Positions 1-64,000 of a stretch of 64,000 bases of DNA are shown here, in pieces. The notes under the pieces were generated by a model. That model searched no databases, was not told the DNA's origin, and saw only the letters and a list, made by a program, of their open reading frames with translations. Both the position numbers and the translations under genes were made by a program. This stretch comes from Psychrobacter immobilis (GTDB taxonomy: Bacteria > Pseudomonadota > Gammaproteobacteria > Pseudomonadales > Moraxellaceae), in contig NZ_CAJGZJ010000005.1 in assembly GCF_904846225.1 (NCBI RefSeq), positions 124,001-188,000 on the forward strand, given 5' to 3'. Each line of letters opens with the position of its first letter. Within the stretch, counting starts at the first letter, position 1.

Positions 1-807
1 GAAATGTTAGACGATAAGCTTGGCACGAAATGGCGAAATAAGTGGTTAAAAATAGGCATTGACGATGGCACTTTGCCCAAAGGCTTTGGTCGTGAAGTGA
101 TAAAAAGTCATTTTGCAGCGTTAGATCTGACCTTTGAAGCTGCTCCTATCAGCCAGTTTACTTATGTCGCGCCTAATAAGCTAGCGTCACTCTCTCCAAA
201 GCTACCAGCTCATCAGCTACCAGTTATGCTAGCAAGTGATCAAATCATTCGCCGTGTACAAAGCGCTGAAAGCTATGAGCAATTTTATCAAGATTATATG
301 CGTACCTTCTACGATCGCATCAGTAAGCAATATCCTGAACTGGTCAAAGAAAACGCGTCTGACCAAGTAGCTGACACAGAAGCTGACAGACTTACTAGCA
401 AGGCATTAGTGCAGCAAGTATTGGGAATGATAAAAGAGCGACTAGACAGTGGGGTTCAGTCAACAGAGGCGAAAACACTTGTAAATACAGAGGTGCAAGA
501 GCTTTACGGATTTGATAAACGTGGTCAGCTCAAATGGCAGCATCTACGCAATGATTTTTCAAACCAAGCCAAGTCTGCTTCTGATAAGTCAAGCAAGGGT
601 ACAGTCGTCGACGTATTGCAGCAGTATTCTACTATCAGTAATAAAGATATGGCATTCCCAAATTTGCCAAGCGATGTACAAGTGCCAAACTCCAGTAACA
701 GTATTGATATGAGACAATATAGTAGTGAGCTTATGCAGTATTATCGCGATGGCAAGGGCACCGCGATGGGTAAGATGATTTTCAATAGATTACCAATGTC
801 TCAATAG
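1..807 (+). CDS. C-terminal part of an unidentified protein (open at left edge)
   Basis: The reading frame is open through the first base of the window, so this is probably the 3' part of a longer gene; an ATG at position 4 is present, but no upstream sequence is available to judge it. The 267 visible residues are hydrophilic, with no membrane segment or signal peptide. The middle (roughly residues 85-190) is charged and probably helical. The C-terminal third is rich in Ser, Asn and Gln and ends in a short basic segment. I recognise no family and no catalytic motif. It is followed by 75 bases and then the exonuclease gene on the same strand, so the two could share a transcript. Function unknown. 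Confidence 0.6.
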   Translation, partial: EMLDDKLGTKWRNKWLKIGIDDGTLPKGFGREVIKSHFAALDLTFEAAPISQFTYVAPNKLASLSPKLPAHQLPVMLASDQIIRRVQSAESYEQFYQDYMRTFYDRISKQYPELVKENASDQVADTEADRLTSKALVQQVLGMIKERLDSGVQSTEAKTLVNTEVQELYGFDKRGQLKWQHLRNDFSNQAKSASDKSSKGTVVDVLQQYSTISNKDMAFPNLPSDVQVPNSSNSIDMRQYSSELMQYYRDGKGTAMGKMIFNRLPMSQ

Positions 808-882
808 TGGTTTGAGGTTATTGATTGAGCAGAAGTGACTAAATATATGACAGAAAAATCTTATCGGTATAAAGGGTGAATC

Positions 883-1764
883 ATGAACTTTGTGACCATT
901 GACGTTGAAACTGCTAATAGTGATGTAGGGTCTATTTGTCAAATAGGATTGGCTAAATATATCAATGGTAAACTCATTGATACCTACTGTACGTTAGTGT
1001 GTCCTCAGACATCATTCAGTCGTCAAAATATAGAGGTGCACGGTATCAGCAGTAGCATGGTAAAAGATGCACCGTCTATGTATGATATTTACGGACAGAT
1101 ATTGAAGTTTATCGGCGACAATGTTGTAGTTAGTTATACCGACTTTGATCAAAGAGCATTGACAAAAAGTCTAGAACACCACAAGTTACCAATACCAGAG
1201 TTAAGCTGGGTAGACGCGACTATATTGGTGCGTAAGACTTGTCAGCGTTTTGCCATTAAAGGTTATAATTTGGCAAATGTATGCAAAGAATGGAATTATC
1301 AGTTTGACCATCACGACGCGCTAGAAGATGCCAAAGCATGTGGCTTTATAACCGTCACCATTCTTAGAGAAAATGGTTTATCAATTCATGACTGGATAAA
1401 AGATCGTGGACACAGTCGTACTTATCAGCAACAACGCGCAAATAACAAGAGCTATCCTAGTAGTATCGTTAAAGTAGGAGATGAGTTAGGGCGATATGCA
1501 GGACTCAATATTTGCTTTACGGGCAACCTCAGTATTAGTAGATCGGATATTGCCAAGATAGCCGCTAAAAATGGTTTTAACGTCAAAGCGGGTGCTTCGA
1601 AGAAATTAGATTACCTCGTGGTTGGCACTCAGGATTTAACGCTGCTTGCGGGTCATGAAAAAAGTAGTAAGCATCGCAAAGTAGAAGAGCTGGTACAGGA
1701 TGGTTTAGATATCAAAATTCTTGAAGAAAAAGCATTCTTAAAGTTGCTAAAAATATCAAACTGA
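883..1764 (+). CDS. DnaQ-type 3'-5' exonuclease with C-terminal BRCT domain
   Basis: A 293-residue protein with two domains. Residues 1-160 are a DEDDh exonuclease: Asp7 and Glu9 in the first motif (TIDVET), Asp89 in the second (FDQRAL), and His144 and Asp149 in the third (HHDALEDA). This fold removes nucleotides from 3' ends of DNA or RNA using two metal ions. Residues about 203-290 are a BRCT domain of the NAD-ligase/DnaQ-associated type (GLNICFTGNL, then the LDYLVVG segment). The combination suggests recruitment of the nuclease to nicked or damaged DNA; the exact role is inference. The ATG at 883 has a good AAAGGGTG ribosome site. A strong hairpin terminator follows. It is not the replicative epsilon subunit, which lacks BRCT. 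Confidence 0.85.
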   Translation: MNFVTIDVETANSDVGSICQIGLAKYINGKLIDTYCTLVCPQTSFSRQNIEVHGISSSMVKDAPSMYDIYGQILKFIGDNVVVSYTDFDQRALTKSLEHHKLPIPELSWVDATILVRKTCQRFAIKGYNLANVCKEWNYQFDHHDALEDAKACGFITVTILRENGLSIHDWIKDRGHSRTYQQQRANNKSYPSSIVKVGDELGRYAGLNICFTGNLSISRSDIAKIAAKNGFNVKAGASKKLDYLVVGTQDLTLLAGHEKSSKHRKVEELVQDGLDIKILEEKAFLKLLKISN

Positions 1765-1786
1765 CTTTAATGTTAATTTAAAATAT

Positions 1787-1820
1787 AAAAAAGTGCACCG
1801 CTTATACGATGCACTTTTTT
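1787..1820 (+). terminator. Bidirectional intrinsic terminator
   Basis: Perfect 11-base arms (AAAAAAGTGCA and its complement) enclose a 12-base loop, with A and T tracts at either side. It lies between the exonuclease gene and the convergent CpxP-like gene and can serve both. Confidence 0.85.
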
Positions 1821-1893
1821 ATATTTTATACTTAGGACGCACACTAGTCTTATAAGACAGTGCAAATTAACGCAAATTTGTCTTAATGGCGAC

Positions 1894-2427
1894 CTACATG
1901 CCTGGGCGCTGTTTGCCATTCATTTTGTGATGGCCTGAACCTTTATGACCTTTAGCCATTTTCTCAGCTTCTAATGTGGCCATTTTTTCACGCTGCTCAG
2001 GCGTCAAAACTTGAGCGATAGCATGCTGAGTTTGTACTCGTTCGATAAAACGCTGCTTTGTTTTAGCGGCTTGCTGATCGGCCAAACGGTTTATTGCAGC
2101 ATTGTTCAAAGTAGGTGCATTGGTCAAGGCTTGCATCTGTTGATACATTTGCGCACGTTCTGCTTTGTTTTTTGTACGGTCAGCTTTATAGTCACCATGT
2201 TTTGCTTCCATGATGGCTTTAATTTGGGCTTGTTGCGTCGCTGTCAAATTAAGCTGTGACATTGGGCCTCTCATACCGCCTTTTTTCATGGCTTTTTTCA
2301 TGCCATCTTTATGCTGCATTTTGCTAGTCGTTGGGGTTGTGTCTGTGGTTGCGTTGACGCTGCTACAGGCCGTCACGGTAAATATGCTAGACATTGCCAA
2401 TACTGAGCCGAGTAATAATTTTTTCAT
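1894..2427 (-). CDS. CpxP/Spy-family periplasmic lipoprotein (LTxxQ motifs)
   Basis: The start is placed at the ATG at 2427, preceded by AAAGGA; the frame extends 18 codons upstream without a better site. The 177-residue product begins with a lipoprotein signal (MKKLLLGSVLAMSS..., lipobox VTAC), so it should be anchored in the envelope. The helical core carries two LTxxQ motifs (LTATQ and LTPEQ), the hallmark of the Spy/CpxP chaperone-like family that senses or buffers misfolded envelope proteins. The N-terminal half is rich in Lys, Met and Gly, and the tail is His/Lys-rich (GHKGSGHHK), which could bind metal. It is divergent from a response regulator/kinase pair, as cpxP is from cpxRA in enterobacteria. 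E. coli CpxP and Spy are not lipoproteins, so the lipobox is a difference. Symbol withheld because orthology is not proven. Confidence 0.8.
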   Translation of the reverse strand: MKKLLLGSVLAMSSIFTVTACSSVNATTDTTPTTSKMQHKDGMKKAMKKGGMRGPMSQLNLTATQQAQIKAIMEAKHGDYKADRTKNKAERAQMYQQMQALTNAPTLNNAAINRLADQQAAKTKQRFIERVQTQHAIAQVLTPEQREKMATLEAEKMAKGHKGSGHHKMNGKQRPGM

Positions 2428-2508
2428 GATGCAATCCTTTAAGTCGTTTGGTTTGGTTAAATATAGAGTGATGAACAGCAAGACTTTATTTTATGCAGGC
2501 TACCCTCG

Positions 2509-2534
2509 AAGTATTGCAAAGACGTGCAATACTT
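2509..2534. promoter_or_regulatory. Inverted repeat in the cpxP-like/cpxR-like divergent gap
   Basis: Perfect 10-base arms AAGTATTGCA / TGCAATACTT are separated by 6 bases. The repeat lies 82 bases upstream of the lipoprotein start and 143 upstream of the response regulator start. It has no T tract, so it is more likely an operator than a terminator. I see no clear GTAAA-N5-GTAAA CpxR box in this 249-base gap. Confidence 0.45.
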
Positions 2535-2676
2535 GCTGCTGATAACGGCTATCTTACGACAGTTAAAGGTTACGAACATTTATGAAACATTAAGAAAGGT
2601 AACGTTTATGGTGTATCGATCAGTACTTGCTTGATAATGTAACTCATAAAGCTATTCAACATTTAGGGAGATAGAC

Positions 2677-3363
2677 GTGCCAAATATATTGCTAGGCGAT
2701 GATGACGAAGAGTTGGCTCAGTTATTACAAGAGTATTTGCACAATCATGGTGTGACATGCGATTGCGTTCATGATGGTGAAGCCGTGATTCAAACACTTA
2801 AAACGGCGAATAATAATGCTTTTGCTTATGATTTGCTGGTACTTGATATTATGATGCCAAAAATGGATGGACTCAGTGTGCTCCGTCAATTGCCAAATAT
2901 CAGTGATATTCCCGTTATTATGCTGACGGCAAAGGGTGAAGAGATTGATCGTATCATTGGCTTAGAGCTTGGCGCTGATGATTATATTACCAAACCTTGC
3001 AATCCTCGAGAATTACTAGCGCGCATCAATGCGGTGATTAAACGCACCAATGCGGCGGTATCAGAGCACACGGCATTACCAGAGAGTCGTTTGCATCTCG
3101 ATCAAAATCGGCGGGTTTGTCAGATAGATGGCACTGAGTTACAAGTGACTGGTACAGAGTTTGATCTATTGATCGCATTGCTTAAGCAAAAGGGCGAGGT
3201 GGTGAGTAAAACGTGGCTGTCAGAGCATGTTTTGCAGCGTGAGTTGCAGCCATTTGATCGTAGTTTGGATGTCCATGTTTCGCGCTTGCGTAAAAAACTT
3301 CAACCCTTTCACGATGAACCGATCAAAGCGGTTCGTGGTAAAGGGTATCAGTTAGTAATTTAA
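2677..3363 (+). CDS. cpxR: OmpR-family response regulator, CpxR-like
   Basis: A 228-residue two-domain regulator starting at GTG 2677, with AGGGAG 6 bases upstream. The receiver domain (1-120) has the acidic pocket (GDDDEE, residues 7-12), the phospho-acceptor Asp57 (LVLDIMMPKMDG), the switch Thr in IMLTAKG and Lys in YITKP. The C-terminal winged helix (about 128-228) has the OmpR signature (GTEFDLLIALL, RSLDVHVSRLRKKL, VRGKGYQL). When phosphorylated by the downstream kinase it would bind DNA and change expression of envelope genes, with the divergent lipoprotein the likeliest target. Its stop codon overlaps the kinase start by one base, indicating translational coupling. The CpxR assignment rests on synteny with a CpxP-like gene plus overall similarity; RstA is the main alternative. 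Confidence 0.82.
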   Translation: MPNILLGDDDEELAQLLQEYLHNHGVTCDCVHDGEAVIQTLKTANNNAFAYDLLVLDIMMPKMDGLSVLRQLPNISDIPVIMLTAKGEEIDRIIGLELGADDYITKPCNPRELLARINAVIKRTNAAVSEHTALPESRLHLDQNRRVCQIDGTELQVTGTEFDLLIALLKQKGEVVSKTWLSEHVLQRELQPFDRSLDVHVSRLRKKLQPFHDEPIKAVRGKGYQLVI

Positions 3364-4955
3364 TGATGGACTCAACGATGAAAACGCCTATATTTAAGGT
3401 GCGAGTCACTATTTTTTGGCGACTATTTTTAAGTTTGCTATTGACGATTTTGATGACCTCTATTCTATCTATTGTAGTGGAGCGTTGGCTGGTTGAAAAG
3501 GAGCTGACGGCTCGCATGGATGTGCAAATTGACAGCTTGCTGATGAAACGTCAGGAGATGATTGATGCGCTACAAATAGGAGATTTGACAGCCGTTAGGC
3601 AGATGTATCGTCAAGACCGATGGCTCATGAATCAGATCAGAGTCTACGACGAGCAAGGTGCCATCATGTTTCCGCGTTATCGAGATAGGGGTGAGCAGCG
3701 TCGGCAAGAGCGTATAAAAGATGGCAAGCAGAAAACGGGCCCGTCATTTACACAAAAAATGCCGCCACTGCCAGACGCGCCTAAATTGGATACCAACAAA
3801 ACGTTTAACGATAATAGCGTCTCGCATGATAAGCCGTCCATCTTAAATCGTATCCTGCATCCGATGTCACCGCGTAGCGCTACGATAGTTGATCCTGATA
3901 ATCGTCCTGAGTTGGCTGATGTGACGGTTGTCTTACCAGATGAGCAAATGATCATTATACAATTGCGCCCGCATTTGCGTTTTTCAGATGTTGTAGAGCT
4001 GCAACGTGGTAATTTTCCCATACGTTTACTATTGATCATTATTTTTAGCGTCTTAGTATGTATTTGGCTCAGTCGCACGCTAACACAGCGAATTCGCCGT
4101 GTAAAAAATACGGTACACCGTATGATTGATGGTGATTATCAAGCCAAGCCAAATCTATCCAAAATGGGAGATGATGAGTTGGGCTTATTAGCAAAAGATG
4201 TCGCCAAGCTGTCAGCACGATTGGCTGAAAGTGAGCTGGCGCGTAAGCAGATGTTGAGCGATATCTCGCATGAACTACGCTCGCCACTGGCGCGTCTAGA
4301 AGTTGCTACTGAGCTGACTCGCGATTTTGCTCCCAATACCAGTCGTTATCTCGACCGAATTGATAAAGAGTCTGCGCGAATGAATGAGTTGATTGAGCAA
4401 ATCATTCATATTCAGTCTTTGCAAATGCAGCAATACACTATCGATAATTTAGAAAATGATGCGGTCGATATCGCTGAGATTATCAGCGAGATTGAACAAG
4501 ATGTTTGCTTTGAGTTTCAACATAAAAACGTGCGCTGGCAATGGCAGCCGTCCCATTTTTTATCAAAAGGCTCTATATCTTCTTTGATAGTAATAGGCAA
4601 TCAAGAACAACTACACAGTGCGCTTGAAAATGTCATTCGTAACGCTTTTATGCATACAGCTTCTGACTCGACAGTGATTGCTGAGATGAAAGAAGTGGAT
4701 ATGGACAATAAGATACCAGCGATTCAAATCAGCATAACAGATGAAGGTGGCGGCGTAGCAGATAAGGATTTAGAGCGTATTTTTCAGCCGTTTGTACGCC
4801 TTGATTCTGCTCGCCATCGCGAAACGGGTGGGTATGGGTTAGGGCTTGCAATCGTTCATGCTGTGATAATCGCGCACAAAGGGCATATCAATGCTTACAA
4901 TCGACAGGACGGTATACAAGGGTTGGTGGTGCAAATAACGTTGCCGACCAAATAA
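3363..4955 (+). CDS. cpxA: Sensor histidine kinase, CpxA-like
   Basis: A 530-residue inner-membrane kinase. The first membrane segment spans about residues 13-36 and the second about 218-240. The periplasmic loop of about 180 residues between them is basic and proline-rich in the middle, longer and less ordered than a compact sensor fold. HAMP linker about 240-292. HisKA with phospho-acceptor His303 (DISHELRSPLARLE). HATPase_c with the N box around Asn427 (NVIRNAF), G1 at 460-464 (DEGGG) and G2 near 488-495 (GYGLGLAI). It should phosphorylate the regulator just upstream. ATG codons at 3363, 3366 and 3378 are all possible starts; the first overlaps the preceding stop codon. AT-rich DNA follows with no evident terminator. 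Confidence 0.85.
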   Translation: MMDSTMKTPIFKVRVTIFWRLFLSLLLTILMTSILSIVVERWLVEKELTARMDVQIDSLLMKRQEMIDALQIGDLTAVRQMYRQDRWLMNQIRVYDEQGAIMFPRYRDRGEQRRQERIKDGKQKTGPSFTQKMPPLPDAPKLDTNKTFNDNSVSHDKPSILNRILHPMSPRSATIVDPDNRPELADVTVVLPDEQMIIIQLRPHLRFSDVVELQRGNFPIRLLLIIIFSVLVCIWLSRTLTQRIRRVKNTVHRMIDGDYQAKPNLSKMGDDELGLLAKDVAKLSARLAESELARKQMLSDISHELRSPLARLEVATELTRDFAPNTSRYLDRIDKESARMNELIEQIIHIQSLQMQQYTIDNLENDAVDIAEIISEIEQDVCFEFQHKNVRWQWQPSHFLSKGSISSLIVIGNQEQLHSALENVIRNAFMHTASDSTVIAEMKEVDMDNKIPAIQISITDEGGGVADKDLERIFQPFVRLDSARHRETGGYGLGLAIVHAVIIAHKGHINAYNRQDGIQGLVVQITLPTK

Positions 4956-5103
4956 TATAAATTATCAAAATGTATTTTAGATAATTGGCATACTTTTTTG
5001 CTTATTGACCGCATATGTTTAGTGAAAATTAAGACAATGACTTTCAAAAATATTGGAAGTTAATAACAGTACCAAAGAATAATATATTCGTTTTATAGAA
5101 TTT

Positions 5104-5127
5104 ATATATTCAATATTATGAATATAT
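5104..5127. promoter_or_regulatory. AT-rich inverted repeat
   Basis: Arms ATATATTCA / TGAATATAT with a 6-base spacer, about 257 bases upstream of the adhesin start. It is AT-only apart from one C/G pair, so chance occurrence in this composition is plausible. Confidence 0.3.
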
Positions 5128-5164
5128 TAGATGAAAGGTATTAAATGGCAGGTTAACGGTATTG

Positions 5165-5206
5165 TTACTCTCTATATATTCGGTAATACTAATATATAGA
5201 GAGTAA
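5165..5206. promoter_or_regulatory. Long perfect inverted repeat upstream of the adhesin
   Basis: Sixteen-base perfect arms (TTACTCTCTATATATT and its complement) flank a 10-base spacer, extendable by a G-T pair and one more base pair. It sits 178 bases before the adhesin ATG. It could form a leader-RNA hairpin or be a double operator. There is no U tract immediately 3', so it is not a classical terminator. Confidence 0.5.
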
Positions 5207-5383
5207 TACATAACTTACAAAACAAAACGTCTTATTTCTTGAAAACTAATATCAGTAACACTGTGAAAAGAATTCATCATTATCAGCTTATAACCTGTTT
5301 TATTTTATGATATCGACTCTCTGAAACATAGATTGTATCTCTGATTTTTTTAAATCTTACAAGTCTACAAGGGAGTGAATATC

Positions 5384-8300
5384 ATGAACCGCATCTATAA
5401 AGTAATATGGAATGAAGCCTTAAATTGTTTTACCGCAGTCGGTGAATACGCAAAAGGGCGTGGCAAGTCTTCCAAATCTAGTGTCAACTCTAACAACACC
5501 ACATCTAATCTATCTTCTATCAATACCTTTGGTTTGAGTGCCATAGGACTTGGATTATTGGCTGCTGGTTTTGGTATGCAAGCGAATGCGACGGGTATTT
5601 ATTTTACTGGAGATAATCCAACACCTAAGGTTTATATCAATCCATATGAAACTTTAAAAGTACAGGGTGGTGAAACGGTCGCTGGAGATGATCACACTAA
5701 GAATATAAATGTCACAGCGAATAGCCGGGACAACTCATTAACGATAAAACTCGACAAAACGGTCGATTTAGGTGCCGATGGTAGTCTTAAAACTGGTGAT
5801 ACCTTGGTCGATAGTTCGGGTATTAAAATCACAGCAAATAATGTAGTCAATGACGTAAAACTTACCAGCCATGGTTTAAATAATGGAAATAACAAAATAA
5901 TAAACGTAGACGATGGTGCTATTACAGCAACGAGTAAAGAGGCAGTTAATGGTTCTCAGCTAAACAGCTTAACCAATACAGTCGCCGCCAATAAAACCAA
6001 ATACTACAGTGTAAATTCGACCGCTAGCGGTAATGCCAACAATGATGGTGCAACAGGGCCAAATGCGATGGCTATGGGTGGCAATGCGACTGCTGCTGGT
6101 GAACAAGCTATTGCGATTGGTAGCGGAGAAAGTGGTCAGCACACCACAGCAAGTGGACAGCAATCCATCGCAATTGGTGCAAATGTGGTATCAAAAGGTC
6201 ACTCATCTATTGCGCTTGGCGGTGATGATTTAAATTATGCGTCAAAAGCCAATATTGGAGGTAACTCTGCAAGCACGGTGTTAAACAGTGGCACTGTTAA
6301 TACGGTATTTAAGGGTTATGCTGGTAAAGATATGGTAGAAGCCAATCAGTTCGATGTAAATACAGAGTCAGGCGGTGCAGCATCGATTGCCATTGGTGTT
6401 AAGTCACGATCTAGAGGGGATTTATCTACCGCTGTTGGTGTACATGCTAACTCGACTGGTACTGCCTCATCAGCCTTTGGAATGGCCGCTTCTGCTACCC
6501 AAAAAGGAGCACTGGCAATGGGTGCAGGTGCCCAGTCTAGCACTCAGGATGGCGTGGCTTTAGGGTCAAAATCTGTTGCTAATGTCGTAGGCGGCGCAAC
6601 AGGTTTTGTCCCAATGGGTGCTTTATTAGTCGATAAAAACGCGATTATCGCAACAAACAGTGTGGCACTCGGTGCGGTATCAGTTGGTACAGGCGCACAA
6701 GGTGGCAATCGTCAAATTGTCAATGTCGCTGCCGGTACAAATAGCAGTGATGCAGTCAACGTGGCTCAGCTAACGGGCCTACAAAATGGTATCAATAGTA
6801 CGCTTAATCAGGGTATAGATTTTGGCGGTGACAGTGGCAACAAGGTCAATCGTAAGCTTGGCGAAGAGCTGTCGATAAAAGGTGGCGAGACAGATGGTAC
6901 AAAATTAGCTAGCGGTAACAACATCGGTGTGGTTGCTGACGGAGCTGATACTCTAGCCATTAAGTTGGCTAAAAATTTAACAGGCCTTACCAGTGTCACC
7001 ACAGGCGATACCGTGATGAACATGGGCGGCATCAGCTTCCTCGGTGGTAGTACCGTTAGTCTAAGCAGCACCGGTCTGGACAATGGTGGCAAGCAAATCA
7101 CCAACATGGCGAGTGGTGGTACAACCGCAACGAATGCTGCCAATATTGGTGATATAAGCAGCGCAGTCGCCGCCAATAAAACTCAGTATTACAGCGTGAA
7201 CTCAACAGGTGGTAGCAATGACGACAATCTTGGTGCGACTGGTCAAAACGCGATGGCCATGGGTCGAAACGCTAGTGCGACTGGTGGACAAGCCATTGCC
7301 ATTGGTAGCGGAGCGAGCGGTCAGCATACTACAGCAAGTGGACAGCAATCCATTGCCATTGGTGCAAACGTCGTCTCTAAAGGCGCATCGTCTATCGCTA
7401 TTGGTGGTGATGACCTAGACGCTGCCTCTAAAGCCAATATCGATGGCACCTCAGCATCTGCTATCAATGGTGGTGATGTCAACACCACTTTCAAAGCTTA
7501 TACGGGTCGTGATCTGGTTGAGACACCTCCTTATATGGTCAATACAGAATCAGGTGGCGCCGCCTCTATAGCAATGGGTGCAAAAGCGCTATCTAAAGGG
7601 GCGCTATCTACCGCCATTGGTATACAGTCTTCTTCGGCTGGTGTCGCATCTTCTGCCTTTGGTATGGGATCTTCAGCAAGCTTAGAGGGTTCAGTGGCGC
7701 TAGGTGCAGGTTCAACAACTGCTACGAATGCCACCAGCGAGTCTACCGTGACAGTGGGTGGAACCACTTACACCATCGCAGGTCCTGCGACGAGAGCAGG
7801 TGATCAAGTCTCTGTCGGTTCAGCAGGTGCTGAGCGTCAGATCAAACATGTCGCTGGTGGTGCCATCAACTCAAGCAGTACGGATGCAGTGAATGGTAGT
7901 CAGTTGCATGCTACAAACACAGCGGTCAATAAAAACACCACGACTATTGGCTCAGGACTTAACTTTGAGGGTGACACGGGTGACACTGTTAATCGTCAAC
8001 TTGGTCAGACACTCGCCATAAAAGGTGGGGCAACCAACCTATCGGACAACAACATCGGCGTGGTTGCTGATGGTACTAATACGTTGAATGTGAAACTGGC
8101 AAAAGACTTAACTGGTTTAGACAGTGTCTCCACAGGTAATAGTCTGCTAAATACAAACGGCTTGACCATTGCTAACGGTCCAAAATTCACTACAGCTGGT
8201 ATTAATGCCAATAACCAACAAATTCAAGGTGTGATGAGCGGTGGTACAACAGAAACCAACGCTGCCAATATTGGTGACTTAAACACGGCAATTACTGGGG

Positions 8301-11300
8301 TATCTACTTTAGGTTTTGGCCTAAAAGCTGCCGATGGTCATACAGTACAAAAACCACTTGGACAAGCAGTTGAAGTGGTCGGCTCTAACAATAATATCGA
8401 CACACGAGTAAAAAACGGCAAAATTGAAGTTGAACTCAGCGACAATCTCGACCTTGGCAATAACGGTAGCGTCAGCACAGGCAACTTTGTAAATGGTACT
8501 AACGTCAATCGCTTGGGCATTGTCACAGGTGGTCTACTCACAGGCGGCGTTACCACCGTCAGTGGATCGGGTGTCACCGCAGCAGGTCTCAATCCGTTTA
8601 ACCCTACCAGCGCAACGCTAACCAGTGATGGCCTAACCATTCTAAATGGACCAAGCATAACTAAATCCGGCGGTATCAATGCTGGTAATAAAAAGATCAC
8701 AAACGTCAAAGCGGGTACAACCACTCTTGACGCGGTGAACTTTGGTCAACTAGCAGTCGTATCAAACGTGGCAGATAGCGCCATGCAGACTGTCATCACT
8801 CAAATCGATGGCACCGAAGTTAAGACCCTTAATAAGGCAGATAATACGGCCAATTTCCTCAAAGGTAACAATATCGTTCTCACTGCTGAGGACGGCGGCA
8901 TCAAAGTCGCAACCGCAGAGGACGTGATGTTCATCAGTGTCACTACAGGCGATACCTTTTTGAACAATGACGGCGTCAGCTTCCTTGGAGGCAGTAGTGT
9001 CAGACTGAGTCAAAGTGGTCTGAACAATGGTGGCAATCGAATCACTGAGGTGGGGAATGCGACTGAATTAGATGACGCCGTTAACCTCAGTCAGCTAAAC
9101 GGTGTCACAGAAACAGCCAATAAAGGCTGGGATATCAGTGCCCAAGGTAACAGTGCCACCGCAAGCAATGTAGGACCTGGTGAATCGGTTGATTTCAATA
9201 GTAAAAACAGTAACATCATCGTCTCTAAAGACACCACCAGCAATGACGTCTCATTTAAACTCAACGACAATCTCGACCTCGGCCATAACGGTAGTGTCAA
9301 AATGGGTTCAGGTTCTCCTTTCGGTCTTGGTAACATCTCTACGCTTGATCGTTCTGGTTTCACAACAGGTAATGTACTACTTAATACCACCGTTAATGGC
9401 TTAGGTGTTAGAACAGGTAATGGCGTGATCAACACGACCGTTAGCAGTTTGGGTGTGGCTGTATCAAACCCATTCTCTACTACCACTCTATCTAGTACCG
9501 GCCTTAACATTATCGGTGGTCCAAGCGTGACGACTGCGGGTATCAATGCGGGTAATAAAAAGATTATTAACGTTGATGATGGTGTATTAGCAAAAGATGC
9601 CGTCAATGTTAGCCAGCTTACTAGTGCTTCTGCCACTGCTAAAACAGAGGTTGCCGCAGGTACTAACATTGCTGGTGTTGTGAAGTCTACGGGTGGTAAC
9701 GGTCAAGATATATATACTATTAATGCTAATGGTTCTAAGACCTCAGTAGGTTCTCCTGCATTAGAAGTAAGCTCTAACACCGATACCAATAACTTGACCG
9801 ACTACACCGTTGACCTAAGTGAAACTAGCAAAGCAAGTTTGATTAAAGCAGATAGTGCCATGCAGAGTGTCATCACTCAAATCGATGGCACCGAAGTTAA
9901 GACCCTTAATAAAACGAATAATACAGCCAATTTCCTCACAGGCGACAACATCGTTCTCACCGCTGAGGAGGGTGGCATTAAAGTCGCAACCGCAGATGAT
10001 GTGTCCTTCACCAGCGTCACCACAGGCGATACCTTGCTCAACAATGATGGTGTCAGCTTCCTTGGTGGTAGCAGTGTCAGATTGAGCCAAAGTGGTCTTA
10101 ATAACGGCGGCAATCGAATCACCAACGTCGCAGATGGTAATGCCGATACGGATGCCGTCAATGTCAGGCAGTTGAATGCAACCAACAGCACAGTCGATTT
10201 GGGACTGGACTTTACAGGAGATGATACCGCCGTCGTTGTCAATCGCAAGTTAGGTCAAACCTTAACGATTCAAGGAGGCGCGACAGATTTAACTGAGAAC
10301 AATATCGGTGTCGTTGCCGATGAAGAGGGCAATCTAAACGTTAGACTGGCTGAAGATATCGTGCTTGGTAGAAATGGTAGTGTAAGAATGGAAAACACAG
10401 TGCTAAACAATGCAGGCATTACTATTACCGATGGCCCTAATCAGACTATTACCTTAAGCAACGAGGGACTTGATAATGGGAACAATAGGATCATCAAAGT
10501 TGCTGAAGGGATTGCGCCAAGTGACGCTGTCAACTTTGCACAGCTCACAACGACCAATAATGAAATTGCCAAAGGTATCAAAATTGGTGATGGCAACAGT
10601 GACAATGATCAGCAATTTGTGTTAGGCGATACGATCAATATCACTGGTGACAGTAATCTTACCACGGTTGCTTCTACCACTGGTGTCCAAGTGAAGCTCA
10701 ACAATCAGTTGAATTTGGGAGATGATGGTAGTATGCAAATAGGCAATAGCATCATGAACAACACGGGTTTTACCTTTGTTGATAATGGCGTAGATAGAAC
10801 GGTCAGACTAAGCAGCACTGGTCTAGACAATGGTGGCAATCCTATCCGCAATGTTGGTAGAGGCGAGCTAAACTCCGATGCCGTCAATGTTGGGCAATTA
10901 AAAGACGTGGCTATTGCATTGGATCAAGGTTGGGGAATTACGGCTCAAGGTGATATTGCTACCATGGTAAAACAAGGTAGTACTGTTGATCTCAGCAGTA
11001 GAGACGGCAATATCAAAGTATCTAGAAAATCAGTGAATGATGCAGCTACACGTGGCGGCAATCCATCACTGCAAGCTGCAGCAATACCTACCAATGCCAA
11101 TGATATTAACTTTGATTTGAATCCTGATATTACTTTGGACAGTGTGACCACTGGTGATACGACCATTAATGATAATGGCCTGACGATTGCGGGTGGCCCA
11201 AGCATCACTAAAAATGGCATTAATGCGGCTAATAACAAGATAACCAATGTCCAAAATGGTGAAGTTACTGCAAACAGTCAAGAGGCTATCAACGGCAGTC

Positions 11301-12169
11301 AGCTTTATGCACAAGGCAGTGGTGTCAGTAATATTATCGGTGGTGCTACCGTCTATAATCCAGTAGATGGGACTTTTACCAACAGTAACATCGGTGGAAC
11401 CGGTCAGAGCAATATTGATGGCGCGATTGCTTCTATTAGACAAGGTACGGTTGCAATTAATGCAAATGTGCAAACCAATACCACCAAAATCGCAACGAAC
11501 ACCACCAATATTGCAACCAATGTAACCAATATCAAAGCCAATAAGGATCGGCTAGATTCAGGACTTAATTTTGGTGCAGATAGTGGTGCTAACATCAACA
11601 AGTCAATTGGGGATAATAGCGTTCTCAGCTTTACAGGTGGTAACAACATAACAACCAGCGCAGAGGGCAGTAGTATCAAGTTTGATCTGAACGGTAACAT
11701 CAATGTCGATAGTGTTACGACTGGCAAAACTACCATCAATAATAATGGTGTTACGATTGCCGATGGTCCTAGTATGACGGTAAGTGGTATTAATGCTGCT
11801 AGCAACAAGATTACGAATGTTGCTGATGGCGTGGCACCTCGAGATGCCGTGAACTTTGGCCAATTAGATGCAGTTAGTAGAAGGCTTGGTGACAACATGA
11901 ATCAGTTAGGATATAAGATTAATGAAGTCGAAGACGATGCAAATGCTGGTATCTCAGCTGCCATGGCAATGTCTTCACTACCGCAAGCTTATATCGCTGG
12001 TAAATCCTTAATCGGTGGCGGTATAGGAACGTATAATGGAGAGAGCGCAGTGGCTATCGGTTTCTCTAAATTATCCAATGACGGTCGTTGGGTTATGAAG
12101 CTAAATGGTACTGCAGATACCCAAGGTAATGCGGGCGCTTCGATTGGTGCAGGCTTCCACTTTGATTAA
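5384..12169 (+). CDS. Trimeric autotransporter adhesin (YadA/Hia type, type Vc secretion)
   Basis: I chose ATG 5384 (AAGGGAG 8 bases upstream) over an in-frame GTG at 5375, giving 2261 residues. Residues 1-27 (MNRIYKVIWNEALNCF...) are an extended signal peptide region. A Ser/Asn linker and a hydrophobic core follow, with likely cleavage after QANA at residue 69. Two YadA-like head segments rich in AxAxG repeats (SIAIGA, AIAIGSG) occupy about residues 200-386 and 595-776 and are duplicates of each other. The rest is a stalk of repeated neck modules (DAVNxxQL) and beta-rich modules (GLNNGGNRI, VTTGDT). The last ~90 residues form the YadA anchor: a coiled coil (LNQLGYKINEVEDDANAG) and four beta strands ending in aromatic Phe-His-Phe-Asp. 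The trimer would be displayed on the outer membrane for adhesion, biofilm or autoagglutination. Monocistronic, with its own terminator. Confidence 0.95.
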   Translation: MNRIYKVIWNEALNCFTAVGEYAKGRGKSSKSSVNSNNTTSNLSSINTFGLSAIGLGLLAAGFGMQANATGIYFTGDNPTPKVYINPYETLKVQGGETVAGDDHTKNINVTANSRDNSLTIKLDKTVDLGADGSLKTGDTLVDSSGIKITANNVVNDVKLTSHGLNNGNNKIINVDDGAITATSKEAVNGSQLNSLTNTVAANKTKYYSVNSTASGNANNDGATGPNAMAMGGNATAAGEQAIAIGSGESGQHTTASGQQSIAIGANVVSKGHSSIALGGDDLNYASKANIGGNSASTVLNSGTVNTVFKGYAGKDMVEANQFDVNTESGGAASIAIGVKSRSRGDLSTAVGVHANSTGTASSAFGMAASATQKGALAMGAGAQSSTQDGVALGSKSVANVVGGATGFVPMGALLVDKNAIIATNSVALGAVSVGTGAQGGNRQIVNVAAGTNSSDAVNVAQLTGLQNGINSTLNQGIDFGGDSGNKVNRKLGEELSIKGGETDGTKLASGNNIGVVADGADTLAIKLAKNLTGLTSVTTGDTVMNMGGISFLGGSTVSLSSTGLDNGGKQITNMASGGTTATNAANIGDISSAVAANKTQYYSVNSTGGSNDDNLGATGQNAMAMGRNASATGGQAIAIGSGASGQHTTASGQQSIAIGANVVSKGASSIAIGGDDLDAASKANIDGTSASAINGGDVNTTFKAYTGRDLVETPPYMVNTESGGAASIAMGAKALSKGALSTAIGIQSSSAGVASSAFGMGSSASLEGSVALGAGSTTATNATSESTVTVGGTTYTIAGPATRAGDQVSVGSAGAERQIKHVAGGAINSSSTDAVNGSQLHATNTAVNKNTTTIGSGLNFEGDTGDTVNRQLGQTLAIKGGATNLSDNNIGVVADGTNTLNVKLAKDLTGLDSVSTGNSLLNTNGLTIANGPKFTTAGINANNQQIQGVMSGGTTETNAANIGDLNTAITGVSTLGFGLKAADGHTVQKPLGQAVEVVGSNNNIDTRVKNGKIEVELSDNLDLGNNGSVSTGNFVNGTNVNRLGIVTGGLLTGGVTTVSGSGVTAAGLNPFNPTSATLTSDGLTILNGPSITKSGGINAGNKKITNVKAGTTTLDAVNFGQLAVVSNVADSAMQTVITQIDGTEVKTLNKADNTANFLKGNNIVLTAEDGGIKVATAEDVMFISVTTGDTFLNNDGVSFLGGSSVRLSQSGLNNGGNRITEVGNATELDDAVNLSQLNGVTETANKGWDISAQGNSATASNVGPGESVDFNSKNSNIIVSKDTTSNDVSFKLNDNLDLGHNGSVKMGSGSPFGLGNISTLDRSGFTTGNVLLNTTVNGLGVRTGNGVINTTVSSLGVAVSNPFSTTTLSSTGLNIIGGPSVTTAGINAGNKKIINVDDGVLAKDAVNVSQLTSASATAKTEVAAGTNIAGVVKSTGGNGQDIYTINANGSKTSVGSPALEVSSNTDTNNLTDYTVDLSETSKASLIKADSAMQSVITQIDGTEVKTLNKTNNTANFLTGDNIVLTAEEGGIKVATADDVSFTSVTTGDTLLNNDGVSFLGGSSVRLSQSGLNNGGNRITNVADGNADTDAVNVRQLNATNSTVDLGLDFTGDDTAVVVNRKLGQTLTIQGGATDLTENNIGVVADEEGNLNVRLAEDIVLGRNGSVRMENTVLNNAGITITDGPNQTITLSNEGLDNGNNRIIKVAEGIAPSDAVNFAQLTTTNNEIAKGIKIGDGNSDNDQQFVLGDTINITGDSNLTTVASTTGVQVKLNNQLNLGDDGSMQIGNSIMNNTGFTFVDNGVDRTVRLSSTGLDNGGNPIRNVGRGELNSDAVNVGQLKDVAIALDQGWGITAQGDIATMVKQGSTVDLSSRDGNIKVSRKSVNDAATRGGNPSLQAAAIPTNANDINFDLNPDITLDSVTTGDTTINDNGLTIAGGPSITKNGINAANNKITNVQNGEVTANSQEAINGSQLYAQGSGVSNIIGGATVYNPVDGTFTNSNIGGTGQSNIDGAIASIRQGTVAINANVQTNTTKIATNTTNIATNVTNIKANKDRLDSGLNFGADSGANINKSIGDNSVLSFTGGNNITTSAEGSSIKFDLNGNINVDSVTTGKTTINNNGVTIADGPSMTVSGINAASNKITNVADGVAPRDAVNFGQLDAVSRRLGDNMNQLGYKINEVEDDANAGISAAMAMSSLPQAYIAGKSLIGGGIGTYNGESAVAIGFSKLSNDGRWVMKLNGTADTQGNAGASIGAGFHFD
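5981..6540 (+). repeat. Adhesin head duplication, copy 1
   Basis: This segment encodes VAANKTKYYSVNS through the AxAxG head repeats to GALAMGAGA. It is closely matched by copy 2 at 7166-7710, including the shared stretches SGQHTTASGQQSIAIGANVV and NTESGGAASIA. End points are approximate. Confidence 0.75.
7166..7710 (+). repeat. Adhesin head duplication, copy 2
   Basis: Second copy of the head module, from VAANKTQYYSVNS to GSVALGAGS. It differs from copy 1 in small indels around GGDVNTTF and TPPYM, showing that the copies have drifted since duplication. Confidence 0.75.
8771..9045 (+). repeat. Adhesin stalk repeat, copy 1 (275 bp)
   Basis: A 275-base segment that recurs at the same length at 9848-10122. 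Both copies encode ADSAMQ(T/S)VITQIDGTEVK, then NNIVLTAE or DNIVLTAE, and end in GLNNGGNRIT. Differences are mostly single-base. Confidence 0.8.
9848..10122 (+). repeat. Adhesin stalk repeat, copy 2 (275 bp)
   Basis: Second copy of the stalk module at 8771-9045, in the same frame and exactly the same length. The pair is a substrate for recombination that would change stalk length by 1077 bases (359 codons) without a frameshift. Confidence 0.8.
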
Positions 12170-12211
12170 TTCAAAAAGCCAAGCCCAGTTTTAAGACTAT
12201 CAATAAAATAT

Positions 12212-12245
12212 AAAAAAGTAAGGCATTAGTTGTCTTGCTTTTTTT
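12212..12245 (+). terminator. Intrinsic terminator after the adhesin
   Basis: AAAAAAGTAAG pairs with CTTGCTTTTTT through one G-T wobble over a 12-base loop, followed by a T run. It starts 42 bases after the adhesin stop codon. Confidence 0.75.
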
Positions 12246-12290
12246 ATGGACTAAAATAATTACTCATCAAAATAATTCTGTTAGGTCTAG

Positions 12291-12435
12291 ATATAGTCGA
12301 TCCACTATAAAAAACACAGTGCTATGGGGATAAAGTTTTTATCGACTCTGTCTGCGCGGGCATAGCAAACAAGAAAAATTTATCCCAGTAGCGCGTAATA
12401 ATATTTGACCTTATTTTATTTAGGACAGACTATAT
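12291..12435. repeat. 145-bp dispersed intergenic repeat, copy A
   Basis: This copy starts ATATAGTCGATCCACTATAA and ends GGACAGACTATAT. It shares exact length and many blocks (TCTGCG, GCA, AGTAGCGCGT, ATATTTG, TTTTATT) with copies at 25258-25402 and 50088-50232. The ends form short terminal inverted repeats (ATATAGTC / GACTATAT). It has no coding capacity and is MITE-like. Confidence 0.8.
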
Positions 12436-12592
12436 GAATGGTCATATTGTCAGTTTTTTACTCAATTTATCAAGTATAAAAAAACCAAATGTACAGTAGA
12501 GTATAGGTTGCAATATCCTTCGGTTTTTATTTACTAAATAGCCAAATAAACTCATATATAGATTTGTTTTTAAGAGTATTCTAATAGTCATT

Positions 12593-13630
12593 ATGATACC
12601 AAATCTCTCTACTCGTCCTGTCACTGCTTGGGTAACCATTTTAGTCGTTGCATTGCATGGCGCTATTGCGTGGGCGATGGTATCTATCGAGAGTCCAACA
12701 CCCGTTTTGCCCGAAAATAAACCTAAGGTCATTCATTTAGAGTTGGTCTCATTAGCATCAACGCCTGAAAAAACATCACCTGCGACAAAAAATATCCCTA
12801 CTGAGCCGCAAACCAAACCTTTGGTCGAAAATCCTTCACCGTCCAGCACAAAATCAACTGATTCAGCAGAAGAAGCCGAAACCACTGAGGTATTACCGGT
12901 ATCAAAAGTGGTTGAACGTCTCAAAACCAAAACAGAACAGACACGAAAAACCCCGAAAAAAAGTAAGAAGCCGATTAAAAAAGACTCGAAGTTGAAGGAT
13001 AAGCCTGAAAGCACTTCATCGGAGCAAACTCTGACAATCGTAGAATCAAGAAGAATAGCTAATAAATCTGACAAAGAAGAAGAGACAGAAGATGATCTGT
13101 CCGCCATGATTCGTGCTGTGACAGCGCAGTACAACCGCGAGCAAGCGATACAGCAAAATGCCGTAAAAAATCAAGCCAATAAAAAGCTAATGGAGCAAGA
13201 ACAGTGGCGGATACAAGCCGCTAATGAAGCGATTAGCAAGATGCTGGCATTAGCCGCAGAGCAAGCCGAAAACCAAAACAATGATAAAATCGATTCAGAG
13301 GACAACGTTGATAAAAAGGACGAAGATACCGCTTTCTTGGCAAATGACGGTAGCTGGATGGCTGAGCATGAACCCATCACTAGTTTCCCAGCGCTTTTCT
13401 GGCGCAGTATTAACACGCGTTTGGGTGACGTATTCATTGTCGTATTAGAGCTGCATGTCAACAAAGAAGGATATGTGACCGAGGTACAATTACTTGAATC
13501 GTCAACCAGTCCCATTATCGATGCAATAGCAACCACTCAAGTAAGGGGCGGACAACTCAATCCGTTTATACAAAACGGCGTCGCAGTAGATGCCATTGTA
13601 CCGATGTCGCTGGTTTATGAAAGACCTTAA
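12593..13630 (+). CDS. TonB-like energy transducer
   Basis: A 345-residue protein with the TonB layout. A short cytoplasmic N-terminus is followed by one membrane anchor (about residues 9-29, AWVTILVVALHGAIAWAMV). A long periplasmic spacer rich in Pro, Lys, Glu and Ser (30-200) contains a Lys-rich run (KKSKKPIKKDSKLKDK). A predicted helical segment follows at about 160-225. The C-terminal TonB domain (about 265-345) contains VVLELHVNKEGYVTEVQLL and ends in IVPMSLVYERP. TonB couples the inner-membrane proton gradient to outer-membrane receptors for siderophores. No exbB/exbD is adjacent, so it must use partners encoded elsewhere. ATG 12593 lacks a clear ribosome site. Which receptor it serves is unknown; the siderophore locus 38 kb downstream is one candidate. 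Confidence 0.82.
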   Translation: MIPNLSTRPVTAWVTILVVALHGAIAWAMVSIESPTPVLPENKPKVIHLELVSLASTPEKTSPATKNIPTEPQTKPLVENPSPSSTKSTDSAEEAETTEVLPVSKVVERLKTKTEQTRKTPKKSKKPIKKDSKLKDKPESTSSEQTLTIVESRRIANKSDKEEETEDDLSAMIRAVTAQYNREQAIQQNAVKNQANKKLMEQEQWRIQAANEAISKMLALAAEQAENQNNDKIDSEDNVDKKDEDTAFLANDGSWMAEHEPITSFPALFWRSINTRLGDVFIVVLELHVNKEGYVTEVQLLESSTSPIIDAIATTQVRGGQLNPFIQNGVAVDAIVPMSLVYERP

Positions 13631-13657
13631 CGTTAGATATCTTTAATGTGACCAAAC

Positions 13658-13697
13658 AAAAAGGTGGTGATAGCTGAAAAGCCGTCACCACCTTTTT
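13658..13697. terminator. Bidirectional intrinsic terminator
   Basis: Perfect 13-base arms (AAAAAGGTGGTGA and its complement) enclose a 14-base loop, with T tracts on both strands. It lies between tonB and the convergent HupE/UreJ operon. Confidence 0.88.
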
Positions 13698-13766
13698 ATA
13701 GCCCTTTCAATATAAAAAAGATACGGTAGAAGTGAATCGACCATATTTATAGCCAGTTCAATTAAA
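13697..13766. repeat. Probable degraded copies of the TATAGTC-ended repeats
   Basis: Two adjacent starts resemble the end of the 108-bp repeat: TATAGCCCTTTCAATATAA at 13697 (followed by GATACGGTAGAAG, compare GATACAAGGAAG) and TATAGCCAGTTCAATTAAAT at about 13748. Both are truncated, so these are remnants at best. Confidence 0.35.
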
Positions 13767-13767
13767 T

Positions 13768-14913
13768 TCAGAAAGCTCGTTCAAAAAACCACCATAGTGC
13801 CACTAAAACGCTAATCAGCGATCCTAAATAAAATATGATGTATTTATAAAATTTCGTATGGCGTAATAATAATGCAATCGGGAATACCACAGCGATAAAT
13901 ACCAATTGTCCCAATTCAATGCCGACATTGAAACTCAATAATGCTAATACGCGCGCGCTGGTGTCGAGCGGTAAATCGACCAGCACATTTGCAAAGCCAA
14001 AACCGTGAATGAGTCCAAAAAAGAAGGCCAGATAAATCGCTCGTACTCGTAGCATGGGCATTAAGTTATTGAGCGCGGCAAAGGCGATAGACAGCGCAAT
14101 GACAGATTCAATAAAGCGGGCAGGTATACTGACGATTTGTAGTGCGGCCAAGCTTAGCGTAATTGAATGGGCGAGCGTGAACGATGTCGCAATCCAAAAA
14201 ACTTCGAGCAGTGCCGCTTTCGGTTTGGAGACGGCAACCAGTTGTTTTTGTTTGCGCATGTATACCGCAGGAATGAGCAATACAAACAAGAACAGTAAAT
14301 GATCCCAACCAATCAACAAATGGTGTATACCGCTTTTGAGAAAGTTTGTCGCTGTAGCTAGCAAGCCAGAGGGCGCTTCTGAACCCAACGTATTTTTACC
14401 AACAGCCAGTACTTGTAGCGGTGTGCCTTCATCGGCTTGCGTTAGAATTAAGCGGTGGTTGGCATCAATACCTGCCAATATCTGATAATCAAGACTGTCG
14501 ATTGGTTGCTCGCAGCTTAACTTAAAAGCGGTATGTAAATAATTAAAGCCGCCGCGTGTGTTGATTGCCAGCGGCTCAAAATTCGCTATTTGGCAAGTTT
14601 GTGCCGCATTGTCTAATTTTACCTTAGAGGTTACCAGTTGCTCTATCAGAGGCGTTTGTGATTTTACTTCCGCCCAGCTGACCTGCTGATCTCGGTTTGG
14701 GTCTATATCTATCAGCAATGCCAAGTCACGAAGGGATAACTCGTATTCAGCGTTGTAGCTAATATCTGCTGCACCTTCGGAGTTATCTTTAGTTAGGTTT
14801 AAGTAAGCAGTACTGGCTTCATGCGCTTGTACTAAGGTGCAAGTCAGCAGTAATAATACTAGCGTCAAGTAACGATAAGTATGACGGGAAATAACTCTAA
14901 TAAGCGCGCTCAT
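13768..14913 (-). CDS. HupE/UreJ-family membrane protein with periplasmic EF-hand-like N-terminal domain
   Basis: A 381-residue protein. An N-terminal signal (about 14-30) ends in LVQA; cleavage there would expose HEAS, a mature N-terminal histidine. The periplasmic domain (31-185) contains a textbook EF-hand loop at residues 71-82 (DPNRDQQVSWAE: Asp1, Asn3, Asp5, Glu12). The C-terminal half (about 190-380) is the HupE/UreJ_2 membrane domain with about seven segments and conserved His/Asp motifs (HHLLIGWDHLLFLF, LAHSITLSLA, GLIHGFGFA). Family members are linked to nickel/cobalt or other metal handling, but substrate and direction are mostly unproven. It is the last gene of a four-gene minus-strand operon and overlaps the TPR gene by four bases (ATGA). 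Specific function unknown. Confidence 0.82.
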   Translation of the reverse strand: MSALIRVISRHTYRYLTLVLLLLTCTLVQAHEASTAYLNLTKDNSEGAADISYNAEYELSLRDLALLIDIDPNRDQQVSWAEVKSQTPLIEQLVTSKVKLDNAAQTCQIANFEPLAINTRGGFNYLHTAFKLSCEQPIDSLDYQILAGIDANHRLILTQADEGTPLQVLAVGKNTLGSEAPSGLLATATNFLKSGIHHLLIGWDHLLFLFVLLIPAVYMRKQKQLVAVSKPKAALLEVFWIATSFTLAHSITLSLAALQIVSIPARFIESVIALSIAFAALNNLMPMLRVRAIYLAFFFGLIHGFGFANVLVDLPLDTSARVLALLSFNVGIELGQLVFIAVVFPIALLLRHTKFYKYIIFYLGSLISVLVALWWFFERAF

Positions 14914-16139
14914 AAAGCCTTATCCTTGTTTTGAACTTGCGTACCTGAAGGCCCAGTTGTGCTACTGGCGGTCTGCGCATCTTGGCAGTTTAGACAGTCA
15001 CTGATTTTGCCCAAGCGTAGATCACGCTCCAATGCTGGATACTCAAACTTAGTGTCTGTTATAAATTGACGTACAATTTCGATATCTTTTTGGCTATTGG
15101 CTTTGAGAGCTGCTGTCGCATAGAGCACTATGTCAGCGGTTTCGCGCTGTTGCTGCCAATTTTCTTGAGCCAATTTCAGGGCTGAGTCAATCTGATTAGC
15201 AAGTAACGCATAAGTGGCCTGTTCGCGCATATGGGCGTTTTCTTTGCGTATCTGCCACACCTCAATACGCTCCTTCATCAAGGCCAAGTTTTGATTGGCT
15301 TTGGGATCATCCAGTTTCATTTGAGCGGTAATAAGACGGAGCAGTAGTGCGTCTTTATCCGTGTGATCTTGGAGCAGGTCACGGACTTTTTCATATTGAC
15401 CGATACTCAATAACCAATCCGCACGCGCCATGAGTGCAGGCACCGTCTGATCGTCCATTAGAGTAAAGACTTGATCGGCAAGGGTAGCGTCTTGGCTACG
15501 CAGTGCTGCATCTGCTTGAATCAGATAAATCCAGCGTGCTGTCGAGGTATCTAGCCCAGGAGCAATGGCTGCCAGCCCGCTGAGTGTTTGTTTTACGGGT
15601 GCAAGTTTGCCAGTCATGCTCTGTATTTGAGCTTCGCAAGCCAAGACATACACGCGCAATGCAGGATCTTCGAGCTTTTTACAATAGCTCATGGCGTCTG
15701 AAAATTGTCCTTGAGTGACTAACAAGGAGGAAAGGGTCAATAGCGCATCTGGATTGGCTGCATCTTGGCTTAGTATTTTTTTTAATAACTCTTTTGCTTC
15801 AGAGAATTTGTGATAGGATTGAAGCGCTCGTGCTTGTAGCATCAGGGTTTCTATACTCTGATCAGTTGTTTGATCCAACTGCGCGCGCGCTTGTCCTAAC
15901 GCACGGGGGTCACCTTGCAAATAAGCACGCTCTAATAATTGACTGGTTTCTTCTAGAGTGATTTTGCCTGTGTCGGACACAAAATCAGCTGAGGTTAGAT
16001 AGCGCGGTGGTGGAGAATCGTTGGGCAGGGTTTCAAGAATTTGTTGATCGTCTGTCGGAATGAAAGAGGCCGCATGAACAAGCTGGCTGCTGATGAGTAA
16101 CAGTAACAAGAATTCGATGGGGAACTTAATCCAGTGCAT
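14910..16139 (-). CDS. Periplasmic tetratricopeptide-repeat protein
   Basis: I start at ATG 16139 (GTGAG 7 bases upstream); a GTG at 16151 would add four residues. About 409 residues begin with a signal peptide (FPIEFLLLLLISSQLVHA). The rest is almost wholly helical with TPR-like repeats: paired helices with the AxxxLxxA pattern, for example ALGQARAQLD, AKELLKKILSQDAANPDALLTLSSLL and ADWLLSIGQYEKVRDLLQ. The C-terminal tail contains DCLNCQ, a CxxC pair that could bind metal or form a disulfide. TPR proteins scaffold protein-protein contacts. Here it probably links the secreted DUF4331 protein to the HupE-like membrane protein encoded on either side; that is inference from operon order only. 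Confidence 0.78.
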   Translation of the reverse strand: MHWIKFPIEFLLLLLISSQLVHAASFIPTDDQQILETLPNDSPPPRYLTSADFVSDTGKITLEETSQLLERAYLQGDPRALGQARAQLDQTTDQSIETLMLQARALQSYHKFSEAKELLKKILSQDAANPDALLTLSSLLVTQGQFSDAMSYCKKLEDPALRVYVLACEAQIQSMTGKLAPVKQTLSGLAAIAPGLDTSTARWIYLIQADAALRSQDATLADQVFTLMDDQTVPALMARADWLLSIGQYEKVRDLLQDHTDKDALLLRLITAQMKLDDPKANQNLALMKERIEVWQIRKENAHMREQATYALLANQIDSALKLAQENWQQQRETADIVLYATAALKANSQKDIEIVRQFITDTKFEYPALERDLRLGKISDCLNCQDAQTASSTTGPSGTQVQNKDKAL

Positions 16140-16214
16140 AAGATATCTCACTCATAATATAAAGAAGCACCCAATCAGTGAACTGACTAGGTGCTGGATT
16201 TATCTCACGTCATA

Positions 16215-16490
16215 CTAGAGTGAGGCATTGGCATTTGCTACTACAACTGGCTCTGCCAGATTTGCTTCAGGAAGTATAATCCGATCGATATCTTGAGGCT
16301 CATCGGTGTTGACATTGTTGCTAGCGTCAATCACATCAGAGGTTCTGCTAGCGGCCAACTTGGCTTTTGCTTGGTCAAATGCAACATCATCATTGACTGG
16401 ATTTGATGAGGCGGAATTATCATTGTCATTGAAACAACCAGAAAGTGCAGCTGATCCAGTGATCAATACGGCTAACATTATATAGCGCAT
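16215..16490 (-). CDS. Small lipoprotein of unknown function
   Basis: A 91-residue protein with a lipoprotein signal (MRYIMLAVLITGSAALSGC; lipobox LSGC, lipidated Cys19) and an Asn/Asp/Ser-rich mature part without recognisable domains. ATG 16490 has a strong AAGGAG. It sits between the DUF4331 and TPR genes in the same direction, with 27- and 75-base gaps, so it belongs to that operon. I recognise no family. The tail (LAEPVVVANANASL) looks unstructured. Confidence 0.75.
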   Translation of the reverse strand: MRYIMLAVLITGSAALSGCFNDNDNSASSNPVNDDVAFDQAKAKLAASRTSDVIDASNNVNTDEPQDIDRIILPEANLAEPVVVANANASL

Positions 16491-16517
16491 AGTATTTCTC
16501 CTTGGGTGAAATTCAGC

Positions 16518-18017
16518 TTATCGGCTACCTGGTGTAGGCGTCGTTAGATAAGGAAATACTGAGTCAAACTCAGTCGCAGGTTTAAGGGCACCATCTGTGA
16601 ACAGTGCTTTTCCAGCTTTAGCATCCGCAGGTACACAAGTCACGGCAGCTGGTAGACCTGCATGACACAAGGCACCCATAGAGACTCTCAATGCAATGTC
16701 AGTCACGTCATCACCAGGGCGTCTACCATTTGGAAATCCTGCAACGTCTTTGGCAGTTGCATTGGGACGACCGTCATTCTGACCAGGAATAATACTAATC
16801 ACACCCAGATCATTCTGATTGGCAGCGGCAACCGCAGGCGTAGTCGTGTTGAGTCGTAACATATCTGCCGGCACTTGATTGGTATTGGCAGGTTTATTGA
16901 TCGTCGGAACACCTGTTAAGAATGCGGTCACTAAATCTTGACGTGGGAAATTGGTTGGTGCTGGAGCTTGTGGATACAAGGTCTGAATCAATGCTGGGAG
17001 CGTAGGATAAAAGACATAAGGGGCAAATTTTGCGACATCGTCTTTTGGCTCTGACGCATTGAATTTATCTTTATCCTTTAGACCAATGACGACTTCGTTA
17101 ACCAATGGCATGCCCAGTCTGGAAACCTGAGTCCATGCGCCACCTTTTTTAGCGGTGGTGCTGATGCCAGACGCAGGTGAAGGATTCACCAAAGTTGCCT
17201 GACGGACACTAGCTGTCGTCCAAGCACCAATCACAGGGTCTTTGCTACTTGCATTGACGAGACAAGCTTTTGGCACTTCCATCGCAATTGATGTGACGTT
17301 TTTATCTGCCAATATATTGGTACCACCATCACGTGCACCCAATGGGTTTAGGTTGACCAAGTCAAACACTCTACCCAAATCGATAGCAAAGCCTTCAGCA
17401 CGCTGACCGACGAAAACCTTACCTTGACCACAGTTGCCTAAATTTAGCGTTTTGATAAAGCTTCGCGCGTATGTCGGATAGTCTGCAAAGGATTTAGTAC
17501 CGATATAATCGAATGGCTTGTTAAATTTACCTAAGGAGGACCGCGAGCCACTACGTCGATCGCCTTTGACCATCGTTACATCATAGCTTTCATTCGTTTG
17601 TACATTAGCCGAATTTGATGCATCACCAGCATTAGACAAAGGTATGGCGACATTTGGCGTCGATGGATTGCCATCTGAATCAATTTCAATACTGTTTAGA
17701 TTTTGAGTAAAATCAAATTGGAAAGTAATGTCTTCAACAGCGTCACCGTTATTGTCGATGTGAATCTCATACAGCGCATCTGGGTCTAGGGCGAAATAAT
17801 TGGGTCCACCGTAGGCATCTTGCAGCGGCAAATAGTTAGCAATAATCGTGACGTAATCTGCCCGATTATTTTCATAGCTGTTGAACATATAAAAGTCAGA
17901 GGCATCGACTTTTGGGGTTTTGGTGATAGAAGGGGCTTCGCGGTGACTTGACGCTACTGCACTTGCACTCACGCACAAGGTCATGGCTGCGATTAGAGCT
18001 TTGGTGGTATGTTTCAT
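16518..18017 (-). CDS. Secreted DUF4331-family protein
   Basis: A 499-residue protein with a Sec signal peptide (cleavage near ASAVAS, residues 20-24). The mature N-terminus carries the family signature SHREAPSI...KVDASDFYMFNSYE. The body is beta-rich, with DUF4331 features: the LYEIHIDNNGDAVEDITFQF segment at residues about 83-102, GRVFDLVNLNPLG, and NEVVIGLKDKDKFN. Members are exported proteins of unknown biochemical role in many proteobacteria. A pair of cysteines near the end (LCHAGLPAAVTC) could form a disulfide. It is the first gene of the minus-strand operon with the lipoprotein, TPR and HupE/UreJ genes; a good AAGGA precedes the ATG. A 9-base inverted repeat lies upstream at 18135-18171. 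Confidence 0.85.
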   Translation of the reverse strand: MKHTTKALIAAMTLCVSASAVASSHREAPSITKTPKVDASDFYMFNSYENNRADYVTIIANYLPLQDAYGGPNYFALDPDALYEIHIDNNGDAVEDITFQFDFTQNLNSIEIDSDGNPSTPNVAIPLSNAGDASNSANVQTNESYDVTMVKGDRRSGSRSSLGKFNKPFDYIGTKSFADYPTYARSFIKTLNLGNCGQGKVFVGQRAEGFAIDLGRVFDLVNLNPLGARDGGTNILADKNVTSIAMEVPKACLVNASSKDPVIGAWTTASVRQATLVNPSPASGISTTAKKGGAWTQVSRLGMPLVNEVVIGLKDKDKFNASEPKDDVAKFAPYVFYPTLPALIQTLYPQAPAPTNFPRQDLVTAFLTGVPTINKPANTNQVPADMLRLNTTTPAVAAANQNDLGVISIIPGQNDGRPNATAKDVAGFPNGRRPGDDVTDIALRVSMGALCHAGLPAAVTCVPADAKAGKALFTDGALKPATEFDSVFPYLTTPTPGSR

Positions 18018-18134
18018 ACGAATCCTTGTAAAGAAACTTTAAGCGATAAAGAAGGTGAATAAATATTTTGTAATGTCTTAACGTTGATAAACTAAAATTA
18101 AACAAACTAAATAATATAGTTATCAAGGTAACTT

Positions 18135-18171
18135 AAACTATACACCTAATTATAATCTAGTAGTATAGTTT
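18135..18171. promoter_or_regulatory. Inverted repeat upstream of the DUF4331 operon
   Basis: Perfect arms AAACTATAC / GTATAGTTT are separated by 19 bases that include TTATAAT. It lies 118-154 bases before the DUF4331 start and could be an operator pair around a promoter. Confidence 0.4.
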
Positions 18172-18320
18172 TCATCGGTTACATTGTACCTTTTGTCTGT
18201 TTTTTTTGGATGGAAGTGATTGAAAAATAATAAGAAAATAGAGGGTCAAATTGAATAGACCATGCACTTATTTTAAAAATAGACATAAAAATAGGCATAG
18301 AAATGAGATAAATGAAGTCA

Positions 18321-18359
18321 AAAAAATAGCTGGCTAATATCGAAATATTAACCAGCTAT
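18321..18359 (-). terminator. Intrinsic terminator of maiA
   Basis: Fifteen-base arms (18326-18340 and 18345-18359, one mismatch) enclose a CGAA loop. Read on the minus strand, the stem is followed directly by a run of T. It starts about 43 bases beyond the maiA stop codon. Confidence 0.85.
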
Positions 18360-18402
18360 ACTTATTTTTGACTGATTGAAATTTTTGGCCGATTGAAGCG
18401 CC

Positions 18403-19053
18403 TTAATGTTTTGGCGCGTCAGGTTGCATCATGGGATCAGCCTCTGCAAATGCTTTTAGCGTGCGGCAATGCGTGTCAATCTCCAAGATATTGGGATAAA
18501 GACTAAGATCTACTTTGAAGCGGCGAGCAGAAGAAACCTGCGGAATTAAATAGCAATCTGCAAAAGTAGGGCGGTCACCATAGCAGAATTTTGCGCGATT
18601 TTTATCTGCTGCTAAGCGTTTTTCTAACGCAGCAAAACCCTCGCTCATCCAGCGGTTGCACCATGCCATGACTTTATCTTCGTCTACTGCCAACTCGTTG
18701 CGTAAATACTGTAAGATACGGCGGTTATTGATCGGATGCATATCGCAACCAATCAAAGCACTAAGCGCGCGTACATGCATGCGACCAGTCGCGTCTTTGG
18801 GTAATAAGGGCTGGTCAGGATAGGCTTCCTCTAGCCACTCTAAGATAGCAGGACTTTGGTAACACGATAAATCATCAACTTGTAGGACAGGCACCAATCC
18901 TTGAGGATTGATAGATTGAAAGTCATCTTTTAGCTGCTCATCTTGCGCCAGATTGACTGCGATATAGTCATAATCCAATTCTTTTAAGTTCAATGCGATA
19001 CGAGTGCGATAAGAGGTGCTGCTACGAAAATAGCCATGAAGTTTCATCATCAT
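18403..19053 (-). CDS. maiA: Maleylacetoacetate isomerase (zeta-class glutathione transferase)
   Basis: A 216-residue two-domain GST. The thioredoxin-like N-terminus has the zeta-class active-site motif SSTSYR (compare SSCSWR/SSAAYR) and the glutathione-binding stretch NPQGLVPVLQ...CYQSPAILEWLEE. The all-helical C-terminal domain ends in YPNILEIDTHCRTLKAF. It isomerises maleylacetoacetate to fumarylacetoacetate, the step before fumarylacetoacetase in tyrosine breakdown, using glutathione catalytically in the cytoplasm. Three ATG codons in tandem (19053, 19050, 19047) follow AAAGGA; the second or third has better spacing. It is divergent from an IclR regulator, its likely controller. Maleylpyruvate isomerase is an alternative in isolation, but fahA and hpd nearby favour MaiA. 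Confidence 0.9.
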   Translation of the reverse strand: MMMKLHGYFRSSTSYRTRIALNLKELDYDYIAVNLAQDEQLKDDFQSINPQGLVPVLQVDDLSCYQSPAILEWLEEAYPDQPLLPKDATGRMHVRALSALIGCDMHPINNRRILQYLRNELAVDEDKVMAWCNRWMSEGFAALEKRLAADKNRAKFCYGDRPTFADCYLIPQVSSARRFKVDLSLYPNILEIDTHCRTLKAFAEADPMMQPDAPKH

Positions 19054-19201
19054 TTATTCCTTTTATTGTGGTATGTTGTCAGTGAAATAAGCAGTTATAA
19101 TGGTTAATAACATGCCTATTTAACATAGATAAAGAGAGTATTATTAGTCATATCTTTATTTGACTGATACTTAACAGAGCAAACCATTCATTGAGTAAAC
19201 C

Positions 19202-20065
19202 ATGCCAGCAGCTGATAACTTTGTAGATAACAACCTTGTAAATAATCCTGCCGCAACCAGTAAAAACCAGAGTGGTGTTCAATCACTTGAAATTGGGCTG
19301 TCGATATTGGATGTCCTTATCGATTATAACGAACCGATGATGTTAAAGGATATCGCCCAAGTGATGCAAATGCACCCAGCAAAGTGCCATCGTTATTTGG
19401 TCAGTCTCATTCGTAAAAACTACGCACGTAAACTTGGTGATGGTCGCTATGGACTGGGCGATAGGGTTAATGCGCTAGGACACACCGGATACAATCAAAA
19501 CAATATCTTAGAGCGGCTAACGCATATCGCTAATGAGATTAAAGATACTTTAAACTGCGCGGTACAAATCGCCAAATGGTTCAATGAAGGCCCTATCATC
19601 ATTCAATCGGTTGAGCCTGACAGTGCTATTAGTATCATTACGCGTATTGGTTCACGGATGCCGCTGACGACGTCGGCCACAGGGCAGCTGTTTGCCAGTT
19701 ATCAGCCCGACGCCATGATTGAGCCATTGGTCGTGACGGAATGGCAGACAAAGGATGATGTGGTAGCAGCAGAGAAATGGCAGCACTTCACCCAATTACA
19801 GACCAAAATCCGTACCCAAGGCTATGCGGCAGTCACGGGTGATATGTTGATGGGTATTAACGCCATTACGATTCCTGTTATCTTGCCACAGCCTACAAAC
19901 GCCGTCGCCACTTCCTCTACTATCAATGACAAGCCCTCGGTTGAAAGCTTGCCATTAGAATATGCCATTACGATTATCGGAACCACCGCGCAGTTACCGA
20001 TAAGTGAGCAGCATAAGGTGGTTGAGCAAATATTGGTCATAGCACAGCGCTATCAAATAGTGTAG
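19202..20065 (+). CDS. IclR-family transcriptional regulator
   Basis: A 287-residue regulator. A winged-helix IclR domain (about residues 20-80; QSLEIGLSILDVLIDYNEPM, then KDIAQVMQMHPAKCHRYLVSL as recognition helices) is followed by an effector-binding GAF-like domain (about 95-285) with the typical RIGSRMPLTTSATGQLFASY segment. The N-terminal 20 residues are Asn-rich and probably disordered. It is divergent from maiA across a 148-base gap and convergent with the TRAP binding protein gene. IclR proteins often control aromatic catabolism; regulation of maiA and neighbours is inference. The ligand could be homogentisate or 4-hydroxyphenylpyruvate, but nothing in the sequence identifies it. Confidence 0.88.
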   Translation: MPAADNFVDNNLVNNPAATSKNQSGVQSLEIGLSILDVLIDYNEPMMLKDIAQVMQMHPAKCHRYLVSLIRKNYARKLGDGRYGLGDRVNALGHTGYNQNNILERLTHIANEIKDTLNCAVQIAKWFNEGPIIIQSVEPDSAISIITRIGSRMPLTTSATGQLFASYQPDAMIEPLVVTEWQTKDDVVAAEKWQHFTQLQTKIRTQGYAAVTGDMLMGINAITIPVILPQPTNAVATSSTINDKPSVESLPLEYAITIIGTTAQLPISEQHKVVEQILVIAQRYQIV

Positions 20066-20120
20066 CTATTTAATAGCATAAAAATTAACTGCGCTGTGGC
20101 TTCAATGTGGCTTCAGTCAT

Positions 20121-21191
20121 TTAAACGGCACAAGCAGCGCTGGCTGCTTTAGCTTGTTCATAGACGGTTTCTCCGTCCAAACCAAGTGCTGCCAATTCAT
20201 CAAGATATTTTTGAGTACCTTCTAAAAGTGGGCCTTTCCAGTCAGGATTGTTTAAGGGGTCTGGAATATCAATCATAGTATCGCCTTTGGCACGCGCTGC
20301 AGCCATGGCTGCCTCATTACTTTCATCAAATATCTTGGCGATACGCTCTGACATTAACATCCCTGAATTGTCATCAATGACTTTTTTCAGATCGTCAGGC
20401 AGGCTGTTGTATTTGTCCTTATTCATTGTGACGACAAAGGTAGAATTGTAGAAAGGAATGTTTGTATGATGACTAAGTAGTTCATCGAGACGGAATGCTT
20501 GAATCGGTTGCCAAGTAAACGCTAAACCATCAATAACGCCGCGTTGCAATGAAGTGTAAGTATCACTGGCCGGCATACCAACAGGTGCAGCACCAGCAGC
20601 CTCTATGATGTCAGCCGCTACCACAGAGGGTTGACGTATTCGCATGCCTTTCATGTCTGCGGGCGTGCGAATGGGTTTGTCGACGGTATGTAGCGCCCCT
20701 TGCCCTGACCCCATCAAAGAAAGTAGGTGAGTGTCTTCATATTCGCTGGAAATGGCACCATCTTTATAAAGTTTATACAGTATGCAAGTCTGCTGCTCGG
20801 CTGTATTGGAGATACCTGGTAACTCGAGCACCTGAGTCAAAGGAAAGCGTCCAGCAGTGTAGCCCTGTACCTGCATACCGATATCCACAATACCTTTGGC
20901 GGTAGCGTCATAAGTGGCGCCTGGTTTGCTGAGAGTGGCAGAAGGATAGATCTCAACCTTTAAGCGTCCCTTCGAGTCGGCTTCAATCTTTCGAGCCCAA
21001 GGTTCAAAGCCTTCAGTATTTATATTGTCAGTGGCAGTCATAAAATGAGAAAACCTCAAGGTAGTGACTTTTTCTGTATTGCCTGTGCTGGTATCAGCCC
21101 CAGCGTTTACGGTTTGGTCACTATTATTACAACCCGCCACAGCAACCAAAGCCGTTAACAGCAGTCCTAAGCGCATTTTTGTTTTCATCAT
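20121..21191 (-). CDS. TRAP transporter solute-binding lipoprotein (DctP family)
   Basis: A 356-residue protein with a lipoprotein signal (lipobox VAGC, Cys21) and a TRAP-type solute-binding fold: LRFSHFMTATDNINTEGFEPWARKI at the start, the central KGMRIRQPSVVAADIIEAAGAAPVGMP that carries the conserved Arg expected to bind a carboxylate, and GVIDGLAFTWQPI. It should deliver a carboxylate substrate to a DctQM membrane pair. No dctQ or dctM is in the window, so it is an orphan here or uses one encoded elsewhere. It lies 79 bases downstream of the VOC-protein gene on the same strand (AAAGGA before the ATG), so the two are probably co-transcribed. An aromatic acid ligand would fit the context, but that is inference. 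Confidence 0.85.
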   Translation of the reverse strand: MMKTKMRLGLLLTALVAVAGCNNSDQTVNAGADTSTGNTEKVTTLRFSHFMTATDNINTEGFEPWARKIEADSKGRLKVEIYPSATLSKPGATYDATAKGIVDIGMQVQGYTAGRFPLTQVLELPGISNTAEQQTCILYKLYKDGAISSEYEDTHLLSLMGSGQGALHTVDKPIRTPADMKGMRIRQPSVVAADIIEAAGAAPVGMPASDTYTSLQRGVIDGLAFTWQPIQAFRLDELLSHHTNIPFYNSTFVVTMNKDKYNSLPDDLKKVIDDNSGMLMSERIAKIFDESNEAAMAAARAKGDTMIDIPDPLNNPDWKGPLLEGTQKYLDELAALGLDGETVYEQAKAASAACAV

Positions 21192-21270
21192 AGAATCCTT
21201 TCTTGATGGTTAAATATCGTTAGCTATCGAAGTTGAGCTTGGCGAAAACTTGCCATGAACTATCATTTAG

Positions 21271-21846
21271 TTACTCGCCAACAGGAGCCACTTCTTTGGC
21301 TTGTGTCAATTCTTCAGCGTGCAAAAACTGGGTATGTGCTGGGGCGCGTTTGGTACGTGACCATTCTTCTAGCATATCTTTTTTGATGGCGTCTGTAATC
21401 ATCGAAACTTTGTCATGTGAAGTCGCATCATCATAAGTCAGCTCTAAGCGATGACCGTTCGGATCAAAGAAGTAAATAGAATGGAAAATCCCATGATTGG
21501 TGACCCCAATCACATCGATACCTGCGTTTTCTAAATGTTCTTTAGCCAACAACAATTCGTCGCGGTCTTTTACCTTGAGTGCTAAATGCTGTACCCAGCT
21601 TGGCGTATTGGGGTCAAAGCCCATTTCAGGTTGATTGGGTACTTCAAAAAATGCCAACACATTGCCATTACCCGCATCCAAAAAAACGTGCATATAAGGG
21701 TCGAAAGCTTTGGTTGAAGGAACATGATCTTCGGCAAACGCCAAAATAAAATCCATGTTGAGGTGTTTTTGATACCATTCAACGGTTTCTTTGGCGTCTT
21801 TGCAGCGATAAGCCACATGATGAATTTTTTCAATGTTAAAGCTCAT
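21271..21846 (-). CDS. VOC-superfamily metalloprotein (glyoxalase/extradiol-dioxygenase fold)
   Basis: A 191-residue protein with two beta-alpha-beta-beta-beta modules of the vicinal-oxygen-chelate fold. Candidate metal ligands are His9 or His10 (KIHHVAYRC), Glu68 (LAFFEVP), His87 (WVQHLALKV) and Glu135 (PNGHRLELT). Four such ligands resemble glyoxalase I; two His plus one Glu also fits an extradiol dioxygenase. The C-terminal 45 residues are helical and charged. It is encoded upstream of the TRAP protein and near fahA and maiA, in a locus that lacks a recognisable homogentisate dioxygenase. Substrate unknown; an aromatic-catabolism role is inferred from context. The ATG is preceded by a strong AAAGGAG. 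Confidence 0.8.
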   Translation of the reverse strand: MSFNIEKIHHVAYRCKDAKETVEWYQKHLNMDFILAFAEDHVPSTKAFDPYMHVFLDAGNGNVLAFFEVPNQPEMGFDPNTPSWVQHLALKVKDRDELLLAKEHLENAGIDVIGVTNHGIFHSIYFFDPNGHRLELTYDDATSHDKVSMITDAIKKDMLEEWSRTKRAPAHTQFLHAEELTQAKEVAPVGE

Positions 21847-21871
21847 ATCAAACTCCTTTTGATAAGGCGCT

Positions 21872-21979
21872 TATAGTCAAATCCCTATAAATCCGCTACA
21901 TCGTCACCCACGCTTGATGTACTACTTGTACTATCTGTGCGTGGCTTCCTTGTATCGAAATTATTTGGCTTCGACTATA
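21872..21979 (-). repeat. 108-bp dispersed repeat, minus-orientation copy
   Basis: Read on the minus strand it begins TATAGTCGAAGCC and ends GGGATTTGACTATA. It aligns over its full 108 bases with the element at 26546-26653, sharing blocks ATAATTT, GATACAAGGAAG and TAGTA. It lies in the 5' region of the VOC gene. Confidence 0.75.
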
Positions 21980-21986
21980 GCAAGTT

Positions 21987-22006
21987 GGTAGTAAATATTT
22001 ACTACC
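21987..22006. promoter_or_regulatory. Perfect 20-bp palindrome upstream of the VOC gene
   Basis: GGTAGTAAATATTTACTACC is a perfect dyad with no spacer, 141 bases upstream of the VOC-protein start, next to the 108-bp repeat. A dyad of this length fits an operator for a dimeric regulator. The binding protein is unknown. Confidence 0.55.
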
Positions 22007-22067
22007 AGTAGTAGTTATTTAACTGTGCTACTCAACTGCTTTTACGCCTATTTTGCTATGTTTATAT

Positions 22068-22240
22068 TAGGGCGTGTCCTCAATCTGAACAAAAGCGACT
22101 AAATGGGCTAAAAATAGCTAAATCTTGCCAAACGTCGTCAAATAGCTAGTCAATATCTCGATATTATCTGCACTATTTTCCTTGTTTGGCTGCCATTTAT
22201 CTTATTTTTATCACCATTTTCAGATTGAGGACACGCCCTA
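22068..22240. mobile_element. 173-bp MITE-like element with perfect terminal inverted repeats
   Basis: Both ends carry GGGCGTGTCCTCAATCTGAA as perfect inverted repeats, each flanked outside by TA (included in the coordinates), consistent with a TA target duplication as made by IS630/Tc1-type and some IS5-group transposases. The 129-base interior is AT-rich and non-coding. It lies 17 bases beyond the fahA stop codon, and no transposase is nearby, so it would have been mobilised in trans. Family assignment is inference. Confidence 0.8.
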
Positions 22241-22257
22241 TTGCTATTTGTTGACTG

Positions 22258-23547
22258 TTATTTGTCAAAATCAAAGTTGATAGCGGGCAAGACTTTGCCG
22301 CGTACTTCGCCAAAACCGACACGGATGCCATCTTTTTCGCTATAGCCTTTCATAATGACCGTATCACCATCTTCAATAAAGCTACGTGTCGCGCCACCTG
22401 TTAGCGTGACGGGCTTTGTGGCATTCCAAGCAATCTCTAGCATCGAGCCATAAGAATCAGGCGTTGACCCTGAAATAGTGCCTGAACCCATCATGTCACC
22501 GACTTCTACTTTACAACCAGTGATGGTGTGATGGGTTAGCTGCTGTGCCATTGACCAGTACATATATTTGAAATTGGTCTCACAAACCACGGTGGCGCTT
22601 TCAGCGTTTTTGGGCAGTAGTTCGACCGATAAATTGATATCAAAGCTGTTCTCTGTCTCTTTTTCATTCAAGTAAGCAAGCGGCTTTGGCTCTTGAGTCG
22701 GGCACGACGTTTTAAAAGGGGCGAGCGCATCCATGGTCACGATCCACGGCGAGACTTCAGAGGCAAACGTTTTGGCATTAAATGGCCCTAAAGGCACATA
22801 TTCCCATTTTTGTATGTCACGAGCTGACCAATCATTGAGTAAGACCATGCCAAAGATGTGATCAAAGGCATTATTTACGGCAATCGGTTGACCGATATTA
22901 TTGCCTTTACCGACGACAAAAGCGGTTTCAAGTTCAAAATCGAGACGCTGACAAGCAGAAAAAATAGGACGATCGTCCGCATTTGGTTTTAGCTGACCGG
23001 ATGGGCGCACGACATCCGTGCCGCTCACGATAACGGTGCTGGCACGTCCATTGTAGCCAACTGGCATCTCAGTCCAGTTAGGCAGCAGCGCATTGCTCGG
23101 ATCACGGAACATCGTGCCGACATTGGTGGCGTGTTCTTTAGAAGAATAAAAATCGGTAAAACCCGGCACTTGGACAGGCAGGTGCATGGTGACGTCTGCT
23201 TGCTTAAAAAGGACTTTTTTCTGCAATTCTTGATTGTCGCGCAAAGTATCGCTTTCATTAGACAGCAGCGTTTGAATAATTGTGCGGGCGTGCGTCCAGT
23301 TGTCTCGACCAGAATCAATAAAAGCGTTTAGCGTGGATTGATCAAAGTATGAACCGCCATCCAAGCTTAATAAACCTTCTGCTTCGAGTACGGACAAATC
23401 CAGTACGTGCTCGCCAATTGCTACACCAGCGCGGCGCTTGCCGTCAGTAGCGTCACTAAAGATGCCATAAGGCAGATTGTGGATTGAGAAGTCAGAATCT
23501 TGAGCGATATCGATAAACGAGGTAAGGGTCTTGTCAGTCGTTGACAT
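22258..23547 (-). CDS. fahA: Fumarylacetoacetase
   Basis: A 429-residue enzyme of full fumarylacetoacetase length. An SH3-like N-terminal domain (about 1-120; FSIHNLPYGIFSD) precedes the catalytic mixed beta-roll domain. Metal and catalytic residues by family pattern are Asp132 and His139 (TDFYSSKEHATNVG), Glu205 and Glu207 (DFELETAF) and Asp239 (NDWSARDIQKWE). It cleaves fumarylacetoacetate to fumarate and acetoacetate, the last step of tyrosine breakdown. ATG 23547 has AAGGAG. The upstream region holds an imperfect inverted repeat (23577-23614); a MITE-like element lies just past the stop. There is no homogentisate dioxygenase beside it, although the two are often paired in other bacteria. 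Confidence 0.94.
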   Translation of the reverse strand: MSTTDKTLTSFIDIAQDSDFSIHNLPYGIFSDATDGKRRAGVAIGEHVLDLSVLEAEGLLSLDGGSYFDQSTLNAFIDSGRDNWTHARTIIQTLLSNESDTLRDNQELQKKVLFKQADVTMHLPVQVPGFTDFYSSKEHATNVGTMFRDPSNALLPNWTEMPVGYNGRASTVIVSGTDVVRPSGQLKPNADDRPIFSACQRLDFELETAFVVGKGNNIGQPIAVNNAFDHIFGMVLLNDWSARDIQKWEYVPLGPFNAKTFASEVSPWIVTMDALAPFKTSCPTQEPKPLAYLNEKETENSFDINLSVELLPKNAESATVVCETNFKYMYWSMAQQLTHHTITGCKVEVGDMMGSGTISGSTPDSYGSMLEIAWNATKPVTLTGGATRSFIEDGDTVIMKGYSEKDGIRVGFGEVRGKVLPAINFDFDK

Positions 23548-23576
23548 GGGTTGCTCCTTGCTAAAAATGAATAATA

Positions 23577-23614
23577 AATTACGTTATAATTAACTACTTA
23601 TGAATAATGTAATT
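23577..23614. promoter_or_regulatory. Inverted repeat upstream of fahA
   Basis: Eleven-base arms AATTACGTTAT / ATAATGTAATT (one mismatch) are 16 bases apart, 30-67 bases upstream of the fahA start. The position fits an operator overlapping the promoter. Confidence 0.4.
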
Positions 23615-23879
23615 TATAGAGGAGCAGATTGCAAGTTTTTTATATAGTGACTGCGTATTTCGCTGCTACAGTCAGTGTAAAACAGAGGAGGTGAAATTAA
23701 TTAGCGTGGCGTTTTGCTGGTATTAATTTTCCTCGCTTGCTATGAGCTTTGCCGAGCAGAGGCTTCGCAAAATTTATCTCATTAGCACTTTTTTTTAAAA
23801 TAAATCGACTGTATGAGCATTAGCATTATTATTAGCAACATCGACTTTTTTTATGTGAACTGTACAAACGCGGCGCATA

Positions 23880-23911
23880 AAAAAAGGCTAAGCAATCGCT
23901 CAACCTTTTTT
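23880..23911 (-). terminator. Intrinsic terminator of tyrB
   Basis: AAAAAAGG...CCTTTTTT outer stem with an AGC/GCT inner stem, two mismatches and an AATC loop. Read on the minus strand it follows the tyrB stop by about 45 bases and ends in a T run. Confidence 0.7.
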
Positions 23912-23955
23912 ATCACAATTATTTTTCAAACTACGTTTCTAACGCTATGGATTAA

Positions 23956-25152
23956 TCAGTCTTTTAAGACATCTGCCATAGCATTGGCGACATAGTCGAT
24001 GTTACCCGTGTTTAATCCAGCAACACACATACGTGAGTTAGATATCATGTAAATACCAAACTCGCTTTGTAGACGCGCGACTTGCTCAGGCGTCAATCCG
24101 GTAAAGCTAAACATACCATTTTGATGGGTAATATAGTCAAAGTTGCGGTTAGGAACTTTGGCTTCTAATACAGATTTGAGCTTGAGTCGCATCGCTTTGA
24201 TACGATCACGCATCGCATAAACTTCGCCAACCCATTGATCATGCAGAGCTTCGTCATTCATGACGATATCGACGACACGTCCGCCATGTGATGGTGGGCT
24301 TGAATAGATACGACGTACCAAAGAATTCAGCTGACCAAAGACACGCTCAGTCTCGTCTACGGTTGGACACACAACGGATAGACCACCAACACGCTCACCA
24401 TATAGCGATAGATTCTTAGAAAATGAGTTGCTGACAAACAGTGGCAGACCCATATCGACGGCTTTACGAATCGCATAAGCATCGCTGTCCATGTCTTCGC
24501 CAAAGCCTTGGTAGGCAATATCCATAAACGGAATCAATGCGCGTGCTTGAATCACATTGAGCAACGTATCCCATTGCTCACGAGTCAAATCCATACCCGT
24601 TGGGTTATGGCAGCAAGGATGCAACAAAACCACATCGTCTTTATTCAAAGTTTCAAAAAACGCAATCATCTCATCGAACTTAACGCTGTTGTTGGCTTTG
24701 TCATAGTACGGATATTTACCGACTTCGACATCAGCGCCTTCAAAGATGGCAATGTGGTTGGCCCACGTCGGATCGCTGACATAGCATTTAGCATGCGGGA
24801 ACCATTCATTGATAAACTCGGCACCAATCTTTAGCGCACCAGAACCACCGATAGTAGCGATGGTCGCAACCAAACCGTCTTTTAAGATTTGGGCGTCTTT
24901 ACCAAAGAGCAGTTCCTGACAGCCTTTGCGGTGTCCTGGTAGACCTGCCATAGGTAGATACGGACGCGGCGAGATAGGATCGGCAATGCGCTGCTCGGCA
25001 GTTTTTACACACTCGAGTACAGGCAATACGCCATCTTCATCATAATAAATACCAATGCCTAAATTTACTTTATCAGGATTGTTATCCGCCAAAAATTTTT
25101 CCATTAATCCTAAAATTGGATCACCAGCGTAATAGTCGATACGTTCAAACAT
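23956..25152 (-). CDS. tyrB: Aromatic amino acid aminotransferase
   Basis: A 398-residue class I aminotransferase. The start MFERIDYYAGDPILGLMEKF, the PLP-contact segment HPCCHNPTG and the Schiff-base Lys246 in SNSFSKNLSLYGERVGG match the TyrB/AspC group, as does the C-terminal GMFSFTGLTPEQV. It would transfer the amino group of tyrosine or phenylalanine to 2-oxoglutarate, giving 4-hydroxyphenylpyruvate for Hpd. The TyrB/AspC split cannot be settled from motifs alone; the aromatic catabolic context favours tyrosine. It is monocistronic on the minus strand with its own terminator. Its upstream gap carries a 145-bp dispersed repeat and an adjoining short element. Confidence 0.88.
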   Translation of the reverse strand: MFERIDYYAGDPILGLMEKFLADNNPDKVNLGIGIYYDEDGVLPVLECVKTAEQRIADPISPRPYLPMAGLPGHRKGCQELLFGKDAQILKDGLVATIATIGGSGALKIGAEFINEWFPHAKCYVSDPTWANHIAIFEGADVEVGKYPYYDKANNSVKFDEMIAFFETLNKDDVVLLHPCCHNPTGMDLTREQWDTLLNVIQARALIPFMDIAYQGFGEDMDSDAYAIRKAVDMGLPLFVSNSFSKNLSLYGERVGGLSVVCPTVDETERVFGQLNSLVRRIYSSPPSHGGRVVDIVMNDEALHDQWVGEVYAMRDRIKAMRLKLKSVLEAKVPNRNFDYITHQNGMFSFTGLTPEQVARLQSEFGIYMISNSRMCVAGLNTGNIDYVANAMADVLKD

Positions 25153-25493
25153 AGTGCTTCCTTATAAAAATATAAATCGAACCGCCAAAAATCATAGAGC
25201 AAATTGGCGCTTAACTCAATATGAGATTGAGATATCTTGAATAATTAACCAAATAGTTATACTCGATCCACTATAAAACAAACCCAGTGCTACTGGGATA
25301 GATTTTGCGCCGCCTTTGTCTGCGCAGGCACAATAAGCAAGGAGAATTTATTGCAGTAGCGCGTGATCATATTTGTAATTATTTTATTTAAGGCTGACTA
25401 TAGCCAAATTCGTTTTTTATTAAATATTTTAAGTGCTGTCGCTGCTTTCGAGTGGCTTGACTATAGTTTTATTTCCTGCTGAATAAACAATAT
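25153..25493. other. 341-base gap upstream of tyrB, largely made of repeats
   Basis: The gap holds the 145-bp repeat copy B (25258-25402). A shorter 69-base segment (25398-25466) overlaps its end and has near-matching ends CTATAGCCAA / TTGACTATAG, perhaps a nested or deleted element. The tyrB promoter should be within 25153-25257; I see no clear consensus. Confidence 0.55.
25258..25402. repeat. 145-bp dispersed intergenic repeat, copy B
   Basis: It starts TATACTCGATCCACTATAAA and ends GGCTGACTATA. It is the same length as copies A and C, with closest resemblance to copy A (CGATCCACTATAAAA, GTCTGCGC, CAGTAGCGCGT). Confidence 0.8.
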
Positions 25494-26423
25494 TTACGTA
25501 CGCGGTAAATCACTAAAATGACTAGAAAAATACGACTGCAAAAATTCTTTGAAGGCGATGGTAGCCGGAGACAACGCGCGCGAGGAACGTTGATATATAA
25601 AGAATTGACGCGTCTTAACGGGCTGGGTCAATGGTCGCATTTGCAAGCGGTTAGCGCTGACCCAATCAATGACTTCAGGCATATAAGGCAGACACAAGGT
25701 AATGCCAAAACCTTGACGGGTCATCTCAAGCGCGGTGGACATAAAATTTACTTTATAGCGAGCCTGCTGAATATGAGTCACGATGCGGTCATCCAGCTCT
25801 ACCGTTACTTGCTCGATAAAGGGGCCTTGCAACGTAATGAGCGGAATGTCTAATAAGTCCTGCCAAGTGATTTCAAGTTTTTGCGCCAATTCATGGCTTT
25901 CAGGCATGACCACACAAAACGGCAGCTGGTACAACAAATCAGCACTGATATCATCCTCAGCTTCCATTAAACCAAGCTCAGTGCCAACCCCCAAATCTAC
26001 TTCGATATCTTGAATATGTCTGAGCAAGTTCTCTGCTGAACAATCCAATAACGACACGCTAATCTCAGGATATTGTTTGGCAAATTGGGCAATCACTGCT
26101 GGCATGGAGGACGCCGCGAACTGCGAAACAGCCAGTCTGACATTGCCTTGTGCCAAGTTGGTCAAACTGCTTGCCTCATTCTCGAACAGCTGCATCTCAT
26201 TTAAAATGCGCCGAGCTTGAGGCAGCAAATGATGTCCCACTGCCGACAAAGACAGCTGGCGTGTGGTGCGGTCAAACAACACAATACCAAGGCTAGATTC
26301 TAGCTCTTTTATTAAGCCACTAACGGCAGATTGAGTCAAATGCATCTGGTCGCTGGCACGAGTAAAGCTGCCATTGTCGGCAACTTTGATAAAGGCGGTC
26401 AATTGGCGAATGCTAATATTCAT
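25494..26423 (-). CDS. LysR-family transcriptional regulator
   Basis: I place the start at ATG 26423 (MNISIRQLTAFIKVADNGSF), which matches the usual LysR N-terminus; the frame extends 11 codons upstream. About 309 residues. The helix-turn-helix is at residues 1-60 (FTRASDQMHLTQSAVSGLIKELESSLGIVLFDRTTR), followed by a linker helix and a periplasmic-binding-like effector domain (about 90-300). It is divergent from hpd across 260 bases, so hpd is its likeliest target. An IclR regulator also serves this catabolic region, so control may be split. Ligand unknown. Confidence 0.88.
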   Translation of the reverse strand: MNISIRQLTAFIKVADNGSFTRASDQMHLTQSAVSGLIKELESSLGIVLFDRTTRQLSLSAVGHHLLPQARRILNEMQLFENEASSLTNLAQGNVRLAVSQFAASSMPAVIAQFAKQYPEISVSLLDCSAENLLRHIQDIEVDLGVGTELGLMEAEDDISADLLYQLPFCVVMPESHELAQKLEITWQDLLDIPLITLQGPFIEQVTVELDDRIVTHIQQARYKVNFMSTALEMTRQGFGITLCLPYMPEVIDWVSANRLQMRPLTQPVKTRQFFIYQRSSRALSPATIAFKEFLQSYFSSHFSDLPRT

Positions 26424-26545
26424 AAGTAAACCTGATAAATAAATCATAAAAAACAATTAGTCTTATAAATAAAGCTAATCTAATATAAATACAACGTCAA
26501 TAAGAATTATTGATTGCAGCTATTTTTATACCATTTTACTGTTTT

Positions 26546-26653
26546 TATAGTCGGTTCAATATAATTTGGATACAAGGAAGGCGAGCGAAAGTACTACAAA
26601 TAGTAGACTGAGCGAGTCTGACACCGTATCCGACTTATATAGGATTGGCTATA
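26546..26653 (+). repeat. 108-bp dispersed repeat in the hpd upstream region
   Basis: It starts TATAGTCGGTTCAATATAAT and ends TATAGGATTGGCTATA; the ends are imperfect 19-base inverted repeats. It aligns over its whole length with the minus-strand copy at 21872-21979. It ends 30 bases before the hpd ATG, so it must form part of the hpd promoter or leader. Confidence 0.78.
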
Positions 26654-26683
26654 TACCACCAATTAAAATTAAGGATGATTACA

Positions 26684-27784
26684 ATGGCCGATTTATTTGA
26701 CAACCCAATGGGACTACAAGGGTTTGACTTTGTCGAATTCGCTTCTCCTCAACCTGATGCTGTCGACGCGTTGTTTAAACAGCTTGGCTTTGCACATGTG
26801 GCCAACCATCGTTCAAAAGATGTGGCTTTGTACCGTCAAGGTGACATCAATCTTATCCTAAACCGTGAGCCAAAAAGCCAAGCCAGCTATTTCGTTGAAG
26901 AGCATGGCGCTGGTGCTTGTAGCATGGGCTTTCGTGTGCAAGATTCCAAAAAAGCCTACGAGCATGCTATTGAAATGGGCGGGCAGCCAGTAGACGTGCC
27001 AACAGGCGTGATGGAGCTAAGACTCCCTGCTATCAAAGGCATCGGTGGCTCATTGATTTATCTCATCGACCGCTACAAAGATGGCGAATCTATCTATGAT
27101 GTCGACTTTGAGTTTTTTGCTGATGTGGATAGAAATCCTATCGGTTATCGCTTTAAAGTCATCGATCATCTAACCCATAACGTTTACCGTGGTCGTATGG
27201 CGTATTGGGCAAATTTTTATGAGCGCATTTTCAACTTCCGTGAAATCCGCTATTTCGATATCAAAGGCGAGTACACGGGTCTTGCCAGTAAAGCCATGAC
27301 CGCGCCTGATGGTAAAATTCGTATTCCGCTTAATGAAGAATCCAAGCAGGGCGGCGGACAAATCGAAGAGTATTTGATGCACTTCAATGGCGAGGGTATT
27401 CAACACATTGCGTTGGCCAGTGATGACTTACTTGCCAGTATTGACATGCTTAAAGCTGCTGGTATTCCGCTTATGACCGCACCAACGGCTGCTTATTATG
27501 AAATGCTCAGCGAGCGTTTGCCAAACCATGGCGAAAACGTTGATGATCTGCAAGTCCGTGGCATCTTATTGGACGGTACGACAGAAGGCGATACGCCGCG
27601 TCTACTGCTACAGATTTTCTCTGAAACCATTTTAGGTAGCCCTGTATTCTTCGAGTTTATTCAACGCAAAGGCGATTATGCAGATGGCTTTGGCGAAGGT
27701 AACTTCAAAGCATTGTTTGAGTCTATAGAACGTGACCAAGTACGCCGCGGCACGGTTGGTCAGCCAAAGACTGAAACGCCATAA
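26684..27784 (+). CDS. hpd: 4-hydroxyphenylpyruvate dioxygenase
   Basis: A 366-residue enzyme starting at ATG 26684 (AAGGATG upstream). It has two VOC modules; the C-terminal one carries the iron ligands His162 (IDHLTHN), His241 ([10 protein letters not shown]) and Glu324 ([11 protein letters not shown]), the same spacing as in Pseudomonas HPPD. The C-terminal helix with [18 protein letters not shown] is the conserved gate over the active site. It converts 4-hydroxyphenylpyruvate and O2 to homogentisate and CO2 in the cytoplasm. It is divergent from a LysR gene, and a 108-bp dispersed repeat lies immediately upstream. The homogentisate produced has no identifiable dioxygenase in this window. 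A hairpin terminator follows. Confidence 0.96.
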
Positions 27785-27818
27785 TTCTCGTGAAAAATTT
27801 AAACGAGTAAAGCAGCAG

Positions 27819-27854
27819 ATGGGCAAGATAAAAGGAGCTTGTCTTGCTCATTTA
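27819..27854 (+). terminator. Probable intrinsic terminator of hpd
   Basis: Thirteen-base arms (ATGGGCAAGATAA / TTGTCTTGCTCAT, two wobble pairs) enclose a 7-base loop, followed by TTT only. It starts 35 bases after the hpd stop. Confidence 0.6.
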
Positions 27855-27985
27855 ATGCTTATCCTCGCTAACTCAATAATTGTTATGGCAGTGGTGGTCA
27901 GGGTTTAATTTTATCAAGGTGAATTACCCAGATAAAGAGACTGATGCCAAGCTAATGTACTAACTGCAATAAAAGGAATACTGGC

Positions 27986-28921
27986 ATGGAACGCCTCCAA
28001 CATACAACGTCTAATAACAACTCTGTCAATGCTAATGCTAGTGCTAACAATACAGCTCCGAAAGTAATGGGCGCTGATGGTTCTGGTCACGATGATTTTG
28101 CTCATAAAGATTCTGCTGATAAAAAACAACCTTACCTCTCGAATCAGCCTGATGCCGATGGCCATATCCACTATAGCGATGATGACAATGCTATGTGGCA
28201 AGCGCTGCTCGAACGTCAAGCCGATCAAATACCCAATCGTGCCTGCTCAGCGTACATAGATGGTTTAACCAAGTTAAATCTACCCACCACGCATATTCCG
28301 CAGCTCAGTGATATTGATGACGTATTACAAGCCACCACTGGCTGGAAAACGGCGGCGGTCCCTGCGTTAATCAGCTTTGGCAAATTCTTTAAGCTCTTGG
28401 CCAATAAATCCTTCCCTGTCGCGACTTTTATCCGTCGATTTGAGGACATGGATTATATCGAAGAGCCTGATATCTTTCACGAAATTGTCGGACATTGCCC
28501 GCTGCTCACGCATCCTGCGTTTGCAACGTTTAACGAAACTTATGGCAAGCTTGGACTCAATGCGACCAAAGAAGAGAGATGGTTTTTGGCGCGGCTCTAT
28601 TGGTTTACCATCGAGTTTGGCTTGGTTGGGAGCAACCCCGAAAATCGTAGAATCTACGGCGGCGGTATTTTAAGCTCACCTTCTGAAACTGTCTACGCGC
28701 TTAGTGATCAGCCACAAAACTCATCACAAAAGCAGCCACAGTATAGAGATTTTGAATTATTGGATGTGCTACGGACGTCTTATCGCATCGATCATATTCA
28801 GCCTGTTTATTATGTCATTGACGATTTAAATACATTGTTTGATATCGTCGATAGCGACATCATGGGTATGGTTAAGCAGGCCATGTCGTTGGGATTGTTT
28901 GAGCCGAGTTATTCTGTATAA
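27986..28921 (+). CDS. phhA: Phenylalanine 4-monooxygenase (pterin-dependent)
   Basis: A 311-residue enzyme. Residues 1-60 are a low-complexity Asn/Ala/Ser/Asp-rich extension absent from the ~262-residue Pseudomonas enzyme. The catalytic domain follows, with iron ligands His165 and His170 (FHEIVGHCPLL) and Glu210 (WFTIEFGL), and the pterin-site segment GGGILSSPSE. It hydroxylates phenylalanine to tyrosine using tetrahydropterin and O2. AAAGGA precedes the ATG with 8-base spacing. The next gene, phhB, regenerates the pterin. A three-unit 18-bp tandem repeat lies in the gap between them. Confidence 0.95.
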   Translation: MERLQHTTSNNNSVNANASANNTAPKVMGADGSGHDDFAHKDSADKKQPYLSNQPDADGHIHYSDDDNAMWQALLERQADQIPNRACSAYIDGLTKLNLPTTHIPQLSDIDDVLQATTGWKTAAVPALISFGKFFKLLANKSFPVATFIRRFEDMDYIEEPDIFHEIVGHCPLLTHPAFATFNETYGKLGLNATKEERWFLARLYWFTIEFGLVGSNPENRRIYGGGILSSPSETVYALSDQPQNSSQKQPQYRDFELLDVLRTSYRIDHIQPVYYVIDDLNTLFDIVDSDIMGMVKQAMSLGLFEPSYSV

Positions 28922-28933
28922 ACCAGCTAATGA

Positions 28934-28987
28934 CTTTATCAAAATTATGGGCTTTATCAAGATTATTGGCTTTATCAAGATGATTTT
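28934..28987 (+). repeat. Three tandem 18-bp units between phhA and phhB
   Basis: The units are CTTTATCAAAATTATGGG, CTTTATCAAGATTATTGG and CTTTATCAAGATGATTTT. It is a minisatellite just after the phhA stop codon, with no role evident. Confidence 0.7.
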
Positions 28988-29074
28988 AGGATTAAATGTT
29001 TGACTGGTCGTAGAGCCACCTCAACATGGATGTACACAAATTAAAAAATACTCGTTAAATAAAAGGATATTATC

Positions 29075-29416
29075 ATGACTACATTATCACAAAACAGCTG
29101 CGAAGCCTGCCGTATCGGCGCACCGACAGTCGACGACGCTGAGGCAAACGAGCTCTTGCAACAAATTCCTGACTGGTCACTGATCGAAGTGGAGGGCATC
29201 AAGCAATTACAGCGCCAGTATAAATTCAAAAATTTCGTCAAAGCAATGGCGTTCGCCAATCAACTTGCAGACATTGCCGAAGCAGAAGGGCATCATCCGG
29301 GCATCTTGGTAGAGTGGGGCAAAGCAACCGTCACATGGTGGTCTCACAGCATCAAAGGTTTGCATCACAACGATTTTGTTATGGCGGCTAAGACCGATGA
29401 GTTGATTAATATCTAA
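29075..29416 (+). CDS. phhB: Pterin-4a-carbinolamine dehydratase
   Basis: A 113-residue protein of standard family length. The signature is [11 protein letters not shown] (His73, His74, Pro75), with His91 (WWSHSIKG) and Asp100 completing the active-site pattern. It dehydrates the 4a-hydroxy-tetrahydropterin made by PhhA so the cofactor can be recycled. AAAAGGA lies upstream of the ATG. It lies 153 bases downstream of phhA, and a short hairpin follows. The N-terminal [11 protein letters not shown] segment with two cysteines is common in proteobacterial PhhB. Confidence 0.95.
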
Positions 29417-29488
29417 TCAGATTGGTAATCGCCAAGCAAACTCATTAAACTTGCTCCCATTTATATTCAATACTTAAATTCAATCTGA

Positions 29489-29510
29489 CGCCAGTTTTTA
29501 CTGGCGCTTT
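29489..29510 (+). terminator. Hairpin after phhB
   Basis: CGCCAGT / ACTGGCG arms with a TTTT loop, followed by CTTT. The weak T tract and its place right before the next gene's ribosome site mean it may only attenuate transcription into that gene. Confidence 0.5.
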
Positions 29511-29521
29511 AAGGATGTGTG

Positions 29522-30937
29522 ATGCCTCCAAAAATATTAACCCAAATTTCACCACAACTGGCGTTTATGATTTCTGCCATTGTCATTGCCATCATGGGCG
29601 TTACTATGATTGGTTTTGGCTGGGTACCGCATTTGTCATTGATACTGGCGATCTGTTTTCTATTGGGCATTGGTTTATTCAAAGGCTTGAGCTTTGATGA
29701 CATGCAAATGCAAATGGCGTCAGGCGTGATGCGGGGCATTGGTGCGATATATTTATTCTTCTTTATCGGTTTGATGGTCTCCGCCTTAATGATGTCAGGT
29801 GCCATTCCAACGTTGATGTATTTCGGCTTTCAGCTGATATCGCCTGAGTATTATTATATCTCCGCTTTTGTATTGACCTCTATTATTGGTATTGCTTTGG
29901 GCAGTAGTTTGACGACAGCGGCAACGTTGGGCGTGGCATTTATTGGTATGAGTGATGCTTTTGATGCCAATGTGGCGATTGCGGCCGGCGCTGTGGTATC
30001 AGGGGCATTTTTTGGTGATAAGATGTCGCCATTGTCTGACACTTGTACCATCGCTTCCTCTGTGGTGGGCATTGATTTGTTTGAACATATCCGCAATATG
30101 ATGTACACCACGGTGCCTGCGTGGATATTGACAGTTATCTTGTTTTGGTTTTTTTCAGGGCAGACAGCGGGTTCTGATCTCAGTCAAGTGACCGTATTGC
30201 AAGGACAACTGATAGAGAGTGGCTTGGTACACGGCTATGCAGTGTTGCCTTTTGTAGTGCTGGTTGGGTTAGCTGTTTTTCGCGTCAATGCAATCTACAC
30301 CATTATTTGTACCATCGCCGTAGCCTTAATTATTACTTACTTGCATAGCTCGCCAAGCTTTGGTCAGTTGGGAGGTTATTTATTTGCAGGCTATGCACCT
30401 GCTGAATCGTTAGAGCTGGGTGACATTGGCGGTATGTTGTCACGCGGCGGTGTACAAAGTATGTTCTTTACTCAGGCGATCGTCATACTGGCATTGAGCC
30501 TCGGCGGACTGCTGACGGCATTGGGGATTTTGCCCGCATTACTATCAGGTATCAAAGACAATTTAACGACAGCGGGGCGTGCCATTTTTGCGGCTGCCAT
30601 GTCAGCTTTGAGTATTAACGTGCTCATTGGCGAGCAGTATTTGAGTATTTTATTGTCTGGTACGGCCTTTCGTCCGACGTTTGAGCGCCTACATTTACAC
30701 CCTAAAAATCTGTCTCGTACCATTGAAGATGCGGGTACAGTCATTAATCCGCTGGTACCTTGGAGTGTGTGCGGTGTTTTTATTAGCCAAGCGTTAGGCG
30801 TGCCTGTACTTGATTATCTGCCTTATGCATTTTTCTGTTATTTATCACTATTGCTGACGATACTTTTTGGCTTTACGGGTATTACCATTAGTCGTATAAA
30901 AAGTCATGAGCCGACCAAAAAGCTACTGGCTGAATAA
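29522..30937 (+). CDS. NhaC-family Na+/H+ antiporter or related amino/organic-acid transporter
   Basis: I use ATG 29522 (AAGGA 6 bases upstream); a GTG directly precedes it. The 471-residue protein is almost wholly hydrophobic, with about 11-12 membrane segments. The NhaC signature region is present: IGIALGSSLTTAATLG followed by AGAVVSGAFFGDKMSPLSDT, and later the repeat-like INVLIGEQYLSI and EDAGTVINPLVPWS. NhaC-family members exchange Na+ for H+, some coupled to organic anions or amino acids. It follows phhAB, so a tyrosine or phenylalanine transporter is possible, but that is inference. A perfect 16-base-pair terminator follows. Confidence 0.82.
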   Translation: MPPKILTQISPQLAFMISAIVIAIMGVTMIGFGWVPHLSLILAICFLLGIGLFKGLSFDDMQMQMASGVMRGIGAIYLFFFIGLMVSALMMSGAIPTLMYFGFQLISPEYYYISAFVLTSIIGIALGSSLTTAATLGVAFIGMSDAFDANVAIAAGAVVSGAFFGDKMSPLSDTCTIASSVVGIDLFEHIRNMMYTTVPAWILTVILFWFFSGQTAGSDLSQVTVLQGQLIESGLVHGYAVLPFVVLVGLAVFRVNAIYTIICTIAVALIITYLHSSPSFGQLGGYLFAGYAPAESLELGDIGGMLSRGGVQSMFFTQAIVILALSLGGLLTALGILPALLSGIKDNLTTAGRAIFAAAMSALSINVLIGEQYLSILLSGTAFRPTFERLHLHPKNLSRTIEDAGTVINPLVPWSVCGVFISQALGVPVLDYLPYAFFCYLSLLLTILFGFTGITISRIKSHEPTKKLLAE

Positions 30938-31018
30938 AAAAACCATTAGGCAAACAAAGTACATTAAACAAAGTACGCTACACAAAGCACTTTTAAATGA
31001 CTAAGGCTTTTATATCAA

Positions 31019-31059
31019 AAAAACAGGGCGCATCTTTAATGAGGATGCGCCCTGTTTTT
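31019..31059. terminator. Strong bidirectional terminator
   Basis: Sixteen-base perfect arms (AAAAACAGGGCGCATC and its complement) enclose a 9-base loop, with A and T runs at both ends. It separates the NhaC-like gene from the convergent nirD, whose stop codon touches the stem. Confidence 0.92.
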
Positions 31060-31408
31060 ACCAGCCTTGCAGCATGATATTGTTATTATTTAAGGTAACT
31101 TGATAAGCGGCCAGTGTCACATTCCCATCATCTAAGCACTGCCCAGTGACAAGGTTGAAGCGTTGTTTATAAATTGGCGAGGCGACATAAAGCACCTCTT
31201 CATCCGCGCCAGCATCATTTACAATCATCGTGCCGCCAATCAACCCCCGAGACAGGACATTGGCTTGACTGAATGGATCGTAATTATCGAGGGCGAAGAG
31301 GTCGTCTTTTTTGGTGCGAAAGATTGCAATTTGTTTGCCGTCTATCAGCGCACAAACGCCCGTTTCAGGAATGATGTCATTAAGATGACAAATAGTGTGC
31401 TGTTTCAT
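31058..31408 (-). CDS. nirD: Nitrite reductase small subunit
   Basis: A 116-residue Rieske-fold protein of NirD type. The Rieske Cys/His ligands are absent; where CPHxG would stand it has NYDPFSQANVLSRG, typical of NirD, which binds no iron-sulfur cluster. The end matches as well (SPIYKQRFNLVTGQCLDD). It pairs with NirB to reduce nitrite to ammonium with NADH in the cytoplasm. It lies 86 bases downstream of nirB on the minus strand and is probably in the same transcript. Confidence 0.93.
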   Translation of the reverse strand: MKQHTICHLNDIIPETGVCALIDGKQIAIFRTKKDDLFALDNYDPFSQANVLSRGLIGGTMIVNDAGADEEVLYVASPIYKQRFNLVTGQCLDDGNVTLAAYQVTLNNNNIMLQGW

Positions 31409-31494
31409 AGCGTAGTATCCTCGAAGGTTATAACGTTAATAGCGATGAGTGACGATGGTGCGTTTTTCTAAAAAGCGCACCACAAAAGTAATTA

Positions 31495-34134
31495 TTAGGC
31501 CAATTCCACCACTCTAATGGCTGTTTTTTCAGAATCAGTTGCTGGTCTGATTTGATCACGTTCGCTCACAAACACGACGTTGTCATCGCCTTTCTCACTG
31601 TTCACAAAGTGACGAAAGCGTTTGAGTTTTTCGCTATCATTAATTGTCTCTGCCCACTCACATACATAATTTTCGATGAGAAGTTGCATCTGAGCTTCGA
31701 GTTCTTCTGCGATGCCTAAGCTGTCTTCGATGATGACCGCTTGTAAGTACTCAAGTCCGCCATCTAAGCTTTCACGCCATTTTGAGGTACGTTGCAGTTT
31801 GTCGGCTGTTTTGATATAAAACATGATAATACGGTCGATGTATTTGACCATCGTCTCGGTATCAAGATCCGTTGCGAACAGCTCACCATGACGCGGGGTG
31901 ATACCGCCATTGCCACAGACAAATAGATTCCAACCGTTTTCGGTCGCGATCATGCCAAAGTCTTTACTCTGCGCTTCAGCACACTCTCTCATGCAACCTG
32001 ACACGCCCATCTTGATTTTATGCGGTGAGCGCACGCCTTTGTAGCGATCCTCTAACCTAATCGCAAGACCCATGCTGTCGTCCACTCCATATCGACACCA
32101 GTCATTACCCACACAAGATTTGACGGTACGTAGCGATTTGCCATAAGCATGACCCGTCTCAAACCCTGCCTGCACCAATTGTGTCCAGATATCAGGCAGT
32201 TGCTCCATACGTGCACCAAATAAATCCACGCGTTGTCCACCAGTGATTTTGGTGTATAAATTAAATTCTTTGGCAACTTGCCCGAGTACGATGAGCTTGT
32301 CAGCAGTAATCTCACCACCCGGTACGCGCGGCACAACTGAATACGTGCCATCTTTTTGAATATTGCCTAAATAGTAATCGTTGCTGTCCTGTAACGGCGT
32401 CAGCTCAGGTTTGAGCACATAATCATTCCAGCACGATGCCAAGATAGAGGCGATGGTTGGTTTGCAAATTTCACAACCATGACCACGTCCATGTTCTATC
32501 AATAGCTCGTCAAAGGTTTTGATACCATGCACCCGAATCAAGCTGTATAAATCCTGACGAGAATAAGCAAAATGCTCGCACAAATCATTATTGACCTCAA
32601 AACCAAGTGTTTTTAGCTGATAACTCATGGCGTCTTTCACCATTGGCGCACAACCGCCGCAGCCCGTACCTGCTTTGGTTACGGCTTTCACATCAGAAAT
32701 AGAATACGCGCCGTTTTCGACCGCTGAACAAATAGCCCCTTTGGTCACGTTGTAGCATGAGCAAATCGTGGCAGTATCGGGCAAATTTTCGATGCCCATC
32801 ATGGGTTTTTCGACATTGGGTAGTATCAGGCTTTCAGGATGGGCTGGCAGGTCAATGTCATTTAAATATAATTGCAATAAATTATTATAATCTTCGGTGT
32901 CACCAACCAATACAGCACCAAGCAAACGTTTGTTGTCCGCTGTAGTGACAAGTTTTTTGTAAATACCTTGAGCAGGATTTTGATACAAATAGCTCAGGCC
33001 GCCCTCAGTCGCGCCATGCGCATCGCCAATACTGCCGACATCCACGCCCATCAATTTTAATTTGGTGCTCATGTCAGCACCTGTAAACGTTTGCTCGCTA
33101 TCGCCTGCAATTTGTGCAGCACAAATGCTTGCCATGCTATAACCAGGTGCTACTAAGCCAAATACTTGATTGTCCCACACGGCGCATTCGCCAACCGCAT
33201 ACACATGATTGGCATTGGTTCGGCACTGCGCATCGATCAAAATACCCCCACGCGCACCCATTTTAATGCCGCACTCAGGATTATTCTTAATGATATTATC
33301 TTGTGGTCTAATGCCTGCACTAAACACAATCATATCGGTGTTTAATGAGCTACCATCGGTAAACTGCATGGTTAGGTAACCGTCATCACTGTCTGCACTA
33401 TTCGTGTTAGAGACATTATTAGCGTTAGAGACGCTGTCAGCATTAGAAAAAATCTCTTGGGTATTTTTGCCTGTCAGGACTTTGACACCCAGTGCCTCGA
33501 TTTTGCGCTTCAAAATCTCACCACCAGCCGCATCAAGCTGAACGCTCATCAACTGCGGGGCAAACTCAACCACATAAGTATCAAGACCTAATGTGACCAA
33601 TGCTTTTGCCGCTTCCAATCCGAGTAGACCGCCACCAACCACCACGCCTTTTTTAACTTTGGGCAATTCAGCAATCGCCAAAATCTCATCTAAATCCGCA
33701 ATCGTACGATACACATGACAGTGTGCATGCTCACGACCGGGAATCGGTGGCACAAAGGGATATGAGCCTGTCGCTAATATTAGCTCACTGTACTCAATCC
33801 GCTCGCCAGCTTCCGTAGTGATAGATTGGTTGGTTGAATCGATATCCACAATGCGCTGGTTTAAATGCAGCTGTACCTGCGATGACTCATAGGTAGTCAG
33901 ATCCACGAGATTTAGTTTGCTGGCATCTTTGTGTTCAAAATAACTGGATAAATACACACGGTCATAAGCAGGACGGTCTTCTTCTGCAAATACATGAATT
34001 TCAAATTGTTCGTGTAACCCTTTTTCAATGGCTCTCTCGACGAAATGGTGACCGACCATACCATTGCCAATCACGACCAATTTGCCTTTGGTTTTTGCGC
34101 TCATTTTTTTTATGCCCATTGTAGTGCGACTCAT
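31495..34134 (-). CDS. nirB: NADH-dependent assimilatory nitrite reductase large subunit
   Basis: I choose ATG 34134 (GAGGAC upstream) over an earlier in-frame start at 34167, giving 879 residues. Order of domains: an FAD/NADH oxidoreductase (about 12-420; LVVIGNGMVGHHFVE and GVVVGGGLLGLEAAK dinucleotide folds); a BFD-like [2Fe-2S] domain (about 455-505; CSCYNV...GTGCGGC); a ferredoxin-like half-domain; and the siroheme/[4Fe-4S] domain with C-x5-C (SCVGNDWC) and C-x3-C (GCMREC), about residues 670-720. It reduces nitrite to ammonium by six electrons. A Ser/Asn repeat insert (NADSVSNANNVSNTNSADS) splits the oxidoreductase domain near residue 240. It is divergent from the nitrate transporter, with a near-consensus sigma-54 promoter 60 bases upstream. 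Confidence 0.94.
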   Translation of the reverse strand: MSRTTMGIKKMSAKTKGKLVVIGNGMVGHHFVERAIEKGLHEQFEIHVFAEEDRPAYDRVYLSSYFEHKDASKLNLVDLTTYESSQVQLHLNQRIVDIDSTNQSITTEAGERIEYSELILATGSYPFVPPIPGREHAHCHVYRTIADLDEILAIAELPKVKKGVVVGGGLLGLEAAKALVTLGLDTYVVEFAPQLMSVQLDAAGGEILKRKIEALGVKVLTGKNTQEIFSNADSVSNANNVSNTNSADSDDGYLTMQFTDGSSLNTDMIVFSAGIRPQDNIIKNNPECGIKMGARGGILIDAQCRTNANHVYAVGECAVWDNQVFGLVAPGYSMASICAAQIAGDSEQTFTGADMSTKLKLMGVDVGSIGDAHGATEGGLSYLYQNPAQGIYKKLVTTADNKRLLGAVLVGDTEDYNNLLQLYLNDIDLPAHPESLILPNVEKPMMGIENLPDTATICSCYNVTKGAICSAVENGAYSISDVKAVTKAGTGCGGCAPMVKDAMSYQLKTLGFEVNNDLCEHFAYSRQDLYSLIRVHGIKTFDELLIEHGRGHGCEICKPTIASILASCWNDYVLKPELTPLQDSNDYYLGNIQKDGTYSVVPRVPGGEITADKLIVLGQVAKEFNLYTKITGGQRVDLFGARMEQLPDIWTQLVQAGFETGHAYGKSLRTVKSCVGNDWCRYGVDDSMGLAIRLEDRYKGVRSPHKIKMGVSGCMRECAEAQSKDFGMIATENGWNLFVCGNGGITPRHGELFATDLDTETMVKYIDRIIMFYIKTADKLQRTSKWRESLDGGLEYLQAVIIEDSLGIAEELEAQMQLLIENYVCEWAETINDSEKLKRFRHFVNSEKGDDNVVFVSERDQIRPATDSEKTAIRVVELA

Positions 34135-34192
34135 ACGTCCGTCCTCTATATAGCTGATAAATGACATTTAGATGCCTACTAATACAGAGCAT

Positions 34193-34207
34193 TCAATAAT
34201 TGTGCCA
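34193..34207 (-). promoter_or_regulatory. Candidate sigma-54 promoter for nirBD
   Basis: On the minus strand it reads TGGCAC-AATTA-TTGAA, against consensus TGGCAC-N5-TTGCA. The -24 element is perfect. The -12 element has A for the important C, which weakens the call. It would start transcription about 45-50 bases before the nirB ATG. Confidence 0.45.
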
Positions 34208-34411
34208 AGCGACTTTGTTTTAGTGTATTTATTCAGGCGTGATCCTACGAGCGCTTGGGTAAAATATGAGGATAAGAAGTAGGTCTCTTAACGTTCAGCA
34301 AGGATTACAGAGCCGCTGAACAGCCATTGAATAAAAGCTAAGATCAAGGTCAATATTGATTGTGAGAGTGTCGGTTATCCATACTTTGTAAATATCGAGA
34401 TAAAATATTTA

Positions 34412-34429
34412 TGCACCAAAATAGAAACA
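34412..34429. promoter_or_regulatory. NtrC-like half site
   Basis: TGCACCAAAATAGAAACA matches the left half and spacer of the NtrC site consensus (TGCACCAAAATGGTGCA), but the right half is degenerate. It lies about 205 bases upstream of each sigma-54 candidate, a usual distance for an enhancer. Confidence 0.35.
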
Positions 34430-34619
34430 ATGATGCCCCAATTTGGGGTCTTTTATAGTTTATAAGAAATATTAAAGATTTTACTTTTTTCTCCTATTTC
34501 TTGTCTTTATCCAACTATTCAATTGATTTTAGTACCACCATATAAGCCTCAATATAAAAGCGTTGTAGCATTGATTTAAGTTCAATTCCTATTTTAAAAA
34601 TATGGCTTATCAACTTAAC

Positions 34620-34635
34620 TGGCATAGCCATTGCA
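34620..34635 (+). promoter_or_regulatory. Candidate sigma-54 promoter for the nitrate transporter operon
   Basis: CTGGCATAGCCATTGCA: TGGCA-N6-TTGC with the invariant GG (34621-34622) and GC (34633-34634) exactly 10 bases apart. Transcription would start near 34646, leaving a leader of about 78 bases before ATG 34724. Confidence 0.6.
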
Positions 34636-34723
34636 CCGTCTCAAATGTCTCAATAGATCGTTTCTTGAACACTTGATACGTTGCAATAACCTAGAAGTTA
34701 ACCATTTAAGGAAGCCGCTGCCT

Positions 34724-36238
34724 ATGTCATCGTCATCATCGACCCCCGTTGCGTCTACGACAGACAAGCTAAATATATTGTCTTTTTCGGGCAAAAATAA
34801 AATTCTTCATTTAGGCTGGATGGCATTTTTTCTGACTTTTTTTGTATGGTTTAACCATGCACCGTTTTTATCGGCGATTGGTGAGTCGCTAAATCTCAGT
34901 AAAGACCAAGTCAAAACACTGCTGATTTTAAACGTGGCATTGACCATTCCAGCCCGTGTCATCATTGGTATGTTGACGGATCGTTTCGGTCCGCGTCTCG
35001 TTTACACAGTGATTTTGGCTATTGGAGCGATTCCCTGCTTTACCTTTGCGTTCGCGCAAGATTACAACACCTTGGCGCTGTCTCGCTTCCTACTGGGTTT
35101 TGTCGGCGCAGGCTTCGTGGTTGGCATTCGCTTGATGAGTGATTGGTTTCCGACCAACGAGCTGGGAACTGCTGAGGGCATTTATGGTGGTTGGGGCAAT
35201 TTTGGCTCAGCAGCAGCGGCACTATTATTGCCAACCGTGGCGATTGGCGCGGCGGCTATTTTTGGCGGCGATGAAGGGTGGCGCTATGCCACTGCTATGT
35301 CAGGTGTCGTTATGGCGCTTTATAGTGTGGTTTTTTATAAAATGGCGCGAAACACGCCCAAAGGAGCCACTTACTTTAAACCCAAAAAATCAGGCGCTAT
35401 GATGGTGACCTCATCCAGTGACTTTTGGCTCATGATGGTTTTTAAATTACCGATGTATTTGGCATTGGCTTTATTAGCATGGAAGTTATCACCTGCTGGC
35501 GTGAGTTTGCTCAGCCAATCTACTGTCACTTTGATCTATATTTGCCTTGCCGTACTATATATCTACGAGTTCATCAGCAGCTATCGCTTCAATAAGGAAG
35601 TCTTTACCACGCCTGTCCCTGAAGCGCATCGTTATGATTTTAAGCAGGTCGGTATTCTCAATGTTTTATACTTTGCGACGTTTGGTTCAGAGCTGGCGGT
35701 TGTCTCGATGTTGCCGCTGTTTTATCAAGAGACTTTTAATCTATCGATCGTTATGGCAGGTGTATTGGCATCGAGTTATGCCTTTATGAATCTGATGTCA
35801 CGTCCTGGTGGCGGTTGGCTCAGTGATAAATTTGGTCGTAAAATTACTTTGTTGATTTTAACCGCAGGTTTGGCCGTCGGGTATCTATTAATGGGCTTTC
35901 TTGACTCAACATGGCCACTTGCTCTCGCTTTGTTAATCACCATGTTTTGCTCATTTTTTGTACAGGCAGGAGAAGGGGCTGTCTTTGCCGTCATTCCATT
36001 GATCAAGCGTAGTATGACGGGGCAGTTCGCTGGCATGACGGGCGCCTATGGTAACGTCGGCTCGGTGGTCTATCTAACGGTACTCAGTCTGGTGTCTTAT
36101 CAAATATTTTTCTTTGTGATCGCCGCGACGGCAGTGGTAGGCTTCTTTGCGCTGTTTTTATTAAAAGAGCCGTCAGGCGTCATTATAGAAGAGATGCCAG
36201 ATGGGTCGTTTGCCGAAATCCAAGTCAGTCATAGATAA
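34724..36238 (+). CDS. Nitrate/nitrite MFS transporter (NarK/NasA family)
   Basis: ATG 34724 is chosen because AAGGAAG lies 9 bases upstream and the protein then starts just before its first conserved segment; the frame extends 31 codons further. About 504 residues, 12 membrane segments. Nitrate/nitrite porter motifs are visible: the first helix (FFLTFFVWFNHAPFL) and RVIIGMLTDRFGPRLVY, the GFVGAGFVVGIRLMSDWF segment with its conserved Arg, a glycine-rich GIYGGWGNFGSAAAAL, and later SRPGGGWLSDKFGRK and GMTGAYGNVGSVVYL. It imports nitrate across the inner membrane for assimilation. It heads a plus-strand series with the kinase/phosphatase, reductase, nitrate reductase and cobA. A sigma-54-type promoter lies about 100 bases upstream. 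Confidence 0.92.
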   Translation: MSSSSSTPVASTTDKLNILSFSGKNKILHLGWMAFFLTFFVWFNHAPFLSAIGESLNLSKDQVKTLLILNVALTIPARVIIGMLTDRFGPRLVYTVILAIGAIPCFTFAFAQDYNTLALSRFLLGFVGAGFVVGIRLMSDWFPTNELGTAEGIYGGWGNFGSAAAALLLPTVAIGAAAIFGGDEGWRYATAMSGVVMALYSVVFYKMARNTPKGATYFKPKKSGAMMVTSSSDFWLMMVFKLPMYLALALLAWKLSPAGVSLLSQSTVTLIYICLAVLYIYEFISSYRFNKEVFTTPVPEAHRYDFKQVGILNVLYFATFGSELAVVSMLPLFYQETFNLSIVMAGVLASSYAFMNLMSRPGGGWLSDKFGRKITLLILTAGLAVGYLLMGFLDSTWPLALALLITMFCSFFVQAGEGAVFAVIPLIKRSMTGQFAGMTGAYGNVGSVVYLTVLSLVSYQIFFFVIAATAVVGFFALFLLKEPSGVIIEEMPDGSFAEIQVSHR

Positions 36239-36326
36239 TATAGTCAGTGAAAAGTAATATCGATACAGCAAGCAAGAAAAATTGATAATAGCAGTACCGC
36301 AGCGTTTTTACGGCATTTTGACTATA
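36239..36326. repeat. 88-bp TATAGTC-ended repeat
   Basis: The ends are TATAGTCA / TGACTATA, perfect 8-base inverted repeats, with the interior non-coding. It begins immediately after the transporter stop codon and ends 18 bases before the kinase gene start. The ends match those of the 145- and 108-bp families, but the interior differs. Confidence 0.6.
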
Positions 36327-36344
36327 CGAGAAAAACCAATAAGG

Positions 36345-38540
36345 ATGACTGTGAATACTATGCCAACAACAGCCAAACAAAAAAGTAGTCAGCAAATCGC
36401 TGATTTGAGTGTCGATGCAAGTACTGATGCGATTAATGACGCTAATGCCAGTATAAGTGCCGACATGACTGAGAACGCTACTGTCGACCCAAACATCGAA
36501 AGTAAAACTCACCGTCAGTCATCTACCATTGAATCAAGTGACCCTAGTGCAGATAGCGCCTTGTGGGAGCTTGATTTTTTTACGATGAAAGGTCGCAAAG
36601 CGGAAAACCAAGACAGTCTACTGATAACGACTTGTCTACTGCCGCATTCTTTGAGCATAACATCGACAGAACCTAATCCCTCAAACAAAAGTAACTCACT
36701 TAAAAAGACAGAAACGTTTCCAGCGCCGTTGTTGGTGCTGATGGCAGATGGGGTGAGTGCTTGCCAGTTTCCGAAGCAGGCGAGCCAGCTAGTCATTAGT
36801 ACGGTTGCAGAGAAAATAACATTCGCATTATCAAAACTGGCGCGCATACAACAGAAGTCGCAAGATCAATCTCAAACTATGGTTGTCGGTTTGGATGATG
36901 ATGACATTGCGAAAATTATTAGGCTAGCGATAAATAAAGCCAATGATGTGTTGTATTTTCCGCAGGCGTACCAGCGGGTGCCGCCTTTACTGTCCACGCT
37001 GTCAGGCTTATTGTGCATTGGTGATCGTATTCATCTGTTTCATACCGGAGATTCACGCATTTACCGTGTTGGAGTAGACAGTCTGACCGTACTTAGTGAG
37101 GATCATCGCATTCGTCGAGGGGAGGACAAAGGAGCGCTTTCGGCCGCTATCGGTGCCGATAGTCAGGTGGATTTGCAACAATCAGTGTTTACGCTACACC
37201 AAAACGAATGTTTGGCAATAATGACGGATGGAATTTATGAGCATATCGATGAGGTCGAGCTAGCATTTGAGCTGTGTACGGCGGCGACAAATATGTGTCA
37301 GGCGCTGGCTACAACGCACAAACTACCCATAGGGTTTCATGCCAGTCAGACGGTGTGTGAGCAAGCTTTTGCAGACGGCAGTCATGATAATTTAAGTATG
37401 ATTATGCTGGGTATGAATGCGATGCCAAAATTATCAAACTCAATAAAGAATCCAAATGCTCATTCGGAGAACGGTGGCGACTCGACTCATGATATTCATC
37501 GCTATCAGTTGCCCACAGATTTAGAGGTGGGGGATTGCATTGATGGTTTTACCGTCATGAGTATCATTGCGCGTACTGCCCGCAGTCATGTGTATCGGGT
37601 GCAAGATGAAGACCATAATGACTTTGTGTTGAAGTCGCCAAGCCTTGATACCATTGCCGATGGTCATTATCTGCGTGATTTTTTACAAGAGCGCAAAATT
37701 GGCTTGAGTCTTTCAAAGCATCGCCGCGCTGGCGAGTCTGCTTATAATCAATCTGATCCAAATCGCTTACCAGTCACTGATTCAAACAAAAATAGTGATC
37801 GCAATATGGGGTCTGGATTGAACGCCTCAGGACTGCTACGTTACTACCCAGTACCCGCCAGCACCACGTATCTATATCACTTAACAGAGTATATCGAAGG
37901 CGAGAGTTTACGAGACTTTATAGAGCGTCATGCGCCATGTGATGTATGGCAGACTTATGATTTACTCACCAAAATCGGTATGGCAACTCGAGTCATGCAC
38001 CGCAATTATCTCTTGCATCAAGATATCAAACCTGAAAACGTACTTTTGACCAAATCAGGCGCGGTTAAGCTCATCGATTTTGGCTCTGCCAGCTCATCAA
38101 TACTGAAAGACAGTACGCGGCCACCCAATGGCGATCTGCATTACGCTGCACCAGAGTATTACACTGATGCACCAAAAGGGGTACATTCCGATTTATTTTC
38201 AATCGCTGTGATTGGTTATGAGCTTTTGACAGGACAATTGCCATTTGGCTCGCAAGATTTGATGAATTCTCAGCATACGCTCGTCATGCCAGCGCAGCCG
38301 CTGCGACAACAAAATATACCGCCTGTGAGCCAGCAAGCGCTTATGCGGGCGTTACATCCCAATATCAATGTTCGCTATCAAGCCATTGGTGAGTTTTTAC
38401 AAGATTTCAATCCTGATAATAGCGCACGCAGTCGCGACCCTGAGCCGCTCATCAAAAGTAATCCTTTACTGGTATGGCATGGCATTTGCTTTATACAGAC
38501 TGTCATCATCGTTTTATTGTTGTGGGTTTATCTATCATAG
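36345..38540 (+). CDS. Fused PP2C phosphatase / Ser-Thr protein kinase with C-terminal membrane anchor
   Basis: About 731 residues from ATG 36345; GTG 36351 is better spaced from AAGGA, and ATG 36360 is also possible. Residues 1-65 are Ser/Asp/Asn-rich and probably disordered. A PP2C phosphatase (about 70-345) shows KGRKAENQDSLL, LVLMADGVS, FHTGDSRIYRV, IMTDGIYEHI and GSHDNLSMIML. A protein kinase (about 390-690) follows, with Lys430 (DFVLKSP), catalytic Asp560 in HQDIKPENVLLT, Asp578 in IDFGSAS and APEYY. The C-terminus is one membrane segment (HGICFIQTVIIVLLLWVYL). HQD replaces HRD, so activation-loop control may differ. A kinase gene of this kind sits in the Pseudomonas aeruginosa assimilatory nitrate locus (PA1782, from memory). 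It probably regulates nitrate uptake or reduction post-translationally; the target is unknown. Confidence 0.88.
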   Translation: MTVNTMPTTAKQKSSQQIADLSVDASTDAINDANASISADMTENATVDPNIESKTHRQSSTIESSDPSADSALWELDFFTMKGRKAENQDSLLITTCLLPHSLSITSTEPNPSNKSNSLKKTETFPAPLLVLMADGVSACQFPKQASQLVISTVAEKITFALSKLARIQQKSQDQSQTMVVGLDDDDIAKIIRLAINKANDVLYFPQAYQRVPPLLSTLSGLLCIGDRIHLFHTGDSRIYRVGVDSLTVLSEDHRIRRGEDKGALSAAIGADSQVDLQQSVFTLHQNECLAIMTDGIYEHIDEVELAFELCTAATNMCQALATTHKLPIGFHASQTVCEQAFADGSHDNLSMIMLGMNAMPKLSNSIKNPNAHSENGGDSTHDIHRYQLPTDLEVGDCIDGFTVMSIIARTARSHVYRVQDEDHNDFVLKSPSLDTIADGHYLRDFLQERKIGLSLSKHRRAGESAYNQSDPNRLPVTDSNKNSDRNMGSGLNASGLLRYYPVPASTTYLYHLTEYIEGESLRDFIERHAPCDVWQTYDLLTKIGMATRVMHRNYLLHQDIKPENVLLTKSGAVKLIDFGSASSSILKDSTRPPNGDLHYAAPEYYTDAPKGVHSDLFSIAVIGYELLTGQLPFGSQDLMNSQHTLVMPAQPLRQQNIPPVSQQALMRALHPNINVRYQAIGEFLQDFNPDNSARSRDPEPLIKSNPLLVWHGICFIQTVIIVLLLWVYLS

Positions 38541-38609
38541 ATTTCCCGCTTTCAATGACACACCCTCACTTGTTTAACGCTGCACTATGCTGCTAAGGAA
38601 CTTCGCTTT

Positions 38610-40163
38610 ATGTTGCTCCATACATCAAAAACTGCCGCCAAATCTGGTACGTATACGACAGAATCTACCAAAAGACCAGTCCAGCAAGTCACCAGCGCAG
38701 GTGTTGTTATTATCGGTGCTGGTATGGCGGGCAGCCGTTTCGCCATTGAGCTTGCGCGGGCACAGCAGCAAGGCATAATTTCAAAACATGAGCACTCAAA
38801 AAACGAAGACTTGGACAGCCTGCATCTAGAAAGCAATGCTATACCACTACCCATTACTCTGATTAGCAAAGAGTCACAGGTGGGCTACAACCGCATTATG
38901 TTGTCGCCAGTTTTATCCGGAGAAACAGCGTTTGAGGACACGTATTTATATGATAAAGCAGATTACGAAGCGTTAGGAATCACGGTATTGGCAGGGTTAA
39001 GCGTGGATACGATTGATACCGAGCAGCAGCATATCGAGATTGACAATGGACAAGTACTCCATTATGCCAAACTGGTCATTGCTACGGGTTCAACGGCTCG
39101 CGTGATCCCATTTCCCAATCATACCGCGAAAGGCGTTCATGTGTTTCGAGACGTGGCTGATGTCAAGTCCTTGACTGAGTATGCCCGCCAAGGCAAAACA
39201 GGTTTGGTGATTGGTGGCGGCGTGCTGGGGTTGGAAGCGGCTTGTGCTTTGTCAGCGCAAGGGGCGAGGATGACGGTGATTCATGTGGACGATTATGTGC
39301 TCAATCGCCAGCTTGATTGGCCAGCCGCCCAGTTGTTACAAGCAGAGTTAAGCCGCCGCGGCGTTGGTCTAGAAGTGTCTGCAAATACAGAATCCATCGC
39401 CATAAATGACGCAGACGAGGTATGCGGACTAGTTTTAAAAGACGGTCGTACCTTACCCGCTGACTTTATCGTGATGGCAGTAGGCGTAACGCCCAATACC
39501 TCCTTGGCTAAAGACAGCGGGATGAATGTCAATCGCGGTATTATCGTAGATGACTGTATGCACACCAGTTGCCCGCATATATATGCCATTGGAGAATGTA
39601 TCGAGCTAAATGGAGAGCTGTTCGGCATGGTCGCACCCGTGAATCAGCAAGTCGATACGCTCGTGACGGTATTAAAAAAGGTCGTGATATCAAAGCCCAT
39701 AGCACCACACGATACAAGGCTAAACAATACGATGTCAAACGATACAACATCCAAAGAGCACTGGATACCCTTTGTCAGCAAACCCTTGTCATTAAAGTTA
39801 AAAGTATCTGGCGTGGCAGCATTTTCAGCGGGTCAAATTGCCTTTAATGATGGCAATGCTGAGATTATTGAAACGCTCGTTTATCGCCAGCCCACCTTAA
39901 ATCATTATCACTGCCTTTATCTTAAAGACAATAGAGTCGTTGGTGCGGTCCTTTATGGTGACGTTACTGATGGCAGTTTTTACAGTCAGCTCATTACCGA
40001 TAACGTCGATATATCGCCCATAAAAGGGGATTTAATCTTTGGCAGCGCCTACTGTGATTTAGAGGAGCTGACTATCAATGATACAACCACTGAAAATGAT
40101 ACAACCACTGACAGGACAAATAACGAAGTAGACGTGACTGAGTTGGTAGAGGAGGTGTCATGA
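38610..40163 (+). CDS. FAD-dependent NAD(P) oxidoreductase, electron donor to nitrate reductase (NasB-like)
   Basis: A 517-residue pyridine-nucleotide-disulfide-type flavoprotein related to the first half of NirB. The FAD dinucleotide fold is at about residues 30-50 (GVVIIGAGMAGSRFAIELA), preceded by a ~28-residue extension. The NAD(P) fold is GLVIGGGVLGLEAACAL, and the second FAD segment is HIYAIGECIELNGELFGMVAP. No Cys pair for a disulfide or iron-sulfur centre is seen. It should pass electrons from NAD(P)H to the nitrate reductase, whose gene overlaps it by four bases (ATGA). An Asn/Thr/Asp-rich stretch lies near the C-terminus. AAGGA is 10 bases before ATG 38610. Confidence 0.87.
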   Translation: MLLHTSKTAAKSGTYTTESTKRPVQQVTSAGVVIIGAGMAGSRFAIELARAQQQGIISKHEHSKNEDLDSLHLESNAIPLPITLISKESQVGYNRIMLSPVLSGETAFEDTYLYDKADYEALGITVLAGLSVDTIDTEQQHIEIDNGQVLHYAKLVIATGSTARVIPFPNHTAKGVHVFRDVADVKSLTEYARQGKTGLVIGGGVLGLEAACALSAQGARMTVIHVDDYVLNRQLDWPAAQLLQAELSRRGVGLEVSANTESIAINDADEVCGLVLKDGRTLPADFIVMAVGVTPNTSLAKDSGMNVNRGIIVDDCMHTSCPHIYAIGECIELNGELFGMVAPVNQQVDTLVTVLKKVVISKPIAPHDTRLNNTMSNDTTSKEHWIPFVSKPLSLKLKVSGVAAFSAGQIAFNDGNAEIIETLVYRQPTLNHYHCLYLKDNRVVGAVLYGDVTDGSFYSQLITDNVDISPIKGDLIFGSAYCDLEELTINDTTTENDTTTDRTNNEVDVTELVEEVS

Positions 40164-43100
40164 GCCAGACAATTGCCACGCGCACCATCAGCAGTGCTGA
40201 AAATATCGGTCAAGCGTCGCTAAACACGCCTAGTGATTTGACCAAAACGATTCGCACGACCTGTCCTTATTGCGGCGTCGGTTGCGGTGTCCTAGCCCAT
40301 ATCGATGAGCTAGGAAAAATCAGTGTCAAAGGAGATCCTGAGCATCCTGCTAACTTTGGCAAATTATGCTCAAAAGGCAGCGCGCTTGCTCAAACATTGG
40401 GCAGCAAGCGCCGGTTAATTCAGCCTTATTATCAAAACAAGCGGGCGTCTATGCAACAGCAGCAACCTATGCCGCTAGTGCTGTCTTCTCGCCCTCATTC
40501 TCAAGCCACGTCTGATGTGCAGCCACTTATCGAAAATACCGATTGGGACACGGTATTAGGAGATATTGCTGAGCGTTTAAATGACACTATCGCAAAACAT
40601 GGACGAGACAGCATTATGTTTTATGTCTCAGGTCAGCTATTGACTGAAGACTATTACGTTGCTAATAAGTTTATTAAAGGCTTCATAGGCAACAATAATA
40701 TCGATTCTAATTCTCGGCTGTGTATGTCATCAGCGGTGGCAGGACACAAACGGGCGTTTGGCGCAGATCTTGTACCGGGCAATTATGAGGATTTGGAATA
40801 TTGTGATTTATTGGTGCTGGTCGGCTCAAATATGGCATGGTGTCATCCCATCCTTTTTGGGCGTTTTTTGACCGCTAAAAAATTGAACCCGAATAAAAAG
40901 CTAATCGTGATTGATCCGCGCCGTACGGACTCTTGTGAGTTTGCTGATTTGCACTTGCCCATTGCGGCTGGCACCGACACGCATTTATACAATGGATTAT
41001 TACAGTATCTTGACCAACAAGGGTGCCAAGATACTGATTATATCAGCCAAAGTGTGGGTATTGATGAGGCGTTGAATGCGGCTAAAGAGTGGACGATTGA
41101 TAAGGTGGCGCGCGCTTGTCAAGTAACCACCGATAGTATTCGACAGTTTTATGAATGGGTTGCTAACAATGATAAAACAGTGACCGCGTTCAGCATGGGT
41201 GTCAATCAATCCAAAAGTGGCACGGACAAGGTCAATGCTATTATCAATACGCATCTGTATACGGGGCGTGTGGGTAAAGTGGGTGCGAGTCCGTTTTCAC
41301 TGACAGGTCAGCCCAATGCGATGGGCGGGCGAGAAGTGGGTGCGCTTGCCAATTTGCTGGCCGCTCATTTGGACTTAGAAAATAGAGATCATCGTCAGCT
41401 GGTGGCAGATTTTTGGGCGTCACCTCAATCTATCGCTTCAGACGTTGGTGTCAAAGCTTGTGATGCGGCGGACGCTATTTTGGATGGGCGCATCAAGGCC
41501 ATTTGGATTATGGCGACCAATCCTGTTGTGAGTTTGCCAGAGGCGGATAAATTCCGCCAAGCGCTGGCCGAATGCGATTTGGTAATTGTGTCTGACTGCT
41601 CTGTAGACAGTGATACGGTAAAATGCGCTGACATTGTGCTCCCTGCACAAGGATGGGGCGAAAAATCAGGAACAGTGACCAATTCTGAACGGCGTATCTC
41701 TCGTCAGCGATCTTTAATGCCTGCAGTAGGTGTGGCAAAACCAGACTGGTGGATATTGTCGCAAGTCGCCAAGCGTATGGGGTTTTCAGGATTTGATTAT
41801 CAACATCCTAGCGAGATATTCAATGAGCATGTGGCATTGACGGCCTATGGCAATGATAAAAATCAAACCGTATCAATCAAAAACCAGCCTCGTTATCTCA
41901 ATCTTGCCAAAGACCTATTTGTTTTTATGGCAGCGGCAGAGCATAGTAGTCATTCTCTCCATCATAGGCGTATGCCAAATGCGCTGAGCAATGAAGATTA
42001 TGACATGATGCGACCATTTCAATGGGGTGGCACGCGTATTCCAATGATTGAGACGACAACTGAGTATTTAAATAAATCAGTCAATGACGCCACTCGCCAA
42101 ACGCTCTCTTGTACCAAAGTGCAGTTGATCGCCATCACGCCTGATAATGAGGCTAGCGTGCCCAATCGGCACCAGCAAAAGCGACGATACAAGCGCCAGT
42201 ATACAGATATATTGCCAAGACTAAATGAGTCAACCATTGACCTGAGACTCATTACTGGTAGGCTGCGCGATCAGTGGCATACTATGACGCGCACGGGTCT
42301 AGCCCCGCAGTTAAATCAACATCAATCATCGCCAGTAGTGACGCTACATCCTGATGATGCCAGTCAGCTTGGTGTGGAGACGGATGATTTTGTCCAACTT
42401 CATCGTCAGTATGAAATAGGCGTGACAGCTGATAAAGAGGCGAGTCACGTACTGGTACAAGTGGCGATAAGCGATGCGATGCGAGTTGGTGATGCATTTA
42501 TGCCGATGCACTGGAGCAATGCGTTTGCTAGCTTCGCCCGTATGGGCACCCTGATTCCAACGGTCGTTGATCCCCACTCAGGACAGCCCGAGCTCAAAAA
42601 CTCAGCCATCAGCATCACAGCAGTGCCAATGCACACGTTCGGCAAGATTTTGGTGCATCCTGACTGGCAAGACACCGTTATAGGGCAACTGCGTACTATT
42701 TTGGACAATTTTGAGGCAAAAACAGAGCAGATAGAGTCGTCGAAAAAGAGAAACAGCGCAAGTGTAAATACCGTTTATTCAAGTACCATTTCTAAAAATA
42801 CTGATTCTATAAACAACGCTTCTACAAGCAGCGCTTCTACAAATAAAAATTCGGCAAGACAATTACCAGTAATTACTTGGAACTTAAGCCATCAAGTGAA
42901 TAGCGTATTGATTAATTTTGCCAGTCCGAGCAAGAGTCTCAGTGATAGGCTGAATACTTCTGAGTTTTGGCAGCACCTTGCACAATCTGTGCAATCATTA
43001 GGGCAATTAACATCACAGGCGAATACGATTAATACGGCATTTACCGTCGACAAGCAACACGATCAATTGCGCTTAATCATGACTCAATCTACCCATGAAA

Positions 43101-43510
43101 CGGTGTCAAACAGTGATGTGGCAAACGATTTAACAAGCGACTTAACAGAGGACAATCAAAGGGCTAATGAGCAGCTTGTCATGGCCATTTATCTTGCGCC
43201 AACGCTAGCGGCGTTACCCAGTATTCATTGGCTCGACAGCTGCTTTGCTGACACCAGTCAGATTCCTCTCAGCCAGCGTTATAAATGGTTATTGGCTGGG
43301 CGTCCTGCCAGTGGTTATATTGATCCGGGTGCATTGGTTTGTTCGTGCATGTCAGTAGGAGAAAATATCATCATCGAGGCCATTACTAAGCATGGTTGTA
43401 ACAGTGCGATGGCAGTCGGGGCACAGTGCCGAGCAGGTACTAATTGTGGGTCGTGTGTGAGCCAGATTAATGAATTGATCACAGCGTATGTTCAATTAGA
43501 ACAAGCTTAA
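40160..43510 (+). CDS. nasA: Assimilatory nitrate reductase catalytic subunit (molybdopterin)
   Basis: An 1116-residue molybdenum enzyme, longer than the usual ~700-900. The N-terminal [4Fe-4S] site is Cys35, Cys38, Cys42 and Cys70 (TCPYCGVGC...GKLCSKG). The Mo-bisMGD domains follow, with SNSRLCMSSAVAGHKRAFG, TNPVVSLPEAD and the RDQWHTMTRTGLAP segment. The molydopterin-binding C-terminal domain contains MPMHWSNAFA. A Ser/Thr/Asn-rich insert (about 860-900) precedes a final BFD-like [2Fe-2S] domain with CSCMSVGE and AGTNCGSC (about 1060-1110). It reduces nitrate to nitrite in the cytoplasm; no Tat signal is seen. It is translationally coupled to the flavoprotein gene upstream. Confidence 0.93.
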   Translation: MSQTIATRTISSAENIGQASLNTPSDLTKTIRTTCPYCGVGCGVLAHIDELGKISVKGDPEHPANFGKLCSKGSALAQTLGSKRRLIQPYYQNKRASMQQQQPMPLVLSSRPHSQATSDVQPLIENTDWDTVLGDIAERLNDTIAKHGRDSIMFYVSGQLLTEDYYVANKFIKGFIGNNNIDSNSRLCMSSAVAGHKRAFGADLVPGNYEDLEYCDLLVLVGSNMAWCHPILFGRFLTAKKLNPNKKLIVIDPRRTDSCEFADLHLPIAAGTDTHLYNGLLQYLDQQGCQDTDYISQSVGIDEALNAAKEWTIDKVARACQVTTDSIRQFYEWVANNDKTVTAFSMGVNQSKSGTDKVNAIINTHLYTGRVGKVGASPFSLTGQPNAMGGREVGALANLLAAHLDLENRDHRQLVADFWASPQSIASDVGVKACDAADAILDGRIKAIWIMATNPVVSLPEADKFRQALAECDLVIVSDCSVDSDTVKCADIVLPAQGWGEKSGTVTNSERRISRQRSLMPAVGVAKPDWWILSQVAKRMGFSGFDYQHPSEIFNEHVALTAYGNDKNQTVSIKNQPRYLNLAKDLFVFMAAAEHSSHSLHHRRMPNALSNEDYDMMRPFQWGGTRIPMIETTTEYLNKSVNDATRQTLSCTKVQLIAITPDNEASVPNRHQQKRRYKRQYTDILPRLNESTIDLRLITGRLRDQWHTMTRTGLAPQLNQHQSSPVVTLHPDDASQLGVETDDFVQLHRQYEIGVTADKEASHVLVQVAISDAMRVGDAFMPMHWSNAFASFARMGTLIPTVVDPHSGQPELKNSAISITAVPMHTFGKILVHPDWQDTVIGQLRTILDNFEAKTEQIESSKKRNSASVNTVYSSTISKNTDSINNASTSSASTNKNSARQLPVITWNLSHQVNSVLINFASPSKSLSDRLNTSEFWQHLAQSVQSLGQLTSQANTINTAFTVDKQHDQLRLIMTQSTHETVSNSDVANDLTSDLTEDNQRANEQLVMAIYLAPTLAALPSIHWLDSCFADTSQIPLSQRYKWLLAGRPASGYIDPGALVCSCMSVGENIIIEAITKHGCNSAMAVGAQCRAGTNCGSCVSQINELITAYVQLEQA

Positions 43511-43643
43511 TCAACCAGCTGGCACGTCGCTTGCAGCTGCTAATGTATTACTGAAAACTAGCCAAGTTTGGATTTTTTTATCAATGGCTTTATTTTTAGT
43601 GACCTACTTTGCAGCATTCACATCGCCATCAGGAGCTATTACC

Positions 43644-44507
43644 ATGAGTCATTTATCTGCTTTTATTTCAGAAAGTGCATCGTACGTTTTAACGGGTCAA
43701 AATTGTGCAGAAAGCACAAGCATACCTAATAAAAAAGGCGTGGTATATTTGGTGGGTGCTGGATCTGGCGATCCTGAATTATTGACTTTAAAAGCATTGA
43801 AAGTAATGCAGCGCGCTGATGTGGTGCTGTATGATAGTTTGGTTTCGGAAGATATTTTGGATATGTGTGCATGCACTGCCGAAAAAATATTCGTCGGCAA
43901 ACGCCGTGCCAATCATGCGCTACCACAAGAAGATATCAACGAGCTACTCGTCAAACATGCGCTGGCCAATAAAATAGTGGTGAGACTAAAAGGCGGTGAT
44001 CCTTTTATTTTTGGACGTGGGGGTGAGGAGATCCAAGAAGTGGTGCGTCATGGTATTTGTTTTGAGTCTATTCCGGGTATCACCGCTGCAAGTGCTGCCG
44101 CAAGTCGAGCGGGTATACCGCTGACACACCGCGATCATGCCCAATCTGTTCAGTTTGTCACAGCCTGCAAAAAACTGGGCGCACCCAACGAGGACTATAG
44201 CGAGCTGCTAGACAGCACTCAGACAGTCGTTTTTTATATGGGACTGCATCGGTTGGATGAGATGACAAAAGGTCTGATAGCAGCAGGTCGAGACAGTGAA
44301 ACACCCTTTGCGATCATCAGTCACGCCAGCCTACCCACCCAGCAAGTGCTTATCGGAACGTTAAAAGATATCGCCGAACAGCAAGCATTTGCCAATCTGC
44401 CCACACCAGCATTACTGATTATGGGCGATGTGGTCACTTTGCATGGAGAGTTTGCAGATTATAATTTGGCGACACTGTCTGAGGCTTTGGATGTCAGCTA
44501 TGTGTAA
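43644..44507 (+). CDS. cobA: Uroporphyrinogen-III C-methyltransferase (siroheme pathway)
   Basis: ATG 43644 with AGGAG upstream is preferred over an earlier in-frame ATG at 43584, giving 287 residues. The SUMT fold starts at about residue 30 (GVVYLVGAGSGDPELLTLKAL), with VVLYDSLVS, GKRRANHALPQEDIN, VRLKGGDPFIFGRGGEE and the GITAASAAASRAGIPLTHRD segment. It methylates uroporphyrinogen III twice with S-adenosylmethionine to precorrin-2, the precursor of the siroheme used by NirB. There is no CysG-type dehydrogenase/ferrochelatase domain, so those steps must be done by another protein. It is the last gene of the nitrate series and converges on the SIP gene. Confidence 0.92.
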   Translation: MSHLSAFISESASYVLTGQNCAESTSIPNKKGVVYLVGAGSGDPELLTLKALKVMQRADVVLYDSLVSEDILDMCACTAEKIFVGKRRANHALPQEDINELLVKHALANKIVVRLKGGDPFIFGRGGEEIQEVVRHGICFESIPGITAASAAASRAGIPLTHRDHAQSVQFVTACKKLGAPNEDYSELLDSTQTVVFYMGLHRLDEMTKGLIAAGRDSETPFAIISHASLPTQQVLIGTLKDIAEQQAFANLPTPALLIMGDVVTLHGEFADYNLATLSEALDVSYV

Positions 44508-44546
44508 GGAATACATCAGTCATTCACAAGAGACGCTAATAAGTTA

Positions 44547-45728
44547 TTAATCCTTACGCCAATAGACCTTAATAACCGAATCGGTACGCTCTAATGCTAG
44601 CCTTTGTTGGATCAGCCCCCGAAGTGCTTTAGCCGTACCCGCTTCTAAGCCGCCCCACACTTTGTCAATTTTCAGAGGATGAGTGGTCAGATATTCGGCC
44701 AATACATTATCAATTAACACGGCTAAATCTTGTCCTGAATTGACCTGACCTGTTACTAATGGCAACACTGTAAAGTTAGTGCTTATCCGATGTTCAGTAT
44801 TTTCGTTCGTCTTATCACTGCCTATTTTAACCGCATCAAAATACGCTTGATCGGCTGCATCTTGTGTGGCACAAAGCACCAAAGGCGGCGTAGGATTGTC
44901 CCAAAGCTCCAGTAAACGGGCGACGGTGGGCATCGAGGTTTCATCAGCAATCAATAAGGCTTGACCGTCACGCAAATGCGCAATCTTTTCAGGGAACTCG
45001 CGTTTACTCACGACCGTATCACCTACTTGCAGCGCGCTCGCCCAATTACCGCCCAGCGTATCCCCATGCAAAAAAACATCGACCCATGCTTGTATATTAT
45101 CTGAGGTTTGCCACGCTTTTCTTAACGTGTAATAGCGATGGGCACGCGCGCGCGAGGCGATATCGTCATCAGTTTTTGAAGCAGCGATATTATGCGCTAA
45201 ATCAAACAAATAGGCATAGCCCGCCTCATCAACAGGGATTACATTTTTGCCATCGGCATTTAGCGTAGGCCCAATCAGTTCTAGACGCAGCATGTTTTCA
45301 CTGACTTTATAACTGTCCTGTACTGTAAAAGTCTGCTTGGTCAGTTTGATGGTTTTTTTGCCAAGTTTTTTATCTGATTTTTGTTTGAGCAAAATATACT
45401 GGGTGTTTAAGTCGTTGTAATGTGTGATAGGTGAGGCGAAAGGTATAAAAAACGTCTGGTCGTAAAACTGATTAGATGCTTTTTTTGCGTCTTCAAACTG
45501 TACCTGTAAGGCAATTGCCTCAGTATAAACATCGGTCAATTGTACGTTTGCATCAATCAGATCCTCTGACGTCATAGAGGTAAAGGCTGTCAAAAATTCA
45601 AGCAGCTCGTCGTAATGCTCCTCATTAATATGATCGATGGTACTCGCAAGCTCAGGAGAGTTTAAAGGGGTGTATGCGTTTTTTTGAGTATCAAAGAGGT
45701 TGTTAGTAGTGGCAATAGAATGCGTCAT
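44547..45728 (-). CDS. Siderophore-interacting protein (FAD ferric-siderophore reductase)
   Basis: I start at ATG 45728; an in-frame start at 45746 also exists. About 393 residues. The C-terminal two-thirds match the SIP/ViuB family: an FAD-binding barrel with RAHRYYTLRKAW (the RxYT flavin motif) and HGDTLGGNWASAL, and a NAD(P)H domain with LLIADETSMPTVARLLE and the closing VWGGLEAGTAKALRGLI. An N-terminal ~85-residue domain precedes it. It releases iron from imported ferric siderophore by reduction in the cytoplasm. It is divergent from the iron ABC-transporter genes and shares with them a Fur-box-like palindrome (45776-45806). Confidence 0.9.
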   Translation of the reverse strand: MTHSIATTNNLFDTQKNAYTPLNSPELASTIDHINEEHYDELLEFLTAFTSMTSEDLIDANVQLTDVYTEAIALQVQFEDAKKASNQFYDQTFFIPFASPITHYNDLNTQYILLKQKSDKKLGKKTIKLTKQTFTVQDSYKVSENMLRLELIGPTLNADGKNVIPVDEAGYAYLFDLAHNIAASKTDDDIASRARAHRYYTLRKAWQTSDNIQAWVDVFLHGDTLGGNWASALQVGDTVVSKREFPEKIAHLRDGQALLIADETSMPTVARLLELWDNPTPPLVLCATQDAADQAYFDAVKIGSDKTNENTEHRISTNFTVLPLVTGQVNSGQDLAVLIDNVLAEYLTTHPLKIDKVWGGLEAGTAKALRGLIQQRLALERTDSVIKVYWRKD

Positions 45729-45775
45729 AGTTATACTCACGAGCAATAATAAATGATAGAGAAAATTAATATTAA

Positions 45776-45806
45776 GTAAATGATAATTGTTTTAATTATC
45801 ATTTAC
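45776..45806. promoter_or_regulatory. Fur-box-like palindrome between the SIP gene and fhuC
   Basis: Perfect 13-base arms GTAAATGATAATT / AATTATCATTTAC are 5 bases apart, containing the ATGATAAT/ATTATCAT core of Fur sites. It lies 48 bases from the SIP start and 153 from the fhuC start, placed to repress both under iron sufficiency. Confidence 0.75.
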
Positions 45807-45958
45807 TAGTAAAATCACTTTTTATTGGGTTTTCAATACAAATCTATAAGCCGTCCGAAATAAAACCGATACGTCAATCGCTTTATACAGCGGCACAAGA
45901 TTTATGCCAGTCGCAAAGTATCTTGCCCAGAGTGAAGCGACTACAACGACTTTAATTA

Positions 45959-46738
45959 ATGACGAGTATCTATATGTTACGTGCAAACCAACTGACCATC
46001 AGTCGTCAAGGTAATACCTTATTAGACAATGTGAGCTGTGAGTTAGATACCAATGAATTGATCGCCTTAGTGGGACACAATGGCTCAGGAAAATCGACAT
46101 TAATCAAAGCGTTAGCAGGGGAGATGACAAGCAATGGCGGTAGTGTCAGCTTAGATGATCGCCATATTAACGATTACAGTAGTAAAGAGCTGGCTAAGCA
46201 AATGGCCTATTTGCCGCAGCAACTGCCGGATGCAGCTGGATTCACCGTGCACGAGCTGGTTATGTTAGGGCGTTACCCTCATCAAAAGTGGCTACAAAAA
46301 CCAAATCAAATTGACAAAGACAAAGTCGCACAAGCGATGCGTATCACCCAAGTAGAGGCGTTCGCTGACCGTACAACGACCACGCTCTCAGGCGGAGAGC
46401 GCGCCCGAGTGTGGCTTGCCATGTGTTTGGCACAAGACACCCGATATCTATTGCTCGATGAGCCATTAGCAGCGCTTGATATGCATTATCAGCTCGAGGT
46501 GATTCAGCTTATTCGTCGTTTGGTCGATGAGCAGGGTTTGAGTGTGGTCATTATCGTGCATGATATTAATCTGGCAGCACAGTATGCAGATCGAATCATC
46601 GCCCTAAAAAATGGTCGTGTTTGCCACAATGGTGATATCAAAAGCACCATGCAACCCGACATATTGCGTAATATCTTTAACGTAGACATGCAGCTGCTCA
46701 GTCATCCGATCACAGGACAGCCTGTCGCCGTCGCTTAA
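45959..46738 (+). CDS. fhuC: Iron-siderophore ABC transporter ATP-binding protein
   Basis: A 259-residue ATPase of the FecE/FhuC group. Walker A is GHNGSGKST (residues 39-47, Lys45), the Q-loop is at YLPQQLP, the signature is LSGGERARVW, Walker B is YLLLDEPLAALD and the switch His is in VIIVHD. The family-typical FTVHELVMLGRYPHQ follows the Q-loop. It powers import of ferric siderophore through the downstream permease. ATG 45959 has no clear ribosome site; an in-frame ATG at 45974 is an alternative. The gene order is ATPase, binding protein, permease, as in fhuCDB. Confidence 0.9.
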   Translation: MTSIYMLRANQLTISRQGNTLLDNVSCELDTNELIALVGHNGSGKSTLIKALAGEMTSNGGSVSLDDRHINDYSSKELAKQMAYLPQQLPDAAGFTVHELVMLGRYPHQKWLQKPNQIDKDKVAQAMRITQVEAFADRTTTTLSGGERARVWLAMCLAQDTRYLLLDEPLAALDMHYQLEVIQLIRRLVDEQGLSVVIIVHDINLAAQYADRIIALKNGRVCHNGDIKSTMQPDILRNIFNVDMQLLSHPITGQPVAVA

Positions 46739-46802
46739 TATCTGATTTTTCTGCTTGTTTTTCACTTGCTGCCTTCATATTCGCCTAAAAAGATAGACTG
46801 TT

Positions 46803-47810
46803 ATGTTTTCTGTCCTGCACAAAGTTAAGTCCTCTCGACTGCTAGAAAAACCTTCTATAACTGATCGCTTAAGTGCTGCTAAGGTTAAAAAAAAGTACTT
46901 ATCTATCATAGCAACGTTGGCACTAGCCACCGCACTCACTGCTTGTCAGCAACCCATCACTGAGCAAAAAGCCACTCAAAAAGATATGTTCCCCAACGTT
47001 AAAATTAATATTGCCTCTCCTGATTGGGGTAATGCGGCGACGTTAACGGCGATGGGCTATCCGCCGATTGCAACAGGCGATGTCAGAGTGTGGGACAGAT
47101 GGGTGGGCACGCCCAAACTGCCGACTTCAACGGTCGATGTCGGCATTCGCTATCAGCCCAACGCCGAATTAATCGCTCAGTTGCCTGTTGACATGGTCGT
47201 GGATAACTTTTTTTATGAACACGCCCGAAATCTGTATGGCGACGTGCCCGCAGAGTCTATTGTGTTCGCGGCTCAAGGCGAGACGGCGACTTGGGCGGAC
47301 TATAGCCGACCGACTCAAAAACTGGGCAAGCTGATTAATGAGCCTAAATTGGCAGAAGACTATATTGTCAAAAGTCATAAAGACATAGACCTTGCTGGCA
47401 AGCGCCTGCAACAGCGCTACCCAAAAATCAAGAAATTCGCTGTTGTGCAGTTTGCTGATGCCAATAATATGCGCATGTATGTCGCCAATAGTTTGTTTCA
47501 ACCTGCACTGACCCAAATGCAAAAAGAGCTTGTGGTACTGGGCAAAGGTAATAGCTATGGCTTCGTTCCTATACGAATGGGCGATTTGGCGCAGTTAGAA
47601 GATGATGTTTGCTTATTAATTATAGACCCACTTAGTCCCATAACGAGGGCGGAGATTAAAGACAGTCTGATTTGGCAACGCTTAAGCTACGGCAGTAATC
47701 GCTGTGTGGGTGAGCTACCGCCAGTATGGATTTATGGTGGCATGTCATCACTGGTAGGCTTGGCAAACAATTTATCAACGATTGAATTAAAAGGGGGAGC
47801 TGCGTTATGA
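46803..47810 (+). CDS. fhuD: Ferric-siderophore-binding lipoprotein
   Basis: A 335-residue protein. A long basic N-region of about 31 residues precedes the hydrophobic stretch and lipobox LTAC (Cys48). The mature part matches FhuD-type binding proteins: INIASPDWGNAATLTAMGYPPIATGDVRVWDRWVG, then VDVGIRYQPNAELIAQLPVDMVV. It would capture ferric siderophore in the periplasm; lipidation is unusual for enterobacterial FhuD but common elsewhere. It overlaps the permease gene by four bases (ATGA). The start may be further downstream, since the n-region is unusually long. Confidence 0.87.
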   Translation: MFSVLHKVKSSRLLEKPSITDRLSAAKVKKKYLSIIATLALATALTACQQPITEQKATQKDMFPNVKINIASPDWGNAATLTAMGYPPIATGDVRVWDRWVGTPKLPTSTVDVGIRYQPNAELIAQLPVDMVVDNFFYEHARNLYGDVPAESIVFAAQGETATWADYSRPTQKLGKLINEPKLAEDYIVKSHKDIDLAGKRLQQRYPKIKKFAVVQFADANNMRMYVANSLFQPALTQMQKELVVLGKGNSYGFVPIRMGDLAQLEDDVCLLIIDPLSPITRAEIKDSLIWQRLSYGSNRCVGELPPVWIYGGMSSLVGLANNLSTIELKGGAAL

Positions 47811-50065
47811 CCATAAATACCGCCAATCATCCTAGTCACCCTCATAACCCTCATAACAGCAATACTAATACCAACAGCGCTCATACCAATAGTACCAGTG
47901 CTGATAGCCCTAATCTCGATAATACTATTAATAATAATGCCAAATCTATGACGTCACTTTCTGATTCTCAGTCGCTTGATTCATCCAAGCCATTATCCAA
48001 GCCATCATCTAAGTCACTGTCAAAATCAAATCAAAAATTACCCAGCACGCCACCAAACTCGCCGCAGCAAAAAAACGCTCTATTGGCGGCTACTTCATGG
48101 CGACTGTGGGCAACGCTTATCATACTCATGGTGCTGTCAGTATGGAGCAGTTGGGCTTTAATTAATCAAGAATGGGCGCGACCGTTTGGCGAGTTATTTA
48201 CCCCAAGCTCGCAGTTGGATATTGCCAGTATGGCGACACAGCTACATCTCGTGGCGACCAGTGTCGTGGCGGTATTGGCAGGCGGGCTGCTGGGCGTGGT
48301 TAGTATCTTGCTACAGCAATTGGTCAAAAACCCGCTTGCGTCAGACACCACATTGGGTGTGGGCGTGGGCGCACAATTGGCGATGCTGATTGTGACGCTG
48401 TTTTTGCCAAGCTTAGCGATTTATGGCGGTATTTATGTCGCCTTTGTCGGTGCAATCATCAGTATGGGACTGGTCTTTGCTTTGTCCGCACCCAGTCGAT
48501 TTAATCCTTTAATTTTAATATTGGCGGGTTTGGTAGTAAATATTTTGCTCGCTGCTGTCGCTAACGTTTTGGTGTTATTTTTCGCTGAGCGTAGCAATGG
48601 CATGTTGTCATGGGCAGCAGGTTTTTTGGCACAAAACAGCTGGCATACCAGTGTGATGCTGGCGATTACCGCAGTCGTGATGATGGTCGTGTGCTTGCCT
48701 TTATTAAAGCCATTGACTTTGATGAGTTTGGATGATTCGCAAGCCAAGCGTTTGGGTGTGCCTATCAACGGTATACGCGCCATAGTGGTGCTCATCGTGG
48801 CGATCGTAACGGCTTTGGTGGTCAGTGAAGTTGGTCTGATTGGTTTTATCGGTCTTGGCGCTGCTAGCTTAGTCAATGCACTCGGCATCTCCTCCATTAG
48901 CAAACGTTTGGCTGCTGCCTTTGGTTTAGGCGCGCTGCTTTTATGGCTCACCAGTAATGTGGCTTTATTACTTGAGCCGATATTGAGTATGCAAATTCCA
49001 GCAGGAGCGATGACGGGCATTCTTGGTGCGCCGCTTATTATCTGGTTAATCTTACGCCAGCGCCGTGAACGAATAGAAACCGTGATTCCAACGCTTGCGG
49101 GCAACAATACGCCTGTCGCATTTTGGCGCTGGGGTCTTGGCGTAGTCGTAATGATCATACTGGCTTGCCTTTTTGTGCAAGATATCAGTGGATGGGGACT
49201 GAGCACCGATTGGGCAATTACCCAGCAGTATCGATTGCCTCGCAGTTTAAGTGCAGCCGCAACGGGTCTCATGCTGGCGGTCGCTGGCGTACTATTACAA
49301 ACGCTCACGCGCAATCCGATGGCAAGTCCAGAGGTATTAGGGGTAAGCTCAGGAGCCGCACTTGGGGTTATTTTAGGGTTTTTGCTACTGCCAAGCTTGG
49401 GGCTATCTTCTGGATCAGGTACTTTATTGATTTCAGGATTGTCTGGCGCCATGGCAGTGCTATTGTTAATTATTTGGCTGGCACGGAGGGTAAGCTCAGG
49501 CTATCTGTTATTGGTCGGCATCGGTATTGCGGCCATGATGGATGGGGTGATGCATATGGTTAAGCTGTCGGGTGACCCGCGTTTAGAGGCGATGCTCAGC
49601 TGGTTATCAGGCACGACTTATAGTGCCCAGCCTAGTACCGTGTGGTATCTCATTGGCATTGCTTTTATCTTATTTATATTGAGCTTATTACTTATTAAAC
49701 CCTTACGTGTTCTTGGTTTGGGGACAGGCGTCGCTCGCAATTTGGGCGTGGCAGTCACTCCCGTGACGATGGCACTATTGGTATTGGTGGCAGCCCTTAG
49801 TACCGCCAGTACGCTTGCGGTGGGGCCACTGAGTTTTATTGGCTTGATGGTGCCGCATTTGGCGACCTCACTTGGGGCAGTAAGGCTTGAGCGTCAATTG
49901 CCTTTGGCGGCATTATTAGGGGCAGGCGTAATGGTGTTAGCCGACTGGATCGGACGTTATGTCATTTTTCCTTATGAGCTGCCTGCTGGTACGATTGCTG
50001 CCATCATTGGCGGCGCTTATTTCTTATGGCTAATTCGTAAAGTACCCATGGCGGTGAGTCGATAG
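47807..50065 (+). CDS. fhuB: Double-length ferric-siderophore permease (FhuB type)
   Basis: A 752-residue permease made of two fused FecCD-type halves (about 95-410 and 435-750), each with about ten membrane segments. The halves show matching motifs: LLGVVSILLQQLVKNPLASDTTLGVGVGAQL in the first, and LQTLTRNPMASPEVLGVSSGAALGV in the second, plus the ATPase-contact segments GLIGFIGLGAASLVN and GPLSFIGLMVPHLAT. The first ~85 residues are a hydrophilic Asn/Ser/Thr/His/Pro-rich extension not present in E. coli FhuB. It imports hydroxamate-type ferric siderophores with FhuC and FhuD. Confidence 0.92.
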   Translation: MTINTANHPSHPHNPHNSNTNTNSAHTNSTSADSPNLDNTINNNAKSMTSLSDSQSLDSSKPLSKPSSKSLSKSNQKLPSTPPNSPQQKNALLAATSWRLWATLIILMVLSVWSSWALINQEWARPFGELFTPSSQLDIASMATQLHLVATSVVAVLAGGLLGVVSILLQQLVKNPLASDTTLGVGVGAQLAMLIVTLFLPSLAIYGGIYVAFVGAIISMGLVFALSAPSRFNPLILILAGLVVNILLAAVANVLVLFFAERSNGMLSWAAGFLAQNSWHTSVMLAITAVVMMVVCLPLLKPLTLMSLDDSQAKRLGVPINGIRAIVVLIVAIVTALVVSEVGLIGFIGLGAASLVNALGISSISKRLAAAFGLGALLLWLTSNVALLLEPILSMQIPAGAMTGILGAPLIIWLILRQRRERIETVIPTLAGNNTPVAFWRWGLGVVVMIILACLFVQDISGWGLSTDWAITQQYRLPRSLSAAATGLMLAVAGVLLQTLTRNPMASPEVLGVSSGAALGVILGFLLLPSLGLSSGSGTLLISGLSGAMAVLLLIIWLARRVSSGYLLLVGIGIAAMMDGVMHMVKLSGDPRLEAMLSWLSGTTYSAQPSTVWYLIGIAFILFILSLLLIKPLRVLGLGTGVARNLGVAVTPVTMALLVLVAALSTASTLAVGPLSFIGLMVPHLATSLGAVRLERQLPLAALLGAGVMVLADWIGRYVIFPYELPAGTIAAIIGGAYFLWLIRKVPMAVSR

Positions 50066-50087
50066 TTTTCTGTAAGAAAAAGTAGAG

Positions 50088-50232
50088 ATATAGTGGATTC
50101 AATATAAAATAAGTATAGTGATACTGAAATACATTTTGCGTAGCCTCTATCTGCGTAGGCATCGCAATCAAGAAAAGAGATACGAGTATCGTATTGCTAT
50201 ATTTGTCTCTCTTTTATTCAGGACTAACTATA
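50088..50232. repeat. 145-bp dispersed intergenic repeat, copy C
   Basis: It starts ATATAGTGGATTCAATATAA and ends GGACTAACTATA. It is the most diverged of the three copies but exactly 145 bases, with conserved blocks ATTTTGCG, ATCTGCG and ATATTTGT. Confidence 0.78.
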
Positions 50233-50403
50233 AATCAATGGCAAGCAAATAGCTTTATGCCTACAAGTGTTTATCATTGATTTATCAACAGTTTTTATTA
50301 AAATCAATCTTTTCATACGCTTAAAGAAATTCTCAGTACGAACACTTAAAAATAAATAAACAAGGTTGACAGTGAGGCATCGGTCGTCAATAATACGCCT
50401 CTC

Positions 50404-50424
50404 AAATGATAATGGTTATCATTT
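50404..50424. promoter_or_regulatory. Fur-box-like palindrome upstream of dat
   Basis: Arms AAATGATAA / TTATCATTT around a TGG centre, giving the classic GATAATGGTTATC core; an extra ATTATCATT half site follows at about 50426-50434. It lies 49 bases before the dat ATG. Confidence 0.8.
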
Positions 50425-50472
50425 TTATTATCATTCGTTTTTATTAATTAATAGCGAATAAGGTTTGATACT

Positions 50473-51822
50473 ATGTCTACGTCTTTCTCAAAAGAAAAAA
50501 ACAACAACAAAAACTATTTAAATCGCCAAGCGCAGTTTGAGTCAAAGGTGCGCAGTTATCCTCGCAAATTGCCTTTTGCGATTCAGTCGGCATCAGGCGT
50601 TTGGATTACCGATGTTGAAGGTAATAAATATATAGATTGCCTATCTGGAGCAGGGACGCTCGCGCTTGGACACAATCATCCTGTCGTCACTGAGAGCATC
50701 AAACAGCTTTTGGACAGCAATCTGCCAATGCATACTTTAGACATTACTACGCCATTAAAAGACAAATTCAGCGAGTTCATGTACACGCTTTTGGCGACCA
50801 ATCGCGATGAATATTGCTTGCAGTTTTGCGGGCCGACAGGTGCTGATGCGGTGGAAGCTGCGATTAAATTGGCAAAACAAGTCACTGGTCGCTCAGGTAT
50901 CGTCAGCTTTAGTGGTGGCTATCATGGCATGACTCATGGCGCGCTTGCGGTGACGGGTAATCTGGCTCCCAAGCAAGGCATTGAGGGGCTTATGAGTCCT
51001 GTACAGTTTTTGCCATATCCCAATGCTTATCGCTGCGCTTTTGGCTTGTCCTCTGAACAAAGTGTCAGTGCGCATATTACGTATTTTGAAAACTTTCTAA
51101 AAGATGTAGAGAGCGGTGTGGTCAAACCAGCAGCGGTCATTTTAGAAGTGATTCAGGGAGAGGGCGGAGTCAATCCTGCGCCAATAGAGTGGCTAAAGCA
51201 GGTGCGCCGCGTGACCAAAGAGCTTGATATTTTATTAATTATCGATGAGGTGCAAACAGGATTTTGCCGTACGGGACGCTGGTTTGCCTATCAATATGCA
51301 GACATCGATCCCGATATGATCGTTATGTCAAAAGCCATTGGCGGCGGTTTACCCTTGGCAGTACTCGGTATCAAAAAACAATACGATGCATGGCAAGCGG
51401 GCAATCATTCTGGCACGTTCCGTGGCAATCAGTTAGCGATGGCAACGGGTCTTGCCACCCTTGAATATCTCAAAGAGAACGACATGGCAACTTATGTGTC
51501 TGAGATCGGTGCATGGTTTATGTCGGAGCTAAAAACGCTACAACAACGCTATCCCAGAATTGGTCATATCAGAGGTCGAGGGTTGATGATCGGTATGGAG
51601 ATTATAGATCCGAGCTTACCCAAACAGACTGATGGTAGCCATCCTGCGGACAGTGCTGTGGCTGCAAGCATCCAACAGGCCTGTTTTAGACACGGCTTGG
51701 TTATCGAAAAAGGTGGACGAAGCGGTACAGTGCTACGTTTGTTACCGCCGCTCAATGTGACAAAGGATGAGCTGCGACAAGTATTAGAAAAACTGGATAG
51801 CGCGCTGCAAGACAATGCTTAA
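50473..51822 (+). CDS. dat: Diaminobutyrate--2-oxoglutarate aminotransferase
   Basis: A 449-residue class III aminotransferase. [18 protein letters not shown] at the N-terminus and [18 protein letters not shown] are typical of the diaminobutyrate group (Dat, RhbA, EctB-like). [16 protein letters not shown] contacts the phosphate, [13 protein letters not shown] binds the cofactor ring, and Lys287 (SKAIGGGLP) forms the Schiff base. It makes L-2,4-diaminobutyrate from aspartate semialdehyde and glutamate. With the decarboxylase downstream this gives 1,3-diaminopropane, the amine backbone of schizokinen-type siderophores. It is the first gene of the synthesis cluster and is preceded by a Fur-box-like palindrome. 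Confidence 0.92.
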
Positions 51823-51955
51823 CACGCCATATTTTCCATATTATTTTGTCTTAAAAAACTGATCACCATGATAAAAGCAATTGACAAAATTAATGAATGA
51901 GAATGGCCGCTTATCTAACTTCAATAGAGCCACAGAATAGACTGGTGAGAATACT

Positions 51956-53473
51956 TTGCATTTATTAAATGAGCAAACCAGTGAGCAATACCTCACACAC
52001 ATGCATAAAACGAGTACCGTCATCAAGCGATGGCTGGATGATAATAACGTATATTCAGGAGGAACGCCGCAACAAGTACAAGCGGCTAGTACCGTCCATA
52101 TTAGCGAAAATGGGCGAGATATTGAGGCCATATTGGCAGATATACAAGCCAGTTTTTTGCCCGGTTGCGTGTCCACTGCGCATCGTCATTGTTTGGCACA
52201 TTTGCATCCGCCCACTTTGCTGATTGGTCAAATGGCGGAAATGATCATTGCCGCGACTAATCAAAGCATGGACTCTTGGAATCAAAGCCCTGCAGCCACT
52301 TATATTGAAAAAGATTTGGTTGAGTGGCTGTGTCGGCGATGTCAATTTGATAAAGGGGTTGCGTCTCAAACCAGCGCGCAGACTGATAGCGAATACACTC
52401 GTCAGTCGGGTGGCATCTTTACCAGCGGCGGTACACAAAGCAATCTGATGGGTTTATTGCTGGCGCGCAATAAATTTTATGCAGCCAAAGGAATTGACGT
52501 ACAAAAACAAGGAATGATGGGTCAACCCCGTGGCACCATCTTATGCTCAGACCAAGCGCACTTTTCTATCGAAAAAAACGCGGCCTTACTAGGGCTTGGC
52601 GTACAGTGTGTTGAAAAGGTAGACACCGATTCAAATGGCGCTATGCTCACATCGCATCTACAGCAGAGAATAGAAGAGATCGGCGTAGACAATGTGATGG
52701 CAGTGGTAGCAACCGCTGGCACGACGGATTTGGGCGCTATTGATGACTTAACAGGCATCGCCAAGGTTTGTCGTACTGCTCAGATATGGCTGCATGTGGA
52801 TGCGGCATGGGGCGGGGCTTTACTACTGTCTCAGCGCTATCGTCATCTCATTGATGGTATTCAAGAGGCAGATTCGATTACTTTGGATTTTCACAAGCAT
52901 TTCTTTTTGCCTATCAGTTGTGGCGCTTTTTTATTACGCGATCAACAAAATTTTGAGAGCATTCGTCACCATAGCGAGTACCTCAATTCTTCTGATGATG
53001 AAAAAGACAATATCCCTAATTTGGTCACTTATTCTCTGCAAACCACCCGTCGATTCGATGCGCTAAAGCTGTGGATGGCGCTTGATTTATTAGGAACTGA
53101 TGATTACGGCGCACTGATTGATGCCTGTCTTGATATTGCCAGACAAGCGGCAGAGTTGATTGAAGATCACACCGATTTTGTGTTAATGCACCAGCCTATT
53201 ATTAGCAGTGTTTTATTTTACTTTAAACCAAAAAACACCGCGTTATCTGACAAGCAACTGTCTCAATTGAATCGCCAAATTGCCCAAGACTTATTGATTA
53301 ATAATATTGCTAATGTGGCGACCACTCAATTGGGTCAGCAACTTTGCCTAAAATTCACTATTTTAAACCCTAATACCCAAGCCAGCGATATCAATGCCAT
53401 CCTTGAACAGGTGGCTGTCGCTGGCTTTGATCGACTCAAGGTTTCTGAAGGACAACACGATGATGCAACATAA
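51956..53473 (+). CDS. ddc: L-2,4-diaminobutyrate decarboxylase
   Basis: A 505-residue group II PLP decarboxylase. The start appears to be TTG 51956 with GGTGAG 7 bases upstream; a downstream in-frame ATG is an alternative. Visible features: GCVSTAHRHCLAHLHPPTLL, the PLP-phosphate segment FTSGGTQSNLMGLLLAR, HVDAAWGGALLLS, and the Schiff-base Lys314 (DFHKHFFLPISCGAF). It decarboxylates 2,4-diaminobutyrate to 1,3-diaminopropane. It follows dat by 133 bases, and its end overlaps the first NIS synthetase by 14 bases. The dat-ddc pairing matches Acinetobacter and the rhizobactin rhbAB genes. Confidence 0.92.
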   Translation: MHLLNEQTSEQYLTHMHKTSTVIKRWLDDNNVYSGGTPQQVQAASTVHISENGRDIEAILADIQASFLPGCVSTAHRHCLAHLHPPTLLIGQMAEMIIAATNQSMDSWNQSPAATYIEKDLVEWLCRRCQFDKGVASQTSAQTDSEYTRQSGGIFTSGGTQSNLMGLLLARNKFYAAKGIDVQKQGMMGQPRGTILCSDQAHFSIEKNAALLGLGVQCVEKVDTDSNGAMLTSHLQQRIEEIGVDNVMAVVATAGTTDLGAIDDLTGIAKVCRTAQIWLHVDAAWGGALLLSQRYRHLIDGIQEADSITLDFHKHFFLPISCGAFLLRDQQNFESIRHHSEYLNSSDDEKDNIPNLVTYSLQTTRRFDALKLWMALDLLGTDDYGALIDACLDIARQAAELIEDHTDFVLMHQPIISSVLFYFKPKNTALSDKQLSQLNRQIAQDLLINNIANVATTQLGQQLCLKFTILNPNTQASDINAILEQVAVAGFDRLKVSEGQHDDAT

Positions 53474-55256
53474 AACGCTTGATCGCTTGACGCTACAAAA
53501 TTTAGTGAATGCTTATAGTTATGAGACAGGGCGGGGCAAAATTATACAGATAGACGAGCAGAATGCGCTGCAACAGCAAATCTCACAAAATAAGCCTATT
53601 TTGCTATTGAACCTTGCACCGCACAATACGGTTATGGCTGTCCCTGTGGATAGAGTCAGCCAATTGGGTCAGCACCGTTTTGCTGATACGCCCTCTGTAT
53701 TAAGTGCAGCCTCATTAAATGAGCATCAGCATGAACATCAGTGGCTGAAACCTTCTGCCATGAGTCTAGCGTCTTTTATTATTGAAGATATCGTCCATCA
53801 ACATAAAGATGACGTCACGCTAGATGGCAATGGGGTGCTTAAGCGCTGGCTTGAGAGTTATGAAGGGCTACAGATTATTTTAGAGCATCGTAATGATGAG
53901 ATTGATGACATTGTTGATGACAAGCAGGATTTTATTCAAACTGAGCAAAGTCTGATTTATGGACATGCGATGCATCCAACACCCAAAGGTCGAGCAGGTT
54001 TTTATGGTGCTGAATGGGCAAAGTATGCGCCCGAGACCAACAGCAAAACCCAGCTGAATTATTGGCTGGTACATTCGGACTATATTATTGAAGAGTTCGT
54101 TGATGGCGATAGCATCACAGCAGAGCTAAAGGAAAAGCTAGTGGCTGATATGAGCGATTATCAGCAACAATTGATAGCGCAAAACCCTGAGCATAAATTG
54201 TTGCCACTACATCCTTGGCAAGCGACATTTTTGCAGCAACAACCATGGTATCAGCAGCTCGTGGAGAGCGGTCAGCTTTTTGATTTGGGTGCACTTGGAT
54301 GGTATTTGCATCCGACGACATCGGTGCGCACGCTTGCAGCATTTGACGCCCCTTGGATGTTTAAACTGTCATTATCTGTGGCGATTACCAATTCTGTGCG
54401 TATCAATTTGCCCAAAGAATGTAAGCGCGGTATGCATGCTTGCCGGATATGGCGTAGCGACTATGGTACGCAGTTGGGTACTGAATACCCTACGATCGCG
54501 GTACTGAATGATCCCGCTTGGATTGCCTTACGGATCAACGGCAAAATCATCGATGAGACCATCTGCATCCTACGTGATAATCCTTTTACTCAATCAATGC
54601 AAGTCACCAATTTGGCAAGTTTAAGCCAAGATCATCCCACCCGTCTCACCAACCGCTTGGCGACTTTATTTCAATCTATTCATCAGTGTACCAATCAGCC
54701 TTTGGACAAGGTTGCTACTGAATGGTTCGATACCTACTTACAAGTGGGTTTTATACCGCTTATTCATCTGTATTATCAGCACGGTATTGGGTTTGAGGTG
54801 CATCAACAAAATAGCTTGATAGAGCTAAAAGATGGTTATCCTGCCAAATTTTGGGCGAGGGACAATCAAGGATTTGGTTATATTGCTGAATATGCCATGC
54901 CACTTATTGATGCGTATCCCGAGCTTATCAGTGAAGGTGAGTGCGTCATTCCAGAAGATTTTGCCGATTCACGCGTGGCTTATTACTTAGTGGGCAATAC
55001 GATCTTTGGTCTTATTACAGCGATTGCTCGCACGCAGCTTGTCAGTGAAACGGCTTTATTAGCAACGTTTCGAGACTGTCTCGTCATGCTAGAAAAACAG
55101 TATCCACACCGCTCTTTATTCGATCTATTGCTACGCAGTCCTACATTACCGTTCAAAGGCAATCTGCTCACCAGACTTCATGCTTTAGATGAGTTGACCG
55201 CGCCTGTGGAAACCCAGTCTATTTATGTAGACATTGCGAATCCTATGAGCGCTTAG
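53460..55256 (+). CDS. NIS siderophore synthetase (IucA/IucC family), first of three
   Basis: About 598 residues from ATG 53460, chosen because GAAGGA lies 7 bases upstream inside ddc; an in-frame start at 53394 would give a long overlap. NIS motifs are all present: YGHAMHPTPKGRAGFYG (about 165-182, ATP site), LPLHPWQATFLQQ, TSVRTLAAFD, the C-terminal substrate site GFEVHQQNSLIELKDGYPAKFWARD, and the fused FhuF-like tail. These enzymes adenylate a carboxylate (usually of citrate) and join it to an amine or hydroxylamine. The HPTPK form resembles RhbC-type synthetases. It is translationally coupled to ddc. Confidence 0.9.
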   Translation: MMQHKTLDRLTLQNLVNAYSYETGRGKIIQIDEQNALQQQISQNKPILLLNLAPHNTVMAVPVDRVSQLGQHRFADTPSVLSAASLNEHQHEHQWLKPSAMSLASFIIEDIVHQHKDDVTLDGNGVLKRWLESYEGLQIILEHRNDEIDDIVDDKQDFIQTEQSLIYGHAMHPTPKGRAGFYGAEWAKYAPETNSKTQLNYWLVHSDYIIEEFVDGDSITAELKEKLVADMSDYQQQLIAQNPEHKLLPLHPWQATFLQQQPWYQQLVESGQLFDLGALGWYLHPTTSVRTLAAFDAPWMFKLSLSVAITNSVRINLPKECKRGMHACRIWRSDYGTQLGTEYPTIAVLNDPAWIALRINGKIIDETICILRDNPFTQSMQVTNLASLSQDHPTRLTNRLATLFQSIHQCTNQPLDKVATEWFDTYLQVGFIPLIHLYYQHGIGFEVHQQNSLIELKDGYPAKFWARDNQGFGYIAEYAMPLIDAYPELISEGECVIPEDFADSRVAYYLVGNTIFGLITAIARTQLVSETALLATFRDCLVMLEKQYPHRSLFDLLLRSPTLPFKGNLLTRLHALDELTAPVETQSIYVDIANPMSA

Positions 55257-55308
55257 GGTAAAGCAGAAAATCATCGATATATATCTAAGTGATAAGTAAG
55301 GAATCAAT

Positions 55309-56706
55309 GTGTTAGATCTTCTCGGTATTGGTTTGGGACCATTTAATCTTAGTCTGGCTGCATTATTGGGCAAAACAGATGTCAAGGCCAAATTCTTTGA
55401 GCAAAAGGCGGATTTCAATTGGCACAAAGGCATGATTTTACCGCACACCACGCTGCAAGTGCCCTTTATGGCGGATTTGGTGACATTGATAGACCCGACC
55501 AGTCCCTATTCATTTTTAAACTATCTGCATACACAGCATCGATTGCTTAAGTTTTATTTTTTAGAGGACTTTAAGATTTATCGCAAAGAGTACAATCATT
55601 ACTGTCAATGGGTTGCAGGTCAGCTTGATAGCTTAGCTTTTGATGCCCAAGTGATCAACGTGGCTTTTAACGAAAATAGTGATGGCTCAAATGCTGACAC
55701 ACACAATGGGTTTATCGTCACGGTCAAAGAGCAAGGCGAGCAAAAAACGTACTATGCCAAAAACCTAGTCATAGGGACAGGCACGCAACCGACGCTGCCA
55801 GCTACGCTGAAAATGATTGCCGATCAAGCACCTGAGCGCTGTATGCACACCGCGCATTTTGCTAATCATTTCGATTTTGAGGCTATTAAATCAAGAAATA
55901 ACAAAACAAGGAACCATGAGATAGAAGGCGGTAAAGCAGACGATAGTCTGACCAAAATAGTGGTATTGGGGTCTGGGCAATCATCGGCTGAGGTATATCG
56001 CGAGTTGTTCGATCAGCAATTTGATGCTGATAATGAGCCAATGTTTCAGTTGGATTGGATAACCCGCTCAGCTGGCTTCTTCCCGATGGAATATTCGCCG
56101 TTAGGTTTGGAGCATTTTAGCCCTGCCTATACCGATTATTTTTATCAATTGGACGTCGCCACCAAAGCAAAAGTCGCGCCCAAGCAGGACCTGCTTTACA
56201 AAGGCATGGGGGTTGAGATTATCCGCGATATCTATCATAAGCTTTATGAGCGCAGTATCAGCAATCAAGCATTGTACACGACGCTATTGTCCAACTGCGG
56301 CGTGGTTGCGGCGACGCTTGATGATGCTGATAATACATTAAAAGTGACGTTTGAGCAGCGTGAACAGAATCAAACGTTTACGGCAGATTACGACTGTGTC
56401 ATCGCGGGTACGGGCTATCGTCATGCGTTGCCTGCTTGCTTAAACACACTGCTGCACGCAATCGAACATGATGAATTTGGACAACCAAAGATTGATCGAC
56501 ATTATGCCTTGGTTTATCAAAGTCATGATGATAAGGGCGGCAAAGTGTTTGTACAAAATCAAGAAATTCATACTCATGGCGTTGGTACACCCGATTTAGG
56601 ATTGGGTGCTTATCGAGCAGGGCAGATTATCAATCAATTAATGGGCACGGCAGTTTATGACACCGATGCTTTAGCAGTATTTCAAAGCTTTGGCGCGTCA
56701 TCTTAA
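55309..56706 (+). CDS. Amine N-monooxygenase (IucD/PvdA/RhbE family)
   Basis: A 465-residue flavoprotein starting at GTG 55309 (TAAGGA upstream). The FAD fold is LGIGLGPFNLSLAALL (residues 4-19), followed by the family signature FNWHKGMILPHTTLQVPFMADLVTLIDPTSPYSFLNYL (about 43-80, in segments). The NADPH site is VVLGSGQSSAEVYREL, and the end is IAGTGYRHALP then TPDLGLGAYRAGQIIN. It N-hydroxylates a diamine, here most likely 1,3-diaminopropane given dat and ddc, as the first step to a hydroxamate. Lysine or ornithine as substrate cannot be excluded from sequence alone. An insert near residues 190-205 is Asn/Lys-rich. Confidence 0.91.
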   Translation: MLDLLGIGLGPFNLSLAALLGKTDVKAKFFEQKADFNWHKGMILPHTTLQVPFMADLVTLIDPTSPYSFLNYLHTQHRLLKFYFLEDFKIYRKEYNHYCQWVAGQLDSLAFDAQVINVAFNENSDGSNADTHNGFIVTVKEQGEQKTYYAKNLVIGTGTQPTLPATLKMIADQAPERCMHTAHFANHFDFEAIKSRNNKTRNHEIEGGKADDSLTKIVVLGSGQSSAEVYRELFDQQFDADNEPMFQLDWITRSAGFFPMEYSPLGLEHFSPAYTDYFYQLDVATKAKVAPKQDLLYKGMGVEIIRDIYHKLYERSISNQALYTTLLSNCGVVAATLDDADNTLKVTFEQREQNQTFTADYDCVIAGTGYRHALPACLNTLLHAIEHDEFGQPKIDRHYALVYQSHDDKGGKVFVQNQEIHTHGVGTPDLGLGAYRAGQIINQLMGTAVYDTDALAVFQSFGASS

Positions 56707-56781
56707 CGTTTATTGGAAGTAAGACATATTGAAAGTAATACATGTTGGAATTAACACACAATATAAAATAAGGAACTATCA

Positions 56782-57384
56782 ATGCCAACGACCACAAAAA
56801 ATCTGCCAGATACTTTTAGCGTAGAGGCGTATCAAAAGACATTTGCATTAAGATCGGTCAAGTATCCCGAGGACATGCCGTTGCTTTATAAATGGATGCA
56901 CGCGGAACATGTCGTCGAGCAATGGCAACTGCATTTGCCTATGCCACAGCTTCGAGTACACTTTGAAAAAATGCTGGCCGATGACCATCAGCGTCTCTAT
57001 ATTATACTTTGCGAAGACGTTCCTATTGGTTACACGGAGATTTATGAAACGGCTCGTGATCGCCTGTCTCACTATTATAAAGCCAAAGAAAATGACATGG
57101 GTTGGCATATTTTGTTGGGTGATCCTGCCGTCGTTGGCAAAGGCTATCTGAAACCGACAGGGATGATGATCAGTAAATTTATATTTGAGCATACCGATGC
57201 CAAAAAAATAGTGGTCGAGCCTGATAGCAAGGTTGAGGTTTATAAATGGGTGGCTGATAGTTTTGCCTATCATATACAACGGCTCATCGATATGCCTGAA
57301 AAAAAAGCATCGCTTTATTTTTGCAATCGTGATGAGTTTTTTGAATCGAGAGGCTATCTCAACTTTTATGGTGCCGCTATTTAA
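56782..57384 (+). CDS. GNAT acyltransferase for hydroxylated amine (IucB/RhbD-like)
   Basis: A 200-residue acyl-CoA N-acyltransferase of the siderophore-biosynthesis group. FALRSVKYPEDMPLLYKWMHAEHV at the start, GYTEIYETARDRLSHYY, MGWHILLGDPAVVGKGYLKP (acyl-CoA-binding turn) and VVEPDSKVEVYKWVADSF match IucB, RhbD and PvsY-like proteins. It acylates N-hydroxydiaminopropane to the hydroxamate; the chain length (acetyl, or a longer fatty acyl as in acinetoferrin) cannot be read from sequence. AAGGA lies 7 bases before the ATG. The gene directly follows the N-monooxygenase. Confidence 0.9.
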   Translation: MPTTTKNLPDTFSVEAYQKTFALRSVKYPEDMPLLYKWMHAEHVVEQWQLHLPMPQLRVHFEKMLADDHQRLYIILCEDVPIGYTEIYETARDRLSHYYKAKENDMGWHILLGDPAVVGKGYLKPTGMMISKFIFEHTDAKKIVVEPDSKVEVYKWVADSFAYHIQRLIDMPEKKASLYFCNRDEFFESRGYLNFYGAAI

Positions 57385-57481
57385 TGAATAGAATTTTTTA
57401 TGGTCACAAGGCCAACTACTTCCTAGAGGTTTTGGCGGTACGACGATGCTGGCAAGGCATGATTTGCCAATGGTTTAAATA

Positions 57482-58897
57482 ATGCCTTCACTTGATAGCA
57501 GTCACAGACTGACCCAAAAGCAAGTGCGTCAGGTGTTATTGACATTGTTGCTTGGTGGTACGGTCGTCAGCTTTAGCAATAGCGCTCTCAATCCTGCTAT
57601 TCCGGTATTCATGTCGGTATTCGACGTCGATATTGTGATGGGCGGCTGGGTATTGAATGCGTATGTGCTGTCTATGAGCGTCGGGCTTATGCTCAGCGGT
57701 TATTTGCATAAAAGGTTTGCCTTTAAGCTGGTCTATTTGACCGCGATCATAGGGTTTATGGTGGGTTCGGTGCTTGGTATGTCTGCGCCCTCCATGACGA
57801 TAGTAATCGTCGCTCGTGCTATACAGGGCATTAGTGGTGGTCTAACTATCCCGCTGTCTATTGGCATGCTCTACCAGATTTATCCGCCGCATAGACACGG
57901 TAGAGTGATGGCGCTATGGGGCATTGTTATTATGATGTCACTAGCGTTTGGCCCACTGATAGGGGCTTATTTGGTGGAGCAATTTGCGTGGTGGACATTA
58001 TTTGCAGCCACTATACCGCTAAGTGCGTTGGTCTTGGTTATGGTGTGGTTGTTCTTGCCTGACATGCGCGCGCCCAAAACAGACAGCTCTTTTGATGTCA
58101 TTGGTTTTGTCAGCTTGCTCGTTTGGCTGCTAGCTTTGATGACATGGCTCAGTACGCTTAAGACAGATTTTCAGGCCAGCTTTGCTAGTGTGATTGAGAC
58201 AGGTTTATTGGCTGTCGTGTTTTTACTATCCTTTTTGGGTTGGTGGATATATGAGCGCCGTCAGAGTCATCCGCTATTGAACGTGCGCTTGTTTAATAAT
58301 CAGGTGTATTTGCACAGTACGATTATCAGTGTGACGCAGACACTGGGTCTGATGGTGTGTCTGTTGTTATTGCCAATCTTAATCCAAGAAGTCATGGGCG
58401 AGAGTGCATTATGGACAGGCGTTATTTTGATGACTGCGACGCTTATGTCTAGTATCACGACCCATTTTGCAGGCAAGCGCGTCGATAGGTATGGTGCTAG
58501 AGGCATCGGGATTTTGGGCATTATCGTCAGCGCGTCGTCTATGCTGATGCTGGCGTGGTGTTTGTATCAGCCAACGCTTTGGTTGCTGATCGTTGTGATG
58601 AGTGTACAAGGTGTGGGAGTGGGGCTGGCATATCTGCCTACGACCACGGTCGGTTTTAGCAGCTTGGCGAAAGAGCTGGTCACTGAAGGCGCGGCGCTCA
58701 ATAACATCAGTCGCCGAATTGTTTCTAGCATTTTTATCACGTTGGTTACGGTCTACGTGGCAGGGCGCGGGGCGCAATTATTAAGCGCTGGTAGTACGCA
58801 AAGCATTGGTGCTGCTATCCAAGAAATTTTTGTCATGCTGGCTGTGATTTTGTTTTTGACGGTTTTTTCGGCGCGGCAATTACCAAAAGCCACCTGA
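57482..58897 (+). CDS. MFS exporter, DHA2-like, probable siderophore efflux
   Basis: A 471-residue transporter with 14 predicted membrane segments. DHA2-type motifs: ALNPAIPVFMSVFDVDIVMGGWVLNAY at the first helices (in segments), then QGISGGLTIPLSIGMLYQIYPPHRHGRVMALWG, and the motif-C-like GPLIGAYLVEQFAWWTLF. It sits between the acyltransferase and second NIS synthetase genes, so export of the finished siderophore is the natural role; drug efflux is the alternative. The ribosome site is weak (TGGTTTAAATA before the ATG). Confidence 0.85.
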   Translation: MPSLDSSHRLTQKQVRQVLLTLLLGGTVVSFSNSALNPAIPVFMSVFDVDIVMGGWVLNAYVLSMSVGLMLSGYLHKRFAFKLVYLTAIIGFMVGSVLGMSAPSMTIVIVARAIQGISGGLTIPLSIGMLYQIYPPHRHGRVMALWGIVIMMSLAFGPLIGAYLVEQFAWWTLFAATIPLSALVLVMVWLFLPDMRAPKTDSSFDVIGFVSLLVWLLALMTWLSTLKTDFQASFASVIETGLLAVVFLLSFLGWWIYERRQSHPLLNVRLFNNQVYLHSTIISVTQTLGLMVCLLLLPILIQEVMGESALWTGVILMTATLMSSITTHFAGKRVDRYGARGIGILGIIVSASSMLMLAWCLYQPTLWLLIVVMSVQGVGVGLAYLPTTTVGFSSLAKELVTEGAALNNISRRIVSSIFITLVTVYVAGRGAQLLSAGSTQSIGAAIQEIFVMLAVILFLTVFSARQLPKAT

Positions 58898-58961
58898 GTT
58901 ATTTATAGTCTATGCACGCTGTCATACCAATCAGCTCAAGGCATTATTTTAGCTGGTAAAC

Positions 58962-58980
58962 GTAATTAATTCTCATTCGC
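58962..58980. promoter_or_regulatory. Weak Fur-box-like site upstream of the second NIS gene
   Basis: On the minus strand it reads GCGAATGAGAATTAATTAC, matching 12 of 19 positions of GATAATGATAATCATTATC. It lies 72 bases before the second NIS synthetase, in the only sizeable gap within the cluster (155 bases), so a second promoter is plausible. Confidence 0.4.
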
Positions 58981-59052
58981 TTTTATATGAATTCAATAGT
59001 ACTGATTTAACCCAAACACTTATTTTTTAGTTTTTAGAAAGGACATTGTTAC

Positions 59053-60954
59053 ATGCAAAATAATCGAGAAAATGATGCAACAAGTAGTCGAACGATTGAT
59101 GTAACTGCGCCTTGGCAAGCGCCGATTGACCATCGAGCCATGCAGCGTGCAGAGCAGCGGGTCATCAAACAACTATTACAAGCATTACTGTACGAAAACA
59201 TTATTGATTTTGAGTATGCGAGTGCAGAATCAAGCAGTGATAAAGCGCTCTTGGATTTTACGATAAAAGCTACTGATACTATCAGTTACTGTGCTCAAGG
59301 TCATATTCATTATAGCTTTGATATTATCCGTTTTAATAGCCTTAACGTACAGCGTAGCGTTGATGGCAATATGTACGATGCCAAGCTTGAGAATGTCATT
59401 AGCGATATTTTGTTAAAAATAGAAGATGCCACATTAAAGGATAGCTTTATCAAAGAGCTGCGCCATACTTTAATCAATGAAATTCAATCTCAACAACTCT
59501 CACCAAATGCACCAACGCCCATTGACATGCTCACCTACGAGCAACTCGAAGGTTATTTGATGGCGGGGCATCCATATCATCCGTGTTTTAAGTCGCGTAT
59601 TGGCTTTGATTTACAAGACAATTATGACTATGGGCCGGAGTTTGATCAAAATATCGAAGTGGTCTGGTTGGCGGTAAAAAAAGATCTGCTGGTCAGTAAT
59701 ACAGATTTTGATAGCAATCTCGACATGACGCTTAACGATTGGATTGAAAACTATGTGGATGCGGATAAGTTTGCCAAATTAACGGATAAGCTGAAACACG
59801 TACTTGTGACGACGAGCGAGCAGAATGGATATCAGATAAATGAAAGCGAAACGGTCAATACTTATGCATTCATCCCAGCGCATCCTTGGCAGTGGCAAAA
59901 TACGTTAATCTTTGCCTTGCAGCCACTTATTGACACGCAAGAAGTGGTTTATTTAGGTAGTGCAGGCAACCAATATCGTTCGCAGCAATCGATTCGCTCT
60001 TTGTCTATGTTACAAGACGACAAGGCTTATCTAAAACTCAGTATGCATCTGATGAATACCTCCAGCACTCGTATCTTAGCCAAGCATACGGTGATGAACG
60101 CCGCGATTGTGACGAAGTGGCTCAATCAGTTAGTGGCAGAAGATGCGGTAGCGCACGCGTTGCAAATTGCCTTTTTGGGCGAGACAGTGGGCGTCAGTTT
60201 GGATCATGAGGTGTTACAACAACGTGGCTATCAGCATTCGGATATTTATGGCGGACTTGGGGCTATTTGGCGTGAAAACGTGAGCCAGTATTTATCGATC
60301 AATCAAAAAGCCTTTCCGTTAAATGGTGTCAGTTATATCAATACAGATGGCTCTAGACTCATTGACCCTTGGATTGATAAGTACAGTGTAGAGGGTTGGA
60401 CTGCCCAACTGATCAGAGTCACTGTCGCCCCGATATTGCACCTGTTGTTTGGTCACGGTATTGCTTTGGAGTGTCATGCGCAAAATATCGTTTTGGTACA
60501 CGAAGCAGGCTTTCCTATCAAAGTATTATTAAAAGACTTGCATGATGGTGTTCGTTATTCTCCCAAGCATCTGACCCGCCAAGATTTGATTCCCAATTTC
60601 CATAGCCTACCTGCGGCCCATGCAGCGTTGAATCGTGGCTCTTTTATCGAAACCGACGATACCGATGGTATTCGGGATATGACGGTCGCTTGCTTATTTT
60701 TTGTGGCGTTTGCGGACATTGCTATTTTTATGCAAACCCATTATCACTACCCCGAGGCTGAGTTTTGGCAACAGGTTGCTGATTGTGTGACAGAGTATCA
60801 GGCTCATCATCCGGAGCATGCGGCAAGGTTTGAGTTGTTCGATGTATTTGCCAAGCAAACGCGTATTGAGTCTTTGGCTAAGCGCAGACTGTTCGGCGAT
60901 CAGGTATTTCCGATCAAATATATCAATAACCCATTAGCCAAAAGCCGAGTATAG
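59053..60954 (+). CDS. NIS siderophore synthetase (IucA/IucC family), second of three
   Basis: A 633-residue synthetase with AAAGGA before the ATG. Motifs: MAGHPYHPCFKSRIGFDL (about 175-192, ATP site), FIPAHPWQWQNTL, SAGNQYRSQQSIRSLSML, STRILAKHTVMNAAIVTKWL, and the C-terminal ECHAQNIVLVHEAGFPIKVLLKDLHDG in segments. GHPYHPCFKSRIGF resembles the IucC/RhbF and AcsD-like enzymes that act on citrate or a monoamide-citrate. It probably adds one of the hydroxamate arms. It is followed after only 5 bases by the third synthetase, indicating an operon. Substrate order among the three enzymes is not deducible from sequence. Confidence 0.9.
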   Translation: MQNNRENDATSSRTIDVTAPWQAPIDHRAMQRAEQRVIKQLLQALLYENIIDFEYASAESSSDKALLDFTIKATDTISYCAQGHIHYSFDIIRFNSLNVQRSVDGNMYDAKLENVISDILLKIEDATLKDSFIKELRHTLINEIQSQQLSPNAPTPIDMLTYEQLEGYLMAGHPYHPCFKSRIGFDLQDNYDYGPEFDQNIEVVWLAVKKDLLVSNTDFDSNLDMTLNDWIENYVDADKFAKLTDKLKHVLVTTSEQNGYQINESETVNTYAFIPAHPWQWQNTLIFALQPLIDTQEVVYLGSAGNQYRSQQSIRSLSMLQDDKAYLKLSMHLMNTSSTRILAKHTVMNAAIVTKWLNQLVAEDAVAHALQIAFLGETVGVSLDHEVLQQRGYQHSDIYGGLGAIWRENVSQYLSINQKAFPLNGVSYINTDGSRLIDPWIDKYSVEGWTAQLIRVTVAPILHLLFGHGIALECHAQNIVLVHEAGFPIKVLLKDLHDGVRYSPKHLTRQDLIPNFHSLPAAHAALNRGSFIETDDTDGIRDMTVACLFFVAFADIAIFMQTHYHYPEAEFWQQVADCVTEYQAHHPEHAARFELFDVFAKQTRIESLAKRRLFGDQVFPIKYINNPLAKSRV

Positions 60955-60959
60955 ACACC

Positions 60960-63146
60960 ATGTTAAGTGAAAATGCGATGTCAAATACAAATGCGATGTT
61001 GAGTACAAATGCCGTGCTAAATACACATAAGACGCCCACTTTATTTCCAGTGCAAAACCATTATTCAAATAATCAGCCCGACATGGTATCGATACAAAGC
61101 TCATTGATAACTTATCTAGTCGAGTGCGCCTTGATTGAGCAGTGGATAGAAGAGCCTCTCATTGAAGTGACAACGACGACTGACTATCTGGCAAGTCAAC
61201 CGTTGCAGCAGCATTTGGCCTCACTACCAAGCGTTTATCAAGCGTTTTTGGCTCAACCCAATCCGCTATTGGTGATCCAAACGAGCAAGGACAGTCGGTT
61301 ACTATTATTGGTAGAGTCAGGCTATGCCGCGCCATGGCGATTGCATAAATTTTGTTTGCCCATCTTACATCGTCTACAAAGCGACCATGGCTCCAACATT
61401 CATAGCGCCGGTAGTGGTTCGTTACAACGGCTAGAGACAGTAGAGACGCTGCTAGATATTTTACTGTCTGCAATGGATCGCTCTTTACTTAGCGACACAG
61501 GTATCGCCAAACTAAAAGAGAGCTTGCAAGCGGCTTTGGTTGCTAAAGAGCACTCTGCCAATAGTGATATCACCATGACTGTTTATAATCAACCGCACTG
61601 GTATCAGACCCTGATTGCTGGCGAGCAATGGGCATCATTGATGGATCGTCCTTTTCATCCGCTAGCGAAGGGTAAGCTTGGCTTTACGGCAATAGAGTAC
61701 CAACGTTACATGGCAGAGTTTAATCAGCCTATTAACTTGGCTTGGGTAGCGGTTGCAAAAAGTCACATCATGGCGGCGGATCACGTAAAGGACATTAACC
61801 GACAAAACCCAGCAGTTTATTTATTAGATAAGGTGCAGCAGCAGCGATTGGCAGAGGAGATGCAAGGCCACAAGCTGATAGACACTCATGTGGCGATACC
61901 TGTTCATCCTTGGCAGATGACTCACGTCATTGACGACAACTATATTGATAATGGCCATATTGATAATAGCCGTGTTGATAATAGCTGTGTTGACAATAGC
62001 TGTGTTGACAATAGCTGTGTTGACAATAGCTATGCGAATGATTTTGCCAATGGCACGCTAGTCAAATTAACATTTAATGCGCCAATCACTTATGCCAGTG
62101 CCTCGATGCGCAGTATGTTATTGAATACTGATACGCCGCACAGCATCAAGCTACCAATGGGCGTATATGCCTTAAATTCTAAACGTTACTTGCCAGCACT
62201 TAAGCTGATCAATGGCGAAAAAAACCAAGCAATTTTGATGCAGGCAAGACAGATCGATAATGTCTTGTCAGCAACATTACGGCTATGGGATGAGCGCCTT
62301 TGGTGGGGCTATATGTCACCAACGCATTTGCAAGATAAAAGCGCAACCAATCCCTATTTTTATCAAGAAAAACCCACACATTTAGGCGCGATGCTCAGGA
62401 GTTTGCCAGCTGATTTGTGTGATGAGCAAGTGCGCATGCTACCCATGGCAAGTCTAGGAATGTTGGTACATAAAAACGGTGTCAGTCATCACCTCTTTGA
62501 TGAAATCATTCAAGCAAAGCAATCAGTCAATCAAGCAGCACCCATGGAAACAGAGCAAATACAGGGTGCTGCTATCGAATGTTTCAAAAACCTGTGTGAG
62601 GTGTTTTTGGGTACGATGCTGCGCTGCTTGCGTTTGGGACTTGCGCCAGAGATGCATGGACAGAACATCGTAATGGTCATAAAAAACCATCATTTTACCA
62701 GTCTGTTGCTCCGTGACCATGATTCGTTACGTATTCATTTGCCATGGCTGGCGCGTCATCAGATAGCAGATCCTGAATATTTGAGCCCGCCCAATTTTAA
62801 AAACCGGCTGTACCGAGAGACGCCGCAAGCGCTGATGTTTTATTTACAGTCGCTAGGAATATTGGTCAATATTCGCGCCATCATCGAAGCGCTATCGGAG
62901 CATTATAATCTTAGTGAACCGGTGTTATGGCGTGCGGCAATGAACAGTATAGAGCATGCATTGGTAGAGATTGATTTTGATGCCGATCAATCTCAGTTCA
63001 TCCGCGAGCAGCTACTGACCAATCCACACTATCCGCATAAAACACTGCTGTTGCCAGTCATCGAGCGCGGCGACGATCCCCATGGCAGTATGCCTGCAGG
63101 GGAGAGTATAACCACCAATCCTTTTTTCAAGTTAAAAAACAGCTAA
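60960..63146 (+). CDS. NIS siderophore synthetase (IucA/IucC family), third of three, with internal repeat insert
   Basis: A 728-residue synthetase, about 100 residues longer than its neighbours. Motifs: MDRPFHPLAKGKLGFTAIEY (about 224-243; the ATP-site motif in a divergent form), VAIPVHPWQMTHVIDD, ITYASASMRSMLLNT, then EMHGQNIVMVI and LLLRDHDSLRIHLPWL near the end. Directly after HPWQMTHVIDD comes an insert of five-residue repeats (DNSCV type) coded by seven 15-base units (61932-62036). The first ~40 residues are Asn/Thr/Met-rich with several alternative ATG starts; the ribosome site is weak and coupling to the preceding stop is likely. The divergent motif suggests a different acyl or amine substrate from the other two. 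Confidence 0.88.
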   Translation: MLSENAMSNTNAMLSTNAVLNTHKTPTLFPVQNHYSNNQPDMVSIQSSLITYLVECALIEQWIEEPLIEVTTTTDYLASQPLQQHLASLPSVYQAFLAQPNPLLVIQTSKDSRLLLLVESGYAAPWRLHKFCLPILHRLQSDHGSNIHSAGSGSLQRLETVETLLDILLSAMDRSLLSDTGIAKLKESLQAALVAKEHSANSDITMTVYNQPHWYQTLIAGEQWASLMDRPFHPLAKGKLGFTAIEYQRYMAEFNQPINLAWVAVAKSHIMAADHVKDINRQNPAVYLLDKVQQQRLAEEMQGHKLIDTHVAIPVHPWQMTHVIDDNYIDNGHIDNSRVDNSCVDNSCVDNSCVDNSYANDFANGTLVKLTFNAPITYASASMRSMLLNTDTPHSIKLPMGVYALNSKRYLPALKLINGEKNQAILMQARQIDNVLSATLRLWDERLWWGYMSPTHLQDKSATNPYFYQEKPTHLGAMLRSLPADLCDEQVRMLPMASLGMLVHKNGVSHHLFDEIIQAKQSVNQAAPMETEQIQGAAIECFKNLCEVFLGTMLRCLRLGLAPEMHGQNIVMVIKNHHFTSLLLRDHDSLRIHLPWLARHQIADPEYLSPPNFKNRLYRETPQALMFYLQSLGILVNIRAIIEALSEHYNLSEPVLWRAAMNSIEHALVEIDFDADQSQFIREQLLTNPHYPHKTLLLPVIERGDDPHGSMPAGESITTNPFFKLKNS
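61932..62036 (+). repeat. Seven tandem 15-bp units inside the third NIS gene
   Basis: The units vary around GACAATAGCTGTGTT, the central ones being identical. Each encodes five residues (Asp-Asn-Ser-Cys-Val type), so copy number can change without frameshift. The repeat lies between the HPWQ motif and the next conserved segment. Confidence 0.88.
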
Positions 63147-63229
63147 GCGAAGCTGAGCGTCAATTCAGTACGTACCGACTTTAGCTATGTTTTAAAACTT
63201 GACACGAAATAATATTGAGACAAGAAAAA

Positions 63230-63874
63230 ATGGACAAAATCGATAGTCATACGCTGATAGAAAGTTATAAAGAAATGTCCACCTCCACGATTGGTCATTT
63301 GACCGAGTTAGGGTATTTGCCAGACATTAAAGCACTATATCCGTGTGCGCATACCATCGTTGGAAAAATCATAACAGTCAGTTTGAAATCCGATAATACA
63401 GACGTCATCAATCAAGCGTTGATTCAAGCGCAGCCTAACGACGTCTTGTGTATTGATGCACAAGTCTTAGGAATCAAAGCTTGTTGGGGAGCCTTACGTA
63501 CCTGCGCGGCTATTTATGAAAAACTTGCCGGCGTTATTGTCCTTGGGCAAGTGACCGATTCGCTACAGATTCAACAATTGGGTTTTCCTATATTTGGCCA
63601 AGGCGTGAGCGCGGTTACTACTTATAAAAGTGGTCAGATACAAGGCGTATTGGCGTCTGATATTGATTATCGCTTTGAGGCGCAAAGTACACTTATCCGC
63701 TCAGGTGACATTGCTATCATGGATAATGATGGCGTGTTCGTATTGCCACTCGATTTGGCACAGCAATTACTACCGGAGTGCAAAAGCAAACATCAACAAG
63801 ATGAGATGAAATTCCAACTATTTTTTGACGCTTATAAAAACAATCAGCTGGATTTGTTATTTAAGAATAATTAG
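63230..63874 (+). CDS. RraA-like / HMG-aldolase-family protein
   Basis: About 214 residues from ATG 63230; an in-frame TTG at 63215 is a weaker start. It has the RraA/MenG-like fold: STIGHLTELGYLPDIKALYP, VLCIDAQVLGIKACWGALRTCAAIYEKLAGVIVLGQVTD (the GxxxTxA and gVvvdGxvRD region, here GQVTDS), FGQGVSAVTTYKSG and SGDIAIMDNDGVFVLP. RraA proteins bind RNase E, while close relatives are class II pyruvate aldolases. The aldolase Arg-Asp pair (RD) is replaced by TD in VLGQVTDS, so aldolase chemistry may be lost. It follows the third NIS gene by 83 bases on the same strand and may belong to the siderophore operon; its role there is unknown. Confidence 0.78.
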   Translation: MDKIDSHTLIESYKEMSTSTIGHLTELGYLPDIKALYPCAHTIVGKIITVSLKSDNTDVINQALIQAQPNDVLCIDAQVLGIKACWGALRTCAAIYEKLAGVIVLGQVTDSLQIQQLGFPIFGQGVSAVTTYKSGQIQGVLASDIDYRFEAQSTLIRSGDIAIMDNDGVFVLPLDLAQQLLPECKSKHQQDEMKFQLFFDAYKNNQLDLLFKNN

Positions 63875-64000
63875 GGCTAAAATTTAAAATAAACCAAATG
63901 ATTCAATCACTTGTTAAGTATATGTGTCACCACAGAATAAATTGATAGATGCGCCGCGGCTGTATGGTCTAAATAGTAGGCCTACAGATTTGTAATTAAT

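Follow-up and report, generated by a model that had tools for sequence, protein, structure and literature searches.

The window analysed here is a stretch of 64,000 nucleotides from Psychrobacter immobilis (contig NZ_CAJGZJ010000005.1, positions 124,001 to 188,000), and its minus strand carries an operon of four genes, which encode in order a DUF4331 protein, a small lipoprotein, a TPR protein and a HupE/UreJ-2 permease (Table 1). The open reading frame list bears out the positions, common strand and tight spacing described in the initial annotation, with intergenic distances in operon order of 27 bp and 63 bp, followed by the single ATGA overlap between the TPR and HupE genes. Signal peptides and the LSGC lipobox were called by eye.

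Table 1. Features of the operon and its surroundings, in window coordinates
Feature	Position	Strand	Basis and remarks
DUF4331 protein (PF14224)	16518..18017	-	First gene, 499 aa; ORF and PF14224 match, E 9.7e-143; predicted exported metal-capture protein
Codons of Ser-Ser-His, predicted mature N-terminus (H2N-X-X-His, ATCUN-type)	17943..17951	-	Cleavage rule
Asp-rich loop DNNGDAVED, candidate second (Ca-like) site	17730..17756	-	Column conservation; putative metal binding
Small lipoprotein	16215..16490	-	91 aa ORF; lipobox LSGC
Terminator-like hairpin, lipoprotein/TPR intergenic	16166..16195	-	13 pairs, T-rich tail
TPR protein, exported	14910..16151	-	413 aa ORF; TPR_19 E 1.4e-8; putative linker/scaffold between DUF4331 and permease
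HupE/UreJ-2 permease, Ang-1-like ectodomain	13768..14913	-	381 aa ORF; PF13795 E 9e-44; model vs 9gce Z 11.1
HupE His1 codon (predicted mature N-terminus)	14821..14823	-	(-3,-1) rule
EF-hand-like loop, HupE ectodomain (ORF 71-82, mature 41-52)	14668..14703	-	Conserved columns and regex
H-X5-D-H motif, first permease helix	14299..14322	-	Invariant columns
Convergent gene for a TonB-like protein, probably the fifth in the Psychrobacter system	12593..13630	+	TonB_C E 2e-7

The match of the DUF4331 protein to the PF14224 profile is full-length (positions 1-421) and above the cut-off. The AF2 model (pLDDT 86.2) is beta-rich, with a pLDDT below 50 over the first 12 residues. A histidine close to the mature N-terminus, in the sequence SHREAP, had been noted previously; its nearness to the N-terminus stands, but because the best-fitting cleavage precedes SSHREAP the histidine is predicted to be mature residue 3. 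Under the permissive (-3,-1) rule used for these predictions, which alternative sites can also fit, X-X-His is compatible with 118 of 119 DUF4331 proteins longer than 380 aa, the single exception being a mis-called start, and with 3 further divergent proteins. Six divergent proteins keep X-X-His while the remainder of the motif is altered (ADH, SHH, SDH), and a crude rule applied as a control found His3 in 9/265 other exported-like ORFs. In extracts from PMC7701195, H2N-X-X-His is the ATCUN motif, a binder of Cu and Ni. The conservation of X-X-His makes the DUF4331 histidine more telling than the initial annotation held. Its rule-based prediction at every readable DUF4331 N-terminus, those of divergent members included, as a match to this Cu(II)/Ni(II) motif is new here. 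Within the Asp-rich loop, the D, N, G, D, E and D positions are at least 90% conserved in a 46-row alignment. The family is widespread, being confirmed in at least 588 stretches among the matches listed (two patterns were used and one locus may count twice) and in 22/347 genomes of a phylum sample; no paper naming DUF4331 or PF14224 was found in the open-licence PubMed Central literature.

For the permease, the EF-hand loop lies at the ORF residues already reported, and cleavage ahead of HEAS is consistent with the (-3,-1) rule. An Ala-His start pattern is present in 66 of 79 HupE matches and Gly-His in 3. However, Ala-His also lies close to the predicted cleavage point in 11/20 HupE/UreJ-2 proteins from elsewhere. 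His1 is thus not peculiar to the DUF4331 operon, and its invariance in the 30-row alignment A3 is no evidence, as the rows were picked by a pattern demanding it. In the same alignment D41 and E52, the Asp1 and Glu12 of the 12-residue EF loop, are invariant in all 30 rows, as are H168, G172, D174 and H175, in the H-X5-D-H that we take to be the functional HupE motif. In the model a helix flanks the loop at either end; the loop has the EF-hand pattern and probably holds Ca2+. An EF-like regex matches 66/73 DUF4331-linked HupE proteins against 2/27 others, with 7/73 linked proteins lacking a loop at regex level. The best PDB match of the ectodomain model is 9gce (Foldseek rank 1, E 2.5e-4; rmsd 3.0 over 127 residues), followed by the zinc-binding ZrgA (Z 9.9) and PA4063 (Z 8.9). 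According to extracts from PMC12537917 (Nat Commun, 2025), 9gce is the Cu-bound Ang-1 domain of the HupE/UreJ-2 protein RbAng-1a, an "anglerase" with affinities of 74 nM for Cu and 220 nM for Ni. The earlier idea of a metal-binding N-terminal histidine on HupE fits this published class, the existence of which overturns the accompanying statement that none of the four products has an assigned activity. The model suggests that the permease ectodomain has the Ang-1 fold plus an EF-hand-like loop. Profile A3 gave no match to 9gce at E 1, and an RbAng-1a relative (L172, 2.3e-28 to 9gce) was placed outside the DUF4331-linked HupE clade. Lacking sequence kinship with RbAng-1a, the linked HupE is therefore regarded as a variant of the Ang-1 anglerase-HupE/UreJ-2 proteins and not as a member. 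The HupE next to the divergent DUF4331 of L062 also falls outside the linked clade.

The small lipoprotein has no family match in Pfam, and in relatives its slot is filled by an Ig/cadherin-like or other short lipoprotein (Big_9 in L046). The hairpin that follows it has a counterpart in 8/8 Psychrobacter loci, the window and 7 others (7 distinct sequences), with compensatory change in 3 of 13 pairs. Pairing holds in 89 of 91 cells, and L081 accounts for the two that fail. With this terminator-like hairpin conserved inside it, the operon may have two tiers of expression. The TPR protein does not end in CxxC, as had been thought: the motif lies about 25 residues ahead of the C-terminus and is present in only 5/83 TPR ORFs, all from some Psychrobacter, and a conserved relay site is thus not supported.

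Within the 347-genome sample, 12 of the 16 genomes with a full-length DUF4331 gene have PF13795 downstream of it at a distance of up to about 4 kb, where an estimated chance expectation, given 1-4 PF13795 genes per ~4 Mb genome, is well under 1. Three of the 16 (G071, G292, G306) have no PF13795 match and in G241 it is located elsewhere; since 4/16 genomes are without adjacent PF13795, the DUF4331-permease chain is not obligatory. Among named loci with at least 5 kb downstream, drawn from the best 80 of at least 588 listed DUF4331 matches and biased to close relatives, a TPR orthologue is found in 56/69 and TPR with HupE in 50/69. The DUF4331-TPR-permease set is kept across Pseudomonadota, in Nitrospira, in Actinomycetota with NicO, and in Bacteroidota as DUF4331-TPR. 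A TonB-dependent receptor (TBDT) occupies the HupE place in Acinetobacter loci, no permease gene adjoins the TPR gene in Miltoncostaea, and on two Rhodobacterales plasmids both TPR and HupE are missing from the vicinity of DUF4331. The gene set is retained across several phyla, and the metal capture and transfer chain envisaged in the initial annotation, which a lack of conserved co-occurrence would have refuted, passes that check and is partly supported, by the co-occurrence, by the class of the HupE histidine and by DUF4331 X-X-His; the CxxC relay is the part left unsupported.

The best reading of the operon, at a probability of about 0.58, is that it captures and takes up a transition metal, which is most likely copper and alternatively nickel or cobalt. 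Computed features on which this reading draws are gene order, co-conservation, the rule-based X-X-His, the Ang-1-like fold of the model, a promoter-like motif and the TonB linkage. The NicO permease swap, the ECF, RskA and TBDT neighbours and the DUF4198 neighbour, described below, also speak for it. Urease is present in 6/16 DUF4331 genomes versus 169/347 overall, and near full-length NiFe-hydrogenase (E <1e-100) in 2/16 versus 38/347. Together with the absence of both enzymes from the window's genome, these counts argue against nickel supply for them, which was rejected as the purpose here. A search of the window and of 8 loci gave no metal riboswitch.

The direction of transport is where the best-surviving alternative differs. 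In 7 of the 8 actinobacterial plasmid loci read, the order is DUF4331-TPR-NicO, with the unrelated NicO family in the HupE slot (two named by Pfam, the other 5 by similarity to those two) and, in L189, a sortase gene separating DUF4331 from TPR. Six of the 7 NicO permeases start with a predicted mature histidine (HPLGN), followed some 40 residues later by an EF-like loop, whereas that of L193 has no clear N-terminal histidine and no EF loop; the HupE and NicO ectodomains show weak homology (hhalign E 0.0022, probability 12.9%). The actinobacterial NicO permease also carries a long His-rich stretch. In NicO proteins a His-rich loop can mark efflux pumps and is a hallmark of RcnA, which would suit export, buffering or detoxification, with DUF4331 and the ectodomain sequestering excess Cu/Ni and the permease pumping it out. 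Nearby ECF sigma genes would fit such a stress response, and the Pseudoalteromonas locus L183 has RND efflux genes, with a drug-type annotation, immediately past the operon on the opposite strand. However, the TonB proteins and TonB-dependent receptors of many loci point to inward movement, and HupE, according to Brito 2010 as cited in extracts from PMC12537917, is a nickel transporter required for hydrogenase; export is considered unlikely.

Somewhat less probable than export is TonB-dependent uptake of a metal complex (a metallophore, cobalamin-like or iron complex), with DUF4331 as surface receptor partner and HupE as the final step. In named loci with both flanks, ECF sigma is found in 23/49, RskA in 19/49 and a TBDT of one cluster in 15/49. 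The TBDT gene is intra-operon in Acinetobacter, Undibacterium and Paraperlucidibaca, and in one Bacteroidota strain it adjoins DUF4331-TPR on each of two plasmids; in Psychrobacter TonB itself is linked, a close orthologue of the window's TonB occurring only in DUF4331-positive genomes of the genus, and G002 has a TonB remnant beside a decayed HupE. Against a metal complex, 34/49 loci have no TBDT within ~8 kb, PqqU and BtuB, the nearest solved relatives of one such TBDT, resemble it little, and streptomycetes, Gram-positives without an outer membrane, retain DUF4331-TPR-permease. Annotation covered part of the neighbour clusters, and metallophore genes may lie among the others. A promoter-like motif, TG[CA]ATCC-N14-17-CGT[AT], stands upstream of DUF4331 in 46/97 loci, 41 of them with spacing 16; shuffling gave a mean of 0.16, and 8/822 other genes have the motif. 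It is also present on the reverse strand in 12/97 upstream regions and precedes only 7/48 ECF and 4/23 TBDT genes. In the window's genome neither RskA nor a close TBDT of the neighbour-cluster type (best E 8e-4) was matched, and upstream of the operon there is no promoter-like motif. A surface-structure or assembly system, with DUF4331 as a Ca-stabilised surface protein, TPR as chaperone and HupE unrelated in role, would suit the sortase beside DUF4331 in two Streptomycetaceae loci, the type II secretion genes beside it in two Rhodobacterales, its Asp-rich loop and the excess of DUF4331 over permease predicted from the hairpin, but explains neither the conserved X-X-His nor why DUF4331 pairs with metal permeases of two unrelated families, and is the least probable.

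For metal capture and uptake, the following sequence of events is proposed, in which metal binding by DUF4331, the handover, the part played by TPR, the identity of the metal and its inward path are inferred. DUF4331 would be exported and its signal peptide removed, exposing a flexible H2N-Ser-Ser-His tail that takes Cu(II)/Ni(II) at the cell surface or beyond; in Gram-negatives a lipoprotein or other surface anchor may hold it there, and in some actinomycetes sortase may attach it. The TPR protein would then dock DUF4331 and deliver it to the permease, where the metal would be accepted by the N-terminal histidine within the Ang-1-like domain. The EF-hand-like loop, probably Ca2+-loaded, may shape or gate this site, and the membrane domain would carry the metal inward. 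In many relatives a TonB-dependent receptor may aid outer-membrane entry and an ECF sigma/RskA pair may set expression, the linked TonB being what would remain in Psychrobacter. More tentatively, and at somewhat less than even odds, DUF4331 is a family-wide secreted ATCUN metallochaperone, its N-terminus trapping surface Cu(II)/Ni(II), which together with a TPR adaptor and a permease, drawn from one or other of two unrelated families and in most cases bearing an N-terminal histidine, forms a previously unrecognised metal-acquisition system of Gram-negatives and Gram-positives.

Several known systems resemble parts of this arrangement. RbAng-1a shares the PF13795 permease, the mature N-terminal histidine and the ectodomain fold, and in extracts from PMC12537917 Ang-1 anglerase is likewise proposed to capture metal and feed its permease; the window's HupE, however, belongs to a separate clade, adds the EF-hand-like loop and shares its operon with DUF4331, a lipoprotein and TPR, whereas the main text of that paper mentions neither DUF4331 nor TPR nor EF-hand. 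The Rhizobium HupE nickel permease, known here through extracts from the same paper, is of the same permease-domain superfamily and shares the H-X5-D-H motif, but the window's permease has an extra ectodomain and its host genome lacks hydrogenase and urease. Serum albumin and other ATCUN proteins (extracts from PMC7701195) share H2N-X-X-His, whereas DUF4331 is a bacterial exported family, beta-rich in the model, with a predicted site. DUF4198, to which one member of a 6-locus neighbour cluster belongs, is exported and binds nickel through an N-terminal histidine (extracts from PMC12537917), but is another family with the histidine at position 1 and not 3. The ECF sigma and RskA-type anti-sigma genes beside the operon in relatives recall SigK-RskA regulated surface proteins, although the regulated genes differ and the window's genome lacks RskA and the motif. 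PA4063 and ZrgA resemble the ectodomain model but differ in metal, and we know of no DUF4331 partner for either.

The multi-protein form of the very recently described anglerase-type permease capture is new. The gene set kept together in several phyla probably catches a trace metal, copper or nickel, outside the cell and passes it to an inner-membrane pore. If this is true, the DUF4331 family would gain a function, the newly described anglerase permeases would acquire a regulator as well as partners upstream of them, and the known routes of metal acquisition would be joined by a genetically encoded trap for copper/nickel at the surface.

The four open reading frames of the operon, their close spacing and their common strand were recovered by ORF reading of the window as the initial annotation had described them. 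Pfam families were assigned to three of the products (DUF4331, TPR_19 and HupE_UreJ_2, PF13795), while the lipoprotein had no Pfam family match, and neither the DUF4331 nor the HupE protein was matched in NCBIfam. The operon had been proposed to encode a metal capture and transfer chain, and DUF4331, TPR and HupE are indeed kept together across genomes; the operon is real and conserved. DUF4331 was present in 10 of 57 genomes comprising the window's genome and its relatives, and in 22 of 347 genomes of a phylum sample, 16 of them with a full-length copy. Twelve of the 16 have a PF13795 gene on the same strand, downstream by no more than approximately 4 kb; in G241 it was present away from the full-length DUF4331, and in G071, G292 and G306 PF13795 was not matched. 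A scan of named genomes gave at least 588 confirmed DUF4331 stretches, and the 80 best loci were retained, those closest to the window being from Psychrobacter. Among the 69 of these with at least 5 kb downstream, a TPR orthologue was present in 56 and both TPR and HupE in 50, counts that are biased to close relatives. Counts throughout are without dereplication: L048 and L116 come from a single organism, and L186 and L194 from a single strain. Loci with neither TPR nor HupE near DUF4331 include L094, L121, L123 and L136; three downstream genes scanned from the first two gave one without a match, one RsgA GTPase and one AMP-binding enzyme, and hence no alternative partner was found. Recurrent neighbour clusters of the DUF4331 loci were annotated in part.

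Coordinates of the operon, its neighbours in the window and features seen at other DUF4331 loci (L numbers)
Stretch	Position	Strand	Feature
Window	5375-12169		2264-aa repetitive protein, YadA-type-adhesin-like by eye; adjoins the TonB gene
Window	12593-13630		TonB gene
Window	13768-18017	minus	DUF4331, lipoprotein, TPR and HupE operon
Window	18403-23547		GST-family gene (Pfam-level scan) directly upstream of DUF4331, then IclR regulator; by eye, TRAP binding protein, dioxygenase-like and fumarylacetoacetase-like genes
L183, Pseudoalteromonas CF6-2 plasmid			hmgA-maiA, also approximately 4 kb from the DUF4331 operon
L063, same class	4677-7153		Divergent DUF4331, then DUF4198, then classical HupE_UreJ (PF04955)
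L138, Leucothrix arctica	9901-12300		Three related tandem genes adjoining DUF4331; the one scanned is DUF4360
L081, Psychrobacter glacincola	7929-9413		DUF4331 split in two ORFs; broken gene or sequencing error

The EF-hand loop and the mature N-terminal histidine that had been read in the HupE protein are both in the window sequence. HupE/UreJ-2 ectodomains with an N-terminal histidine have been reported to bind copper and nickel and were named anglerases (signal-strapping paper, PMC12537917), in a main text where, as far as available, neither DUF4331 nor TPR, a sigma factor or an EF-hand appears. The best PDB match of the window HupE model (pLDDT 88.7) was 9gce, the Cu-bound domain of an anglerase (Ang-1), which is alike in fold but far apart by sequence. 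The EF-hand-like loop was found in 66 of 73 HupE proteins encoded beside DUF4331 (linked) versus 2 of 27 others, of which 20 were taken from elsewhere and 7 from other fetched loci, including that of L062, labelled unlinked although a divergent DUF4331 adjoins it. A canonical-looking loop is typical of the window's HupE class and missing in most other HupE/UreJ-2 proteins and, given also the distance in sequence from 9gce, the window HupE is a distinct variant of the anglerase type. The N-terminal histidine was rejected as an operon-specific mark, as 11 of 20 HupE/UreJ-2 proteins encoded elsewhere also have Ala-His; the loop separates linked from other HupE better. In a tree of 100 HupE proteins the 73 linked members and four unlinked ones form a set of 77 with support of 98/95, one of the four (L169) being from a genome, G038, with DUF4331 and TPR on another contig. 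The L062 protein falls outside this set, on a long branch. The HupE alignment comprised 29 of 52 rows plus the window.

The predicted mature N-terminus of DUF4331 has a conserved histidine. SHRE was present in 114 of 119 DUF4331 proteins longer than 380 aa, and in all 114 a cleavage leaving X-S-H fits a permissive -3,-1 rule, X being Ser in 110 and Ala in 4, with Ala at -1 in 110. The five proteins without SHRE comprise one with a mis-called start, one with SSHRGAP and three divergent members (possible ADH, SDH and SHH); in three further divergent members cleavage can yield SHH, ADH and SDH, and Ser at -1 is required at 2 of these six divergent sites. Two more proteins, G203 and G332, had unreadable N-termini. 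Among 265 further exported-like ORFs from these loci, a crude rule placed His3 in 9 and His1 in 11. In the AlphaFold model of the window protein, pLDDT is below 50 over the first 12 residues, as expected of a free tail. An H2N-X-X-His terminus constitutes an ATCUN motif, for which binding of Cu(II) and Ni(II) is described in the available part of PMC7701195, and DUF4331 may use this predicted motif for metal. The DUF4331 alignment comprised 45 of 77 available named rows plus the window. For the fold, Foldseek gave nothing at or below E 0.001; the best structural Z of the model was 5.8, to antibody domains, a likeness that may be a mere common arrangement. No convincing solved sequence relative was obtained, the best hit (complement C3, E 0.12) being taken as chance.

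The CxxC of the TPR protein, considered initially as part of the metal relay, did not survive comparison: it occurs in 5 of 83 TPR ORFs, only in Psychrobacter, and a relay role was rejected on that basis. On plasmids, the permease itself can be exchanged. Sixteen of 32 plasmid DUF4331 records were read (8 actinobacterial, 2 Adhaeribacter, 6 Pseudomonadota), and seven of the eight actinobacterial loci carry DUF4331, TPR and NicO, a permease family unrelated to HupE; the eighth, from Miltoncostaea, has DUF4331 and TPR only. After the predicted signal peptide, six of the seven NicO proteins start with His and have an EF-like loop approximately 40 residues on, an arrangement shared with the HupE ectodomain; the Nonomuraea protein (L193) lacks both. 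Comparison of the HupE and NicO ectodomains (hhalign E 0.0022, probability 12.9%) suggests that they may be homologous. A sortase gene adjoins DUF4331 in two of the seven NicO loci (L184 and L189, Streptomycetaceae), hinting at cell-wall anchoring, and in two Rhodobacterales plasmids (L188 and L197) type II secretion genes, rather than TPR or HupE, accompany DUF4331 and a short gene, a hint that DUF4331 is secreted or at the surface. TPR and HupE were present in 4 of the 6 Pseudomonadota records, in L195 both upstream of DUF4331. In one Adhaeribacter strain, TonB-dependent receptor genes are divergent from DUF4331-TPR on two plasmids.

Near DUF4331 in 49 well-flanked loci of the best 80, an ECF sigma gene was found in 23, an RskA-type anti-sigma gene in 19 and one TonB-dependent receptor cluster in 15, with profiles built from the same loci and no genome-wide baseline. 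In Paraperlucidibaca, all of these lie in one run with DUF4331, TPR and HupE. A promoter-like motif, TG[CA]ATCC-N14-17-CGT[AT], was discovered and counted on the same data: it stands upstream of DUF4331 in 46 of 97 loci, 41 of them with a spacing of 16, whereas shuffled sequences gave 0.16 and other genes 8 of 822. The motif is present in 25 of the 46 loci that have an ECF gene near and in 21 of the 51 that do not. Reverse-strand copies in 12 of the 97 upstream regions are possibly divergent promoters, and few ECF genes (7 of 48) or receptor genes (4 of 23) have the motif upstream. It was not found upstream of the window's operon, whose genome gave neither an RskA match nor a close receptor. 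A search of the window and of 8 of the 80 named loci detected no metal riboswitch, one tRNA being the sole match.

TonB provides a further link within the genus. Among 36 genomes tested for both genes, a close orthologue of the neighbouring TonB (E <1e-99) was present in 4 of 5 DUF4331-positive (the window's own counted) versus 0 of 31 DUF4331-negative genomes. A 12.5 kb stretch of G002 (L066), in which DUF4331 and TPR were not found, contains a decayed copy of the operon: a shortened HupE with an internal stop adjoins the last 31 residues of TonB. In two named Psychrobacter loci the TonB next to the operon is less closely related (34-39% identity) and in one of them lies on the opposite flank; the stretches covered of L065 and L082 contain no TonB. 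An Acinetobacter post-receptor gene (cluster 8) is TonB-like by eye and a possible TonB, but one member had no TonB_C match, and six members were not similar to the TonB of the window.

All eight Psychrobacter loci examined have, between the lipoprotein and TPR genes, a terminator-like hairpin that shows compensatory changes. By a stricter scan, 20 of 72 loci have terminator-like hairpins in the interval from DUF4331 to TPR, a raw count without a chance level, to which L081 does not contribute. The hairpin would leave DUF4331 and the lipoprotein in excess over TPR and the permease, which would fit a capture protein that supplies a scarce step at the membrane.

Nickel supply for urease or NiFe-hydrogenase was rejected, as neither enzyme is associated with the distribution of DUF4331: urease was found in 6 of 16 full-length DUF4331 genomes versus 169 of 347 overall, near full-length NiFe-hydrogenase (E <1e-100) in 2 of 16 versus 38 of 347, and neither in the window's genome. 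The HupE half of the system is near a class published in 2025. The open-licence literature searched yielded no account of the DUF4331 half, the link to TPR, the exchange of permeases, the sigma-factor promoter or the association with TonB. Metal capture, with the corrections made here, is the best reading of the operon. Since the studied anglerase RbAng-1a has a published preference for copper (PMC12537917, as available in part), copper would be the first guess for the metal, with nickel or cobalt second.
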